Origin: Aquabacterium sp.
Lineage (GTDB): Bacteria > Pseudomonadota > Gammaproteobacteria > Burkholderiales > Burkholderiaceae_C
Assembly: GCA_023150345.1 (NCBI GenBank)
Contig: JAKLLB010000027.1
Location: 1 to 43,333, forward strand
Reading direction: 5' to 3'
DNA: 43,333 nt
In this document: one piece after another, positions 1 through 43,333 of the stretch
Position numbering within the stretch: the stretch's first letter is position 1
Layout of the letters: the number at the start of each line of letters is the position of its first letter
Notes under the pieces: generated by a model
What the model was told of the DNA's origin: nothing
Databases searched by the model: none
What the model saw: only the letters and a program-made list of their open reading frames with translations
Translations under genes and position numbers: made by a program

Positions 1-1490
1 TTGCCTTCGGTGAGCGTACCGGTCTTGTCGAAGGCGACCGCGGTGACTGCATGCGCGATCTCCAGGGCTTCGGCGTCCTGGATGAGGATGCCGTGTCGCG
101 CGGCGACCCCGGTGCCGGCCATGATGGCCGTCGGCGTCGCCAGACCCAGCGCACAGGGGCAAGCGATGACCAGCACGGCCACCGCGTTGATGAGCGCGTG
201 TTCCCAGTCCCCCGTGAAGACCGTCCAACCGAGGAAGGTGGCAAGCCCGATGCCGAGAACAACCGGGACGAACACCGCGCTCACGCGGTCCACGATACGC
301 TGGATGGGTGCCTTTGCCGCCTGAGCCGACTCGACCATCCGGATGATGCGAGCCAGCGTCGTCTCCGCGCCGATGGCGGTCGTGCGAACGGTCAGCGCGC
401 CTTCGGCGTTGATGGCGCCGCCGGTGACCTTGTCTCCGGGGGCCTTGGGCACTGGGAGGCTCTCGCCGGTGATGAGCGACTCGTCGACGTGGCTGCGCCC
501 CTCGACGATTTCACCGTCGACAGCGACGCGGTCACCGGGCCTGACGACGACGAGGTCACCCACGACGACCTGCTCCACCGGAATGTCGACTTCCGCGCCG
601 TCTCGGCGTACCCGGGCGGTGGTCGGCCTCAACGCGTTCAACGCACGGATGGCGTCGGCGGTCTGCCGCTTGGCCCGGTGCTCGAGCCACTTGCCCAACA
701 AGACCAGCGTGATCACGGCCGCCGAGGCCTCGAAGTAGAGGTGCGGCATGCCGTGCCCGGCGTGCTTGAAGAGCAGGTAGACGGACAGTCCGTAGGCCGC
801 GGAGGTGCCCAGCGCCACCAGCAGGTCCATGTTGCCGGTCTTGGCGAGCACGGCCTTCCAGCCGGCCCGGTAGAAGCGCCACCCCAGCCAGAACTGAACT
901 GGCGTCGCCAGTGCCAGTTGTGCCCAGCCGCTGAGCATCCACTCGATGCCGAAGAGCGACAGCAGCATCGGAGCGACCAGTGGCAAGGTCAGCACAGCGC
1001 TTGCCGCCACTGGCCACCAGACCGGCAGCCGAGTGGCTGGCGGCGGCCTGTCGTGCTGAACGTCCTTCGCCGCGTAGCCCGCCTTCTCGATGGCCGCCTT
1101 CAGCGCCGAAACCGGCACGGTCGAAAGCGCCTGGATGGTCGCCTTCTCGGTCGCCAGGTTGACGGTGGCGCCGGAGACGCCGGGTACCTTGCGGAGCGCC
1201 TTCTCCACCCGCGCGACGCAGGACGCACAGGTCATGCCCTCCACCAGCAGCGTTGTTTCTGTGATGGCAACGTCGTAGCCGGCCTTGCGAACGGCCGCTG
1301 CCAGCGAGTCCGCCGTCACGGAGGGATCGGCGTTGACAGACGCCTCCTCCGTCGCCAGGTTGACGCTCGCCTCCTTGACTCCCGGAACCGCCTTGAGCGT
1401 CTTCTCGACGCGCGTGACGCACGAGGCGCAGGTCATCCCGGTGACCTGGAGCTTGATTCCGAGTGGGTTGGACAGTGCAGCGGTGCTCAT
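1..1490 (-). CDS. copA: Copper-exporting P1B-type ATPase CopA, 3' end outside window
   Basis: Inner-membrane ATPase exporting Cu(I) from cytoplasm to periplasm. The first ~496 residues are visible. They contain two heavy-metal-associated domains with GMTCASC motifs (Cys21/Cys24 and Cys88/Cys91), then membrane helices, an actuator domain with TGES, and the ion-binding helix motif [12 protein letters not shown]. The window edge falls just after the phosphorylation motif [10 protein letters not shown], so the rest of the P-domain, the N-domain and the last helices lie to the left. Two tandem HMA domains plus CPC are typical of copper-type pumps. The ATG at 1490 is chosen because a MerR-type promoter ends 33 nt upstream. 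It is divergent from the copZ-like gene. Family assignment is secure; Cu(I) specificity rests on family motifs and the neighbouring chaperone. Confidence 0.93.
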
Positions 1491-1522
1491 GAGTGCCTCG
1501 ATATGCCGTTCAGTGTCTGCGC

Positions 1523-1553
1523 ATCGTCAAGGTTCCAACAATGGAAAGGTCAA
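1523..1553 (-). promoter_or_regulatory. MerR-family (CueR-type) promoter/operator of copA
   Basis: Reading leftward, a -35 box TTGACC (1548-1553) is separated by exactly 19 nt from a -10-like GACGAT (1523-1528). The spacer contains the dyad CCTTTCCATTGTTGGAACC. An overlong 19-bp spacer with a central inverted repeat is the hallmark of promoters activated by MerR-family regulators, and the half-sites resemble CueR boxes. No cueR gene is in the window, so the regulator must be encoded elsewhere. Confidence 0.8.
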
Positions 1554-1604
1554 GAGTGCCGTTGGCTTCTGCCTGCAGCTAGAGGGGTCTCTCCAGATCA
1601 TCGC

Positions 1605-1635
1605 TTGACCTTACAACGATGGAAAGGTCAACAGT
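1605..1635 (+). promoter_or_regulatory. MerR-family (CueR-type) promoter/operator of copZ-like gene
   Basis: Rightward -35 TTGACC (1605-1610), 19-nt spacer containing CCTTACAACGATGGAAAGG, then AACAGT as -10 (1630-1635). The geometry matches the divergent copA promoter and the half-sites are similar, so the same regulator probably controls both. Transcription would start near 1642, which rules out the in-frame ATG at 1636 and supports the start at 1672. Confidence 0.78.
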
Positions 1636-1671
1636 ATGCCCGTCAGCAACACGACCCCACTGGAGATAGCG

Positions 1672-1929
1672 ATGATCACCTTCGAAGTCAACGACATGAC
1701 CTGCGGCCACTGCGTCAGCACCATCACCAAGGCGTTGAAGGCCACGGACAAGGACGCCAAAGTCGCTATCGACCTGGCCTCGCACCGTGTGCAGGTGGAG
1801 CCGGCCTCGGCCGACGCCGAGGAACTGGCCGAAGCCATCAAGGACGCGGGCTACACGCCGGTGCCCGTGCAGGCCGGTTCGGCCACTCCCGGCAAGCCGA
1901 CGGGCTTGTGCTGCGGTAGTTGCCACTGA
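1672..1929 (+). CDS. copZ: CopZ-like heavy-metal-associated domain chaperone
   Basis: Small cytoplasmic metallochaperone of 85 aa, expected to deliver Cu(I) to CopA or its regulator. It is a single ferredoxin-like HMA domain with the motif NDMTCGHCVSTITKAL near the N-terminus, followed by a C-terminal tail ending CCGSCH. That tail adds three cysteines and a histidine, an extra metal-binding patch absent from minimal CopZ. The start at 1672 has GGAG six nt upstream and lies downstream of the mapped promoter; the earlier ATG at 1636 overlaps the expected transcription start. Divergent from copA with a matching promoter, consistent with a copper regulon. It could also be a chaperone for another soft metal. 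Confidence 0.85.
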   Translation: MITFEVNDMTCGHCVSTITKALKATDKDAKVAIDLASHRVQVEPASADAEELAEAIKDAGYTPVPVQAGSATPGKPTGLCCGSCH

Positions 1930-2324
1930 CGCCGCCAGAACCGATTTGCATACAACGCGTGCTGCAGTGGAGAGGCCCAAGCTGCGTCGCGCAATTTGCC
2001 CGGCAACAGCTCACTGCGATGGAAGAAGAGACGCTTGAGCAAACATCACTGGATTGGCATGTCGGCGCGCTCCCGGCACTCAGTGGCGCCGGGTGACCCG
2101 AGTGCCCCTGGCTAGCATCGGGCGAAGCAGGGCTCGTGGCCGAGCAGCCCCATCGCGCAGGGAGCGCGATTGACTCTGCACTTGCTACAGGGCTTCAAAT
2201 CCACATCTTGCCGCCCGAAGTGGCCTCGTTTCAGTTTCGCATCCAGTTGCCGATAAACTCTCGACATGCGCCGTCTCGGTGAGCGTCCGGCCATCACATA
2301 TTGACGGGCGGCCTGACCCGCTGC
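1930..2324. other. Intergenic stretch with a possible czcI promoter relic
   Basis: No credible gene was seen in these 395 bases. At 2251-2276 the sequence CGATAAACTC followed by an ATG (2265) and codons for Met-Arg-Arg-Leu resembles the promoter and first codons of the two czcI genes at 3276 and 21997. The frame then stops after 12 codons. This looks like a decayed or truncated third czcI start left by rearrangement, but the match is short. Confidence 0.35.
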
Positions 2325-2807
2325 CTATCGAGTCGGCTTGACCGCCCCGACGAAGGCGACGCATTCCACCAGGTTGAGCGCGGCCATCATCAGATACTTC
2401 TCTGCCTCGGTGCGCACAGCCATCAGGTCGTGCTCGTCGAGCCAGCTGTAGACGAAGGCCAGCAGGTAGCGCTCGGCGTGCTCGGTGTGGAACTGCTCGA
2501 CGAGCTTGGTCGCCAGTTCCTGCGGCAGCCCTTCGTTGAAGCGCGCACGCGCCGTCAGGCGCTGCAGGCAGCCGTCCTGGATGTCCTCGGTGACCAGCGG
2601 CCACTGGTGGCCGCTGAGCTTCATCGCCTGGAAGGTCACGAACGGGATGTGCAGCGCGACCTCCAACTGCGCCATGTCCACCCCCATCCCCGGCAGCGCC
2701 AGGAACGCGGCGAGCGTGTTGGGCTGCTGGGCGTAGATCTCGTCGGCCAGGCGCACCTTCTGGTCGTGGCTCATGCGGCGCACGGCGACGTCGGCCTCGA
2801 TCACCAC
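2325..2807 (-). CDS. Hypothetical protein next to IS66 relic
   Basis: A 160-aa soluble, mostly helical ORF with no signal peptide, membrane segment or motif I recognise. Codon usage looks normal for the window and the protein is not low-complexity, so it is probably a real or recently real gene. The GTG start at 2807 is uncertain: the frame stays open upstream, and an ATG at 2774 (MSHDQKVRL) is an alternative. It begins 24 nt after the stop of the IS66 TnpC relic and on the same strand, so it may have been carried or transcribed with that element. Function unknown. Confidence 0.5.
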   Translation of the reverse strand: MVIEADVAVRRMSHDQKVRLADEIYAQQPNTLAAFLALPGMGVDMAQLEVALHIPFVTFQAMKLSGHQWPLVTEDIQDGCLQRLTARARFNEGLPQELATKLVEQFHTEHAERYLLAFVYSWLDEHDLMAVRTEAEKYLMMAALNLVECVAFVGAVKPTR

Positions 2808-2830
2808 CCACTGCGTGAGCGTCCCAATCG

Positions 2831-3026
2831 TCAGGCCGGCCGCCAGCGAAGCGGCAGCAGTTCTTCCAGCCGGTGGCTGGGGTGCGTGTGGATGCGCGCC
2901 AGAACGTCGCGCAGGTAGACCCGGGATCCAGGCCGTTGAGCTTGGCCGACTGCACCAGGCTCATTACCACAGCCGCGCGCTGCCCGGCCAGCGCGCTGCC
3001 AGCGAACAGCCAGTTCTTGGCGTCAC
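2831..3026 (-). mobile_element. IS66-family transposase (TnpC) C-terminal relic
   Basis: Leftward translation shows the conserved IS66 C-terminus in two frames. First comes KNWLFAG, RAAVVMSLVQSAKLNGLDP, then after a small deletion near 2930 YLRDVLARIHTHPSHRLEEL and LLPLRW with a stop at 2831-2833. Only about 60 residues of the ~500-residue transposase remain and the frame is broken, so it is inactive. It marks a past insertion between the cop genes and the first czc operon. Confidence 0.82.
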
Positions 3027-3263
3027 GTTCATCTGTGCATTAGGGAATCGCTGATCAAGTCCTCGGCTTTGTAACTGTGTGCGTTGAAGCTAGCGACGCA
3101 GGATGCGGGGGATGACGATGAAGCAGATGACGTTGGCAGCGGCGGCCGATGCGGCGGGACGTCGCTCCACTGGAACCGGCAACATGTCGCGCCAAGCGGG
3201 CGTTTGACTTCCACCGGAATGTCCGCCACGAGGCTCGGCTAGCAGGGTTCCGTCCACGTCCGC

Positions 3264-3269
3264 TAAACT
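3264..3269 (+). promoter_or_regulatory. -10 box of first czcI, apparently leaderless
   Basis: TAAACT lies six nt before the GTG start at 3276, inside a CGCTAAACTC motif shared in form with CGCTACACTC before the second czcI. No Shine-Dalgarno sequence and no good -35 are visible. Transcription would begin at or next to the start codon, which implies a leaderless mRNA and an activator-dependent promoter. Confidence 0.5.
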
Positions 3270-3275
3270 CCGCCC

Positions 3276-3635
3276 GTGCGTCGCTTGATCCTTCTGTTTT
3301 TGTTGTCCGTCCTGCCTCTCCAGTTTGCCTGGGGTGCGGCAGCGATGTACTGCGGCCACGAGCAGGCTCCGAGTTCAGGGCACTTCGGGCACCACAGCCA
3401 TCAGCACCAAGCGAAAGCCGAGTCCGATTCAGGCTCCGCTGCCAAAAAGTCCTCGGTGCTTGCAGACGACCTGGACTGTGCGTTTTGCCATCTGGGTTGC
3501 GTGCAACCCTGTGCCAGTCAGACCGCTTCGGTTGCTGCGATTCAGTCTGCCGTCCTGGCGCTGCCCACGCTTCTTCCTCCGGATTCCGGTCGCCCTGGCC
3601 GAATCGAACGGCCCAAATGGTCTCTCGCCGCCTGA
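3276..3635 (+). CDS. czcI: CzcI-like small exported protein (operon 1)
   Basis: A 119-aa protein with an N-terminal signal or anchor (MRRLILLFLLSVLPLQFAWG), then a His/Cys-rich segment with YCGHE, GHHSHQHQ and DCAFCHLGC, ending in a PERPKW-like tail (IERPKWSLAA). The same layout occurs in the protein at 21997. CzcI is the first gene of czc operons and is a small periplasmic protein of regulatory or metal-binding role, not fully understood. The GTG start is supported by the alignment with the second copy, both opening MRR. It directly precedes czcC, and a stem-loop spans its stop codon. Confidence 0.8.
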   Translation: MRRLILLFLLSVLPLQFAWGAAAMYCGHEQAPSSGHFGHHSHQHQAKAESDSGSAAKKSSVLADDLDCAFCHLGCVQPCASQTASVAAIQSAVLALPTLLPPDSGRPGRIERPKWSLAA

Positions 3636-3644
3636 TTCGGCGAG
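3624..3644 (+). other. Stem-loop spanning czcI stop codon
   Basis: CTCGCCG (3624-3630) pairs perfectly with CGGCGAG (3638-3644), and the TGA stop (3633-3635) sits in the 7-nt loop. The second arm can alternatively pair with CCTCGCCGAAT near 3690. There is no U-tract, so it is more likely a processing or attenuation element than a full terminator. An equivalent structure lies at the end of the second czcI. Confidence 0.6.
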
Positions 3645-3734
3645 GGACTGTCACATCCATTGAGGTTGCCCCCTAGCGACTGACGCCTCGCCGAATTCTT
3701 CCGCTTTGTTGTTCATTGCAACCTGGAGAATTCG

Positions 3735-5051
3735 ATGCGAACGAAGTCGCTGGCCCTTGCCGGTGCCCTGCTCTGCCTGTCCAACATCGGGCAGGCGCAA
3801 GTCCCGGCGCAAAAGCCTGGCGTCCTCCCCCCGGAAACCGCACCGACTCAGGCGCAGCAGCGTCTGAGCCTGGCGGAGGCCCTTGCGCTGGCCGAGGCGG
3901 CAAGCCCGACGCTGCGATTGAAGATGGCTGAGCTGTCGGCGGCCGAAGGGCAGCGTGCCGACGCAGGCGCGTGGCTCTACAACAACCCGCAGTTGTCCGT
4001 CGACCAGACGCGACGATCCGTGCCTTCGACCACCGGGTCGGAACGCCGCAGCGAGTGGGGCGCGGGTCTGTCCCAGACCTTCGAGGTGGGCGGACAGCCG
4101 TCCTACCGTCGCGAAGCCACCAGTGCTGCGCTGACCGCCCTGCGGCTGGAGATCGCCGACGTCCGCCGCCACGTCCGCGCGGAGGTGGCCGAGCGACACA
4201 CGCGCGTGCTCGCGCTGCAGCAGCGGGCCGACACGGAGACGCAGGCACTGAAGCTGTTCGATGACACGGCCGTGGCGGTGCAGCGAAGACGGCAGGCGGG
4301 CGAGGACACGCGGCTCGACGCCAACGTCGCTCGCGTCGAAGCCGAGCGCGCGCGCAATCAGCTGGCCCAGATTCAAGAGCAACTGCTCGAAGCACGCGCC
4401 GAGTTGGCCAAGCAATTGCAACTGCCGCCCGGGAGCCTGCCGATGGCGACAGGTGAACTCTCGGCGCAGCGCGCCGGTTACTCCCTCGACGCCCTGCTTG
4501 CAAGCGCCGACAACCAGCCACGCGCCGGCGCTCTGGCCGCGCGCGAGACCAGTGCCGCCGCGCGGCTGAAGCTCGAACGGGCCAGCACCTACCCGGACGT
4601 GACCGTAGGGCTGAACGTCGGTCGCGAGGGGCCCGGGGCGGCGCGCGAACGCTTGACGACCTTGACCCTGTCCGTTCCCTTGCCGCTGTTCAAGCGCAAT
4701 TCCGCAGGCATCGGCGCAGCCCAGACCGAGCTCACGCAGGTCCAGATCGAGCGGCAGGCGGCGCAGCGCGATGCCCGCGCAAGCGTCAGTTCGCTGTGGG
4801 CGCGGCTGGCAAGCCTCGAGGATCGGATTCGCCGGCTGCAAGAGTCCGTGCTTCCTGCCCTGGCGGACAACCAGCAACTCTCCATCAAGTCGCAACAAGC
4901 GGGACAGATCGGCCTGCTCGAACTGATCGTCGTCAGCCGGCAATCCCTGGATGCCAGGCGCGACCTGATCGACGCGCTCGCCGACTACCAGAGCACCCGC
5001 ATTGCCCTCGAACTCGCGGCCGGCTGGCCGCAAGAAGGAACCCAACCATGA
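3735..5051 (+). CDS. czcC: CzcC-type outer-membrane efflux protein (operon 1)
   Basis: TolC-superfamily outer-membrane channel of a tripartite RND metal exporter. 438 aa with a signal peptide (cleavage expected near GQAQ, residue ~22) and the two long helical repeats of the OEP family, for example LSLAEALALAEAASPTLRL early on and LLELIVVSRQSLDARRDLI near the C-terminus. Length is normal for CzcC. A GGAG lies upstream of the ATG. The stop overlaps the next ATG (ATGA), showing translational coupling to czcB. Metal specificity cannot be read from this subunit. Confidence 0.92.
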   Translation: MRTKSLALAGALLCLSNIGQAQVPAQKPGVLPPETAPTQAQQRLSLAEALALAEAASPTLRLKMAELSAAEGQRADAGAWLYNNPQLSVDQTRRSVPSTTGSERRSEWGAGLSQTFEVGGQPSYRREATSAALTALRLEIADVRRHVRAEVAERHTRVLALQQRADTETQALKLFDDTAVAVQRRRQAGEDTRLDANVARVEAERARNQLAQIQEQLLEARAELAKQLQLPPGSLPMATGELSAQRAGYSLDALLASADNQPRAGALAARETSAAARLKLERASTYPDVTVGLNVGREGPGAARERLTTLTLSVPLPLFKRNSAGIGAAQTELTQVQIERQAAQRDARASVSSLWARLASLEDRIRRLQESVLPALADNQQLSIKSQQAGQIGLLELIVVSRQSLDARRDLIDALADYQSTRIALELAAGWPQEGTQP

Positions 5052-6250
5052 AGAACTCGAAACCGCACGGCTCATCCGCGTCGCTGGTGCTGACGACGCT
5101 GGCCCTCGCTCTGGCAGGCGCCCTGACCGCCTGTGGCGGCGGCGAGAAATCCGCCGAGGCCAAGTCCGCCGAGAAGGCCGCTTCCGCTCCCGAGGGAGGG
5201 CACAAGGAGGAAGGCGGGCTGAAGCTGTCGGCCGAAGAAGCGCAGCGTGCCGGCATCAAGCTCGAGAAGCTCGCTGAGCAGGGTTTCGCCGACTCGGTGA
5301 CCGTCACCGCGACGATCCGTCCGAACCAGGATCGCGTAGCCCGCGTGGCGCCGCGCGTCGAAGGGCGCATCGTGCAGGTCACCGCGAAGCTGGGTGACAG
5401 CGTCAAGGCCGGTCAGGTGCTGGCCGTCCTCGACAGCCTGGCCCTTGGCGAAGCACAGTCTGCCCTGGAGCGGGCGCGATCGGCACAGCGCGTCGCGCAG
5501 GCCGACTACGCCCGTGCGGAGTCGCTGGCCAAGGACGAGATCATCCCGCAACGCGAACTCCTGCGCGCCAAGTCATCGCTGGAGACGGCAAACGCCGACC
5601 TCCACGCAGCGGAGGACAAGTTGCGCCTGTTGGGAGGCACCGCGTCGCACACGGAGCGTGCCGCATCGACGTTCGCGCTCACCGCGCCCCTGGCCGGAAC
5701 AGTGGTCCAGAAGAAGGCCACGATCGGCGAACTGGGTTCTCCTGCGGAACCGCTGTTCTCCGTGGCCGACCTCTCGACGGTCTGGATCGAGGCCGATCTG
5801 ACCGAGGACAAGCTCGCGCGCGTGAAGGTCGGCGCCGCGGCAACGGTCACCGTCAATGCCTACCCGAACGAGCGCTTCTCCGGTCGCGTGACCTACGTCG
5901 CCAGCATGCTCGACAAGGACAGCCGCACGACGCCCGCACGCATCGAGGTCCCCAACAAGGACGGCCGGCTGAAGCCGGAGATGTTCGCCAGCGCCACGAT
6001 CGAGACCGGTGCGGCGCGTGCGCCGGCGCTGTCGGTGCCCAGCGCGGCGATTCTGCTGCTGCAAGGGCAGCCCACGGTGTTCGTGGCCGAAGGCGGCGGC
6101 TTCGAGCCGAGGGCCATCGAACCCGGGGACAAGGTCGGCGGACGCACGGTGGTCAAGGCCGGAGTCAAGGCCGGTGAGCAGGTGGTTGCCGAAGGGGCGT
6201 ACGCCCTGAAGGCGCGGCTGCTGAAGTCGCAAATCGGCGAAGGCCACTGA
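5048..6250 (+). CDS. czcB: CzcB-type membrane-fusion lipoprotein (operon 1)
   Basis: Periplasmic adaptor linking CzcA and CzcC. 400 aa. The N-terminus carries a lipoprotein signal ending LTAC, so it is probably anchored to the inner membrane by lipid. A Lys/Glu/His-bearing linker follows, then the barrel-sandwich halves (VEGRIVQVTAKLGDSVKAGQ and APLAGTVVQKKATIGE), a helical hairpin and a beta-barrel domain. The frame is open further upstream, but the ATG at 5048 overlaps the czcC stop and begins the signal sequence, so it is the start. The N-terminus lacks the long His-rich stretch seen in the operon 2 adaptor. Confidence 0.92.
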   Translation: MKNSKPHGSSASLVLTTLALALAGALTACGGGEKSAEAKSAEKAASAPEGGHKEEGGLKLSAEEAQRAGIKLEKLAEQGFADSVTVTATIRPNQDRVARVAPRVEGRIVQVTAKLGDSVKAGQVLAVLDSLALGEAQSALERARSAQRVAQADYARAESLAKDEIIPQRELLRAKSSLETANADLHAAEDKLRLLGGTASHTERAASTFALTAPLAGTVVQKKATIGELGSPAEPLFSVADLSTVWIEADLTEDKLARVKVGAAATVTVNAYPNERFSGRVTYVASMLDKDSRTTPARIEVPNKDGRLKPEMFASATIETGAARAPALSVPSAAILLLQGQPTVFVAEGGGFEPRAIEPGDKVGGRTVVKAGVKAGEQVVAEGAYALKARLLKSQIGEGH

Positions 6251-6265
6251 GAAAGATCACCCATC

Positions 6266-9200
6266 ATGCTCAACGCCATTGTCGATGCCTCGCTTCGATA
6301 CAAGGTCCTGGTCATCGTCGCCTTCCTGATCGTCATCGGTCTCGGGGTGCAGGCGTTTCGTCAGGTCCCGGTCGATGCCTTCCCGGACGTCACGCCCATC
6401 CAGGTCAACGTCTACACCGAGTCACCCGGCCTTGCAGCCGAAGACGTCGAGAAACTGCTCACGGCCCCGATCGAAGGCGCCCTCGCCGGCCTGCCCGGCG
6501 TTCAGGAGGTGCGGTCCGTTTCGCTCTTCGGCCTGTCCTATGTCGGCGTCTACTTCGATGACGACGTCGACATCTACTTCGCGCGCCGCCTCGTCGGCGA
6601 GAAACTGCAGGACGTGAAGGGCCGATTGCCCCAGGGCTACGGCGAACCCGTTCTCGGCCCGAACAGCTCCGGGCTGGGCCAGGTCTTCTGGTACACGGTC
6701 GAGTCGGCGGACAAGAACCTGTCCAGCATGGACCTGCGGACACTGCACGACTGGACTGTCAGGCTGATCCTGCGCACGGCGCCCGGTGTGGACGACATCA
6801 TTACCTGGGGTGGCGACGAGAAGCAGTTCCAGGTGCAGATCGATCCGAACGCACTCGTCAAGTACAAGCTGTCGTTCAAGCAGGTGATGGAAGCGCTGAC
6901 GGCCAACAACAAGCAGGTCGGCGGGCAGTCCATCAATCTGGGCCGCGAGCAGTACCTGGTGCGCGGCCTGGGCCTGGTGAGCAATGTGACGGACATCGGC
7001 GGCATCGTGGTCGCCGAACGCGGCGGTGCGCCGATCCGCGTGCGCGACGTGGCCAAGGTCGTCGAGGCGCCGGCACCGCGCTTCGGTGCCGTCACCCGCG
7101 ACGGCAAGGAAGCCGTGCTGGGCATGGCGCTGTCGCGCGTCAACGAGAACGCCAAGACCGTGGTCGACGCCGTTAAGGCCAAGCTCGCCATCGCGCAGGC
7201 CGCGCTGCCCAAGGGCGTGACGCTCAAGCCGATCTACGACCGGACCGAGATTGTCGAGAAGGCACTGAAGACCGCAGAGAGCTCCCTGGTCGAGGGCGCG
7301 ATCCTGGTGGCGGTGATCCTGTTCCTCTTCCTGGGGGAGTTCCGGTCCGCCATCGTCGTGATCGTCACGCTGCCCCTGTCGATGCTGATCGCCTTCATCC
7401 TGATGCAGCGCTTCGGGCTGTCGGCCAACCTCATGTCGCTCGCCGGGCTGGCGATCGGCACCGGGATGATGGTGGACGGCGCCGTGGTCATGGTCGAGAA
7501 CGCGTTCCGGCTGCTCTCGCATGCGCGCGAGTCCGGCAAGCCGATCAACAAGACGCACGTGATGCTGGAAGCCGCGCGCGAGGTGGTCAACCCGATCGCA
7601 TTTGCGATCCTGATCATCATCGTCGTGTTCCTGCCGCTCTTCTCCCTGACCGGCCTCGAGGGCAAGCTGTTCAAGCCGATGGCCCTGACCATCACGTTCG
7701 CGATGGCCGGCTCGCTGGTCCTGTCGCTGACGCTCGTGCCGGTGCTGGCCGCATTGATCCTCAAGCCCAAGGAAGAGAAGGACACTTTTCTCGTTCGCTG
7801 GGCCAAGAAGGCCTATGTACCGCTGCTGGACTGGGCGCTGGAGCGCAAAAAGCGCGTGATCGGCACGGCACTCGTGCTGCTCGTCGGCACGCTGGCCCTG
7901 TTCCCCTTGCTCGGCAAGGAGTTCATGCCGCAGCTTCAGGAGGGGGCCATCATGTTCCGCGTCACTGGCATCCCGTCGACCTCGCTGGACGAATCGCTGC
8001 AGGTGTCCCAGGCGGTCGACACCACCCTGCGCACGAAGTACCCGCAGGTTCGCTCCGTGCTCGCCACGATCGGCCGCGCCGAGAAGGGCGAGACCGCGGA
8101 CGTGAACTACATGGAAGTGCTGGTGGACATGAAGCCGCAGGCCGAGTGGCCGGAGAAGACGACCTACTCGGCGCTGGCATCGCAGATGCAGGAGGACCTG
8201 GAGAAGGTCGTCCCGACTTCCGTCTTCGGTGCCACGCAGCCGATCCAGATGCGGGTGGAAGAGCTCATCTCGGGGGTGCGCGCCACGCTGGCGCTGAAGT
8301 TGTACGGCGAGGATCTGGAGACCCTGGACCGCCTGACGGCGCAAGCCAAGAGCGTGCTGGAGAAGGTGCCAGGCGTCACCGACCTGTCAGCCGAGGCCAA
8401 CAAGGGCAAGCCTCAGCTCGTCATCAAGGTCAACCGCGAAGCGGCCTCGCGCTACGGCATCAATGCCGACGAGATCCTGGAGGTCGTGCAGGCCGGCATT
8501 GGCGGCAGCGCCGTGTCCACGCTCATCGATGGCACCAAGCGCTTCGACATCGCCGTACGCCTGGCCGACGGCTTCCGGGCCGATCCGGAGGCCATCGGCT
8601 CCATCCCGATCCGCACCGCCGAGGGAGCGCTCGTACCCTTCTCGCAGGTGGCCACGCTGGAGCTCGACGAAGGGTATTCGTTCGTGCGTCGCGAGGCCCT
8701 GCAGCGTTATGCCGTGCTGCAGATGGACGTCAAGGGCCGCGATGTCGACAGCTTCGTGAAGGAGGCTGACGCGAAGCTCAAGGAAGCGGTGCAGATGCCG
8801 GCGGGCTACTGGGTCGAGTGGGGCGGCGCCTTCGAGAACCAGCAGCGCGCGCTGGCCCGTCTGGCCCTGATCGTTCCGCTGACGATCGGGCTGATCTTCC
8901 TCTTGCTGTACACCGCGTTCAATTCGCTGCGGCACGCGACGATCATCATCGCCAACGTGCCCTTCGCGATCATCGGCGGCATCATCGGCCTGTTCGTCAC
9001 AGGACAGTACGTCTCGGTCCCGTCGGCAATCGGATTCATCGCGGTCTTCGGGGTCGCGATGCTGAACGGCATCGTGCTGGTCTCGTTCCTCAACGATCAG
9101 CGACGACACGGGCTGTCGGTGAGAGAGGCGGTCCGGCAAGGGGCTGCGCTCCGGCTGCGGCCCGTGCTGATGACGGCGTCGGTGGCCATCCTCGGCTTGA

Positions 9201-9394
9201 TCCCCATGCTGCTGTCCACCGGCGTCGGCGCCGAGACCCAGCGGCCGTTGGCGACCGTCGTCGTCGGAGGCCTGATCACCTCGACGGCGCTGACGCTGCT
9301 GCTGCTTCCCTTGATCTACGAGTGGGCTGAACTGCGTGCCGAGCGCCGCCGACAGCCCCAGCCGGTTCCCGCCATCGAAGGAGCGACACCATGA
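6266..9394 (+). CDS. czcA: CzcA-type heavy-metal RND pump (operon 1)
   Basis: Proton-driven inner-membrane RND transporter, 1042 aa, the usual length. It has two six-helix halves with large periplasmic loops. The proton-relay helix reads AIGTGMMVDGAVVMVEN. Asp404 and Glu411 match D408 and E415 of the classical CzcA, but the first Asp of the zinc-type DFG motif (D402) is Gly398 here. That makes the substrate class uncertain; the pump may not be a classical Co/Zn/Cd CzcA. Copper genes lie to the left and a CDF gene to the right. The stop overlaps the next ATG by 4 nt. Confidence 0.92.
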   Translation: MLNAIVDASLRYKVLVIVAFLIVIGLGVQAFRQVPVDAFPDVTPIQVNVYTESPGLAAEDVEKLLTAPIEGALAGLPGVQEVRSVSLFGLSYVGVYFDDDVDIYFARRLVGEKLQDVKGRLPQGYGEPVLGPNSSGLGQVFWYTVESADKNLSSMDLRTLHDWTVRLILRTAPGVDDIITWGGDEKQFQVQIDPNALVKYKLSFKQVMEALTANNKQVGGQSINLGREQYLVRGLGLVSNVTDIGGIVVAERGGAPIRVRDVAKVVEAPAPRFGAVTRDGKEAVLGMALSRVNENAKTVVDAVKAKLAIAQAALPKGVTLKPIYDRTEIVEKALKTAESSLVEGAILVAVILFLFLGEFRSAIVVIVTLPLSMLIAFILMQRFGLSANLMSLAGLAIGTGMMVDGAVVMVENAFRLLSHARESGKPINKTHVMLEAAREVVNPIAFAILIIIVVFLPLFSLTGLEGKLFKPMALTITFAMAGSLVLSLTLVPVLAALILKPKEEKDTFLVRWAKKAYVPLLDWALERKKRVIGTALVLLVGTLALFPLLGKEFMPQLQEGAIMFRVTGIPSTSLDESLQVSQAVDTTLRTKYPQVRSVLATIGRAEKGETADVNYMEVLVDMKPQAEWPEKTTYSALASQMQEDLEKVVPTSVFGATQPIQMRVEELISGVRATLALKLYGEDLETLDRLTAQAKSVLEKVPGVTDLSAEANKGKPQLVIKVNREAASRYGINADEILEVVQAGIGGSAVSTLIDGTKRFDIAVRLADGFRADPEAIGSIPIRTAEGALVPFSQVATLELDEGYSFVRREALQRYAVLQMDVKGRDVDSFVKEADAKLKEAVQMPAGYWVEWGGAFENQQRALARLALIVPLTIGLIFLLLYTAFNSLRHATIIIANVPFAIIGGIIGLFVTGQYVSVPSAIGFIAVFGVAMLNGIVLVSFLNDQRRHGLSVREAVRQGAALRLRPVLMTASVAILGLIPMLLSTGVGAETQRPLATVVVGGLITSTALTLLLLPLIYEWAELRAERRRQPQPVPAIEGATP

Positions 9395-9726
9395 AGGAAA
9401 TCAAGGCCTACGTCCACGCCAGCCGCATCGCCGACGTCATCGCCGGGCTGAAGGGCTCGACGGTCTGGGGCGATCCGAATCACGACGAACACAACCTGGC
9501 GGTCTACGTGGTGAAGGGGTCACTCGTGCCCCTGGACGATGCCGAGCGTCACTACTCGCTGGAACTCGGTGAAGAGATCATCAACGAGTACAAGGTCGAG
9601 CTGCATTGCCACGACGAAGATGTCCCCGCGCTGGTGGACGTCATCCGGCGCACGGCGAGGACCGGGTCGGCCGTGGCCGGCTGGATTTACGTGATGGACA
9701 TTGCTTCGGCCGAGCCGATCCGATGA
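9391..9726 (+). CDS. PII-like/DUF3240-type small protein coupled to czcA
   Basis: A 111-aa cytoplasmic protein with the beta-alpha-beta layout of PII/GlnB-like proteins: an opening MKEIKAYVHASRIADVIAGL, a loop region around residues 35-50, and a closing strand with RTGSAVAGWIYVMDI. PII-like proteins of this kind are found beside RND metal-pump genes, where they are thought to sense a small ligand or metal and modulate the pump; no experimental role is implied here. The ATGA overlap with czcA means coupled translation and probably a stoichiometric partner. The T-loop is short and the canonical uridylylated Tyr context was not recognised. Confidence 0.8.
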   Translation: MKEIKAYVHASRIADVIAGLKGSTVWGDPNHDEHNLAVYVVKGSLVPLDDAERHYSLELGEEIINEYKVELHCHDEDVPALVDVIRRTARTGSAVAGWIYVMDIASAEPIR

Positions 9727-9772
9727 CTCGACAGCAAGTCTGTCCGGCTCGGCCGCGCGAGAGGGTTGGGCG

Positions 9773-10717
9773 ATGAGCGCGGGGCACGACCACGCCTTGC
9801 CGGCGACGACCAAGGAGCGCTCGCTGCGCTGGGCATTGGTGCTGACCTCGGCCTTCCTCATCGCCGAGGTCGTGGGGGGCGTCGTCCTGAACAGCCTTGC
9901 GCTGCTGTCCGATGCCGCGCACATGTTCACCGATGTGGCTGCGCTCGCGATCGCGTTGGCGGCCATCAGGATTGCCCGCCGGCCTGCGGATCAGCGTCGG
10001 ACCTTTGGCTATCACCGCTTCGAGATCCTGGCAGCGGCCTTCAATGCGCTGCTGTTGTTCGGCGTCGCCGGCTACATACTCTTCGAAGCGTGGCAGCGCT
10101 GGCGCCAGCCCGAGGAGGTGCAGACGACCGGGGTGCTGGTGGTGGCGGCGCTCGGGCTGGTGGTGAATCTCGCGAGCATGTGGATGTTGCGTTCAGGCAA
10201 GGACGCCAGCCTGAACGTCAAGGGTGCCTATCTCGAGGTGTGGAGCGACATGCTGGGATCGATCGGCGTGATTGCTGGCGCGATCGTGATACGCATCACC
10301 GGCTGGAACTGGGTCGATTCGGTGATCGCGGTGGCCATCGGACTGTGGGTTCTGCCGCGGACCTGGGTGCTCTTGAAGGACACCCTGAACATCTTGCTGG
10401 AAGGAGTTCCCGAAGGCATCGACATGGCGGCGGTCAGGCAGTCCCTGCTGGGCCTGCCGGGCGTGCTGGGTGTGCACGATCTTCACGTGTGGGCCGTCAC
10501 CAGCGGCCGGACCAGTCTCACGGTCCACCTGGTGCATGCCCCCGACGTCGCGGCGCCGGTAGAACTTCTCGAGCGGGCACGCACAGTCCTCGCGGCGGAG
10601 CATCACATCACCCACACGACGATTCAGCTTGAGACGCAGCCCTGCGCACAAGCCGACGTGGCCGTCGGCCCTGGAGGCAGTGGCGAACTGGCATCGCGTG
10701 AGGATGCCCATGCCTAG
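9773..10717 (+). CDS. czcD: CzcD-type cation diffusion facilitator
   Basis: Inner-membrane proton antiporter exporting Zn/Co/Cd-type divalent cations from the cytoplasm. 314 aa, six membrane helices. The metal-site helices read SDAAHMFTDVAALAIAL (HxxxD, helix 2) and YLEVWSDMLGSIGVIAG (helix 5). The C-terminal cytoplasmic domain contains GVHDLHVWAVTSGRTSLTVH, typical of CzcD. The chosen start opens MSAGHDH and has GAGAGGG just upstream; the open frame extends further left but without a ribosome site. It follows the PII-like gene by 46 nt, so it is likely in the same operon. It supplies periplasmic metal to the RND pump. Confidence 0.92.
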   Translation: MSAGHDHALPATTKERSLRWALVLTSAFLIAEVVGGVVLNSLALLSDAAHMFTDVAALAIALAAIRIARRPADQRRTFGYHRFEILAAAFNALLLFGVAGYILFEAWQRWRQPEEVQTTGVLVVAALGLVVNLASMWMLRSGKDASLNVKGAYLEVWSDMLGSIGVIAGAIVIRITGWNWVDSVIAVAIGLWVLPRTWVLLKDTLNILLEGVPEGIDMAAVRQSLLGLPGVLGVHDLHVWAVTSGRTSLTVHLVHAPDVAAPVELLERARTVLAAEHHITHTTIQLETQPCAQADVAVGPGGSGELASREDAHA

Positions 10718-10861
10718 ACCGGCAGCGTGGACAGCTCGACCGGTGTGCGCCATGGAGTCTGGTTGCACGAGGAACCACGGCGCCCGCATTCCCAACCACC
10801 CGGGTGTCCGGTCGTCGCCGCGGCGACCACACGCCAAACCCGTCAACTGAAGGAGAACTGA

Positions 10862-11404
10862 GTGAACTTCGATCGACGCAAGCTGATCGCCGCAGCCCTC
10901 GGCGGCACGGCGCTGCTGACCACCGGTTGCATGACCAAACCCCTGCGCCCGGCCAACGCCGATGGGACGTACTGCTACCGCATCGGCAAGAGCTATCGCC
11001 CCAAACTGACCTGCACGCCGGGTCCTGTTCCCTCCGCGCAAGTCGAGTCGCAGGCTCGCGCTTTCGGTGGATCGGCCGATCGCCTCACGGTCTATCTCGT
11101 GCGCAAGCGCTGGGGTGATACGGAGCACGTGATCTCGGTGTCGACCCCAGGAACGGCCCCAGCGCAAACCGTGCCCGAGAGCTTTGCGCGCCTGCGGCTG
11201 GCGCCCGGACAGCACGTGCTGACCGCCACATGGCCCGAAGGAACGGCAGGCCTCGAGATCTCGGGCAAGGCTGGGGAAGTGCTGGTGGTGGAAGTGATCG
11301 GGCAAGTCTGGGTCTGGGGCAGCAAGTACCGCCTCGAACCTGGAACGATCGACGACGCCCGCGAACGCACGCGCAACCTCCGACTGGTTGCGGACGTTGG
11401 TTGA
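10862..11404 (+). CDS. Small lipoprotein, paralogue of the one at 29089
   Basis: A 180-aa exported lipoprotein with a GTG start and GAAGGAGAA upstream. The N-terminus has a twin-Arg-like RRKLIAAALGGTALL and lipobox TTGC. The mature part has YCYRIGKS, CTPGPVPSA, LTVYLVRKRWGD, APGQHVLTA, KAGEVLVVEV, VWVWGSKY and a closing RNLRLVADV. The same motifs in the same order occur in the protein at 29089, which ends the second RND operon. The beta-rich layout with LTVY..R, PG.H and AGE resembles DUF2846-type lipoproteins (inference). Location after czcD suggests a periplasmic role in metal handling; function is unknown. Confidence 0.78.
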   Translation: MNFDRRKLIAAALGGTALLTTGCMTKPLRPANADGTYCYRIGKSYRPKLTCTPGPVPSAQVESQARAFGGSADRLTVYLVRKRWGDTEHVISVSTPGTAPAQTVPESFARLRLAPGQHVLTATWPEGTAGLEISGKAGEVLVVEVIGQVWVWGSKYRLEPGTIDDARERTRNLRLVADVG

Positions 11405-11472
11405 AGACGCTTGCGACCTCGTGACGCGAGCGACTGCCGGTGCCCGGACAGCACGGGCCAGCGAATTCCAGC

Positions 11473-11723
11473 ATGAGACCTCGACTGGCCGATCCCGAGC
11501 TCTCGCTCGCGATGACCTGGATCTGGATCGGCGTGCTGCTGGCCGCGCTGGGGCGTATGGCATCTTCCGCTGGTGGCGCCGTGGACATCCGCGCAAGCAG
11601 CCACCAGCACCGCTGAGCTACTCCGCCGAACTGAGCCAGCGATTGCAGAAGAACATGAACAAGGGCACGAAGCGCAGGCGGCGTGGCAAGACCGCGAAGA
11701 AGAAGCCGCCGCGCCGCCCGTGA
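11473..11723 (+). pseudogene. Frameshifted small basic membrane protein
   Basis: Two frames join into one plausible protein. From 11473 the first frame reads MRPRLADPELSL, then a membrane helix MTWIWIGVLLAALG. At the GGGG run (11550-11553) the sense continues in another frame as AYGIFRWWRRGHPRK, then LSYSAELSQRLQKNMNKG and a Lys/Arg-rich tail ending PPRRP with a stop at 11721-11723. Adding one G to the run would restore a single ~84-aa protein with one transmembrane helix and a very basic tail. It is either a true frameshift or a sequencing error in the G run. Confidence 0.6.
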
Positions 11724-11737
11724 AAGGTGTGCCGAGA

Positions 11738-12073
11738 TCAGCCGCCCGTCAGCAGTTCGAGGCGCGTGCGGCGGGCATCGGGCGACTCGGCGCGCATCTC
11801 GTCGATGACCTGCTGCCGCGTCTTCGGCGGCTCGGAACTCTTGACCGGCAGCGGCGCTCCACGCTGCAACAGCGCCAGCGTGCCGTCCTTGCGCGCTGCG
11901 TCGACCTCGGCCATCACCTGGGCACGGGTCTTGGCGCTCTTGAAGTGCTCGGGGTGGTAAGTCACACCGGCTTCGCCGCCCGCGGTGTGCCAGACCGAAT
12001 TGGCCTGCGCCGCCAGCGGCAGCGTGAACGCGAAGGCGACGGCAGGGACCAGAGCGAGACGGAAGACATTCAT
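11738..12073 (-). CDS. DUF4148-type secreted protein, czcR-like regulon member
   Basis: A 111-aa protein with a signal peptide (MNVFRLALVPAVAFAFTLPL, cleavage near AAQA). The mature part has two related helical segments, SAKTRAQVMAEVDAARKDG and KTRQQVIDEMRAES, the signature of DUF4148 proteins, which are abundant in Burkholderiales and of unknown function. It is divergent from the response regulator gene. Its promoter has an operator and -10 spacing identical to those of the czcE-like gene and the gene at 14238, so it is probably induced by the adjacent two-component system. The 5' leader would begin with a UUCG-capped stem-loop. Confidence 0.82.
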   Translation of the reverse strand: MNVFRLALVPAVAFAFTLPLAAQANSVWHTAGGEAGVTYHPEHFKSAKTRAQVMAEVDAARKDGTLALLQRGAPLPVKSSEPPKTRQQVIDEMRAESPDARRTRLELLTGG

Positions 12074-12114
12074 GTCGAGATCCTTTCAGGGGGAAGAGCA
12101 GGAGACCTGCGATG

Positions 12115-12132
12115 GCATGCCCGAAGGCATGC
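12115..12132 (-). other. 5'-terminal UUCG stem-loop in DUF4148 leader
   Basis: In the leftward transcript GCAUGCC pairs with GGCAUGC around a UUCG loop closed by C-G, one of the most stable RNA tetraloops. The -10 box at 12137-12142 places the transcription start at about 12130, so the hairpin would sit at the very 5' end. A similar hairpin built from CATGCC/GGCATG opens the czcE-like leader. Confidence 0.6.
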
Positions 12133-12136
12133 GCCC

Positions 12137-12190
12137 ACTGTAGGAATCGGCACCCCACATGAAGGAAACGAACAGATGACAGTTCGGACA
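12137..12190 (-). promoter_or_regulatory. CzcR/CopR-type operator and -10 of DUF4148 gene
   Basis: Read leftward the core is TGTCCGAACTGTCA (12177-12190), a TGACA-N4-TGTCA-type dyad like the CusR/CopR boxes of metal-responsive OmpR-family regulators. Exactly 30 nt after TCATCTG comes the -10 TACAGT (12137-12142). The 15-nt string CCGAACTGTCATCTG is identical to that upstream of the czcE-like gene. The site also lies 33 nt before the response regulator start, so it may autoregulate that operon. Confidence 0.72.
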
Positions 12191-12222
12191 GGCCTGGTGC
12201 GCCAACAGGCGGGGGCACTGCC

Positions 12223-12909
12223 ATGAAGCTCCTGATCGTGGAGGACGAGGCCAAGCTGGCCGACTACCTGCGCAAGGGACTGGTGGAAGAGGGCTATGTC
12301 GTCGAGGTGACTGGCAATGGCATCGACGGGCTGCACATGGCGACAGAAGGCAGCCACGACCTCATCGTGCTCGACACCATGCTGCCCGGCATCGACGGGC
12401 TCGGCCTGCTCGCAGCGCTGCGCCAGAGCAAGCAGACGCCGGTGATCATGCTGACCGCCCGCCATCGTGTGGAAGACCGGGTGCGCGGCCTGAAAGCCGG
12501 CGCGGACGACTATCTCGTCAAGCCGTTCGCCTTCTCCGAACTGGTGGCCCGCATCGAGGTACTGCTGCGCCGCGCCGCCGGCGCCGCGCCTGCGCCTGAC
12601 GCCCTGCTGCTGTCGCTGGGTGATCTGCAGGTGGACCTGGCGCGGCGACGTGCCGTGCGCGCCGGCCAGCGTCTGGAACTGTCCGCAAAGGAGTTTCAGC
12701 TTCTGACGCTGCTGATGCGGCGCAAGGGCGAGGTGCTCTCCCGTACCGAGATCGCCGAGCAGGTCTGGGACGTCAATTTCGACCACGGCACCAATGTGAT
12801 CGACGTCGCCATCCGGCGCCTGCGCGGGAAGCTGGACCTGCCCTTCGAGCACCCGCTGCTGCACACCGTGCGCGGCATGGGCTACGTGCTCGAGGACCGC
12901 AGCCCATGA
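12223..12909 (+). CDS. czcR: OmpR-family response regulator, CzcR/CopR/IrlR type
   Basis: Cytoplasmic DNA-binding response regulator, 228 aa. Receiver domain (1-115) with acidic pocket VEDE, phosphoacceptor Asp51 in IVLDTMLPGIDG, Thr in MLTAR and Lys in LVKPF. The C-terminal winged helix (about 130-225) contains LSAKEFQLLTLLMRRKG and DVAIRRLRGKLD. It belongs to the heavy-metal response regulator subfamily. It overlaps the kinase gene by 4 nt. Its probable operators are the three TGACA-N4-TGTCA-like sites at 12177, 14621 and 20629. The gene could equally be named copR or irlR; metal specificity is not readable. Confidence 0.9.
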   Translation: MKLLIVEDEAKLADYLRKGLVEEGYVVEVTGNGIDGLHMATEGSHDLIVLDTMLPGIDGLGLLAALRQSKQTPVIMLTARHRVEDRVRGLKAGADDYLVKPFAFSELVARIEVLLRRAAGAAPAPDALLLSLGDLQVDLARRRAVRAGQRLELSAKEFQLLTLLMRRKGEVLSRTEIAEQVWDVNFDHGTNVIDVAIRRLRGKLDLPFEHPLLHTVRGMGYVLEDRSP

Positions 12910-14234
12910 GTCGGCTGCACGCTGGATCGCTCGACCGCCGCCTGGCTCGCTGGCTCGCACTGCTGGCCCTGGCGGGGCTCACACTGACGTGCATGGGCGT
13001 CTACACGGCGACGACCCTGAGCTTCGAGGATCGGCAGGCGGACACGCTGCGCCAGAAGCAACTCCAGGTGCGTCATTTGATCGCCGAGGCCGGCGTGGTG
13101 GGAAATGCGGCGCTGACGCACAAGCTCGACGATGCGATGGTCGGCCGGCAGGACCTGACGCTGGTGCTCACCGATGCGAAGGGCCAGGTCCTGTATGCCG
13201 GACCCACCGCACCGCCGTTGCGCCAGACCCTGGTCACGCGGTTTGAGGCGGCAACGGCATCCGGTCCGGTCCAGGCGACCCTGACTCTGGACACCACCGA
13301 AGACGACCGTGTGCTGTCCCGACTCGCCCGCACGCTCGCCGCAGCTGCGCTGGCCGGTTCGATCATCATTGCAATCGGCGGCTTCACGCTGGTGCAGCTT
13401 GGACTGCGCCCGGTCCGTAACCTTGCTTTGCAGGTCCAGGCTTTGGCGGCCGACACCTTGGATCGCCGGCTCGATGGATCGGCCCAGCCGGAGGAGCTCG
13501 CCGCACTGGTTCAGCATGTCAACGATCTGCTGGACCGATTGCACCGGGCCTACGAGCAGCTGGAGGCCTTCAATGCCGACGTCGCGCACGAACTGTTCAC
13601 GCCGCTGGCGACGCTGATCGGAGGTACGGAAGTCGCCCTGCGCAAGGCGCGCGAAGCCGATGAACTGCGCGACGTACTGGGCGAGCACCTCGAAGAACTG
13701 CAGCGCATGTCGCTCATCGTTCAGGACATGCTCTTCCTGTCCCAGGCTGACCGCGGTGCGAAGGCGCGGCGCGAGACAGTGCAGAGCCTTGCCGACGTCG
13801 CCAGCGCAGTGGCCGAACTGCACGAGGCACACATGGAAGAGGCTGGACTGCGTTGGCGCATCGACGGCGACGCGGGTGGGGCCCTCGACGCCCGCTTGCT
13901 CCAGCGGGCCCTGTCCAATCTCATTGGAAATGCCACTCGACACGCGCAGCGGGGCAGCGAGGTGGTTGTGCGGATCGAGGGGAGCCGTGACGAGACCTCG
14001 CTGAGCGTGGTGAATCAAGGTGCGACGATCGCGCCCGAACACCTGCCGCGTCTGTTCGATCGGTTCTACCGGGTCGATGCCTCTCGCAGCGGAGCGGCCC
14101 GCAACCACGGGCTGGGCCTGGCCATCGTGGCCGCCATCGCGCGAATGCACAGTGGTCGGGTGGCGGCCACCTCGAGCGACGGAACCACGTCCATCGGGCT
14201 CGTCATCCCGACGACGCCCACCGAACCGGCCTGA
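12906..14234 (+). CDS. czcS: Heavy-metal sensor histidine kinase, CzcS/CopS type
   Basis: Inner-membrane sensor, 442 aa. First helix about residues 18-38, a short periplasmic domain to about 140, second helix about 146-168, HAMP (RPVRNLALQVQALAADTLDR), then HisKA with His228. The H-box reads ADVAHELFTPLATLIG; the usual HELRTPL arginine is Phe231. The ATPase domain has an N-box (LSNLIGNATRHA), a degenerate G1 (VNQGATIAPEHL instead of DxGxG), an F-box (LFDRFYRVDASR) and G2 (GLGLAIVAAIA). Translation is coupled to the regulator by ATGA overlap. Its periplasmic loop is only ~110 residues, as in CzcS and CusS. Confidence 0.88.
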   Translation: MSRLHAGSLDRRLARWLALLALAGLTLTCMGVYTATTLSFEDRQADTLRQKQLQVRHLIAEAGVVGNAALTHKLDDAMVGRQDLTLVLTDAKGQVLYAGPTAPPLRQTLVTRFEAATASGPVQATLTLDTTEDDRVLSRLARTLAAAALAGSIIIAIGGFTLVQLGLRPVRNLALQVQALAADTLDRRLDGSAQPEELAALVQHVNDLLDRLHRAYEQLEAFNADVAHELFTPLATLIGGTEVALRKAREADELRDVLGEHLEELQRMSLIVQDMLFLSQADRGAKARRETVQSLADVASAVAELHEAHMEEAGLRWRIDGDAGGALDARLLQRALSNLIGNATRHAQRGSEVVVRIEGSRDETSLSVVNQGATIAPEHLPRLFDRFYRVDASRSGAARNHGLGLAIVAAIARMHSGRVAATSSDGTTSIGLVIPTTPTEPA

Positions 14235-14237
14235 CGG

Positions 14238-14549
14238 TCAGAGGCAACTGCCCGCGATGTCCCGAGCGCGGCCGGGCGCGGGCATGCGGTCCAGCTTCTT
14301 GGCATCCACCAGGCTGAGCCCGGTGCCCGACGCCGACGACGGCACGGCCATCCCGGCATTGTCCAGGCGCTTCGCGACGGTGAGGGTCACGCCGCTCATG
14401 ACAGGCGCCGTGGTCGCTGCAGGTGCCAAGGCCCGATCCTCCAGGCGCTTCATCTTGGCGACGTCGGTCGTGCACACGGTAGCCGCGGAAGCTGTACCAG
14501 CCAACATCAGCGAAAGCGTCGCGAGCGCGGCACTCAAAGAGGTCTTCAT
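14238..14549 (-). CDS. Small secreted protein, czcR-like regulon member
   Basis: A 103-aa protein with a signal peptide ending AGTASAA. The mature part has a lone Cys in ATVCTTDVAKMKRLEDRAL, a repeated motif (VAKRLDNAG and DAKKLDRM) and a C-terminal Cys (DIAGSCL), so one disulfide is possible. I do not recognise the family. It ends 3 nt after the kinase stop on the opposite strand. The upstream operator and -10 spacing match those of the DUF4148 and czcE-like genes. The longer open frame upstream is rejected because it would run through the promoter. Confidence 0.65.
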   Translation of the reverse strand: MKTSLSAALATLSLMLAGTASAATVCTTDVAKMKRLEDRALAPAATTAPVMSGVTLTVAKRLDNAGMAVPSSASGTGLSLVDAKKLDRMPAPGRARDIAGSCL

Positions 14550-14580
14550 GGTTTGCTTGGGATTGGTTGCGACAACTTCC

Positions 14581-14637
14581 AGTTTGGCTGGCGACGACTG
14601 ACGCGACCTGAACGGCAAGATGACAGTTCTGTCAGAT
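14581..14637 (-). promoter_or_regulatory. CzcR/CopR-type operator and -10 of gene at 14238
   Basis: This is the most symmetric of three copies: TGACAGTTCTGTCA (14621-14634), a 5-bp inverted repeat around GTTC. Leftward, AACTGTCATCTT is followed after exactly 30 nt by CAAACT (14581-14586) as -10. The transcript would start near 14574, with a small GUUG-UCG-CAAC hairpin close to its 5' end. Confidence 0.7.
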
Positions 14638-15060
14638 GCCGACCGTCGTGGCCGCGACACGTGCCCCGGACCGGCACGCGGGCGATGCAGCACGCGGCCG
14701 CAGGGTTCACCAGCATTCTCAGGTCCTGGAAGACTCACCGAGCGGGCACAGGCCGATGAGCGTCAAGAGCAGGCACATCCCGGCACGCATCGATTGCGAC
14801 CGGCGGGAGCTGCAGTGTGGTCGGCCTCGGTCCGTCCATCCGCGTCCCTGCGCCGGCGTCGAACTGCGGAACGCGACCCACACGTCAGGGACGAGTGAGA
14901 CTTCCCATGCGATCTGATGGATCAGCCCTCACGGTTCCGGCAGTGCTGCGCGCTACTCGCCGCGTGCCCAAATGTGCGCTCCCGGCTCAGCGAACTGAGC
15001 AGTTTCTCTAGCACCTTGGCGCCCAGGGCGCTGCAGATCACCACTGAAGTCAAACCTCGC
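14638..15060. other. Gene-free stretch
   Basis: About 420 bases without a convincing gene. Short open frames exist on both strands but none has a ribosome site or recognisable protein. A leftward fragment near 14930-15040 (VICSALGAKVLEKLL) looks protein-like and may be the end of a lost gene. It separates the two-component/secreted-protein group from the Dsb/PCuAC group. Confidence 0.4.
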
Positions 15061-15717
15061 TCAGGGCGTCGCTGACTTCTTGAGTTCCTGCTGTACAAGT
15101 GCCTTCAACTGCGCCTCGCCGAACTCGCGCAGCGGCGTGCCGTTGACGAAGAACCCGGGTGTCCGATCCACTTTCAGTGCCTGCATGTCCGCGATGTCCT
15201 GCCGCAGCAGCTGGTCGATCGCTGGCCCGTCGGCATCCGCCCTCGCCTTCGTCATGTCGAGGCCGATGTCGCCGATGAGAGCCCAAATCATTTCCGGCTG
15301 TGGGCGGTCATGAGAGGCCCATTGAGGCTGGGCAGCAAGGGCACGCTCGAGCGCTTCCCAGTACTTGCCCTGCACCCGCGCCGCCTCGAGGATCTTGACG
15401 GCGGTGTCTGACCCATGGTGCAGCGGGGCGTTGCGCATCACGAGCCTGACCTGGCCGAAGCTCGCGTTGACCATGCCCTTGACGATCGGGTAGAAGGCCC
15501 GGCAGGTCTCGCAGGATGGGTCGAAGAACTCGACGATCGTCACCTTCGCCGCCGGATTGCCGAACACGGGCGAGTGCGGCCTGACCAACGCTTCGCTGTT
15601 GATCTGCGCCGCCTGCTTCACTTCCTGGTTCGAGCGGTTCGTGAAGACCGCCACGCCGGCCACGAAGGCCAGAACGACCGCCAAGGCAGTGCCCAGAACG
15701 ATCCATTTCCTGCTCAT
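15061..15717 (-). CDS. DsbA-like thiol oxidoreductase, membrane-anchored
   Basis: A 218-aa thioredoxin-fold protein with an N-terminal membrane anchor or uncleaved signal (WIVLGTALAVVLAFVAGVAV), placing the domain in the periplasm. The active site is DPSCETCRAFYP (CxxC = CETC), followed by the DsbA-type helical insertion and the cis-Pro strand TPGFFVNGTPL. Family members introduce or transfer disulfides. Its ATG overlaps the stop of the dsbB-like gene, so the two are a DsbA/DsbB pair. With PCuAC upstream, a role in maturing Cys-containing metal proteins or protecting thiols from copper is likely (inference). Confidence 0.87.
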   Translation of the reverse strand: MSRKWIVLGTALAVVLAFVAGVAVFTNRSNQEVKQAAQINSEALVRPHSPVFGNPAAKVTIVEFFDPSCETCRAFYPIVKGMVNASFGQVRLVMRNAPLHHGSDTAVKILEAARVQGKYWEALERALAAQPQWASHDRPQPEMIWALIGDIGLDMTKARADADGPAIDQLLRQDIADMQALKVDRTPGFFVNGTPLREFGEAQLKALVQQELKKSATP

Positions 15718-16172
15718 GTTGTTGCCCTCGCTCTTGCCATCCACAACGCCACCAGGATCCCCGAGAACGCCGTGAGCGACAGCAAGGGAATCGGCACCAC
15801 GCCGGCCACCTGGACGTCGGCGTCGGCGCAGGACGACCCCTTGCCGCACGGCACCAGCCCCTCCGACACGACGCCCCAGAAGACCAGCAGGTGGTAGGCG
15901 GCGATGCTCCATCCCACGGCGGCCAGCGGCAGTGCGTAACGAACGCTGCGCGCATCCGATGTGAACAGTCCCAGGCCGAGCACCAGCACCAGCGGAAACA
16001 TCGCGATGCGCTGGTACCAGCACAGCACGCACGGCGCCTTGCCCATCACCTCGCCCAGAAACAGCGCGCCGGACGTGGCCAGCAGCGCCAGCAACCAAGC
16101 CAGGAACAGGGGCGTCCAGAACGCGGCGTTCCGGCCGTCGCCATGCGGGGCAATCGGCTGTTCTTCGCTCAT
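15714..16172 (-). CDS. dsbB: DsbB-like disulfide bond formation protein
   Basis: Inner-membrane quinone-linked oxidase that reoxidises DsbA, 152 aa with four membrane helices. The first periplasmic loop has the CxxC pair in APCVLCWYQRIAMFPL, the classic DsbB/DsbI signature. The second loop has the other pair in LVPCGKGSSCADADV. The start at 16172 overlaps the PCuAC stop by 4 nt, and the stop overlaps the dsbA-like ATG, so three proteins are translationally coupled. The open frame extends upstream, but that part is a shadow of the PCuAC gene. Confidence 0.88.
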   Translation of the reverse strand: MSEEQPIAPHGDGRNAAFWTPLFLAWLLALLATSGALFLGEVMGKAPCVLCWYQRIAMFPLVLVLGLGLFTSDARSVRYALPLAAVGWSIAAYHLLVFWGVVSEGLVPCGKGSSCADADVQVAGVVPIPLLSLTAFSGILVALWMARARATT

Positions 16173-16639
16173 CGTGTCGGCGGCGTGAATCCAGCCGTCG
16201 CGTTCACCTCGATCTTCGACACGCTCCCGTCGGCCGCCGTGAACGAGAGCGTCAGGGGCACGCGCTCGCCCGCCTTGATCTGCTTTTTCAGGTCCATCAT
16301 CATGACGTGCAGACCGCCCGACTTCAGCTCGATCGTCTGGCCGGCCTTCAAGGGCACACGATCGGCTGGCCGCATCCGCATGATGCCCTGGTCCATCCAC
16401 ATCTCGTGAACTTCGACGATGCCGGCGACCGGCGAATTGGCGCACGTCAGCACAACATCCTTCTGGGCGGTCAGCCGCATGAAGGCGCCGGTGGCCGACT
16501 GGTTCGGCACAGTGGCGCGTGCCCAGGCGCCATCGACGGTCACCTGCGCGTGGACCGTCGACGCGGTACCCGCAGCCAGCAGCGCAGCGAGGCATCGGGA
16601 CAACACGCGGTCTGCAACAGGAAGCCCCATGCCCACCAT
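16169..16639 (-). CDS. PCu(A)C-type periplasmic copper chaperone
   Basis: A ~156-aa exported protein: signal peptide ending TVHAQ, then a cupredoxin-like PCuAC domain. Its Cu(I) site matches the family pattern H-(M)x10-M-x21-HxM: VHEMWMDQGIMRMR and GGLHVMMMDLK. Such proteins deliver Cu(I) to periplasmic cuproproteins or hold it safely. The start is either 16639 (MVGMGLPV) or the ATG at 16630. It is coupled to dsbB by a 4-nt overlap, which points to joint handling of copper and thiols in the periplasm. Confidence 0.88.
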   Translation of the reverse strand: MVGMGLPVADRVLSRCLAALLAAGTASTVHAQVTVDGAWARATVPNQSATGAFMRLTAQKDVVLTCANSPVAGIVEVHEMWMDQGIMRMRPADRVPLKAGQTIELKSGGLHVMMMDLKKQIKAGERVPLTLSFTAADGSVSKIEVNATAGFTPPTR

Positions 16640-16674
16640 TCTCGCCGGGGGAACTGTGCGTGGCGTCTGCGCAT

Positions 16675-17226
16675 TCAAGTCGAGTTTCCTTGACCGGCCG
16701 GGCCCCCGGCCAGCCCGGGCCGGAACGAGGCCCATATCAGCAGTGCCGCGCTGCCGACGACGAAGATGTCCGCCAGATTGAAGGCGGGCCAATGCGTGTC
16801 GCGCCAATGCAGATCGAGGTAGTCGATCACAGCACCGATGCGCATCCGGTCTACGACGTTGCCCAGCGCACCGCCGATCATGCCAACGTAGGCGATCATC
16901 TCGAGTCGGGTCCGAACGCCGCGCCAGAGGAGGGCTGCCAGCGTCGCACTGACGGCAACGCCGACCGCAATGAGTGCGTGGCGCTGCCAACCGCCGGCGT
17001 CGGCCAGAAAGGAGAATGAGGCTCCCGGATTGAGGACATGGACCAGATTGAACCAGGCGGTGACGGCAACAACTTCGCCAGGGGGCAGGTTCGTGGCCAC
17101 CACCCATTTGACGATCTGGTCCAGCGAAAGCAGCAAAGCAGCGGCACCCATGAGGCGCCACCAGTGCCCGCGCCGGGCAGTCCTCGCGGCGCGTGGTGCG
17201 GCAAGACCCGCAGGTGCGTGTGTCAT
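16675..17226 (-). CDS. lspA: Lipoprotein signal peptidase (LspA), resistance-island copy
   Basis: Inner-membrane aspartyl protease that cleaves prolipoproteins, 183 aa with four helices. Motifs present are LVHVLNPGASFSF, GGALGNVVDRMRIGAVIDYL (first catalytic Asp) and FNLADIFVVGSAALL (second catalytic Asp). Accessory lspA copies are common beside cadA/pbrA ATPase genes (for example PbrC of the pbr operon). This one lies downstream of the P-type ATPase in the same direction. Here the substrates may include the lipoproteins of the RND operons (inference). Confidence 0.92.
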   Translation of the reverse strand: MTHAPAGLAAPRAARTARRGHWWRLMGAAALLLSLDQIVKWVVATNLPPGEVVAVTAWFNLVHVLNPGASFSFLADAGGWQRHALIAVGVAVSATLAALLWRGVRTRLEMIAYVGMIGGALGNVVDRMRIGAVIDYLDLHWRDTHWPAFNLADIFVVGSAALLIWASFRPGLAGGPAGQGNST

Positions 17227-17271
17227 CGCTCGCAGGCCTCGGTCAATGGCATGGGTTCGCGGACCCGGCGT

Positions 17272-17565
17272 TCAATCGAAGAGATCTCGCAGAAACGACT
17301 TGCGCTTGTGACCACTGGCGTAGCGGTCGTCATGCCGCGAGCGGTGACCTCCGTGGCCGTGCTCGGGTGTCGCTGAAGGGAACTGCGGTGCGGCGGGCAT
17401 CGGAAGGGGAGCCGTCGCAGTCGATTCCATGGCCGAGCGTTCGACGATTTTGTCGAGTTCACCGCGGTCGAGCCAGACGCCACGGCACTTGGGGCAGTAG
17501 TCAATTTCGATGCCCTGACGCTCCATCATCGACAGGCGCTCGGTCTTGCACACGGGACAATCCAC
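17272..17565 (-). CDS. TFIIB-type zinc-ribbon protein
   Basis: A 97-aa protein with an N-terminal zinc ribbon of the zf-TFIIB family: CPVCKTERLSMMERQGIEI then DYCPKCRGVWLDRGELDKI, giving CxxC...CxxC. A linker and His-rich segment follow (EHGHGGHRSRHDDRY), then a basic end, KRKSFLRDLFD, the usual C-terminal FLxDLF signature. The GTG start at 17565 has AGGAGT seven nt upstream and gives the usual M-x-CPVCK opening; the ATG at 17580 is the alternative. Function unknown; such proteins recur beside metal-resistance genes. Confidence 0.82.
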   Translation of the reverse strand: MDCPVCKTERLSMMERQGIEIDYCPKCRGVWLDRGELDKIVERSAMESTATAPLPMPAAPQFPSATPEHGHGGHRSRHDDRYASGHKRKSFLRDLFD

Positions 17566-17743
17566 TTTCTGACTCCTCATTGCCGAGCAGATGCTCGGAA
17601 TCTGGTGGGATAGATACAGGGACGAGGCATCGGCATTTGCTCGTCCCTCATGGCCACGGGATGGCCACCTCGACAGGCGGCCGGCGGAGAAGAGCATTCA
17701 CAGACGGCTCCCTCCAAAGCAGCGCCCAGGACCGACCCCGGTG

Positions 17744-20065
17744 TCATACCGCCTTCCCCCCCTTCTTGAGCAGCCGAAGCCCGTTGCCCACCACCAGGAG
17801 ACTGGCCCCCATGTCGGCGAAGATCGCCATCCACATCGTCGCGCTGCCGAAGACCGCGAGCACCAGGAACACAGCCTTGATGCCCAGAGCCAGCGTGATG
17901 TTCTGCCACAGCACGACATGTGTGGAGCGGGACAGTTGAACCGTCTCGGCAATGCGGCGCAGGTCATCGTTCATCACCACCACATCCGCCGCCTCCATCG
18001 CGGTGTCGGTGCCGGCTGCCCCCATCGCCACGCCGATGTCGGCCTGCGCCAGCGCTGGTGCGTCGTTGATGCCGTCGCCGGTCATCGCGGTCGGACCGTG
18101 CTCTGCCTGGAGTGCCTTGATCGCTTCGAGCTTGTCCTCGGGCAGCAGGTTCCCGCGCGCTTCATCGATGCCGGCTTCTTGCGCGATGGCCGTGGCCGTG
18201 GCCTGGTTGTCGCCCGTCAGCAACACCGGTGTGATGCCCAGGGCCTTCAGCGCTGAGACGGCTTCACGAGACGAATCCTTGATCGTGTCGGCAACGGCAA
18301 ACAAGGCGATCGGGCCGGCGTCGGAGGCCAGCAGGCTGACGGTGCGGCCGGCTTCCTCATGGGTGCGCAAGGTCGCCTCGAGGTCCGGCGAACACTGGCC
18401 ACGCTCCTCGATCAGCCGGTGGTTGCCCAGCACATAGGTGCTGCCGGCGATGTCGGCCTGCACCCCGCGACCAGCCAGCGCCTTGAAGTTCTGCGCCTGC
18501 ACGCTGTTGGACTTGAGCCCCGCGGCGATGGCGCGAGACACTGGGTGGTCCGAGTGACTGGCCAGCACGAAGCCCATGTGCTCGGCATTCGCTGCATCGG
18601 TTGCCGGATTGAGTACGGACCAGTCCACCAGCCGCGGCTTGCCCTCGGTGATGGTGCCGGTCTTGTCGAGCGCAATCGCCTTGAGCTTGCGCGCCTCTTC
18701 CAGGTAGATGCCGCCCTTGATGAGGATGCCGCGGCGCGCTGCGGCTGCCAGGCCGCTGACGATCGTCACCGGCGTGGAGATCACCAGCGCGCAGGGGCAT
18801 GCGATGACCAGCAGCACGAGGGCCTTGTACACGCCTTGCAGCCACGTCCAGCCGAGCAGCCAAGGGCCGAGCAGTGCTACTGCCACGGCGATCACGAACA
18901 CCGCCGGCGTGTAGATCGCCGCAAACCTGTCGACAAAGCCCTGCGTCGGCGCCCGGGTCGCCTGAGCCTCCTCCACGGCGTGGATGATGCGCGCCAAGGT
19001 CGAATTCGAAGCCAGTGCGGTGACCTCGAACTCGAATGTCCCCGACTCGTTGATGGTGCCGGCAAAGACCGGATCCCCGCTCGCCTTGTCGACGGGGATG
19101 CTCTCGCCGGTAACCGGCGCCTGATTGATACTGGTCTGCCCCGAGCGGACGACGCCGTCCATCGGAACGCGCTCCCCCGGCTTCACCCGCAGCAGAGCGC
19201 CAACCGCGACTTGACCCACGGGCAGCGTCGCCCAGCTGCCATCGGCCTGGCGAACCGATGCCTGCTCCGGTGCCATCGCCAGCAGGCCCTTGATGGCGTT
19301 GCGCGCGCGGTCCACGGCCCTGGCCTCGATCGCCTCGGCGATGGCGTACAGCGCCATCACCATCGCGGCTTCCGGCCACTGGCCGATCGCGAAGGCGCCC
19401 GTCACGGCCACGGTCATCAGCGCGTTGATGTTCAGCCGCCCGTGCCGCAGCGCCGTCAGACCCTTCTTGTAGACGTCGAAGCCGGCGAGCCAGATCGCAA
19501 TGGCCGCCACGGCAAGTCCCGCCCCCCGCCAGACCATGGTCTCGGGCGCAAAGTAGCCGATGATCTCGGCGCCGATGGCCAGGAGAAGCGCCCCGGCCAA
19601 CTTGGGGACCTGGCCTCGCACGACCTCGTGATCATGACCGTCGCCCGCCGCATGGCCGGCCTCTGATTCGCCGCCGGCGATCGGCTGCGGGTCGAAACCG
19701 GACTTGCGCACGGCCGCCAGCGCAGGTGCGATCGACGACTCGTCGGCATCGATCGTGAGCACCCGCTGGCCCAGTTGGAATCGCAGGCCGCGAATGCCTG
19801 GCATGCCATCAAGGGTACGCCGGATCTCGGCCTCCTCGGCCGCGCAGTCCATCGTCGCGATCCGGAAACTGCGCCCCCGCGCTGATGGGTCGCCGCGTTG
19901 CAGCGGCGTCGCAGGCATGGCGCAGGCGCCGCAACCGTCGTCCGCGCACGCGGCTTCCTTCACCTGCGCCGGAGGGTCGATGTGCCGGGCGTCATGGGCG
20001 TGGGCATGACCATCGTCGTGATGGTGCCGGTGTGTGTTGCCGCCTTCGGCATGGGAATGGCTCAT
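17744..20065 (-). CDS. cadA: Cd/Zn/Pb-exporting P1B-ATPase (CadA/ZntA/PbrA type)
   Basis: Inner-membrane divalent-cation pump, 773 aa. The N-terminus is His-rich (THRHHHDDGHAHAHDARH), with a Cys cluster DDGCGACAM. One HMA domain carries MDCAAEEAEI, the Glu-bearing Zn/Cd/Pb form. Then come the actuator TGES, ion-binding CPCALVISTPV, phosphorylation DKTGTITEGK, SDHPVSRAI (HP motif) and GDGINDAPAL. The last helix region before the stop carries LLVVGNGLRLLKKG. The promoter is a CadR-type 19-bp-spacer element and the divergent regulator is CadR/PbrR-like, which favours Cd/Pb/Zn over copper. Confidence 0.93.
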   Translation of the reverse strand: MSHSHAEGGNTHRHHHDDGHAHAHDARHIDPPAQVKEAACADDGCGACAMPATPLQRGDPSARGRSFRIATMDCAAEEAEIRRTLDGMPGIRGLRFQLGQRVLTIDADESSIAPALAAVRKSGFDPQPIAGGESEAGHAAGDGHDHEVVRGQVPKLAGALLLAIGAEIIGYFAPETMVWRGAGLAVAAIAIWLAGFDVYKKGLTALRHGRLNINALMTVAVTGAFAIGQWPEAAMVMALYAIAEAIEARAVDRARNAIKGLLAMAPEQASVRQADGSWATLPVGQVAVGALLRVKPGERVPMDGVVRSGQTSINQAPVTGESIPVDKASGDPVFAGTINESGTFEFEVTALASNSTLARIIHAVEEAQATRAPTQGFVDRFAAIYTPAVFVIAVAVALLGPWLLGWTWLQGVYKALVLLVIACPCALVISTPVTIVSGLAAAARRGILIKGGIYLEEARKLKAIALDKTGTITEGKPRLVDWSVLNPATDAANAEHMGFVLASHSDHPVSRAIAAGLKSNSVQAQNFKALAGRGVQADIAGSTYVLGNHRLIEERGQCSPDLEATLRTHEEAGRTVSLLASDAGPIALFAVADTIKDSSREAVSALKALGITPVLLTGDNQATATAIAQEAGIDEARGNLLPEDKLEAIKALQAEHGPTAMTGDGINDAPALAQADIGVAMGAAGTDTAMEAADVVVMNDDLRRIAETVQLSRSTHVVLWQNITLALGIKAVFLVLAVFGSATMWMAIFADMGASLLVVGNGLRLLKKGGKAV

Positions 20066-20092
20066 CGCAAGAATCCTCGTTGACCTTGCCTC

Positions 20093-20123
20093 ATTGCAAA
20101 CCCTGTAGCCAGTGTAGAGTCAA
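20093..20123 (-). promoter_or_regulatory. CadR/PbrR-type MerR operator of the ATPase gene
   Basis: Leftward -35 TTGACT (20118-20123), 19-nt spacer CTACACTGGCTACAGGGTT, and -10 TGCAAT (20093-20098). The CTACA...TACAGGGT dyad resembles known CadR/PbrR operators. It sits between the ATPase start (20065) and the cadR-like start (20162), so the regulator probably controls both directions. Confidence 0.85.
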
Positions 20124-20161
20124 GTCCCTGTCCTGATCAGGGAAGTCGAAGGATTGCAGCC

Positions 20162-20605
20162 ATGAAGATCGGAGCCCTGGCCGAGGCCACCGGAACACCC
20201 GTCGAGACGATCCGCTTCTACGAGCGCGAGGGGCTGCTGCCGCCGCCGGCCCGGGCGGACAACAACTACCGCGTCTACCTGCCGGCGCACGCCGAGCGGC
20301 TCGCCTTCATCCGGCAGTGCCGCAACCTGGGCATGACGCTCGACGAAATCAGAGCCCTCATCGCACTACGCGAGTCGCCCGCGCAGGATTGCGGCGAGGT
20401 CAACGCCCTGCTGGACGAACACATCGGCCATGTGGCGCACCGCATTCGCGAGCTGCGAGCGCTGGAGAAGGATCTGAAGTCACTGCGCGCGCGGTGCGCG
20501 GCGCCCCACGCCCTGGCGGATTGCGGCATCCTCAACGGCCTCGACGGGGCCGCCGCCGCGCCCGCGGCCCCGGCGAAGCGGCGCCACGTTCACGGCGCTC
20601 ACTGA
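20162..20605 (+). CDS. cadR: MerR-family Cd(II)/Pb(II)-responsive regulator
   Basis: Dimeric DNA-binding regulator, 147 aa. The HTH (MKIGALAEATGTPVETIRFY) opens the protein, followed by the wing with RVYLP and the long dimerisation helix. Metal-binding cysteines are at 77 (QDCGE), 112 (RARCAA) and 121 (ADCGIL), the CadR arrangement. The C-terminus adds an Ala/Pro-rich stretch and RRHVHGAH, a His-rich tail that resembles the extra metal site of CadR proteins. It activates the divergent ATPase promoter by distorting the 19-bp spacer (family knowledge). PbrR is a close alternative name. Confidence 0.92.
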   Translation: MKIGALAEATGTPVETIRFYEREGLLPPPARADNNYRVYLPAHAERLAFIRQCRNLGMTLDEIRALIALRESPAQDCGEVNALLDEHIGHVAHRIRELRALEKDLKSLRARCAAPHALADCGILNGLDGAAAAPAAPAKRRHVHGAH

Positions 20606-20625
20606 GCCGGCGCAGGCCTCGGGCC

Positions 20626-20682
20626 AGATGACCGAACTGTCATCTGCCGGTTCCGAAACTGTTGCCAGGCGATTTCTAGAGT
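20626..20682 (+). promoter_or_regulatory. CzcR/CopR-type operator and -10 of czcE-like gene
   Basis: AGATGACCGAACTGTCATCT (20626-20645) is a long dyad whose core TGACCGAACTGTCA matches the sites at 12177 and 14621. After TCATCTG, exactly 30 nt precede the -10 TAGAGT (20677-20682). A second degenerate copy, CCGAAACTGTTGCC, lies 22 nt downstream of the first CCGAACTGTCA. In Cupriavidus czcE is a target of CzcR (family knowledge), which fits. Confidence 0.75.
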
Positions 20683-20689
20683 CCGTGGC

Positions 20690-20706
20690 CATGCCATCGA
20701 GGCATG
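20690..20706 (+). other. 5'-terminal stem-loop in czcE-like leader
   Basis: CATGCC (20690-20695) pairs with GGCATG (20701-20706) around ATCGA. The -10 at 20677-20682 puts the start of transcription at about 20689, so the hairpin begins the mRNA, as in the DUF4148 leader where the arms are nearly the same sequence. Confidence 0.5.
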
Positions 20707-20745
20707 CGGCTGAGTGAAAGCCGATCACACCACCACGAGGAACTC

Positions 20746-21096
20746 ATGCAATCACCTTCGTCATCCCTTCTGCGCCTGTCGGCCGTGCTGGTCGTGGCGG
20801 CCGCGCCTGCCGTCGGCTTCGCGGCTGGCGAGACCTTCATGAACGGCCAATCCATCTACGGCCAGCCAGCCGCCGTGTCGAGCGCGGCTCGTGTCGTCGA
20901 ACTGGCGCAGGCCCCGCGCCCGAACATCGCCTACGGCGAGACGGTCGCCTTCCGCGGCGACGCCGGACAGCAGTTCGCATGGACCTTCAATGGCTTGGAC
21001 CGGCGTGGCGTCGACCTCGCCCAGATCGCGCCGCCGGGCTTCGGCGCGAAATCCGCCGTCGCCTACGTCGGGCGCGATCCGTCCAACCGCCACTGA
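20746..21096 (+). CDS. czcE: CzcE-like periplasmic metal-binding protein
   Basis: A 116-aa exported protein. A signal peptide (through about AAPAVGFAAG) is followed by a small beta-rich domain with ARVVELAQ, YGETVAFRG, QQFAWTFNGLDRRGVDL, QIAPPGF and AVAYVGRDP. The VxxGETVxF...FxWxF...DLxxIAP...VYV pattern is that of CzcE, a periplasmic copper-binding protein of the Cupriavidus czc determinant. GAGG precedes the ATG at 20746; the frame is open to 20704, but that region is the transcribed leader hairpin. Controlled by the shared CzcR-type operator. Confidence 0.8.
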   Translation: MQSPSSSLLRLSAVLVVAAAPAVGFAAGETFMNGQSIYGQPAAVSSAARVVELAQAPRPNIAYGETVAFRGDAGQQFAWTFNGLDRRGVDLAQIAPPGFGAKSAVAYVGRDPSNRH

Positions 21097-21214
21097 GCGC
21101 AGTCCGACGCGCGCACACGCGCCGGCCGAGATCGGCCGGCGGCGGACTTGACCCAGTAGTGGCTTCAGGGTCTGAAATGCGGCTGTCGCCGCCTGGAGCC
21201 ACCCAGATCGAGTC

Positions 21215-21928
21215 ATGTCCGACGCACCTTTGCCACTGCTTCGCAGCACGCCGCTGCTCGACACCCAACATCCCGACATCGAGCGGCTTGTCGCCGAACG
21301 GGGGTGGCGCGTGCTGCCGATGCGCGAGCGGATCGGCGCGGTCTACGACTTCGTCCGCGACGAGATTTCATTCGGCTACAACGAGGCGGACGATCTGCCG
21401 GCATCCCGCGTGCTGGCCGACGGCAGTGGGCAGTGCAACACCAAGGGCACGCTGCTGATGGCCTTGCTGCGCAGCGTCGGCGTGCCGTGCCGTTTCCACG
21501 GTTTCACCATCGACAAGGCGCTCCAGAAGGGCGCGATCACCGGCGTTGCGTATGTCCTCGCGCCACGGCGCATCATCCACAGTTGGGTGGAGGTCTGGTT
21601 CGAGGAGCGATGGGTCTGTCTCGAGGGATTCATCCTCGACGCGCAGTACCTTCGCAGCCTGCAACGCCGATTCCGTGGTACGCGACGTTTCTGCGGTTTC
21701 GGCGCCGCTACCCGGGACCTGTCGGCGCCGGACGTCGAGTGGCGTGGCCAGGACACCTTCATCCAGAAGGAGGGCATCGTCGACGACTTCGGGACCTTCG
21801 ACGATCCCGACTCGTTCTATGCCTGGCATGGCACCAACCTGCGCGGACCGAAGCGATGGCTTTTCGTGCACGCGATCCGCCGCTGGATGAACGACAACGT
21901 GGCACGCGTCCGCGCCGGGCGGTGGTGA
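21215..21928 (+). CDS. Transglutaminase-like cysteine protease-fold protein
   Basis: A 237-aa cytoplasmic-looking protein (no signal peptide) with the transglutaminase core. The catalytic Cys is in GQCNTKGTLLMALLRSVGV, His in RIIHSWVEVWFEERWV and Asp in LEGFILDAQYL, giving the Cys-His-Asp triad in order. Family members act as proteases, amidases or acyltransferases; the substrate is unknown here. It sits between czcE-like and czcI on the same strand, with 118-nt and 68-nt gaps, and it is not a usual member of metal operons. Confidence 0.75.
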   Translation: MSDAPLPLLRSTPLLDTQHPDIERLVAERGWRVLPMRERIGAVYDFVRDEISFGYNEADDLPASRVLADGSGQCNTKGTLLMALLRSVGVPCRFHGFTIDKALQKGAITGVAYVLAPRRIIHSWVEVWFEERWVCLEGFILDAQYLRSLQRRFRGTRRFCGFGAATRDLSAPDVEWRGQDTFIQKEGIVDDFGTFDDPDSFYAWHGTNLRGPKRWLFVHAIRRWMNDNVARVRAGRW

Positions 21929-21973
21929 TGTCCTTCACGCCTCCGCTTGGCCTCGCATGCCCGCGGTCAACCC

Positions 21974-21988
21974 TGTAGCCGCTACACT
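21974..21988 (+). promoter_or_regulatory. Promoter of second czcI with CadR-like dyad
   Basis: The -10 TACACT (21983-21988) is eight nt before the ATG at 21997 with no Shine-Dalgarno, suggesting a leaderless transcript as for the first czcI. It overlaps a perfect dyad TGTAG-CCG-CTACA (21974-21986) within ACCCTGTAGCCGCTACACT. The half ACCCTGTAGCC is identical to one half of the CadR-type operator at 20099, so the CadR-like regulator might also touch this promoter (inference). Confidence 0.45.
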
Positions 21989-21996
21989 CTGATTTC

Positions 21997-22368
21997 ATGC
22001 GCCGCTGGCTCGCCATTCTGTTGCTGGTTCTGCTGCCCACCCAGATGTCCTGGGCGGCAGTGGCGGACTACTGCGCCCATGAATCGGGTGCGGCAGCGGA
22101 CCATGTCGGGCACCACGATCACGCCGATCACGGGCATGCGCCTGCATCGGCGGATGTGTCCGATCAGTCGGGTGCTGACGAAGGCGCCACCTCGACGCCT
22201 GACGCAGACTGCGGCCATTGCCATGGTCAGTGCACAGGCATGTTGGTGTCGCTCGTCACCACTGCGCACGACCGCGCCACGGCCGCCCCGACTCCCGCCG
22301 GCGATGCACCGTGCGCTGCCCAGGCGGCAGCCCAACCTGAACGCCCTCAGTGGGCACGCCTCGCCTGA
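21997..22368 (+). CDS. czcI: CzcI-like small exported protein (operon 2)
   Basis: A 123-aa protein built like the one at 3276: MRRWLAILLLVLLPTQMSWA signal, then YCAHES, a His-rich run (VGHHDHADHGHAP), a Cys/His cluster DADCGHCHGQCTG, and the tail QPERPQWARLA. It heads the second RND operon. CzcI is a small periplasmic protein typical of the first position in czc operons. A stem-loop spans its stop codon. Confidence 0.82.
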   Translation: MRRWLAILLLVLLPTQMSWAAVADYCAHESGAAADHVGHHDHADHGHAPASADVSDQSGADEGATSTPDADCGHCHGQCTGMLVSLVTTAHDRATAAPTPAGDAPCAAQAAAQPERPQWARLA

Positions 22369-22379
22369 TCGGCGAGGCG
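22357..22379 (+). other. Stem-loop spanning second czcI stop codon
   Basis: CGCCTCGCC (22357-22365) pairs perfectly with GGCGAGGCG (22371-22379). The 5-nt loop TGATC holds the TGA stop (22366-22368). A weak T-rich stretch (GTTCGTTCTC) follows, so partial termination is possible. The same arrangement follows the first czcI. Confidence 0.68.
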
Positions 22380-22522
22380 GGTTCGTTCTCCTCCTGAACC
22401 TCGTCTGCGCCTGAGCGCGTTGCCGTAGCTCGCCCTCGGCAACTCGTTCGGGTCGGCGCGACTGAATTGGTCGCGGCTCGCCGGTCTCCCGTGTTCCCCC
22501 CCTTTTGACACTGGAGCATCGG

Positions 22523-23797
22523 ATGCATCCGAGAACACGAACAACGATCGGCATGCGGCAGGCACTGCTTGCCGCCGTACTGGCCGGGGCCGCTGCCGGC
22601 GCAGTGGCGCAGGCACCAGCAGCCCCGACGCATGGCGGACCTGGCACGCCCGGCCTCAAGGAACTCTTCGAGGCGGCCTGGGCACGTCAACCCGAGGCGC
22701 TGGCGCTGCAGTCCCGCCGGGAAGCGGCGCAGGCGCAGCGCCGTGCGGCCGAAGCCTGGACCCCCGAGCCGCCTGCGCTTGAGGCAAGCCACAGGACCGA
22801 CCGCCTCACCCGCAACGACGGCGCCCGGGAACTCGAGGTCGGTCTCGCCGTGCCGTTGTGGCTTCCAGGCGAACGCCGCAGCAGCGGCGCGCTCGCGGAG
22901 GCCGAGACAGCCGCCGTCGAAAGCCGTGCCCAGGCTGCCCGCGTTCGCCTGGCCGCAGCGGTCCGCGAATCCTGGTGGAACTGGCAGCGTGCCGGCGTCG
23001 ATGTCGAGATCGCGCGCGGGCAGCTCGACAACGCACGCAAGCTCGCCGCCGACGTCTCGCGCCGCGCCAGGTCCGGTGAGCTCGCTCGCGCCGACCAGCA
23101 CCAGGCCGATGGCGCCGTGGCCGCGGCGGAGGCGGGACTGGCGCAGGCCGAGGCTGCGGCCACGGCGGCGCTGCAGCAGGTCAAGGCCTTGTCGGGGAGC
23201 CCGATGGGGATAACCCCCGCAGTGATGGCTGCTGCCGAGCCCGAGCCCGCCGCGACCGAGGCGGGCACCCATCCGGCGATCGCGGAGCTGCAGGATCGCG
23301 CCAGCGCCGCCGAGCGCACCGCCGTGCTGGCTGCCACGCAGTCGCGTTCGAACCCCGAACTGACCCTGGCAACGACGCGCGACCGCGGGGCGTCGGGCGA
23401 GCGATACGGCCAGACGCTGACACTGGCCGTGCGCATTCCGTTCGGTGGCGGTCCGAGACATGACAGCCGAGTGGCCAGCGCGCGTGCCGATGCTGCCGAG
23501 GCCCGGGCCCAGCTTGCGCTCGACCGCGCGCGCTTGCAGTCCGAGCGCGACGCCGCCGTGGCAAGGGTCGACGCGGCGCGGGTCCAGCTGGCAGCGGCCG
23601 AGCGCCGGGCGACGCTGGCACGCGAAACACGCGGCTTCTTCGAGAAGTCTTTCCGGCTGGGCGAGACCGACCTGCCGACCCGGCTGCGCATCGACGCAGA
23701 GGCCAACGAGGCCGAACGGCAGGCCGCGCGCAGTCGCATCGAGCTGGCCGCCGCGATCTCCGCCTGGCGCCAGGCGCTGGGGCTGCTGCCGCAGTGA
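22523..23797 (+). CDS. czcC: CzcC-type outer-membrane efflux protein (operon 2)
   Basis: TolC-like outer-membrane channel, 424 aa. Signal peptide with cleavage near AVAQA (about residue 30). Helical repeats include LKELFEAAWARQPEALALQ and, near the end, a KSFRLGETDLPTRLRI segment. An unusually Ala-rich central region forms the coiled coils. The ATG at 22523 follows CTGGAGCATCGG; an earlier TTG at 22505 is less likely. It is only distantly similar to the operon 1 CzcC, so operon 2 is a separate lineage and not a recent duplication. Confidence 0.88.
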   Translation: MHPRTRTTIGMRQALLAAVLAGAAAGAVAQAPAAPTHGGPGTPGLKELFEAAWARQPEALALQSRREAAQAQRRAAEAWTPEPPALEASHRTDRLTRNDGARELEVGLAVPLWLPGERRSSGALAEAETAAVESRAQAARVRLAAAVRESWWNWQRAGVDVEIARGQLDNARKLAADVSRRARSGELARADQHQADGAVAAAEAGLAQAEAAATAALQQVKALSGSPMGITPAVMAAAEPEPAATEAGTHPAIAELQDRASAAERTAVLAATQSRSNPELTLATTRDRGASGERYGQTLTLAVRIPFGGGPRHDSRVASARADAAEARAQLALDRARLQSERDAAVARVDAARVQLAAAERRATLARETRGFFEKSFRLGETDLPTRLRIDAEANEAERQAARSRIELAAAISAWRQALGLLPQ

Positions 23798-23838
23798 CGA
23801 ACGAACCGAACAACCACCTCCTCTTGCGAATCTTCACC

Positions 23839-24393
23839 ATGAGACTGACATCCTTCATCGCTGCGCTTGGCCTCGCCACGGCTGCCTTGCTGTCCCCGCC
23901 GGCTCACGCCGGCGAGGGCCACGACCATGGCGAAGCCGCTCCCGCGGCGGCCGGACCCGCTCTGCCCCGCTTTGCGGCCGCCTCGGAGACCTTCGAGTTG
24001 GTGGGCGTGCTCAATGGCAAGCAGATCACCCTGTACCTGGACCGCGCCGCCGACAACAGCCCGGTCACCGATGCCCAGATCGAGATCGAGATCGCCGGCA
24101 CCAAGCTCAAGGCCGAGAAGCACGAGGGCGCCTACGAAGTCGCGCTGGCAGCCGAGCCGAAGCCGGGCGTCCTGCCCGTCACGGCCACGGTGACGGCTGG
24201 CACGGAGGCCGATCTGTTGGCTGGCGAGTTCGATCTCCACGAGGAGGCGCATGCCGACGAGTCCGCACATGCGCACGGCTGGCAGGAGTACGCCGCTTGG
24301 GCCGCAGGCGCCATCGCCGCGGTGGCCGTCCTGATCGCAGTCGTCCGCCGCGTTGCGGCCAACCGTCAATCCCGCGCCGGAGCCCCCGCATGA
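23839..24393 (+). CDS. Membrane-anchored His-rich periplasmic protein of RND operon 2
   Basis: A 184-aa protein. Signal peptide ending AHA, then mature N-terminus GEGHDHGEAAP, a beta-sandwich-like domain (VGVLNGKQITLYLDRAADN, EVALAAEPKPGVLPVTATV), a His/Glu-rich hinge EEAHADESAHAHGWQEY and one C-terminal membrane helix (WAAGAIAAVAVLIAVV) with a basic tail. It shares the GEGHDHG mature N-terminus with the CzcB encoded next, and the two genes overlap by ATGA. It is probably an inner-membrane-tethered periplasmic metal acceptor working with the adaptor; no characterised homologue is recalled. Confidence 0.75.
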   Translation: MRLTSFIAALGLATAALLSPPAHAGEGHDHGEAAPAAAGPALPRFAAASETFELVGVLNGKQITLYLDRAADNSPVTDAQIEIEIAGTKLKAEKHEGAYEVALAAEPKPGVLPVTATVTAGTEADLLAGEFDLHEEAHADESAHAHGWQEYAAWAAGAIAAVAVLIAVVRRVAANRQSRAGAPA

Positions 24394-25526
24394 AGCCGAA
24401 TCGCATCCGCACGTTCTCGGCGCTCGCGGCTACTCCGCTGGCAGCCCTGATGCTCATCCTGGCCGGCGCGCGGCCTGTTCATGCCGGTGAAGGCCATGAC
24501 CACGGCGGCGCCGCCGCGGCGCCCAGCGCCAACGGCCCGCAACGCTTGCCGGACGGTGGCGTCTTTCTGCCCAAGCCGGCGCAGCGCCAGCTCGGCATCC
24601 GCACGCTGCTCACCGAGGCTGCGGAACTGCCTCGCTCGTTCGAGCTGAACGGCAAGGTCGTGATGGACCCGAACGCTGGCGGCAAGGTGCAACCCCTGAA
24701 CGCCGGCCGCGTCGAACCGGGACCGCGCGGGTTGCCGACCGCAGGCCAGACGGTGCGCAAGGGCGAGGTTCTGGCCTACGTCGTTCCGTCGGCCGCGCCG
24801 ATCGAGCGCTCGAACCAGGCCGCGCAGCTGGCCGAGCTGCGCGCCGCGAAGTCCCTGGCCGACAAGCGTGTTGCGCGCCTGAAGGAGCTCTCCGATACCG
24901 TGCCGCGCAAGGACATCGAGGCGGCCGAGAGCGAGGCGCTGAGTCTGGCCGAGCGCATTGCTGCCGTCGGCACGGGGCTGGCAACGCGCGAGGCCCTGGT
25001 CGCGCCGGTCTCTGGCGTGATCGCCTCGGCCCACGTCGTCGCCGGCCAAGTGGTCGATGCACGCGAACTGGTTTTCGAAGTGGTCGATCCTCAGCGCCTG
25101 CACATCGAAGCCGTGGCCTTTGACCCCGCGGTCGCTGCCGGCATCGGGCGGGCGACCCTCGCGGTCGGCAGCGAGCGGGTGCCGCTCGCCTTTGTAGGCG
25201 CCGCCCGCAGCCTGCGCGAGCAGGCGCTTCCGCTGACCTTCCGCGCGCAGGGCAAAGCCCTCACCGCTCTGGCCGTCGGCCAGCCGGTTCGCGTTTTCGT
25301 CCAGGGCAAGGAACTGGTCAAGGGCATCGCGGTGCCGGTGGCATCGCTGATGAAGAACCCGGCGAACCAGACCATCGTGTGGGTGAAGACTGCGCCCGAG
25401 CGCTTCGAACCACGCACGGTGACCGTGGAGCCGCTGGACGGCGTGAGCATTGCCGTCACCTCCGGCCTGAAAGCCGGTGATCGGGTCGCCACGCAAGGTG
25501 CGACCTTGATCAACCAGGTCCGCTGA
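24390..25526 (+). CDS. czcB: CzcB-type membrane-fusion protein (operon 2)
   Basis: Periplasmic adaptor, 378 aa. Signal ending RPVHA, then a His-rich mature N-terminus GEGHDHGGAAA, and an LPKPAQRQLGIRT entry to the barrel-sandwich hybrid domain. The hairpin is short and includes LKELSDTVPRKDIEAAESEA. The lipoyl half APVSGVIASAHVVAGQVVD and a beta-barrel follow. It ends GLKAGDRVATQGATLINQV, the membrane-proximal domain. ATG at 24390 overlaps the previous stop. It is not a lipoprotein, unlike the operon 1 CzcB. Confidence 0.9.
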   Translation: MKPNRIRTFSALAATPLAALMLILAGARPVHAGEGHDHGGAAAAPSANGPQRLPDGGVFLPKPAQRQLGIRTLLTEAAELPRSFELNGKVVMDPNAGGKVQPLNAGRVEPGPRGLPTAGQTVRKGEVLAYVVPSAAPIERSNQAAQLAELRAAKSLADKRVARLKELSDTVPRKDIEAAESEALSLAERIAAVGTGLATREALVAPVSGVIASAHVVAGQVVDARELVFEVVDPQRLHIEAVAFDPAVAAGIGRATLAVGSERVPLAFVGAARSLREQALPLTFRAQGKALTALAVGQPVRVFVQGKELVKGIAVPVASLMKNPANQTIVWVKTAPERFEPRTVTVEPLDGVSIAVTSGLKAGDRVATQGATLINQVR

Positions 25527-25536
25527 GGAGCCCCCG

Positions 25537-28500
25537 ATGTTCAAGTGGCTCCTCGACAACAGCCTGACGAACCGCCTGCTGGTGATCATCGCCAGCGTGG
25601 TGCTGATGGCGTACGGCGCGTTCACCCTGTCCCGAACACCGGTGGACGTGTTCCCCGACCTCAACAAGCCGACCGTCACCATCATGACGGAAGCCGGCGG
25701 CATGGCCGCCGAGGAGGTTGAACAGCTCATCACCTTCCCGCTGGAGACGACGATGAACGGGCTGCCCGGCGTGGAGAGCGTTCGCTCCACCTCGTCAGCC
25801 GGCCTGTCCTTCCTTTACGTCACCTTCGACTGGAGCACCGACATCTTCCGCGCGAGGCAGCTCGTCGCCGAGCGGCTGGCATCGATGGAGGAAGGTCTGG
25901 CCGAAGGCGTGGTGCCTCGCATGGGGCCGATCAGCTCGATCATGGGCGAGATCATGCAGATCGCCATTCCGGTCGATCCGCAGAAGATCAGCCCGATGGC
26001 CGTGCGCGAGTACGCCGACTGGGTGCTGCGGCCACGCCTGCTGTCGGTGCCCGGCGTCGCGCAGGTGATCCCGATCGGCGGCGAGGTTCGGCAATTCCAG
26101 GTGCAGCCCAACACGGCGCGCATGGCCGAACTCGGCATCACGCACGACCAGCTGGAAGCAGCGCTAAGGGGATTTTCCGCGAACACCTCCGGGGGTTTCC
26201 TGGAGCTCAATGGCCGCGAGTACCTCATCCGCAACCTCGGCCGGACGTCGCGCCTGGATGACCTGAAGAACCTGGCAATCGGTGCGAACCGGGGTCAGCC
26301 CATCCTGCTGCGCCAGATCGCCGAAGTCACGTTCGCCGCAGCGATCAAGCGCGGTGATGCCGGCTTCGAAGGCAAGCCTGCCGTGATCCTAGGGGTCCAG
26401 AAGCAGCCGACCGCCGACACGATCGCGCTGACGAAGTCGATCGAGGAAGCGCTGACAGGGCTCAAGGCCTCGCTGCCGGCCGGCATGGAGGCGCCCCGCG
26501 TCACCTTCCGCCAGGCCAGCTTCATCGAGGCGTCGATCACCACGCTGCAGGGCAAGCTGATCGGCGCGTCGGTCTTTGTCGCGGCGATCCTGTTCTTCTT
26601 CCTCGGGACGCTGCGGCCGACGGTGATCGCGCTCACCGCGATTCCCGTGTCGATCTTCATCACCGCGCTGGTCTTCCGCTACTTCGGGCTGTCGATCAAC
26701 ACGATGACGCTGGGCGGCCTGGCCATCGCCATCGGCGGGCTCGTGGACGACGCGGTGGTCGGTGTCGAGAACGTGCTGCGGCGCTTAAAGGAAGACCGCG
26801 CCAAGCACCCGCACTCGCGCCTTCATCCGCTGGAGGTCGTCGCCCACGCCACGATGGAGGTCCGCTCCGCGATCCTGTATGCGACGGTGATCATCGTGCT
26901 GGTCTTCATCCCCTTGTTCGCATTGCCGGGATTGGAAGGCAAGCTGTTCGTGCCGCTGGGCATCGCCTTCATCGTGTCCACGCTGGCCTCGCTGGTGGTG
27001 TCGGTGACGATCACGCCGGTACTGAGCTTCTATTTGCTGCCGCGGATGAAGAATCTCGACCACGGCGACACGAAAGTGCTTGCCTGGCTCAAGGCCCGCT
27101 ACAGCAGCAGCCTCCAGGCCGTGCTGGCCCGTCCGAAGGCCGCGCTCGCTTCCGCCGGCATCGCGGTGGTCACCGCCGCCGCGGCCGTGCCGTTCTTCCC
27201 GACGACGTTCCTGCCGCCGTTCAACGAAGGCACCCTGCTGATCGGCCTGCGCCTGAACCCCGGCGTCACGCTTTCGGAAAGCTCGGCGGTCGCACGCCAG
27301 GCCGAGACGCTGGTCAGCCAAGTACCCGAGGTGACGCACGTCGGGCGTCGCAGCGGCCGGGCCGAACTGGACGAGCACGCCGAGGGCGTTCACGTCAGCG
27401 AGCTGGACGTCGGCATCGTGCCGACCGCAGAGCTCAAGCGGTCGATGGACGAGGTCAAGGCGGACATCCGGGCGAAGCTCGCGAACCTCCCTGCGGCCAT
27501 CGAGATCGGCCAGCCGATCTCGCACCGCATCGACCACATGCTCTCCGGCGTGCGCTCGCAGATCGCGGTCAAGATCTACGGCGAGGACCTGGATGCGCTG
27601 CGCGGTCAGGCCGATGCCTTGCGCCAGCGACTGGCCGCGATACCGGGCATCGCCGACCTGCAGATCGAGAAGCAGGTGCTCGCGCCACAGATCAAGGTGC
27701 GCGTGGACTACGCGGCGGCGGCCCAGTACGGCCTGCCGGCACCGCAGGTGCTCGCCACATTGCAAAGCCTGGTCGAGGGCGAGAAGATCACCCAGATCGT
27801 CGAGGGCGGTCGGCGCTTCGCGCTGGTGGTCAAACTGCCGGAGTCGGCCCGTTCGATCGAGGGGCTCAGCCAGATCCTGATCGAGACCCCGACCGGGCGC
27901 ATCCCGCTGTCCAAGGTGGCCTCGATCGAGGACGGCGACGGCCCGAACCAGATCAGCCGCGACGATGGCAAGCGGCGCATCGTGCTGTCGGCGAATGCCT
28001 CCGGGCGCGCGCTGTCGGAGATCGTGGCCGACATCCGCAAGAACGTCGCGGAGACGAAGCTGCCCGAGGGCTACTTCATCACGCTGGGCGGCCAGTTCCA
28101 GGCACAGGAGGAGGCCTCTCGTCTGGTCGGCCTTCTGTCGATCGTGTCGCTGGCGTTGATGTTCGTGGTGCTCTACAGCCGCTACAAGTCCACCACCCTG
28201 TCGGCGCTGATCATGGTGAACATCCCGCTGGCCCTGGTCGGCGCGGTGATCGGCTTGTGGCTCTCGGGCCAGCCGCTGTCGGTGGCCGCGCTGGTGGGCT
28301 TCATCACGCTGGCTGGCATCTCGGTGCGCAACGGCATCCTGAAGGTCAGCCACTACATCAACCTGATGCGCTTCGAGGGCGAGGCCTTCGACACGAAGAT
28401 GATCGTGCGCGGCTCGCTCGAACGGCTCAGCCCGGTGCTGATGACGGCCCTGGTCACGGCCTTTGCGCTGGCGCCGCTGCTGTTCGAAGCCGAGCGACCG

Positions 28501-28656
28501 GGCACCGAGGTGCTGCACCCTGTGGCCGTGGTGATCTTCTCCGGCCTCATCAGCTCGACGCTGCTCGACACCTTCCTCACGCCCGCGATGTTCTGGCTCT
28601 TCGGGCGCAAGCCGGCCGAAGCGCTGCTGGACGACAAGGACGCCGAGGCCCTCTGA
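25537..28656 (+). CDS. czcA: CzcA/CusA-type heavy-metal RND pump (operon 2)
   Basis: Inner-membrane RND exporter, 1039 aa with the full two-repeat layout. The proton-relay helix reads LAIAIGGLVDDAVVGVEN: Asp404 and Glu411 are kept, the zinc-type DFG is AIG, and a second Asp (405) replaces the usual Gly after Asp404. This is nearer in form to CusA (AIAIGAMVDAA) than to CzcA in that helix, but it lacks the NAHK extension. The periplasmic part has no obvious Met triplet, so copper or silver specificity is not shown. The name czcA is used for the family; the substrate is open. Confidence 0.9.
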   Translation: MFKWLLDNSLTNRLLVIIASVVLMAYGAFTLSRTPVDVFPDLNKPTVTIMTEAGGMAAEEVEQLITFPLETTMNGLPGVESVRSTSSAGLSFLYVTFDWSTDIFRARQLVAERLASMEEGLAEGVVPRMGPISSIMGEIMQIAIPVDPQKISPMAVREYADWVLRPRLLSVPGVAQVIPIGGEVRQFQVQPNTARMAELGITHDQLEAALRGFSANTSGGFLELNGREYLIRNLGRTSRLDDLKNLAIGANRGQPILLRQIAEVTFAAAIKRGDAGFEGKPAVILGVQKQPTADTIALTKSIEEALTGLKASLPAGMEAPRVTFRQASFIEASITTLQGKLIGASVFVAAILFFFLGTLRPTVIALTAIPVSIFITALVFRYFGLSINTMTLGGLAIAIGGLVDDAVVGVENVLRRLKEDRAKHPHSRLHPLEVVAHATMEVRSAILYATVIIVLVFIPLFALPGLEGKLFVPLGIAFIVSTLASLVVSVTITPVLSFYLLPRMKNLDHGDTKVLAWLKARYSSSLQAVLARPKAALASAGIAVVTAAAAVPFFPTTFLPPFNEGTLLIGLRLNPGVTLSESSAVARQAETLVSQVPEVTHVGRRSGRAELDEHAEGVHVSELDVGIVPTAELKRSMDEVKADIRAKLANLPAAIEIGQPISHRIDHMLSGVRSQIAVKIYGEDLDALRGQADALRQRLAAIPGIADLQIEKQVLAPQIKVRVDYAAAAQYGLPAPQVLATLQSLVEGEKITQIVEGGRRFALVVKLPESARSIEGLSQILIETPTGRIPLSKVASIEDGDGPNQISRDDGKRRIVLSANASGRALSEIVADIRKNVAETKLPEGYFITLGGQFQAQEEASRLVGLLSIVSLALMFVVLYSRYKSTTLSALIMVNIPLALVGAVIGLWLSGQPLSVAALVGFITLAGISVRNGILKVSHYINLMRFEGEAFDTKMIVRGSLERLSPVLMTALVTAFALAPLLFEAERPGTEVLHPVAVVIFSGLISSTLLDTFLTPAMFWLFGRKPAEALLDDKDAEAL

Positions 28657-28696
28657 CCCGTTCCCTGCCTACACACACAACTCCGAAAGGACTTCC

Positions 28697-29083
28697 ATGA
28701 AGACACCCACCGTTCTCGCTTCGCTCGCCCTGGCTCTCGCAGGCTCGGCCTTTGCCGCTGACGACAAGCACGACCACGCCCATGAGCACAAGCCGATGCA
28801 CGGCGGCGTGGTCGTCGAAGTCAAGGACATGGACTATGAACTCGTCGCCAAGGCCACGACCCTCCAGCTGTACCTGCGCGACCACGGGAAGCCGGCCGAC
28901 GTCTCCAAGGCCAGTGCCAAGGTGACGCTGCTGACCGGCACCGAGAAGCAGGAGGTTGAACTGAAGCCTGCCGGCGACAAGCTGGAAGCCACCGGCAGCT
29001 ACAAGGTCGGCCCGGGCACGAAGGCGGTGGCCGTGGTGACGATCAACGGCAAACCCGCTACGGCGCGGTTCACCCTGAAGTGA
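28697..29083 (+). CDS. His-rich periplasmic protein of RND operon 2
   Basis: A 128-aa secreted protein with a signal peptide (cleavage after SAFA). The mature N-terminus is DDKHDHAHEHKPMHGGVVV, a dense His cluster plus Met that could bind Cu, Zn or Ni. The rest is a small beta-sandwich (YELVAKATTLQLYLRDHGKP, KVTLLTGTEKQEVELKPAG, KAVAVVTINGKPATARFTL). Its fold-like pattern resembles the middle of the anchored protein at 23839, as if soluble and anchored versions of one domain flank the pump genes. GAAAGGA lies upstream of the ATG. Confidence 0.75.
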   Translation: MKTPTVLASLALALAGSAFAADDKHDHAHEHKPMHGGVVVEVKDMDYELVAKATTLQLYLRDHGKPADVSKASAKVTLLTGTEKQEVELKPAGDKLEATGSYKVGPGTKAVAVVTINGKPATARFTLK

Positions 29084-29088
29084 TCACC

Positions 29089-29625
29089 ATGCGCGTCCGA
29101 AGACTGCTTCTTGCCCCGATCACCTTCGCGGCCGTCCTGCTGGCCGGTTGTGCAACGCCACCGGCACCGGACCCCACCGCAGAGGCTCCGTACTGCCACA
29201 AGACCAACAAGGGGCGCGTGATCGCGTGCACCAAGGCCCCAGCGCCGAGCCTGAACGCTGACGCAGAAGCGAAACGCTTCTCGGCCGATCCAGGCGCGCT
29301 GACTGTGTACGTGGTGCGCCGCAACTGGTCGGATGGACGCAACTTCGTGAAGGTCCAGGTGGATGACGGCCCCGCGGTGGAGACCTTGCCGGACACGATG
29401 ATCCGGGCCAAGCTGAAGCCCGGCGCGCACACGATCGCCTTCGATTTCGAGGGCCAGCGCAAGACCACCAGCGTCGAGGGCAAGGCCGGCGAGGTTCGCT
29501 TCGTCCGGATCGACGGCGTCGTGTGGGCCTGGAAGAGCAGCTTCGAGTGGGCCGCTGATCCCGAGCCAGCGATTCGCGAACGCGCGCTCAAGGCTCGGCT
29601 GGTGGCCGACCTCGTCGCCCGCTGA
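29089..29625 (+). CDS. Small lipoprotein ending RND operon 2, paralogue of 10862
   Basis: A 178-aa lipoprotein with signal and lipobox LLAGC. Motifs in order are YCHKTNKG, CTKAPAPSL, LTVYVVRRNWSDG, PGAHTIAFDFEG, KAGEVRFVRIDGVVWAWKS and a closing ARLVADLV. These match the protein at 10862 along the whole length. The ATG at 29089 is preferred; a GTG at 29080 overlaps the previous stop. Its place at the end of an RND operon, like its paralogue, suggests a conserved accessory of these exporters. DUF2846-like layout is inferred; function is unknown. Confidence 0.78.
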   Translation: MRVRRLLLAPITFAAVLLAGCATPPAPDPTAEAPYCHKTNKGRVIACTKAPAPSLNADAEAKRFSADPGALTVYVVRRNWSDGRNFVKVQVDDGPAVETLPDTMIRAKLKPGAHTIAFDFEGQRKTTSVEGKAGEVRFVRIDGVVWAWKSSFEWAADPEPAIRERALKARLVADLVAR

Positions 29626-29645
29626 GGGAGGGAGATGCTGCGCGC

Positions 29646-30735
29646 GTGAACTCGCCCGAACACCCGTCGGTCCGCCGGCTGCCAGCCGGCGTCGGCGCGG
29701 CCCTGCTTGCTGCCTTACTCTTTGGTGCCGGTACTCCACTCGCCAAGGCCCTGATGACCGGGATGGGGCCGTGGATGCTGGCAGGCTTGCTCTACCTAGG
29801 CTCGGGTCTGGGACTGGCGACGCTGCCGCTGGTTCGGCGCACACCATCGGCGCACACCATCGGCGCACACCATCGGCGCAGCTGGCCACGGCCGAGTGGC
29901 CCTGGCTGATCGGTGCCGTGCTTTTTCGGGCGGCGTGGTCGGGCCGGTGCTGCTGATGTTCGGTCTCTCGGGCATGCCCGCCTCGGGCGCGTCACTGCTG
30001 CTCAATGCGGAGGGTGTCTTCACGGCGCTGCTGGCCTGGTTCGCCTTCAAGGAAAACTTCGATCGCCGCATCGCGCTCGGGACGCTCGCCATCGTCGCGG
30101 GCGCCCTGGTGCTGAGCTGGCCCGGCGACGCGCAGTTCGGTGCCTTCTGGCCCTCCGTCGCGGTTTTGGGCGCTTGCCTCGCCTGGGGCATCGACAACGA
30201 CCTAACGCGCAGGGTGTCGCACGCCGATGCGACCTAGGTGGCGATGGTGAAGGGCCTGGCCGCGGGTTCGGTCAACCTCGCCATCGCGCTGGCGTTGGGC
30301 GCAAGTCTGCCGTCGCCCGGCCTGCTCGCGGGTTCGGCCGTGCTGGGCTTCTTCGCCTATGGCATCAGCCTGACGCTGTTCGTACTTGCGCTGCGCCGCC
30401 TGGGCACGGCGCGGACCGGGGCCTACTTCTCAGTGGCGCCATTCTTCGGCGCCGTCCTGGCTGTCGGCCTGCTCGGGGAACCCGTGACGCCGGGGCTGCT
30501 GGTCGCTGGTGCGCTGATGGCGCTGGGGGTCTGGCTGCACCTGAGCGAGCGGCACGAGCATCCGCACCGGCACGAAGCGATGGAACATGAACATGAGCAC
30601 GAACACGACGTGCACCATAACCACCACCCGCTGGGCGATGCTCAGCCGGTTCGGCACACCCATCGCCATCAACGTGCGCCTATGGCGCACACGCACGAGC
30701 ACTTCCCGGACGAACACCACCGGCACTCACACTGA
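29646..30735 (+). pseudogene. Broken DMT/EamA-type exporter with His-rich tail
   Basis: Ten-helix drug/metabolite transporter in three frames. Frame 1 from 29646 gives GVGAALLAALLFGAGTPLAK up to the 13-bp repeat at 29835. A second frame continues ATAEWPWLIGAVLF to a TTTTT run near 29925. A third frame carries SGGVVGPVLLMFGLSG and onward to TAG at 30235-30237, where GAT GCG ACC TAG GTG stands for an expected Trp codon. It then reads on (MVKGLAAGSVNL, LRRLGTARTGAYFSVAPFFG) to a His-rich tail ([19 protein letters not shown] and more) ending at 30735. Three lesions make it non-functional as sequenced. It follows the lipoprotein by 20 nt. Confidence 0.82.
29835..29880 (+). repeat. 13-bp tandem repeat in DMT gene
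   Basis: CGGCGCACACCAT occurs three times perfectly (29835-29847, 29848-29860, 29861-29873) plus CGGCGCA. Because 13 is not a multiple of 3, copy number sets the frame: one or four copies keep the gene open here, three do not. With a single copy the protein reads RRTPSAQLATAEW. This is a slippage-prone site. Confidence 0.9.
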
Positions 30736-30757
30736 GCGCCCACAGCCCGGAGAGTCA

Positions 30758-31075
30758 ATGAAGACCCTTGCCCTGTTCATCGCCACGGCGTTGGCCCAGA
30801 TTGTCGGCTGCTACTTGCCGTACCTCTGGCTCAAGCAGGGTAAGAGTACTTGGCTGATGGTGCCAGCTGCCGTCAGCCTCGCGCTCTTCGCATGGCTGCT
30901 GACGATGCACGAGACAGCGGCCGGCCGGGTCTACGCGGCCTACGGCGGCGTCTACATCGGCGTGGCGCTCATCTGGCTCTGGGCCGTCGATGGCACCAGG
31001 CCGACGGCATCGGATGTGGCCGGCGTTACGGTTGCGCTGGCAGGCATGGGCATGATCATGTTCCAGCCGCGCTGA
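30758..31075 (+). CDS. YnfA/UPF0060-family small membrane protein
   Basis: A 105-aa inner-membrane protein with four helices, SMR-transporter-like. Signature segments are [39 protein letters not shown] and [15 protein letters not shown]. YnfA-family proteins are small and of uncertain function; some act in efflux. GGAGAG precedes the ATG; the longer open frame is a shadow of the DMT tail. It is a common passenger of metal-resistance islands. Confidence 0.88.
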
Positions 31076-31121
31076 GCGGCTGGCGCTGGCGGCTTTCGGG
31101 CTACCCGTCTATGCCAGGAAA

Positions 31122-32114
31122 TCACCCGTGATCGTGGTCGCTCTGGCCGCCGCATCGGGCTGGGGCATGATTGACTAGCCTTGCGCGACCGAGGCACCTG
31201 GCTGGTTCGACGGCCCCAGGAGATGCGGCGATGTCCGGAAGTCCCAGCATGTACCTTGCGGGCTGGCTGGCGCCCCAGCCCCACTGGTCCATCAGGCGCC
31301 GGTCGCGTGCGGTCTCGGCTTCGATCGAGTCCTGCGGCAGCTGCTTGAGGCAATCCTCCATCGCCTGGGGATCCGGCTTCTCGATCGGCTTGGCGGCGGC
31401 GGGCTCGCTGACCGATTTGCCGTCCCAGGCAAACGGGTTTCTGAACACCGGCGGGTCGGGCAGGCAATCGTCCTTGTAGAGCGGTGGACCGTCCGACGCG
31501 AACGGCGTGAACGAGACGGTCTTCTCGAAGACCAACGGCCGGCCCGTTGGCGTGGCGGGCCAGCGCGGCATGTTTGCGATGGCCTGGCGGGCCAGCCGCT
31601 CTGCAACCGGCGACGTGGACCACAAGGTGTCGAGGCTGGCCAGCGAACCGTCGGGAGCGATCTCCACCCGGAAGCGCACCATGCCCTGGTCGGGTCCTTC
31701 GACGACGGTGCCCATCATGCTGCGGACCTGCTGCCCCCAGGTGTAGCGGTAGGCCTTGCTGTTCTTGAGCGTGTACCGGCCGGCAAAGGCCCACTCCTCG
31801 GCCGTGGGTGCAGGCGGAGCCGCCATCGTGGCAGGTTGTCGAAGCGCTTCCGGCGGAGGCACCAGTACGACTTCTGGTGCCGCGATGGTCGGCAGAGTCA
31901 GAGCCGGTGGTTCAAGGGCCGGTGCCGGAGTCGGCGGCTCTCGATCGACTGCTTCGGGCGGCGGCAGCAACTTCAGCTGGATGACCGTCGGCTCGTCGGT
32001 CGGCCGGTCCGATTTGCGCATCGACAGGTGGCCGGCCATCACGACGAACAGCAGCGCGTGCAGGGCCAAAGAAACCGCAAGCCCAAGAGCGGCCCCGGTG
32101 CCGCGGTAAGACAT
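31122..32114 (-). CDS. TonB-like periplasm-spanning protein
   Basis: A 330-aa protein with an N-terminal anchor (ALGLAVSLALHALLFVVM), then a Pro-rich spacer (LLPPPEAVDREPPTPAPALE, EVVLVPPPEAL) and a TonB-C-like domain: GMVRFRVEIAPDGSLASLD and SPVAERLARQAIANMPRWP. An extra C-terminal region of about 120 residues has LYKDDCLPDPP and MEDCLKQLPQD, two cysteines that may pair. The start at 32114 (MSYRG) begins the anchor. No exbB/exbD or TonB-dependent receptor is nearby, so its partner is unknown; the last ~25 residues may be read-through into flanking DNA. Confidence 0.65.
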   Translation of the reverse strand: MSYRGTGAALGLAVSLALHALLFVVMAGHLSMRKSDRPTDEPTVIQLKLLPPPEAVDREPPTPAPALEPPALTLPTIAAPEVVLVPPPEALRQPATMAAPPAPTAEEWAFAGRYTLKNSKAYRYTWGQQVRSMMGTVVEGPDQGMVRFRVEIAPDGSLASLDTLWSTSPVAERLARQAIANMPRWPATPTGRPLVFEKTVSFTPFASDGPPLYKDDCLPDPPVFRNPFAWDGKSVSEPAAAKPIEKPDPQAMEDCLKQLPQDSIEAETARDRRLMDQWGWGASQPARYMLGLPDIAASPGAVEPARCLGRARLVNHAPARCGGQSDHDHG

Positions 32115-32236
32115 GGCCGGCGTGCCACCCGCCGAGATGGCCACGATCGTCACGGCGAGTGCGGCCGTCGCTGAGCGGCCGATGCACCGCAAACGTCGGC
32201 CGGATCACGCGAACGCGCGCACACGACCCTCAAGCT

Positions 32237-32695
32237 TCAGCTCTTCTTGCTCGCGCGCGCGTGGGCCTCCATGCCGCCGCGTGCCTTCCACTCGTTGTAG
32301 CCGCCGTATAGCAAGCGCACGTTCTCGAAGCCATCCATGCGCAGCGCCATCGCGACCTGGGCGGCAAAGGAACTCGTGTTGCAGTAGATGAGGATGGTCT
32401 TGTCCTTCGGCAGCTTCGCTCGCTGCGCGAAGACCTGGCGCCATTCGATGTTCAAAGCGCCGGGGATGTGGTCCTTGGCAAACTGGCCCGCGTCACGCAC
32501 GTCGAGCACATGGAACTTGCTGTAGTCCTCGGCCGGGATCTGTTCGGGCAGGATCGTGCCGGCGTTTGCATCGACGAAGTCGAAGTAGCCTTCCAGCGCG
32601 TTGAGGGTGGCCTTGTCGGCCTGCGCATGTGCCGCCAACGGCGCGAAGGCTGCTGCGGCGAGCGCGAGGGTCAGTGTCATTCGGCGTGTGATCAC
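32237..32695 (-). CDS. Periplasmic rhodanese-like sulfurtransferase
   Basis: A 152-aa exported single-domain rhodanese. Signal peptide ending AAHAQ, then HVLDVRDAGQFAKDHIPGAL and the active loop with catalytic Cys in ILIYCNTSSFAAQVAMAL. It ends with NVRLLYGGYNEWKARGG, the standard C-terminal motif. Rhodaneses move sulfane sulfur from persulfide or thiosulfate to an acceptor. The GTG start has GGAG upstream. It is the downstream gene of the sulfur group, 27 nt after the MFS stop. Confidence 0.9.
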   Translation of the reverse strand: MITRRMTLTLALAAAAFAPLAAHAQADKATLNALEGYFDFVDANAGTILPEQIPAEDYSKFHVLDVRDAGQFAKDHIPGALNIEWRQVFAQRAKLPKDKTILIYCNTSSFAAQVAMALRMDGFENVRLLYGGYNEWKARGGMEAHARASKKS

Positions 32696-32722
32696 GCTTG
32701 TCTCCAGAGGTTGAGGACTGAG

Positions 32723-34000
32723 TCAGGTCGCAGGATTGAGTCGGGGGTGCGTCTCCTCGCCCCATCGAAACAGCACCGCACCGGAAGCCAGCATCGCTAC
32801 GGCGACGAACCAGAAGGCCGTCTCCAGACGGCCGCCCAGCGCGGCGGCGAGACCGAGCCCGAGCGCGCCGATGCCGTAGCCCAGGTCACGCCAGAAGCGG
32901 TAGATGCCGATCGCCGAGGCCCGCCAGTTCGGATGCGCGATGTCCGCCACGGCGGCGCTGAGGTTGGGGTACAGCATCGCCATGCCCAGGCCGGCGACGG
33001 CGGCCGACAAGCTCCACCAGGCCGCGCCCGAACCCAGCGGCATCAGCGCGACACCGGCGCCGCAGATCCACATGCCCCAGGCGTTGAGCAGGTGGCGCCC
33101 CAGTCGGTCCGACAGCCTGCCGGTGAAGAACTGCGCCGCGCCCCAGGTGAAACCGTAGACGCCGACGATCCAGCCGATGCCGGGCAGGTCAACGCCGCGC
33201 TGGTGCAGGTAGACCGGCCAGAAGGCCCAGACCAGCGCGTCGACGAACTTCTCCACCAGGCCGGCCTGACACAGCGCGGCCATGCGCCGGTCGCGCCAGC
33301 TCATCAGCGCGAACATCTCCCGCGTCGAGGGCTGCGCGCTCACGCCACTGGGGTAGCGCGGGCGCAGCGCGGTGGCTGACGCTGACGCATGACGTTTGAC
33401 CTCGTCGCGCGCCCAGGGCAGCGTCTCCGCGACGGCCAGCCACGACAGCAGCGTCGCCGGCCCGATCACCGCGGCGCCGAACCACAGCAGCCCCTGGCGC
33501 GGGCCGAGTGCCGCCGCGAGGTAGCCTGTGGCCACCCCGGCCAGCGCCACGCCCACATAGCCCGAGAACTCATTGAGCCCGATCACCAGCCCGCGCTGGT
33601 CGGCGCGCGTGAAGTCGAGCTTGGCAGTCTGCGTCATCGACCAGGTCAGGCCCTGGTTGATGCCCAGCAAAACGGTGGCGAAGACCACCCAGGACCAGCT
33701 CGGCGCGAAATGGATCAGCGCCGGGATCGGCAGCGCCACCAGCCAGCCCAGCAGCAGCACGCGCTTGCGGCCCAGCCGCTCGGCCAGGCGGCCGGCGACG
33801 AAGTTCATCGCGCCCTTGACGAAGCCGAAGGCGACGACGAAGGCAACCAGCAGCATGAACGACCCACGCGGCACGCCGAATTCGCCCTCGGCCAGCGCCG
33901 GCACGACGTTGCGCATCATGCCGATGGTCATGCCCACCAGCAGCACCTGCAGCAGTTGCTGCAGGAACTGGGCGAGGTTGGCGCGGATGCCGAAGTGCAT
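32723..34000 (-). CDS. Major facilitator superfamily transporter of sulfur block
   Basis: Inner-membrane secondary transporter, 425 aa with twelve predicted helices. The MFS A-like motif GRLAERLGRKRVLLLG follows helix 2, with the equivalent GRLSDRLGRHLLNAWG in the second half. The central cytoplasmic loop (ARDEVKRHASASATALRPR) is basic. Substrate cannot be told; position between a rhodanese and a persulfide dioxygenase suggests export of a sulfur oxyanion or thiol product (inference). Gaps to neighbours are 23 and 27 nt. Confidence 0.88.
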   Translation of the reverse strand: MHFGIRANLAQFLQQLLQVLLVGMTIGMMRNVVPALAEGEFGVPRGSFMLLVAFVVAFGFVKGAMNFVAGRLAERLGRKRVLLLGWLVALPIPALIHFAPSWSWVVFATVLLGINQGLTWSMTQTAKLDFTRADQRGLVIGLNEFSGYVGVALAGVATGYLAAALGPRQGLLWFGAAVIGPATLLSWLAVAETLPWARDEVKRHASASATALRPRYPSGVSAQPSTREMFALMSWRDRRMAALCQAGLVEKFVDALVWAFWPVYLHQRGVDLPGIGWIVGVYGFTWGAAQFFTGRLSDRLGRHLLNAWGMWICGAGVALMPLGSGAAWWSLSAAVAGLGMAMLYPNLSAAVADIAHPNWRASAIGIYRFWRDLGYGIGALGLGLAAALGGRLETAFWFVAVAMLASGAVLFRWGEETHPRLNPAT

Positions 34001-34023
34001 GGGCCTGGCGCGCTCTCGATCGA

Positions 34024-34779
34024 TCAGGCCAGCGCGGCAGCGGGCACCACGCCGCGCAGGTTGGCCTCGACGATGCGCGCCATGTCGGCCGGCGGCGGCG
34101 GGATCTCGGCGGTCAGCGCGTCGACGAAAGCCGGCTTGTCCATGGCCAGCATCGGGTTGAAGCGCTTCTCGAAGCCGATCGTCGACGCCGGCTTGCCCGA
34201 CAGGCCGGCCCCGCAGGCACTGCCGGCCTGGTGGCCGGGGTAGATCTCGAGCTCCGCCGGCAGACGCAGCAGCTTCTGGTGCAGCGTGTCGTGCAGCTGC
34301 GCGGCCATCTCGCGCTCCCGGCCCGCCAGGTCGGGGCGGCCGACCGCGCCGACGAACAGCGTGTCGCCGGTGATGACGAACCAGGGCTCGTCGCCGCGCC
34401 GCAGGTCGCGCACGACGAGGCAGACGCTGTCGGGCGTGTGCCCCGGTGTGTGCATCACGTCGACGATGACGTTGCCCGCTTCGATGCGCTGGCGGTCGGT
34501 GAGGGCGGCGAAGTCGAAGGCCACGCGACCCCGGTTGCTCTCGTGCAGGTGGTAGGTGGCGCCGGTGCGCCGCGCCAGTTCCGGGCCGCCCGAGAAGTGG
34601 TCGGCATGCACGTGGGTGTCGATGACATGCACCAGCCGTGCGCCGGCCTTCGCGGCCTCGGTGATGAACCAGTCCTCGTCACCGGCGACGACATCGACGG
34701 CGATGGCCATCTGGTGGCCGGCGCAGCCGAAGAGATAGGACAGCGTCGCGTTCGCCGCGGCGCGTTGGCGAAAGAACAT
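34024..34779 (-). CDS. ETHE1-like persulfide dioxygenase (metallo-beta-lactamase fold)
   Basis: A 251-aa metallo-beta-lactamase-fold enzyme. Motifs are HVIDTHVHADHFSGGPEL (Fe-ligand HxHxDH), MHTPGHTPDSVCLV, ITGDTLFVGAVGRPDL and IYPGHQAGSACG, the iron site of glyoxalase-II/ETHE1 proteins. ETHE1-type enzymes oxidise glutathione persulfide to sulfite. The GSACGAG segment after the last His is characteristic of the bacterial sulfur-dioxygenase branch. It lies with rhodanese, DsrE and an ArsR-rhodanese regulator, supporting sulfide detoxification over glyoxalase activity. Confidence 0.88.
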   Translation of the reverse strand: MFFRQRAAANATLSYLFGCAGHQMAIAVDVVAGDEDWFITEAAKAGARLVHVIDTHVHADHFSGGPELARRTGATYHLHESNRGRVAFDFAALTDRQRIEAGNVIVDVMHTPGHTPDSVCLVVRDLRRGDEPWFVITGDTLFVGAVGRPDLAGREREMAAQLHDTLHQKLLRLPAELEIYPGHQAGSACGAGLSGKPASTIGFEKRFNPMLAMDKPAFVDALTAEIPPPPADMARIVEANLRGVVPAAALA

Positions 34780-34803
34780 GCTCGTCTCCTTGGGGTGTGG
34801 TGC

Positions 34804-35877
34804 TCAGGCGTCCTCGACCCAGCCGTCCACGGTGTCAGCGCCATCGAGCCAGCGAACGACCTCGGCGGCCATCGGGTGCTGAACCGCCGCATACCGCGCC
34901 CGCAGCCGTGCACGTTCGTCATCTGGCGAATCGCCCAGGGCGTCGAAGCCGCGGTCCTGCAGCGCATGAAGGTCCTCGTCCAGCATCGTGGCCAGCGGCT
35001 CGCCGGCCAGTCTGCGCGCGGCCGCGCGAAACGCGCTCAGGTAGGCATAGCCATCGCCTTCGCGGTAGCTGACCACCAGCGTCGCCGCCGGGATCAGGCT
35101 CAGGTGCGCCTGCAGGGCCGGGTTGATGGCATGGCCCGCGACGTGGTCGGCGATGGTGTGGCGCCGGCCCGTGAAGCCGCGCAGGTGCAGGAAGCGCGAC
35201 ATGCGCGGCCCGTCGTTGACCGGGTAGTTATCCCACAGGGTCGGCTTGCGGCCGAGCGCTTCGGCTACGCGCGTGAGGTGCCCCGGGCTGAACTCGCGGG
35301 CGCAGATCTCCTCGCCGGTCCAGTACACGCGGACCGTGGGCTCGAGCCGACGCCCAAGGTCCTCCAGGTAGCCGTTTGGGCGCTGACCGAACACGACATC
35401 GAGCATCCGGTCGTCGGAGTAGTAGGTCGGGCACATCAGCACGCGGCTCGCGCGGGTGATGGCCTGCGCCGCGTGGACGATCTCGCTTTCACGCGCAGCC
35501 AGGTCCGGCACGTCGCCGCGCGTGTCGTCGAAGAGGATCGCGAGGTCGTCGATGCCGATCGCGTCGAGCGACCGCACCTTGTCGACGAAGGCACGCTTCG
35601 CATCGCCGCTGAAGTCGCGGTAGAGCTCGTAGGGGCTCAGGCCCACGCCGAAACGCATCCCGAGGCCGCGGCAGTGCGCCGACAGATCGGCCAGTTCAGC
35701 GAGCACCGCATCCGGGTGCCGCTCCGGCCAGCGTCGCCGCAGCCAGGCGTCGGCCTTGGGTGCGTAGTGGAACCACGCGTAGCCCAGCTCCCGCAGCCGC
35801 GTCAGCACCTGCTTGCGGTCCTGGTGCGCCCACGGTCGGCCGAAGTAGCCCTCGATGACACCGAGTTCGGGAACCAT
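34804..35877 (-). CDS. GH84/O-GlcNAcase-like glycosidase domain protein
   Basis: A 357-aa cytoplasmic-looking protein. It opens GVIEGYFGRPWAHQDR and continues YAWFHYAPKADAWLRRRWPE. The catalytic pair is Asp117-Asp118 in DDLAILFDDTRGD, as in the NAGidase domain of GH84 beta-N-acetylglucosaminidases/O-GlcNAcases. Later segments (CPTYYSD, VYWTGEEICAREF, LWDNYPVND) also match that family. No signal peptide. An enzyme of this type inside a sulfur operon is unexpected; the gaps of 18 and 24 nt to its neighbours mean it is truly part of the transcription unit. Substrate unknown. Confidence 0.82.
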   Translation of the reverse strand: MVPELGVIEGYFGRPWAHQDRKQVLTRLRELGYAWFHYAPKADAWLRRRWPERHPDAVLAELADLSAHCRGLGMRFGVGLSPYELYRDFSGDAKRAFVDKVRSLDAIGIDDLAILFDDTRGDVPDLAARESEIVHAAQAITRASRVLMCPTYYSDDRMLDVVFGQRPNGYLEDLGRRLEPTVRVYWTGEEICAREFSPGHLTRVAEALGRKPTLWDNYPVNDGPRMSRFLHLRGFTGRRHTIADHVAGHAINPALQAHLSLIPAATLVVSYREGDGYAYLSAFRAAARRLAGEPLATMLDEDLHALQDRGFDALGDSPDDERARLRARYAAVQHPMAAEVVRWLDGADTVDGWVEDA

Positions 35878-35895
35878 GGTCGCGATCGCCGGGAC

Positions 35896-36246
35896 TCAGA
35901 AGACCAGGACCTTGTCGGCCTCGGCGGTCCAGTCCGCCAGCTGCGCCAGCGTGCCGCGCTGGGCGCCTTCGATCAGTTCGTCGTCGCGCAGGCCGCGGGC
36001 GTCCATGCAGGTGCCGCACAGGCCGATCTCGCCCTTGCGCGCCACCTTGCCCATCATGATCTGCACGTTGTAGTAGCCCTCGGGCACCTTCTGCCCGCTC
36101 TTGGCGCAGCCGACCGCATCGGCCATCAGGAACAGGCGCACGGCCTGGCCGTCACGCGAGGCAAGCGCGCCGGCCAGGCGCAGTGCGTTGTACGCGCGCT
36201 CGTTGCCGTAGGGCGCGTCGTTGACGATGAAGAGGGTGAAGGTCAT
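35896..36246 (-). CDS. DsrE-family sulfur carrier protein
   Basis: A 116-aa soluble protein of the DsrE/F-like fold: TLFIVNDAPYGNERAYNALR at the N-terminus, then VRLFLMADAVGCAKSGQ and the Cys motif EIGLCGTCMDARGL. Such proteins carry persulfide sulfur on a conserved Cys, matching the neighbouring sulfur genes. No signal peptide. It lies 18 nt upstream of the glycosidase-like gene and 39 nt downstream of the regulator gene in the same direction. Confidence 0.88.
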   Translation of the reverse strand: MTFTLFIVNDAPYGNERAYNALRLAGALASRDGQAVRLFLMADAVGCAKSGQKVPEGYYNVQIMMGKVARKGEIGLCGTCMDARGLRDDELIEGAQRGTLAQLADWTAEADKVLVF

Positions 36247-36285
36247 GTCGATCCTCCAGGGTGAGCCTTCGCGATCAGCGGCGCA

Positions 36286-36948
36286 TCAGCGGCGAGACAG
36301 GGGCAGCCCTGCGGACTGCCATTCGCTCACGCCATCGAAGGTCTTGCGGGCGCGGTAGCCGTGCTCACGCAGCAGCTTCACGGCCTCGTCGGACATCAGG
36401 CAGAACGGGCCGCGGCAGTAGGCGACGATCTCCACGTCGCGCGGCAGTTCGGCCAGGCGTTGCGCCAGCTCGGGCAGCGGCACCGAGCGCGCATAGGGAA
36501 GGTGCGCGGTGTCGAACTCCTCGGGCGGCCGCACGTCCAGCACCACGACGTCGCCACGCTTGGCCTGCGCCAGCAGTTCCTTGCGGCCCACCTGCGCCAG
36601 CCGCTCCGGCTCGGCCATCAGCTGCTGCAGGGCCAGACGCAATTCCACGAGGTGCTCCTCGGCCACCTGGCGCAGCGTCACGCCGAGCTGGGCGACATCG
36701 GTGCCGCTGAGCCGGTAGATCATGCGCTTGCCGTCGCGCTTCACCTGCACGAGCCGGGCTTCCTTCAGCGCCTTCAGGTGCGCACTAGCCAGCTTGACGT
36801 CGATGCCGACCTCGCCGGCGATGGTCTCGACGGCCTTCTCGCCCTGCGCCAGCATCTCCAGGATTTCGAGCCGCTTCGGGCTGGCCAGCGCCTTGCCGAC
36901 CCGGGCGACCTGTTCGTACAAGAGATCCTTGAGGGAGCGGTTATTCAT
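36286..36948 (-). CDS. ArsR-family regulator fused to rhodanese domain
   Basis: A 220-aa fusion. Residues 1-100 are an ArsR/SmtB winged helix (LASPKRLEILEML, ASAHLKALKEARLV, GKRMIYRLSG). Residues 120-217 form a rhodanese domain (VVVLDVRPPEEFDTAHL, YCRGPFCLMSDEAV, RKTFDGVSEWQSAGLP). The only cysteines in the protein are Cys178 and Cys183 of the rhodanese loop CRGPFC, so sulfur sensing must occur there and not at the Cys pair of BigR/SqrR-type ArsR proteins. It heads the leftward sulfur operon; a perfect inverted repeat directly upstream is its likely operator. Confidence 0.9.
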   Translation of the reverse strand: MNNRSLKDLLYEQVARVGKALASPKRLEILEMLAQGEKAVETIAGEVGIDVKLASAHLKALKEARLVQVKRDGKRMIYRLSGTDVAQLGVTLRQVAEEHLVELRLALQQLMAEPERLAQVGRKELLAQAKRGDVVVLDVRPPEEFDTAHLPYARSVPLPELAQRLAELPRDVEIVAYCRGPFCLMSDEAVKLLREHGYRARKTFDGVSEWQSAGLPLSRR

Positions 36949-36954
36949 GGCCTA

Positions 36955-36976
36955 CATTCTAACGGCCTTTAGAATG
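36955..36976. promoter_or_regulatory. Operator between ArsR-rhodanese and cysteine desulfurase genes
   Basis: CATTCTAA-CGGCCT-TTAGAATG is a perfect 8-bp inverted repeat. It begins six nt upstream of the regulator's ATG and also contains TAGAAT sequences usable as -10 boxes in both directions. A bound ArsR dimer would block both promoters. It is AT-rich against a very GC-rich background. Confidence 0.78.
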
Positions 36977-37010
36977 AACGGCAAATGATCATCGCCTGCC
37001 GATCCGCGCC

Positions 37011-38153
37011 ATGACCGACCCGATCTACCTCGACCACAACGCCACCACGCCGGTCGCGCCGGAAGTTTTCAGCGCCTTGGCGCCGTGGCTGCAATCGCAG
37101 TTCGGCAACCCGTCCAGCAGCCATGCCCACGGTCGCCGGGCGGCCCAGGCGGTGAGCCGAGCGCGCGAGCAGGTGGCCACGCTGATCGGTGCGCAGCCGC
37201 GGGAGATCGTCTTCACCGGCTGCGCCACCGAAGCGAACAACCTGGCGCTGCTCGGCGTGGCGCGCGCCATGGGTCCATCCAGGCGGCACCTCGTGATCAG
37301 CGCGGTCGAGCACCCGGCGGTCGCGGCACCGGCGGCGGCGTTGCGGGATCAAGGTTGGGCGGTGTCGGTAGTTCCTGTCGACGCATGCGGAAGGGTTGCA
37401 GCGACGGCCGTCGAGCAGGCCCTGCGCCCTGACACGGCGCTGGTCTCGGTGATGCACGCCAACAACGAGGTGGGCACGTTGCAGCCGGTCGCCGACATCG
37501 CCGCGATCACGCGCCCGCGCGGGGTGCTGCTGCACACCGATGCCGCGCAGTCGGTGGGCAAGCAGCCGGTGGACGTCGGCGCTCTCGGCGTGGACCTGCT
37601 GACGATCGCCGGGCACAAGTTCAGTGCGCCCAAGGGCATCGGTGCGCTGTACGTGCGCACCGGGACGCCGCTCCGATCGATCCTCCACGGCGCCGACCAG
37701 GAACAGGGCCTGCGTCCCGGCACGGAGAACGTGGCGCTGATCGTCGCGCTCGGGGCGGCTGCGGCGCTGGCTTCAGCCGAGCTGCCAGCGCTGACGGATC
37801 GACTGCGGGCGCTGCGTAACCGCTTGCATGCGCGGCTGGCAGACGGTGTCCCGGGGCTGCAGCTCAACGGTCATCCGGAACTGCGGCTGCCGAACACGCT
37901 GCATGTGTCCTTCCCCGGTGTCAGCGGGCGTTGCGTGCTGGCCCAGGTCGCCGACAGGGTGGCCGCATCGGTGGGATCGGCCTGCCACACCGAGCACGAT
38001 GCGGTCAGCGGCGTGCTGGCGGCGATGGGCATCGACGCGGCGCGAGCCAGCGGTGCCGTGCGTCTGTCTGTCGGAAGCACCACGCAGGCGGCCGACATCG
38101 ACGAGGCCGCCGATGCGCTCATCGCGGCCTGGAGTCGACTCGCCAGGCAGTGA
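37011..38153 (+). CDS. Cysteine desulfurase (NifS/IscS family)
   Basis: A 380-aa PLP enzyme that takes sulfur from cysteine as an enzyme persulfide. It has YLDHNATTPVAPEV, TGCATEANNLAL, HPAV (PLP-stacking His), NNEVGTLQP, HTDAAQSVGK and the PLP lysine in IAGHKFSAPKG. The catalytic Cys loop is ASVGSACHTEHDAVSGVLA, of the group I NifS type. It is divergent from the ArsR-rhodanese regulator and shares its operator, so it may be co-regulated with the persulfide genes. It is not in an isc cluster, so a housekeeping Fe-S role is unlikely. Confidence 0.9.
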   Translation: MTDPIYLDHNATTPVAPEVFSALAPWLQSQFGNPSSSHAHGRRAAQAVSRAREQVATLIGAQPREIVFTGCATEANNLALLGVARAMGPSRRHLVISAVEHPAVAAPAAALRDQGWAVSVVPVDACGRVAATAVEQALRPDTALVSVMHANNEVGTLQPVADIAAITRPRGVLLHTDAAQSVGKQPVDVGALGVDLLTIAGHKFSAPKGIGALYVRTGTPLRSILHGADQEQGLRPGTENVALIVALGAAAALASAELPALTDRLRALRNRLHARLADGVPGLQLNGHPELRLPNTLHVSFPGVSGRCVLAQVADRVAASVGSACHTEHDAVSGVLAAMGIDAARASGAVRLSVGSTTQAADIDEAADALIAAWSRLARQ

Positions 38154-38448
38154 CCTGTACCGCGGCGGGCACACGGAGACTCCACCAACAGGTCAGATGA
38201 GGATCACTTGACGCAATGGACAGTGTGGCGCGGATCTCGCGGTTACGACAACCTCTGCCGCCTGGCTCCAGACGAGCAACTGTCCGCTGATTGGCGGATT
38301 GCTGAGTGACTGGTGATGGCCGTCCGGGGCCACCCGCGGGTGCGGATTGCCCGGCAGCTAACTGCAGCAAACCGGTCAGCCAAGGGCCGGGGGAACTCAT
38401 GATTTGCGTGCATCAAATGACGTCCTGATAAGAACACTTCTCAGGACA
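38154..38448. other. Gene-free boundary between sulfur block and backbone genes
   Basis: No gene was recognised in these 295 bases. It separates the sulfur block from the ATPase/nuclease unit. Near 38402-38420 there is a small AT-richer dyad, ATTTG-CGTGCAT-CAAAT. It could be a terminator or a junction; there is no clear T-tract. Confidence 0.35.
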
Positions 38449-40962
38449 TCACTCGCCGCGATGCGTTGGCTGACGGTCATGTGGAACATCCTTTTCCGCC
38501 GACATCGCCTCCAGATCGATCACCGCATCCGCCATCGCCGTCAGCTCCGGCGTCTGCGATACGAAGAACTCCCGCGCATAGCCCCCCAGTTCCAGCACCC
38601 GCCGCTTCATCGCCATGAACATGCGCTTGCGCTCCGGGTCCAGCGGTCCGTCGGTCTCGTCGGAGAACAGGGTGTCGTAGCGCCGGCCGGTGTTCTGCGC
38701 CAGGTACAGCGCCACGGCCCGCACCAGGCACTCGTTGATCCAGACCCGTTCGCCTCCGCTCATCGCCGTGACGCTCTTATCCTCGCCTGACTGTGCGTCG
38801 TAGACGCGGATGTCGAAGCCCTCGCGCTGCTCGCCCTTGGCCGTCTCCTGCAAGGTCTCGATGGCCACCGTGAAGCGCGGGCCATAGCAGGCCAGCAGCA
38901 GATCGTTCACCAGGCCCGACAAGGTCGGGCCCGCATCGTCGATGGCCAGCGCGATCAAGCCATCGTTGCTCATGCAACGGGCGAACAGCAGCCAGTTGGC
39001 GAGTTCCTGCTCCACCCGTGCCGTGCGGGCCGCGGCTGCGTCGCGCCTCCGGCCATGCTCCTCCATCTGGGCCGACAGGGCGGCAAGCGCCTGCGCGTCG
39101 CGGACAGCGGCCAGATGCGAGCGCTCCGCCTCATCCAGGACACCCTGCCAGCGCTCCACCTGGGCCCGGGCCTGTACGAGCCGCGCGGCATCCGGCGGTG
39201 ACGGCAGTGCATCGATCGCGGCCTGAAGTCGCTGGATGGCCGCCTTTGTCTGAGCTTCCAGCAGCAAGACACGCTCGGCAACGCGTATGCGGCTGGCGAT
39301 GATCTGCTGGCGCTCAGCCGCTTCGGAGTCGGTGTCGATCGCGATGTCCGCCCCGGCAGCCGGGTCTTGAGTTGGAGGAAGAGCGGCGAGTTCGTCCTCC
39401 GCATCGACACGACCCGCGCGCGCCTGGCGCATCTCCGCCCCGCGCGCAGCCAAGGCGGCGTAGGCCGTCTGACGGGCCAGGGCTCGCCTCGACTGGCACT
39501 CGGCCCGGCTCAGGCTCTGCGGTGCGCCGACGTTGAGGCTCACCGCCTCTTGCAGGGCTTGCAGTTCAAGCCGAAGACTGTCCCGCTCCGCAGCGAGTTG
39601 ACGAATCCGCTGCTGGGCGCTCGGCGCCAGCGCGGCCGCTTCGCGTGCGTCCGACAGCAGGGTGCATTGACCCTGCATGGGCATGCCGCTGCACGGCACG
39701 CGGTTGCTCATGGCCAGGCGGCGACTCAGGTCCTCCGCCTGGAGCGCGGCCTGCCCCGCCTCGCGCTCGAGCGATGCCAGTCGCTGCGCAAGCCCTGCGA
39801 CGGCATCGCGACGACGCGCAAGGTCCTGGACGGCATCGCGAAGCGCCAGCACGCGGTCCTCGCGGCGACGCACCACCTCTGTCGCCAGCGGCAGACGGCG
39901 GCCGGCTCGAGCCACTACGGCCTCGTCCGCCAGCGCCCGCTGCAGGGACCGGATGCGGGCCTCCAGTCGTTCGCGCTGCGCCCTGGCCTGCGCGACACGC
40001 TGCGCCACACGACCGTCGAGCCGTGCGAGTTGCTCCGTTGCCTCCCGGTCCTGCGTGCGCAGGTCCTGCAGGGTGCGATCACCCTCGGCACGGGCGCCCG
40101 CCAGTTCCTCCACCAACTGCGCTCGCCGGCTCTCGACAGCCTTCGCCTGCTCCTGCAGGGCCATCAACGACGCCTCATGCGTTCGCGCAGCCTCCCGTTG
40201 TTCATGGGCCGCCTGCCGGCTGGCTTGCGCCGCCTTGACCCTCTCGTCCGCGCCCTGCCATCGACGGGCGTCATCCTCCAACCGCTGGCGCTCGGCATCG
40301 AACGCGGTCGCTTCAGCGCGCAATGCCGCCAGCGCCGCCTTCAACTGCCGCGCCGTCTCGCCCGCCTTCTGACCGAGCGCGCGGATGTCCTCCTGCCCCA
40401 GCAGGTCGGCCAGCAGTGCCTTGATCTCGCCGTTGCGGTAGGCGCTGAGCTGCCGCTTCCCTTGAGCCGCGAAGACCGACGTGAAGAAGGTGTCCGCTGG
40501 CCCACAGATGGCCTCGACGCAGCGCGCATAGGTCTCGACCTTGCCATCGGAGACGGTGCCGTCGGGCAGCGCGGCGGGAGACCACGTGCCGGCGTCATCG
40601 AGCATCAGCAGATAGGCCTCGGTCCTGCGGCGGCTCGCGGTTCGGCCGTTCATTCGGATGACCACCTGCGAGCGGTAGCAGCGCCCGGCGTGCACCCAGT
40701 GCAGGTCCTTCTCGTTCTCGGGCAGACAGACCTGGTCGTAGTACGAGAAGCCGCCCGGCCCGGCCTGCGCCGCCCGCGACGGCATGGTCAGGTAGGGATG
40801 CAGGTTGTCCATCACCGTGGACTTGCCGCGGCCGTTGGCGCCTGCGATGGCGACCAGCGCGGCACCATCGGCCAGCCGCTCCAGATCGAGGGTCAGCTCG
40901 TCCAGCCCCAGGCCGTCGCGGATGCCCCGGAAGCCCCGGAGCCTGAGTGAGAGAGGTTGCAT
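38449..40962 (-). CDS. SMC/SbcC-Rad50-like ATPase
   Basis: An 837-aa ABC-type ATPase of the SbcC/Rad50 class. Walker A is GANGRGKST (residues 41-49), and two long Arg/Ala/Glu-rich coiled coils occupy about 200-400 and 450-680. The ABC signature AMSGGERVW and Walker B DTLFSDETDGPLDPER lie near residues 732 and 766. In the exact middle, Cys424 and Cys433 (CSGMPMQGQC) sit where Rad50 has its zinc hook, but spaced Cx8C in place of CxxC. It lies downstream of a Mre11-like gene, so the pair probably processes DNA ends. It is too divergent from chromosomal SbcC to be the housekeeping copy. Confidence 0.85.
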   Translation of the reverse strand: MQPLSLRLRGFRGIRDGLGLDELTLDLERLADGAALVAIAGANGRGKSTVMDNLHPYLTMPSRAAQAGPGGFSYYDQVCLPENEKDLHWVHAGRCYRSQVVIRMNGRTASRRRTEAYLLMLDDAGTWSPAALPDGTVSDGKVETYARCVEAICGPADTFFTSVFAAQGKRQLSAYRNGEIKALLADLLGQEDIRALGQKAGETARQLKAALAALRAEATAFDAERQRLEDDARRWQGADERVKAAQASRQAAHEQREAARTHEASLMALQEQAKAVESRRAQLVEELAGARAEGDRTLQDLRTQDREATEQLARLDGRVAQRVAQARAQRERLEARIRSLQRALADEAVVARAGRRLPLATEVVRRREDRVLALRDAVQDLARRRDAVAGLAQRLASLEREAGQAALQAEDLSRRLAMSNRVPCSGMPMQGQCTLLSDAREAAALAPSAQQRIRQLAAERDSLRLELQALQEAVSLNVGAPQSLSRAECQSRRALARQTAYAALAARGAEMRQARAGRVDAEDELAALPPTQDPAAGADIAIDTDSEAAERQQIIASRIRVAERVLLLEAQTKAAIQRLQAAIDALPSPPDAARLVQARAQVERWQGVLDEAERSHLAAVRDAQALAALSAQMEEHGRRRDAAAARTARVEQELANWLLFARCMSNDGLIALAIDDAGPTLSGLVNDLLLACYGPRFTVAIETLQETAKGEQREGFDIRVYDAQSGEDKSVTAMSGGERVWINECLVRAVALYLAQNTGRRYDTLFSDETDGPLDPERKRMFMAMKRRVLELGGYAREFFVSQTPELTAMADAVIDLEAMSAEKDVPHDRQPTHRGE

Positions 40963-41052
40963 GGCATGCCTCCAGCGCCGCTGCGCGGCGCGATGGTCGA
41001 GGTGGGATGTGAAGCGGCCTGGGCGCCCTTCGAGCGCTGTTCGGGCGCCGTT

Positions 41053-42504
41053 TCAGGCCGTCTCGAAGAGGTCCAGTCTCGGATCCTTCTCGGCCGGGCC
41101 AAGGCCACCCAGTGCCTTGGCACCGGCATCGGGGATCGCCAGGACTGCCGCGACGATGTCCTCGGGTTCGGTCGTCGTCACCCGTTCCAGGCACTCCAGC
41201 AGCGGCTGCGCGTGGACGTCCGTCGCCGTGGCCCAGGCCCTGACCTTGTCGGCCAGGCTGGAGAGTTGCGAGATGCCGGGCGCGCGGGTGCGCACCACGG
41301 GCACGATCCGCCCTTCGAGCTGGACATCGGCGGCGCCGGACAGGGCACGCTCGATGGCACCGCGGTCCACCTCGTGCCGGTCCTCGTCGGCCACGGCCCA
41401 TCGGACCCGCACGCTGACGCCGGCCAGTTCCTGCGCGCTCGCCGCCTCTCTCAACTGGTCCAGGTCGGGTCGGCCCTCGAACACGATGTCCAGCGTCCGT
41501 CTCGCAGGAGTCGGTTCGAGGCAACAGTCCACCCCGTCCGGTCCGAATTCCCACAGCAGGAACCCCTTGTCGCCCTGCTCACCGTGGTGGAAGCGACCGA
41601 TCGACCCGGCGTAGGCAATGCACTGGCGCCGCTCGCCCTCCCCTTGGGTCCAGGCCTGGTGCCGATGGATGTGGCCGAGCAAGGTGGCCTGCGCGCCGGT
41701 GCTGAATAGCGCCCCGGTGGTGAACTCGTGGTCGAACCCGGCCATTGGCACGCCGTGCTCGGTCACGCAGCCGAAGACCATGCCATGCGACACCGCGAGC
41801 GTCGGCACGCCGGCAGCACGGGCCACGCCGTGGATGCCGGCGTAGCCCTGCAGCAGCCGGGCCAGCTGCTCGCCCTGGGCCTCAGCGGCAGCGGTGGCGC
41901 CGACCGCTGCCGCGACGGCCGCCTTGTTGATCGAGGGTATGCAGGTGAAAAGTGCCCTGGCGCCAGGTGGCACTTCTGCGAATCGCGGGCCTTCGGATGT
42001 GATCCAAAGGTCGGCGGCAGGCGCATCGGTCACCGACAGGTCCCCAGACGATCCGCTGCCCATCAACGCCACCTGACCGATCCGGTCCGCGACGAAGACC
42101 CGATGGCGGCTTCCCAGCATCCTGAACACGGACAGCGTGCCGGGCGGCTCGTGCGACCACGTGCCTTGGAGCATCAGCACCGGGCAATGGTCGGCCAGCC
42201 GCCGCACCTGCGCCAGCAGCCGCAATGCCGCGGGCGCATGCAGGTCCAGGGCGTGATCGGTGGCATCCCCGGAGATCACGGCCACATCGACGGCGAGCTC
42301 GATGGCGCGGTCCACGGCCGCCGAGAAGCAGCGATCGGCCTCCTCCAGGTGGCGCGGCCCGTAGTGCAGGTCGGACAGGTGCGCCACCCGCAAGCGATGC
42401 GCCTGAAGGTGCGGACCGTGCGCTCGCGGACGCCCATCCGGGATGCGCGGCACTTCCGCGCGTTGCGCACCGGTACCGCCTTGCGGTCGTTCCGGCGCGC
42501 TCAC
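41053..42504 (-). CDS. Mre11/SbcD-like metallophosphoesterase
   Basis: A 483-aa calcineurin-type phosphoesterase. Metal motifs are VAHLSDLHYG (DxH), VISGDATDH (GD), LMLQGTWSHEP where GNHD is expected, LAVSHGMVFG and LLGHIHRHQAW (GHxH). The usual Asn of the third motif is missing (GTWSHE). A C-terminal region (~180 residues) may contact the ATPase. The GTG start overlaps the upstream stop by 4 nt. With the SbcC-like gene 90 nt downstream it forms an SbcCD-like pair; nuclease activity is inferred. Confidence 0.85.
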   Translation of the reverse strand: MSAPERPQGGTGAQRAEVPRIPDGRPRAHGPHLQAHRLRVAHLSDLHYGPRHLEEADRCFSAAVDRAIELAVDVAVISGDATDHALDLHAPAALRLLAQVRRLADHCPVLMLQGTWSHEPPGTLSVFRMLGSRHRVFVADRIGQVALMGSGSSGDLSVTDAPAADLWITSEGPRFAEVPPGARALFTCIPSINKAAVAAAVGATAAAEAQGEQLARLLQGYAGIHGVARAAGVPTLAVSHGMVFGCVTEHGVPMAGFDHEFTTGALFSTGAQATLLGHIHRHQAWTQGEGERRQCIAYAGSIGRFHHGEQGDKGFLLWEFGPDGVDCCLEPTPARRTLDIVFEGRPDLDQLREAASAQELAGVSVRVRWAVADEDRHEVDRGAIERALSGAADVQLEGRIVPVVRTRAPGISQLSSLADKVRAWATATDVHAQPLLECLERVTTTEPEDIVAAVLAIPDAGAKALGGLGPAEKDPRLDLFETA

Positions 42505-43333
42505 GATGCCACCTGCTGCAGTTCGGCGTTGACCTTGTCCGTGTAGCCCTTCGGATCGTTCCGGAAGCGCTCCAGCTCGCCGAACGCCCGCTGCCGCCCT
42601 TGCGGATTGAGCTTCCACCCAGGACCCCAGCGCGTGGCCGCATAGCTCAGCCAGGTCTGCGCAGGCACGCCCATCGCGGCCAGCCGCCCGAGCACATGCT
42701 CCAGCGTGGGCGGCATGCCGTCTGCCGTGGGATCGCTCGCAGCCACAGGTTCGTCGACGGACTCGGGTCCCTGCCCTGGCGTCGAAGAAGCGTTCTCCCG
42801 GTGCCCCTGGAGCACGCGGGCGGCAACATCGGCCTGCAGGAGCACGGTGTCCTGATCGTCCTGCTCCCGCATGAGCGTCGCCACGTCGACCGGCGCTTCC
42901 AGTTCGATGATCCACTGCGGCACCCGGACAGGCCGCCCATGGTCATCGATATGCGCCACGTCCATCAGCCGCTTGGTCAGGTAGAACGGCGTGCCCTGGC
43001 GGTCCAGGAAACCGGCCAGTCGACCACCCCGCAGGAACGCCACGGTCTCGAAGGTGCGGATCGCCGCATTCATCGCGTAGAAGCTGCGCGTGTGCAGCTC
43101 GAAGGCGCTGATCGAGCGGATGCCGGGGATGAAGAACAGGAAGCGTCCGGTGAGGTTGCACTGCCGCTGCTGGTACTCCGGGCAGGACTCCGGCTGGCAC
43201 AGCCCGCCGTTGTCCTCGCGCGGAATCGCCTTGCGGCCGCCGAACAGCCGCACAGTACGGCGCCCCGTCGCGTCCACCGGCACCGGCGCGTGCGTCATGC
43301 AGTGGCGCCACCGTCCGTCGGTCGAATACTCGG
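42501..43333 (-). CDS. Cys-rich recombination-directionality-like protein, 5' end outside window
   Basis: The open frame continues to the window edge, with coding-like residues YSTDGRWRHC before the ATG at 43298, so the true start lies outside. It has a Cys cluster (WRHCMTHAP, then GGLCQPESCPEYQQRQC), followed by LTGRFLFFIPGIRS and SFYAMNAAIRTFETVAFLRG. This layout recalls proteins annotated 'hydrolase or metal-binding' or recombination-directionality-factor-like on integrative elements and plasmids. The cluster probably binds zinc or an Fe-S centre. A variable linker (about 175-200) separates a C-terminal helical domain. Identification is moderate; it points to mobile-element backbone. Confidence 0.6.
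   Translation of the reverse strand, partial: EYSTDGRWRHCMTHAPVPVDATGRRTVRLFGGRKAIPREDNGGLCQPESCPEYQQRQCNLTGRFLFFIPGIRSISAFELHTRSFYAMNAAIRTFETVAFLRGGRLAGFLDRQGTPFYLTKRLMDVAHIDDHGRPVRVPQWIIELEAPVDVATLMREQDDQDTVLLQADVAARVLQGHRENASSTPGQGPESVDEPVAASDPTADGMPPTLEHVLGRLAAMGVPAQTWLSYAATRWGPGWKLNPQGRQRAFGELERFRNDPKGYTDKVNAELQQVAS

What the first reader, a model, noticed from the sequence alone, without database searches (positions are those of the whole stretch)
12137..20682. Three-promoter regulon with operator exactly 30 nt from -10
Sequence shows three near-identical sites: TGTCCGAACTGTCA (12177-12190, leftward), TGACAGAACTGTCA (14621-14634, leftward) and TGACCGAACTGTCA (20629-20642). Each is followed by TCATCT, then exactly 30 nt to a -10 (TACAGT, CAAACT, TAGAGT). 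The genes behind them are all small secreted proteins: DUF4148, a 103-aa unknown and a CzcE-like protein. The core resembles the TGACA-N4-TGTCA box of CusR/CopR-type regulators. The czcRS-like pair lies between the sites, so it is the probable regulator (inference). This would define a periplasmic metal-stress regulon separate from the pumps.
Basis: partly seen in the sequence, partly recalled or inferred. Interest (0 to 1): 0.75.

Follow-up and report, generated by a model that had tools for sequence, protein, structure and literature searches.

The report
CopR-type metal regulon with fixed promoter spacing
Three genes for small exported proteins in a metal-resistance island share the operator of the CopR/CusR family of metal-sensing regulators at one fixed distance from the promoter; the operator type is known, but it ties a protein family of unknown function (DUF4148) to metal sensing.

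Summary
The three sites are real. The 17-mer TGWCNGAACTGTCATCT is exact only at these three places in the held 4.58-Mb genome, and 13 of 13 exact copies in 299 family genomes fall in islands that carry this regulator. The constant spacing is real but misquoted: 34 nt from the 14-mer to the -10 (31 after TCATCT), not 30. The core is the known 6-4-6 operator of CusR/CopR/AgrR-type response regulators, and the window regulator passes TIGR01387. At 92 related regulator promoters TAnAnT lies exactly 33 nt after the 16-mer in 54, and in at most 2 at any other offset from 10 to 49. Half-sites recur at +11 and +22 bp. E. coli cusC has the same spacing. For C. metallidurans copA1 it predicts a start 2 nt from the published copper-induced one. 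New here: CzcE genes are general targets (25 of 30), and most DUF4148 genes beside such regulators carry an HPxH motif (11 of 15, against 0 of 21 others). 'Separate from the pumps' is not established. Binding by this regulator and metal response are inferred.

The parts
12176..12191 (-). Operator 1 (16-mer CTGTCCGAACTGTCAT read towards DUF4148); divergent between DUF4148 and the regulator gene
   Evidence: orthologous sites
12137..12142 (-). -10 TACAGT of DUF4148, 33 nt after the 16-mer; predicted start near 12130
   Evidence: conserved in orthologues; start position inferred
11738..12073 (-). DUF4148 protein, 111 aa, putative signal peptide; H29-E34-H40-H43 (WHTAGGEAGVTYHPEH) at about 11945-11989
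12223..12909 (+). Response regulator, cztR_silR_copR subfamily
   Evidence: TIGR01387 301.7 bits, cut-off 279.2
12906..14234 (+). Heavy-metal sensor histidine kinase
   Evidence: TIGR01386 349.7 bits, cut-off 292.55
14620..14635 (-). Operator 2 (16-mer CTGACAGAACTGTCAT) of the 103-aa gene
14581..14586 (-). -10 CAAACT of the 103-aa gene; CACACT and GAGACT in two relatives
14238..14549 (-). 103-aa protein with putative signal peptide, no family
20628..20643 (+). Operator 3 (16-mer ATGACCGAACTGTCAT) of CzcE
20677..20682 (+). -10 TAGAGT of CzcE
20746..21096 (+). CzcE-family protein
   Evidence: PF16986 57.3 bits, cut-off 30
20644..20676 (+). Spacer of the CzcE promoter with half-site G at +7 (20650) and +18 (20661); the same two G occur in the other two spacers (12169 and 12158; 14613 and 14602, minus strand)

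Best explanation
The three sites are operators of a CopR/CusR-family metal-sensing two-component system encoded between them (12223-14234). The kinase senses a periplasmic metal and phosphorylates the regulator. The regulator binds the 6-4-6 palindrome and probably two weaker half-sites 11 and 22 bp further on, which together reach from about -62 to about -24. The promoters have no recognisable -35; the bound regulator would hold RNA polymerase at a TAnAnT -10 exactly 33 nt after the palindrome. It so switches on small exported metal-handling proteins: DUF4148, a 103-aa protein and CzcE. Shown: sites, spacing, conservation, families, the published start at the related copA1 promoter. Inferred: binding by this regulator, metal induction, the metal (Zn/Cd/Co more likely than Cu from the CadA, CadR and Czc neighbours), and protein function.
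For: 17-mer exact only at the three sites in the genome; 13 of 13 exact copies in 299 genomes in islands with this regulator, against 3 matches in all for the reversed pattern at up to 1 mismatch. In 22 of 22 operator rows of four promoter kinds the hexamer 34 nt after the 14-mer is nAnAnT. TAnAnT at 33 nt in 54 of 92 regulator promoters, at most 2 elsewhere; in 56 less redundant ones 21, against 0.15 in shuffles, and nAnnnT 43. Half-site G at +7 in 48 and at +18 in 46 of 56. CzcE promoters: operator in 25 of 30, exact register in 20 (shuffles 1.3%). E. coli cusC: 33 nt then TAAAGT. pMOL30 copA1: predicted start 191,245, published copper-only start 191,243 checked by 5' RACE. Regulator subfamily and recognition helix. 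The AgrR operator ATKACANNNNTGTMAT, with a functional promoter-proximal direct repeat, is published (PMC7380067).
Against: Operator 1 fits the palindrome at only 9 of 12, a level expected about 6.5 times in this window by chance. CAAACT is a weak -10. Register exceptions: pMOL30 czcN has an operator but no -10 at 33; for pMOL30 czcE a TACACT lies at 33, but the published basal start (37 bp upstream of czcE, PMC10127602) fits a TACAAT at about 27 better. In the pMOL30 cop cluster the operator scan (9 of 12 or better) gave only three rows near the listed gene starts, and the copR1 side has no -10 at 33. The second half-site G (+18) is A in E. coli cusC. 16 of the 36 family-genome matches have no window relative nearby, more than the 3 of the reversed control; 2 of these 16 keep the register. 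The copA1 check assumes that the paper and NC_007971.2 use the same numbering.
Confidence: 0.82

Rival explanations
1. The operators are read by another paralogous regulator, not (only) by the adjacent one. The genome has two more of this subfamily, on C228 (about 75% identical) and C213 (about 71%).
For: Three regulators of the subfamily in the genome, each facing a DUF4148 gene, with near-identical recognition helices. Overlapping binding by CopR, CusR and CzcR is published for Pseudomonas (PMC11195947, passages).
Against: Operator variants differ by locus: GAAC in the window, AAAC (DUF4148) and GAAG (CzcE) on C228, and a GTAAT half on C213. Islands with the exact 17-mer carry this regulator.
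Confidence: 0.2
2. The promoters use a sigma factor other than the housekeeping one, as proposed for czcE and other czc promoters of C. metallidurans; the palindrome is a secondary modulator.
For: No -35 consensus was found in 11600-14800 or 20000-25600. PMC10127602 and PMC9045368 (passages) class several czc starts as non-RpoD.
Against: The -10 is TAnAnT, close to the TAnAAT of housekeeping promoters (PMC7563307, passages). A promoter whose -35 is replaced by an activator would be scored non-RpoD by a motif search for the same reason. The half-sites occupy the -35 region.
Confidence: 0.12
3. Likeness by descent: one promoter was copied to three genes and no longer works as a regulon.
For: The three 14-mers are 12 to 13 of 14 identical.
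Against: Spacers 12 to 16 of 31 and downstream 6 to 8 of 30 identical; operator, half-sites and -10 are kept in diverged relatives while the rest changed.
Confidence: 0.04
4. Operator 1 mainly serves autoregulation of the regulator gene rather than DUF4148.
For: It lies 31 nt (from the 16-mer) before the regulator's start codon, and in relatives a second -10 stands at 22 nt on that side in 35 of 92.
Against: In the ten sampled relatives with a regulator of 85% identity or more, window included, that -10 is absent and the half-site on that side matches 3 of 6, while the DUF4148 side keeps 6 of 6 and TACAGT or TACATT at 33. Over all 92, half-site quality on that side does not differ between promoters with and without that -10 (p = 0.93).
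Confidence: 0.15

Closest known systems
AgrR operator of Cupriavidus metallidurans (PMC7380067)
   Same: 6-4-6 inverted repeat ATKACANNNNTGTMAT, better conserved promoter-proximal half, additional in-phase direct half-site needed for activation, divergent regulator gene
   Different: Here two downstream half-sites at exactly 11 and 22 bp and a -10 fixed to the base pair; different target genes (DUF4148, CzcE)
CusR box of E. coli cusC (AAAATGACAAnnTTGTCATTTT, quoted in PMC11195947)
   Same: Palindrome and 33-nt register to the -10 TAAAGT
   Different: Target there is the efflux system; +18 half-site G absent; no TAnAnT at 22 nt on the cusR side
37-bp motif about 50 bp upstream of most pMOL30 cop transcription starts (PMC7563307)
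   Same: Length and distance fit palindrome plus two half-sites; many targets are small periplasmic proteins; copA1 start agrees within 2 nt
   Different: Copper cluster; no DUF4148; the motif there was assigned to CopR1 only by proposal
CzcRS of C. metallidurans pMOL30 (PMC10127602)
   Same: Same regulator subfamily; CzcE in the neighbourhood
   Different: 57% identity only; there czcE induction does not need CzcR (czcE still upregulated in the deletion); gene order differs
IrlRS and IrlR2S2 with DUF4148 genes in Burkholderia pseudomallei (PMC7549894, PMC13037405; passages)
   Same: DUF4148 gene beside a heavy-metal-type two-component system
   Different: There DUF4148 lies downstream of the kinase gene; the authors call the neighbourhood possibly coincidental

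Membership tests
Heavy-metal response regulator subfamily (cztR_silR_copR) | NCBIfam TIGR01387 above curated cut-off | tested here: met
   301.7 bits against 279.2
Heavy-metal sensor kinase subfamily (cztS_silS_copS) | NCBIfam TIGR01386 above curated cut-off | tested here: met
   349.7 bits against 292.55
CusR/CopR/AgrR-type operator | 6-4-6 inverted repeat ATKACANNNNTGTMAT | tested here: met
   Sites 2 and 3 match 11 of 12, site 1 only 9 of 12; the promoter-proximal half matches 6 of 6 in all three
CusR/CopR/AgrR-type operator | In-phase downstream direct half-site | tested here: met
   G at +7 and +18 in all three window promoters, 48 and 46 of 56 in relatives
CusR/CopR/AgrR-type operator | Bound by the cognate regulator in vitro | not testable with these tools
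   no binding data
CusR/CopR/AgrR-type operator | Metal-dependent activation | not testable with these tools
   no expression data for this organism
CzcR orthologue (C. metallidurans) | Closest to CzcR and czcDRSE gene order | tested here: not met
   57% to CzcR, 59% to CopR1; gene order differs
CzcE | PF16986 above gathering score | tested here: met
   57.3 bits against 30
DUF4148 | PF13663 above gathering score | tested here: met
   46.3 bits against 27
Periplasmic regulon separate from the pumps | No pump gene transcribed from an operator promoter | tested here: inconclusive
   No further operator of 10 of 12 or better in the window, but CzcE, transglutaminase-like, CzcI and CzcC genes follow one another on the + strand; no transcript data

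The most novel reading that the evidence does not exclude
The cop-type operator is a rigid ruler: a palindrome plus two in-line half-sites at 11-bp steps and a -10 at 33 nt define a class of -35-less, activator-dependent promoters that spread with metal islands through beta- and gamma-proteobacteria and mainly drive small exported proteins. Among these, a DUF4148 subfamily with the motif H-x4-E-x-G-x-T-x-H-P-[DE]-H just behind the signal peptide is the dedicated metal-binding partner of the two-component system. On the regulator side of the same operator, a second -10 at 22 nt (one helical turn less) makes a leaderless regulator mRNA in many relatives, lost in the window clade.
Probability: 0.4. 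Interest if true: 0.6.

Novelty: new member of a known kind. Interest (0 to 1): 0.42.

Why it matters
It turns an eye-spotted motif into a base-pair-precise promoter rule that can find regulon members of heavy-metal two-component systems by sequence alone. It proposes a reason why such promoters would be called 'non-RpoD': the activator takes the place of the -35. It gives DUF4148 a testable role. A paper that studied a DUF4148 virulence factor said that the neighbourhood of DUF4148 genes and heavy-metal two-component systems may be coincidental (PMC7549894, passages); 26 of 61 sampled divergent promoters of this kind drive a DUF4148 gene, and in the window genome 3 of the 4 DUF4148 genes face such a regulator.

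Tried and rejected
Rejected: the 30-nt figure (34, 33 or 31 by reference point). A degenerate 6-4-6 search in the own genome with 2 mismatches: 272 matches counting both strands against 71 for the reversed pattern; the 2-mismatch listing is too unspecific to name further targets. A link between decay of the regulator-facing half-site and loss of the regulator-side -10: true for the 12 loci with half-site score 3 among regulators of 70% or more, but no difference over all 92 (p = 0.93). Plasmid carriage of the whole island: no record of 72,556 covers 80% of 9300-24500; single regulator-DUF4148 pairs do sit on plasmids. Weaker than first counted: the HPxH motif stood at 11 of 13 regulator-linked matches; after the five matches left without a locus were fetched it is 11 of 15 linked, against 0 of 21 distinct unlinked genes (24 matches; three genes were counted twice). 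The probability under independence is about 2e-6 (own arithmetic, C(15,11)/C(36,11)), but the sequences are related. Three of the five added genes are not beside a regulator, lack HPxH, and yet have an operator-like site with TACAGT or TAGAGT at 33 nt, so DUF4148 targets are not limited to the motif or to neighbours. Mended: locus L241 was read at a wrong position; at the right place it has a 12 of 12 operator and TAAAGT at 33, which raises CzcE from 24 to 25 of 30 and the exact register from 19 to 20. Failed scripts: one search stopped with an error after writing its file; one search printed nothing.
Full report
Observation. The distance to the -10 is the same in all three, but it is 34 nt from the 14-mer, 33 nt from the 16-bp palindrome and 31 nt from TCATCT, not 30. 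In the held genome (4.58 Mb, 251 contigs, 94% complete) the 17-mer TGWCNGAACTGTCATCT is exact only here; with two mismatches there is one more match, on contig C228, between another regulator of the same kind and another DUF4148 gene. In 299 genomes of the family there are 36 matches with up to one mismatch, against 3 for the reversed pattern. 13 are exact, and all 13 lie at a DUF4148/regulator, CzcE or 103-aa promoter of an island with this regulator. Of the 23 one-mismatch matches 7 do so too. The other 16 have no window relative in the fetched stretch; 2 of those 16 keep the register, and one of the two (L030, G132) lies about 6 kb from a 62% regulator in the same contig.

What it is. The regulator is a member of cztR_silR_copR (TIGR01387) and the kinase of cztS_silS_copS (TIGR01386), both above cut-off. 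The core matches the published AgrR operator ATKACANNNNTGTMAT (PMC7380067: search listing, passages, section 18 whole, section 19 part 1): sites 2 and 3 at 11 of 12, site 1 at 9 of 12, the promoter-proximal half at 6 of 6 in all three. The recognition helix of the regulator is nearly that of E. coli CusR. Overall it is 59% identical to C. metallidurans CopR1, 57% to CzcR and 53% to CusR, so 'CzcRS-like' is no better than 'CopRS-like'.

Register. In 22 of 22 operator rows from the window and relatives (9 DUF4148, 3 for the 103-aa gene, 7 CzcE, 3 for more distant regulators; several closely related) the hexamer 34 nt after the 14-mer is nAnAnT. For a wider test, 134 distinct upstream regions of regulators with at least 50% identity were taken from the loci then held; 92 have the operator (10 of 12 or better, or 9 for regulators above 70% with the site within 60 nt). 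On the side facing away from the regulator gene, TAnAnT stands at 33 nt in 54 of 92 and in at most 2 at any other offset from 10 to 49; nAnnnT at 33 in 78 of 92, at most 13 elsewhere. In 56 promoters with less than 60% spacer identity to one another: 21 TAnAnT and 43 nAnnnT at 33, shuffle expectation 0.15 for TAnAnT; among the 42 regions without an operator 3 have TAnAnT at 33. Column counts in the 56 show G at +7 (48) and +18 (46), exactly 11 and 22 bp after the G of the palindrome's proximal half, then A at +35 (47) and T at +39 (46). All three window promoters have both G.

Anchors outside the family. E. coli K-12 cusC: ATGACAATTTTGTCAT, 33 nt, TAAAGT, with G at +7 but not at +18. C. metallidurans pMOL30 copA1: CTGTCCGGAATGTAAT (9 of 12), 33 nt, TACTCT, predicted start 191,245. 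PMC7563307 (search listing, passages and section 21) reports a start at 191,243, seen only with copper, says that the copA start was validated by 5' RACE, and describes a 37-bp motif about 50 bp upstream of most cop starts. I assume the same numbering. Against: czcN on pMOL30 has an operator but no -10 at 33; czcE has TACACT at 33, but the published basal start 37 bp upstream (PMC10127602, passages) fits TACAAT at about 27 better; in the cop cluster my scan at 9 of 12 found only three rows near listed gene starts. So the rule is strong but not universal, and the architecture is in essence already in print for C. metallidurans.

Targets. Of the 67 divergent reading frames that began with ATG, were complete and had nAnnnT at 33, I scanned 61, leaving out six near-duplicates and re-setting two starts: 26 are DUF4148, 4 hit cupredoxin families, 3 HbpS-like, 2 CusF, 2 outer-membrane efflux, 2 DUF2946, 1 CzcE, 1 multicopper oxidase, others cytochromes or unassigned. 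CzcE genes: 48 matches in 36 of 299 genomes, 30 given as loci; 25 of 30 have an operator of 10 of 12 or better within 400 nt upstream of the domain (1.3% in shuffles), 20 with nAnnnT exactly at 33 and three more with TACAGT or TAGAGT one nt off. In the window genome 3 of 4 DUF4148 genes face one of three regulators of this subfamily. The regulator-linked DUF4148 proteins mostly carry H-x4-E-x-G-x-T-x-H-P-[DE]-H right after the presumed signal peptide: 11 of 15 linked against 0 of 21 distinct unlinked genes in nine genomes. The two linked ones added last (65% regulators) lack it, and three unlinked ones have an operator-like site without it, so the motif marks a subfamily and not all targets. 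Metal binding by it is inference.

Regulator side. In 35 of 92 promoters nAnnAT stands 22 nt after the operator on the regulator's side, one helical turn less than on the other side; in 31 of these 35 the start codon follows 34 to 36 nt after the operator, which would put the transcription start at or next to the start codon. In the window clade (regulators of 85% or more, 10 loci) this -10 is missing. How the window regulator gene is transcribed is open; no sigma-70 consensus was found near it.

Pumps. No other operator of 10 of 12 or better was found in the window. CadA and CadR (TIGR02047) face each other and presumably use CadR. CzcE, a transglutaminase-like gene, CzcI (NF045614, 100.6 bits against 100) and CzcC follow one another on the + strand with a hairpin at the end of CzcI, so read-through into the pump genes is possible. 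The C228 copy of CzcE has an operator at the same register without those genes behind it.

Literature. Seven searches ran. In their listings, and in the passages I opened, I saw no paper that reports DUF4148 as target of such a regulator or the HPxH subfamily; PMC7549894 (passages) says that no previous study showed an interaction of DUF4148 proteins with two-component systems. Other papers seen as passages only: PMC11195947, PMC12428095, PMC13037405, PMC9045368, PMC7242495. The library holds open-licence papers only.

Verdict. A real, conserved CopR/CusR-type regulon of small exported proteins; a new member of a known kind. The added value is the base-pair register over a wide sample, CzcE as a general target, and the link of DUF4148 to metal two-component systems.

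Noticed in passing
L199, L200, L157, L177 and others (regulator upstream regions): On the regulator side of the operator a second -10 (CAGAAT, GAGAAT, CACAAT) lies at 22 nt, with the start codon 34 to 36 nt after the operator: predicted leaderless regulator mRNA (31 of 35 such promoters).
   Followed up: partly
L039 (G000:C228:1-19053): The window genome holds a second, rearranged copy of the island (CzcE, CadR, CadA, LspA, PCuAC, DsbA/B, kinase, regulator, DUF4148, RND pump), with operators at its CzcE and DUF4148 genes.
   Followed up: partly
L189 (G000:C213:1-12000): A third regulator of the subfamily (about 71% identical), again facing a DUF4148 gene with TACAGT at 33 nt.
   Followed up: partly
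L298, L299, L300: DUF4148 genes not beside a regulator but with an operator-like site and TACAGT or TAGAGT at 33 nt; each has a relative of the window protein 10862-11404 nearby, a protein without a family.
   Followed up: no
window 10862-11404: 180-aa protein with no Pfam match that recurs beside DUF4148 or regulator genes in several relatives.
   Followed up: no
window 22357-22379: GC-rich hairpin at the end of CzcI before CzcC, a possible attenuator or processing site.
   Followed up: no
window 20066-20161: Divergent CadA/CadR region with a MerR-family-like promoter (read by eye; the motif is recalled, not searched).
   Followed up: no
NC_007971.2 85567-85845 (L264:25568-25846): Small hypothetical gene of pMOL30 near czcE whose upstream operator (11 of 12) has TAGACT at 33 nt.
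   Followed up: no
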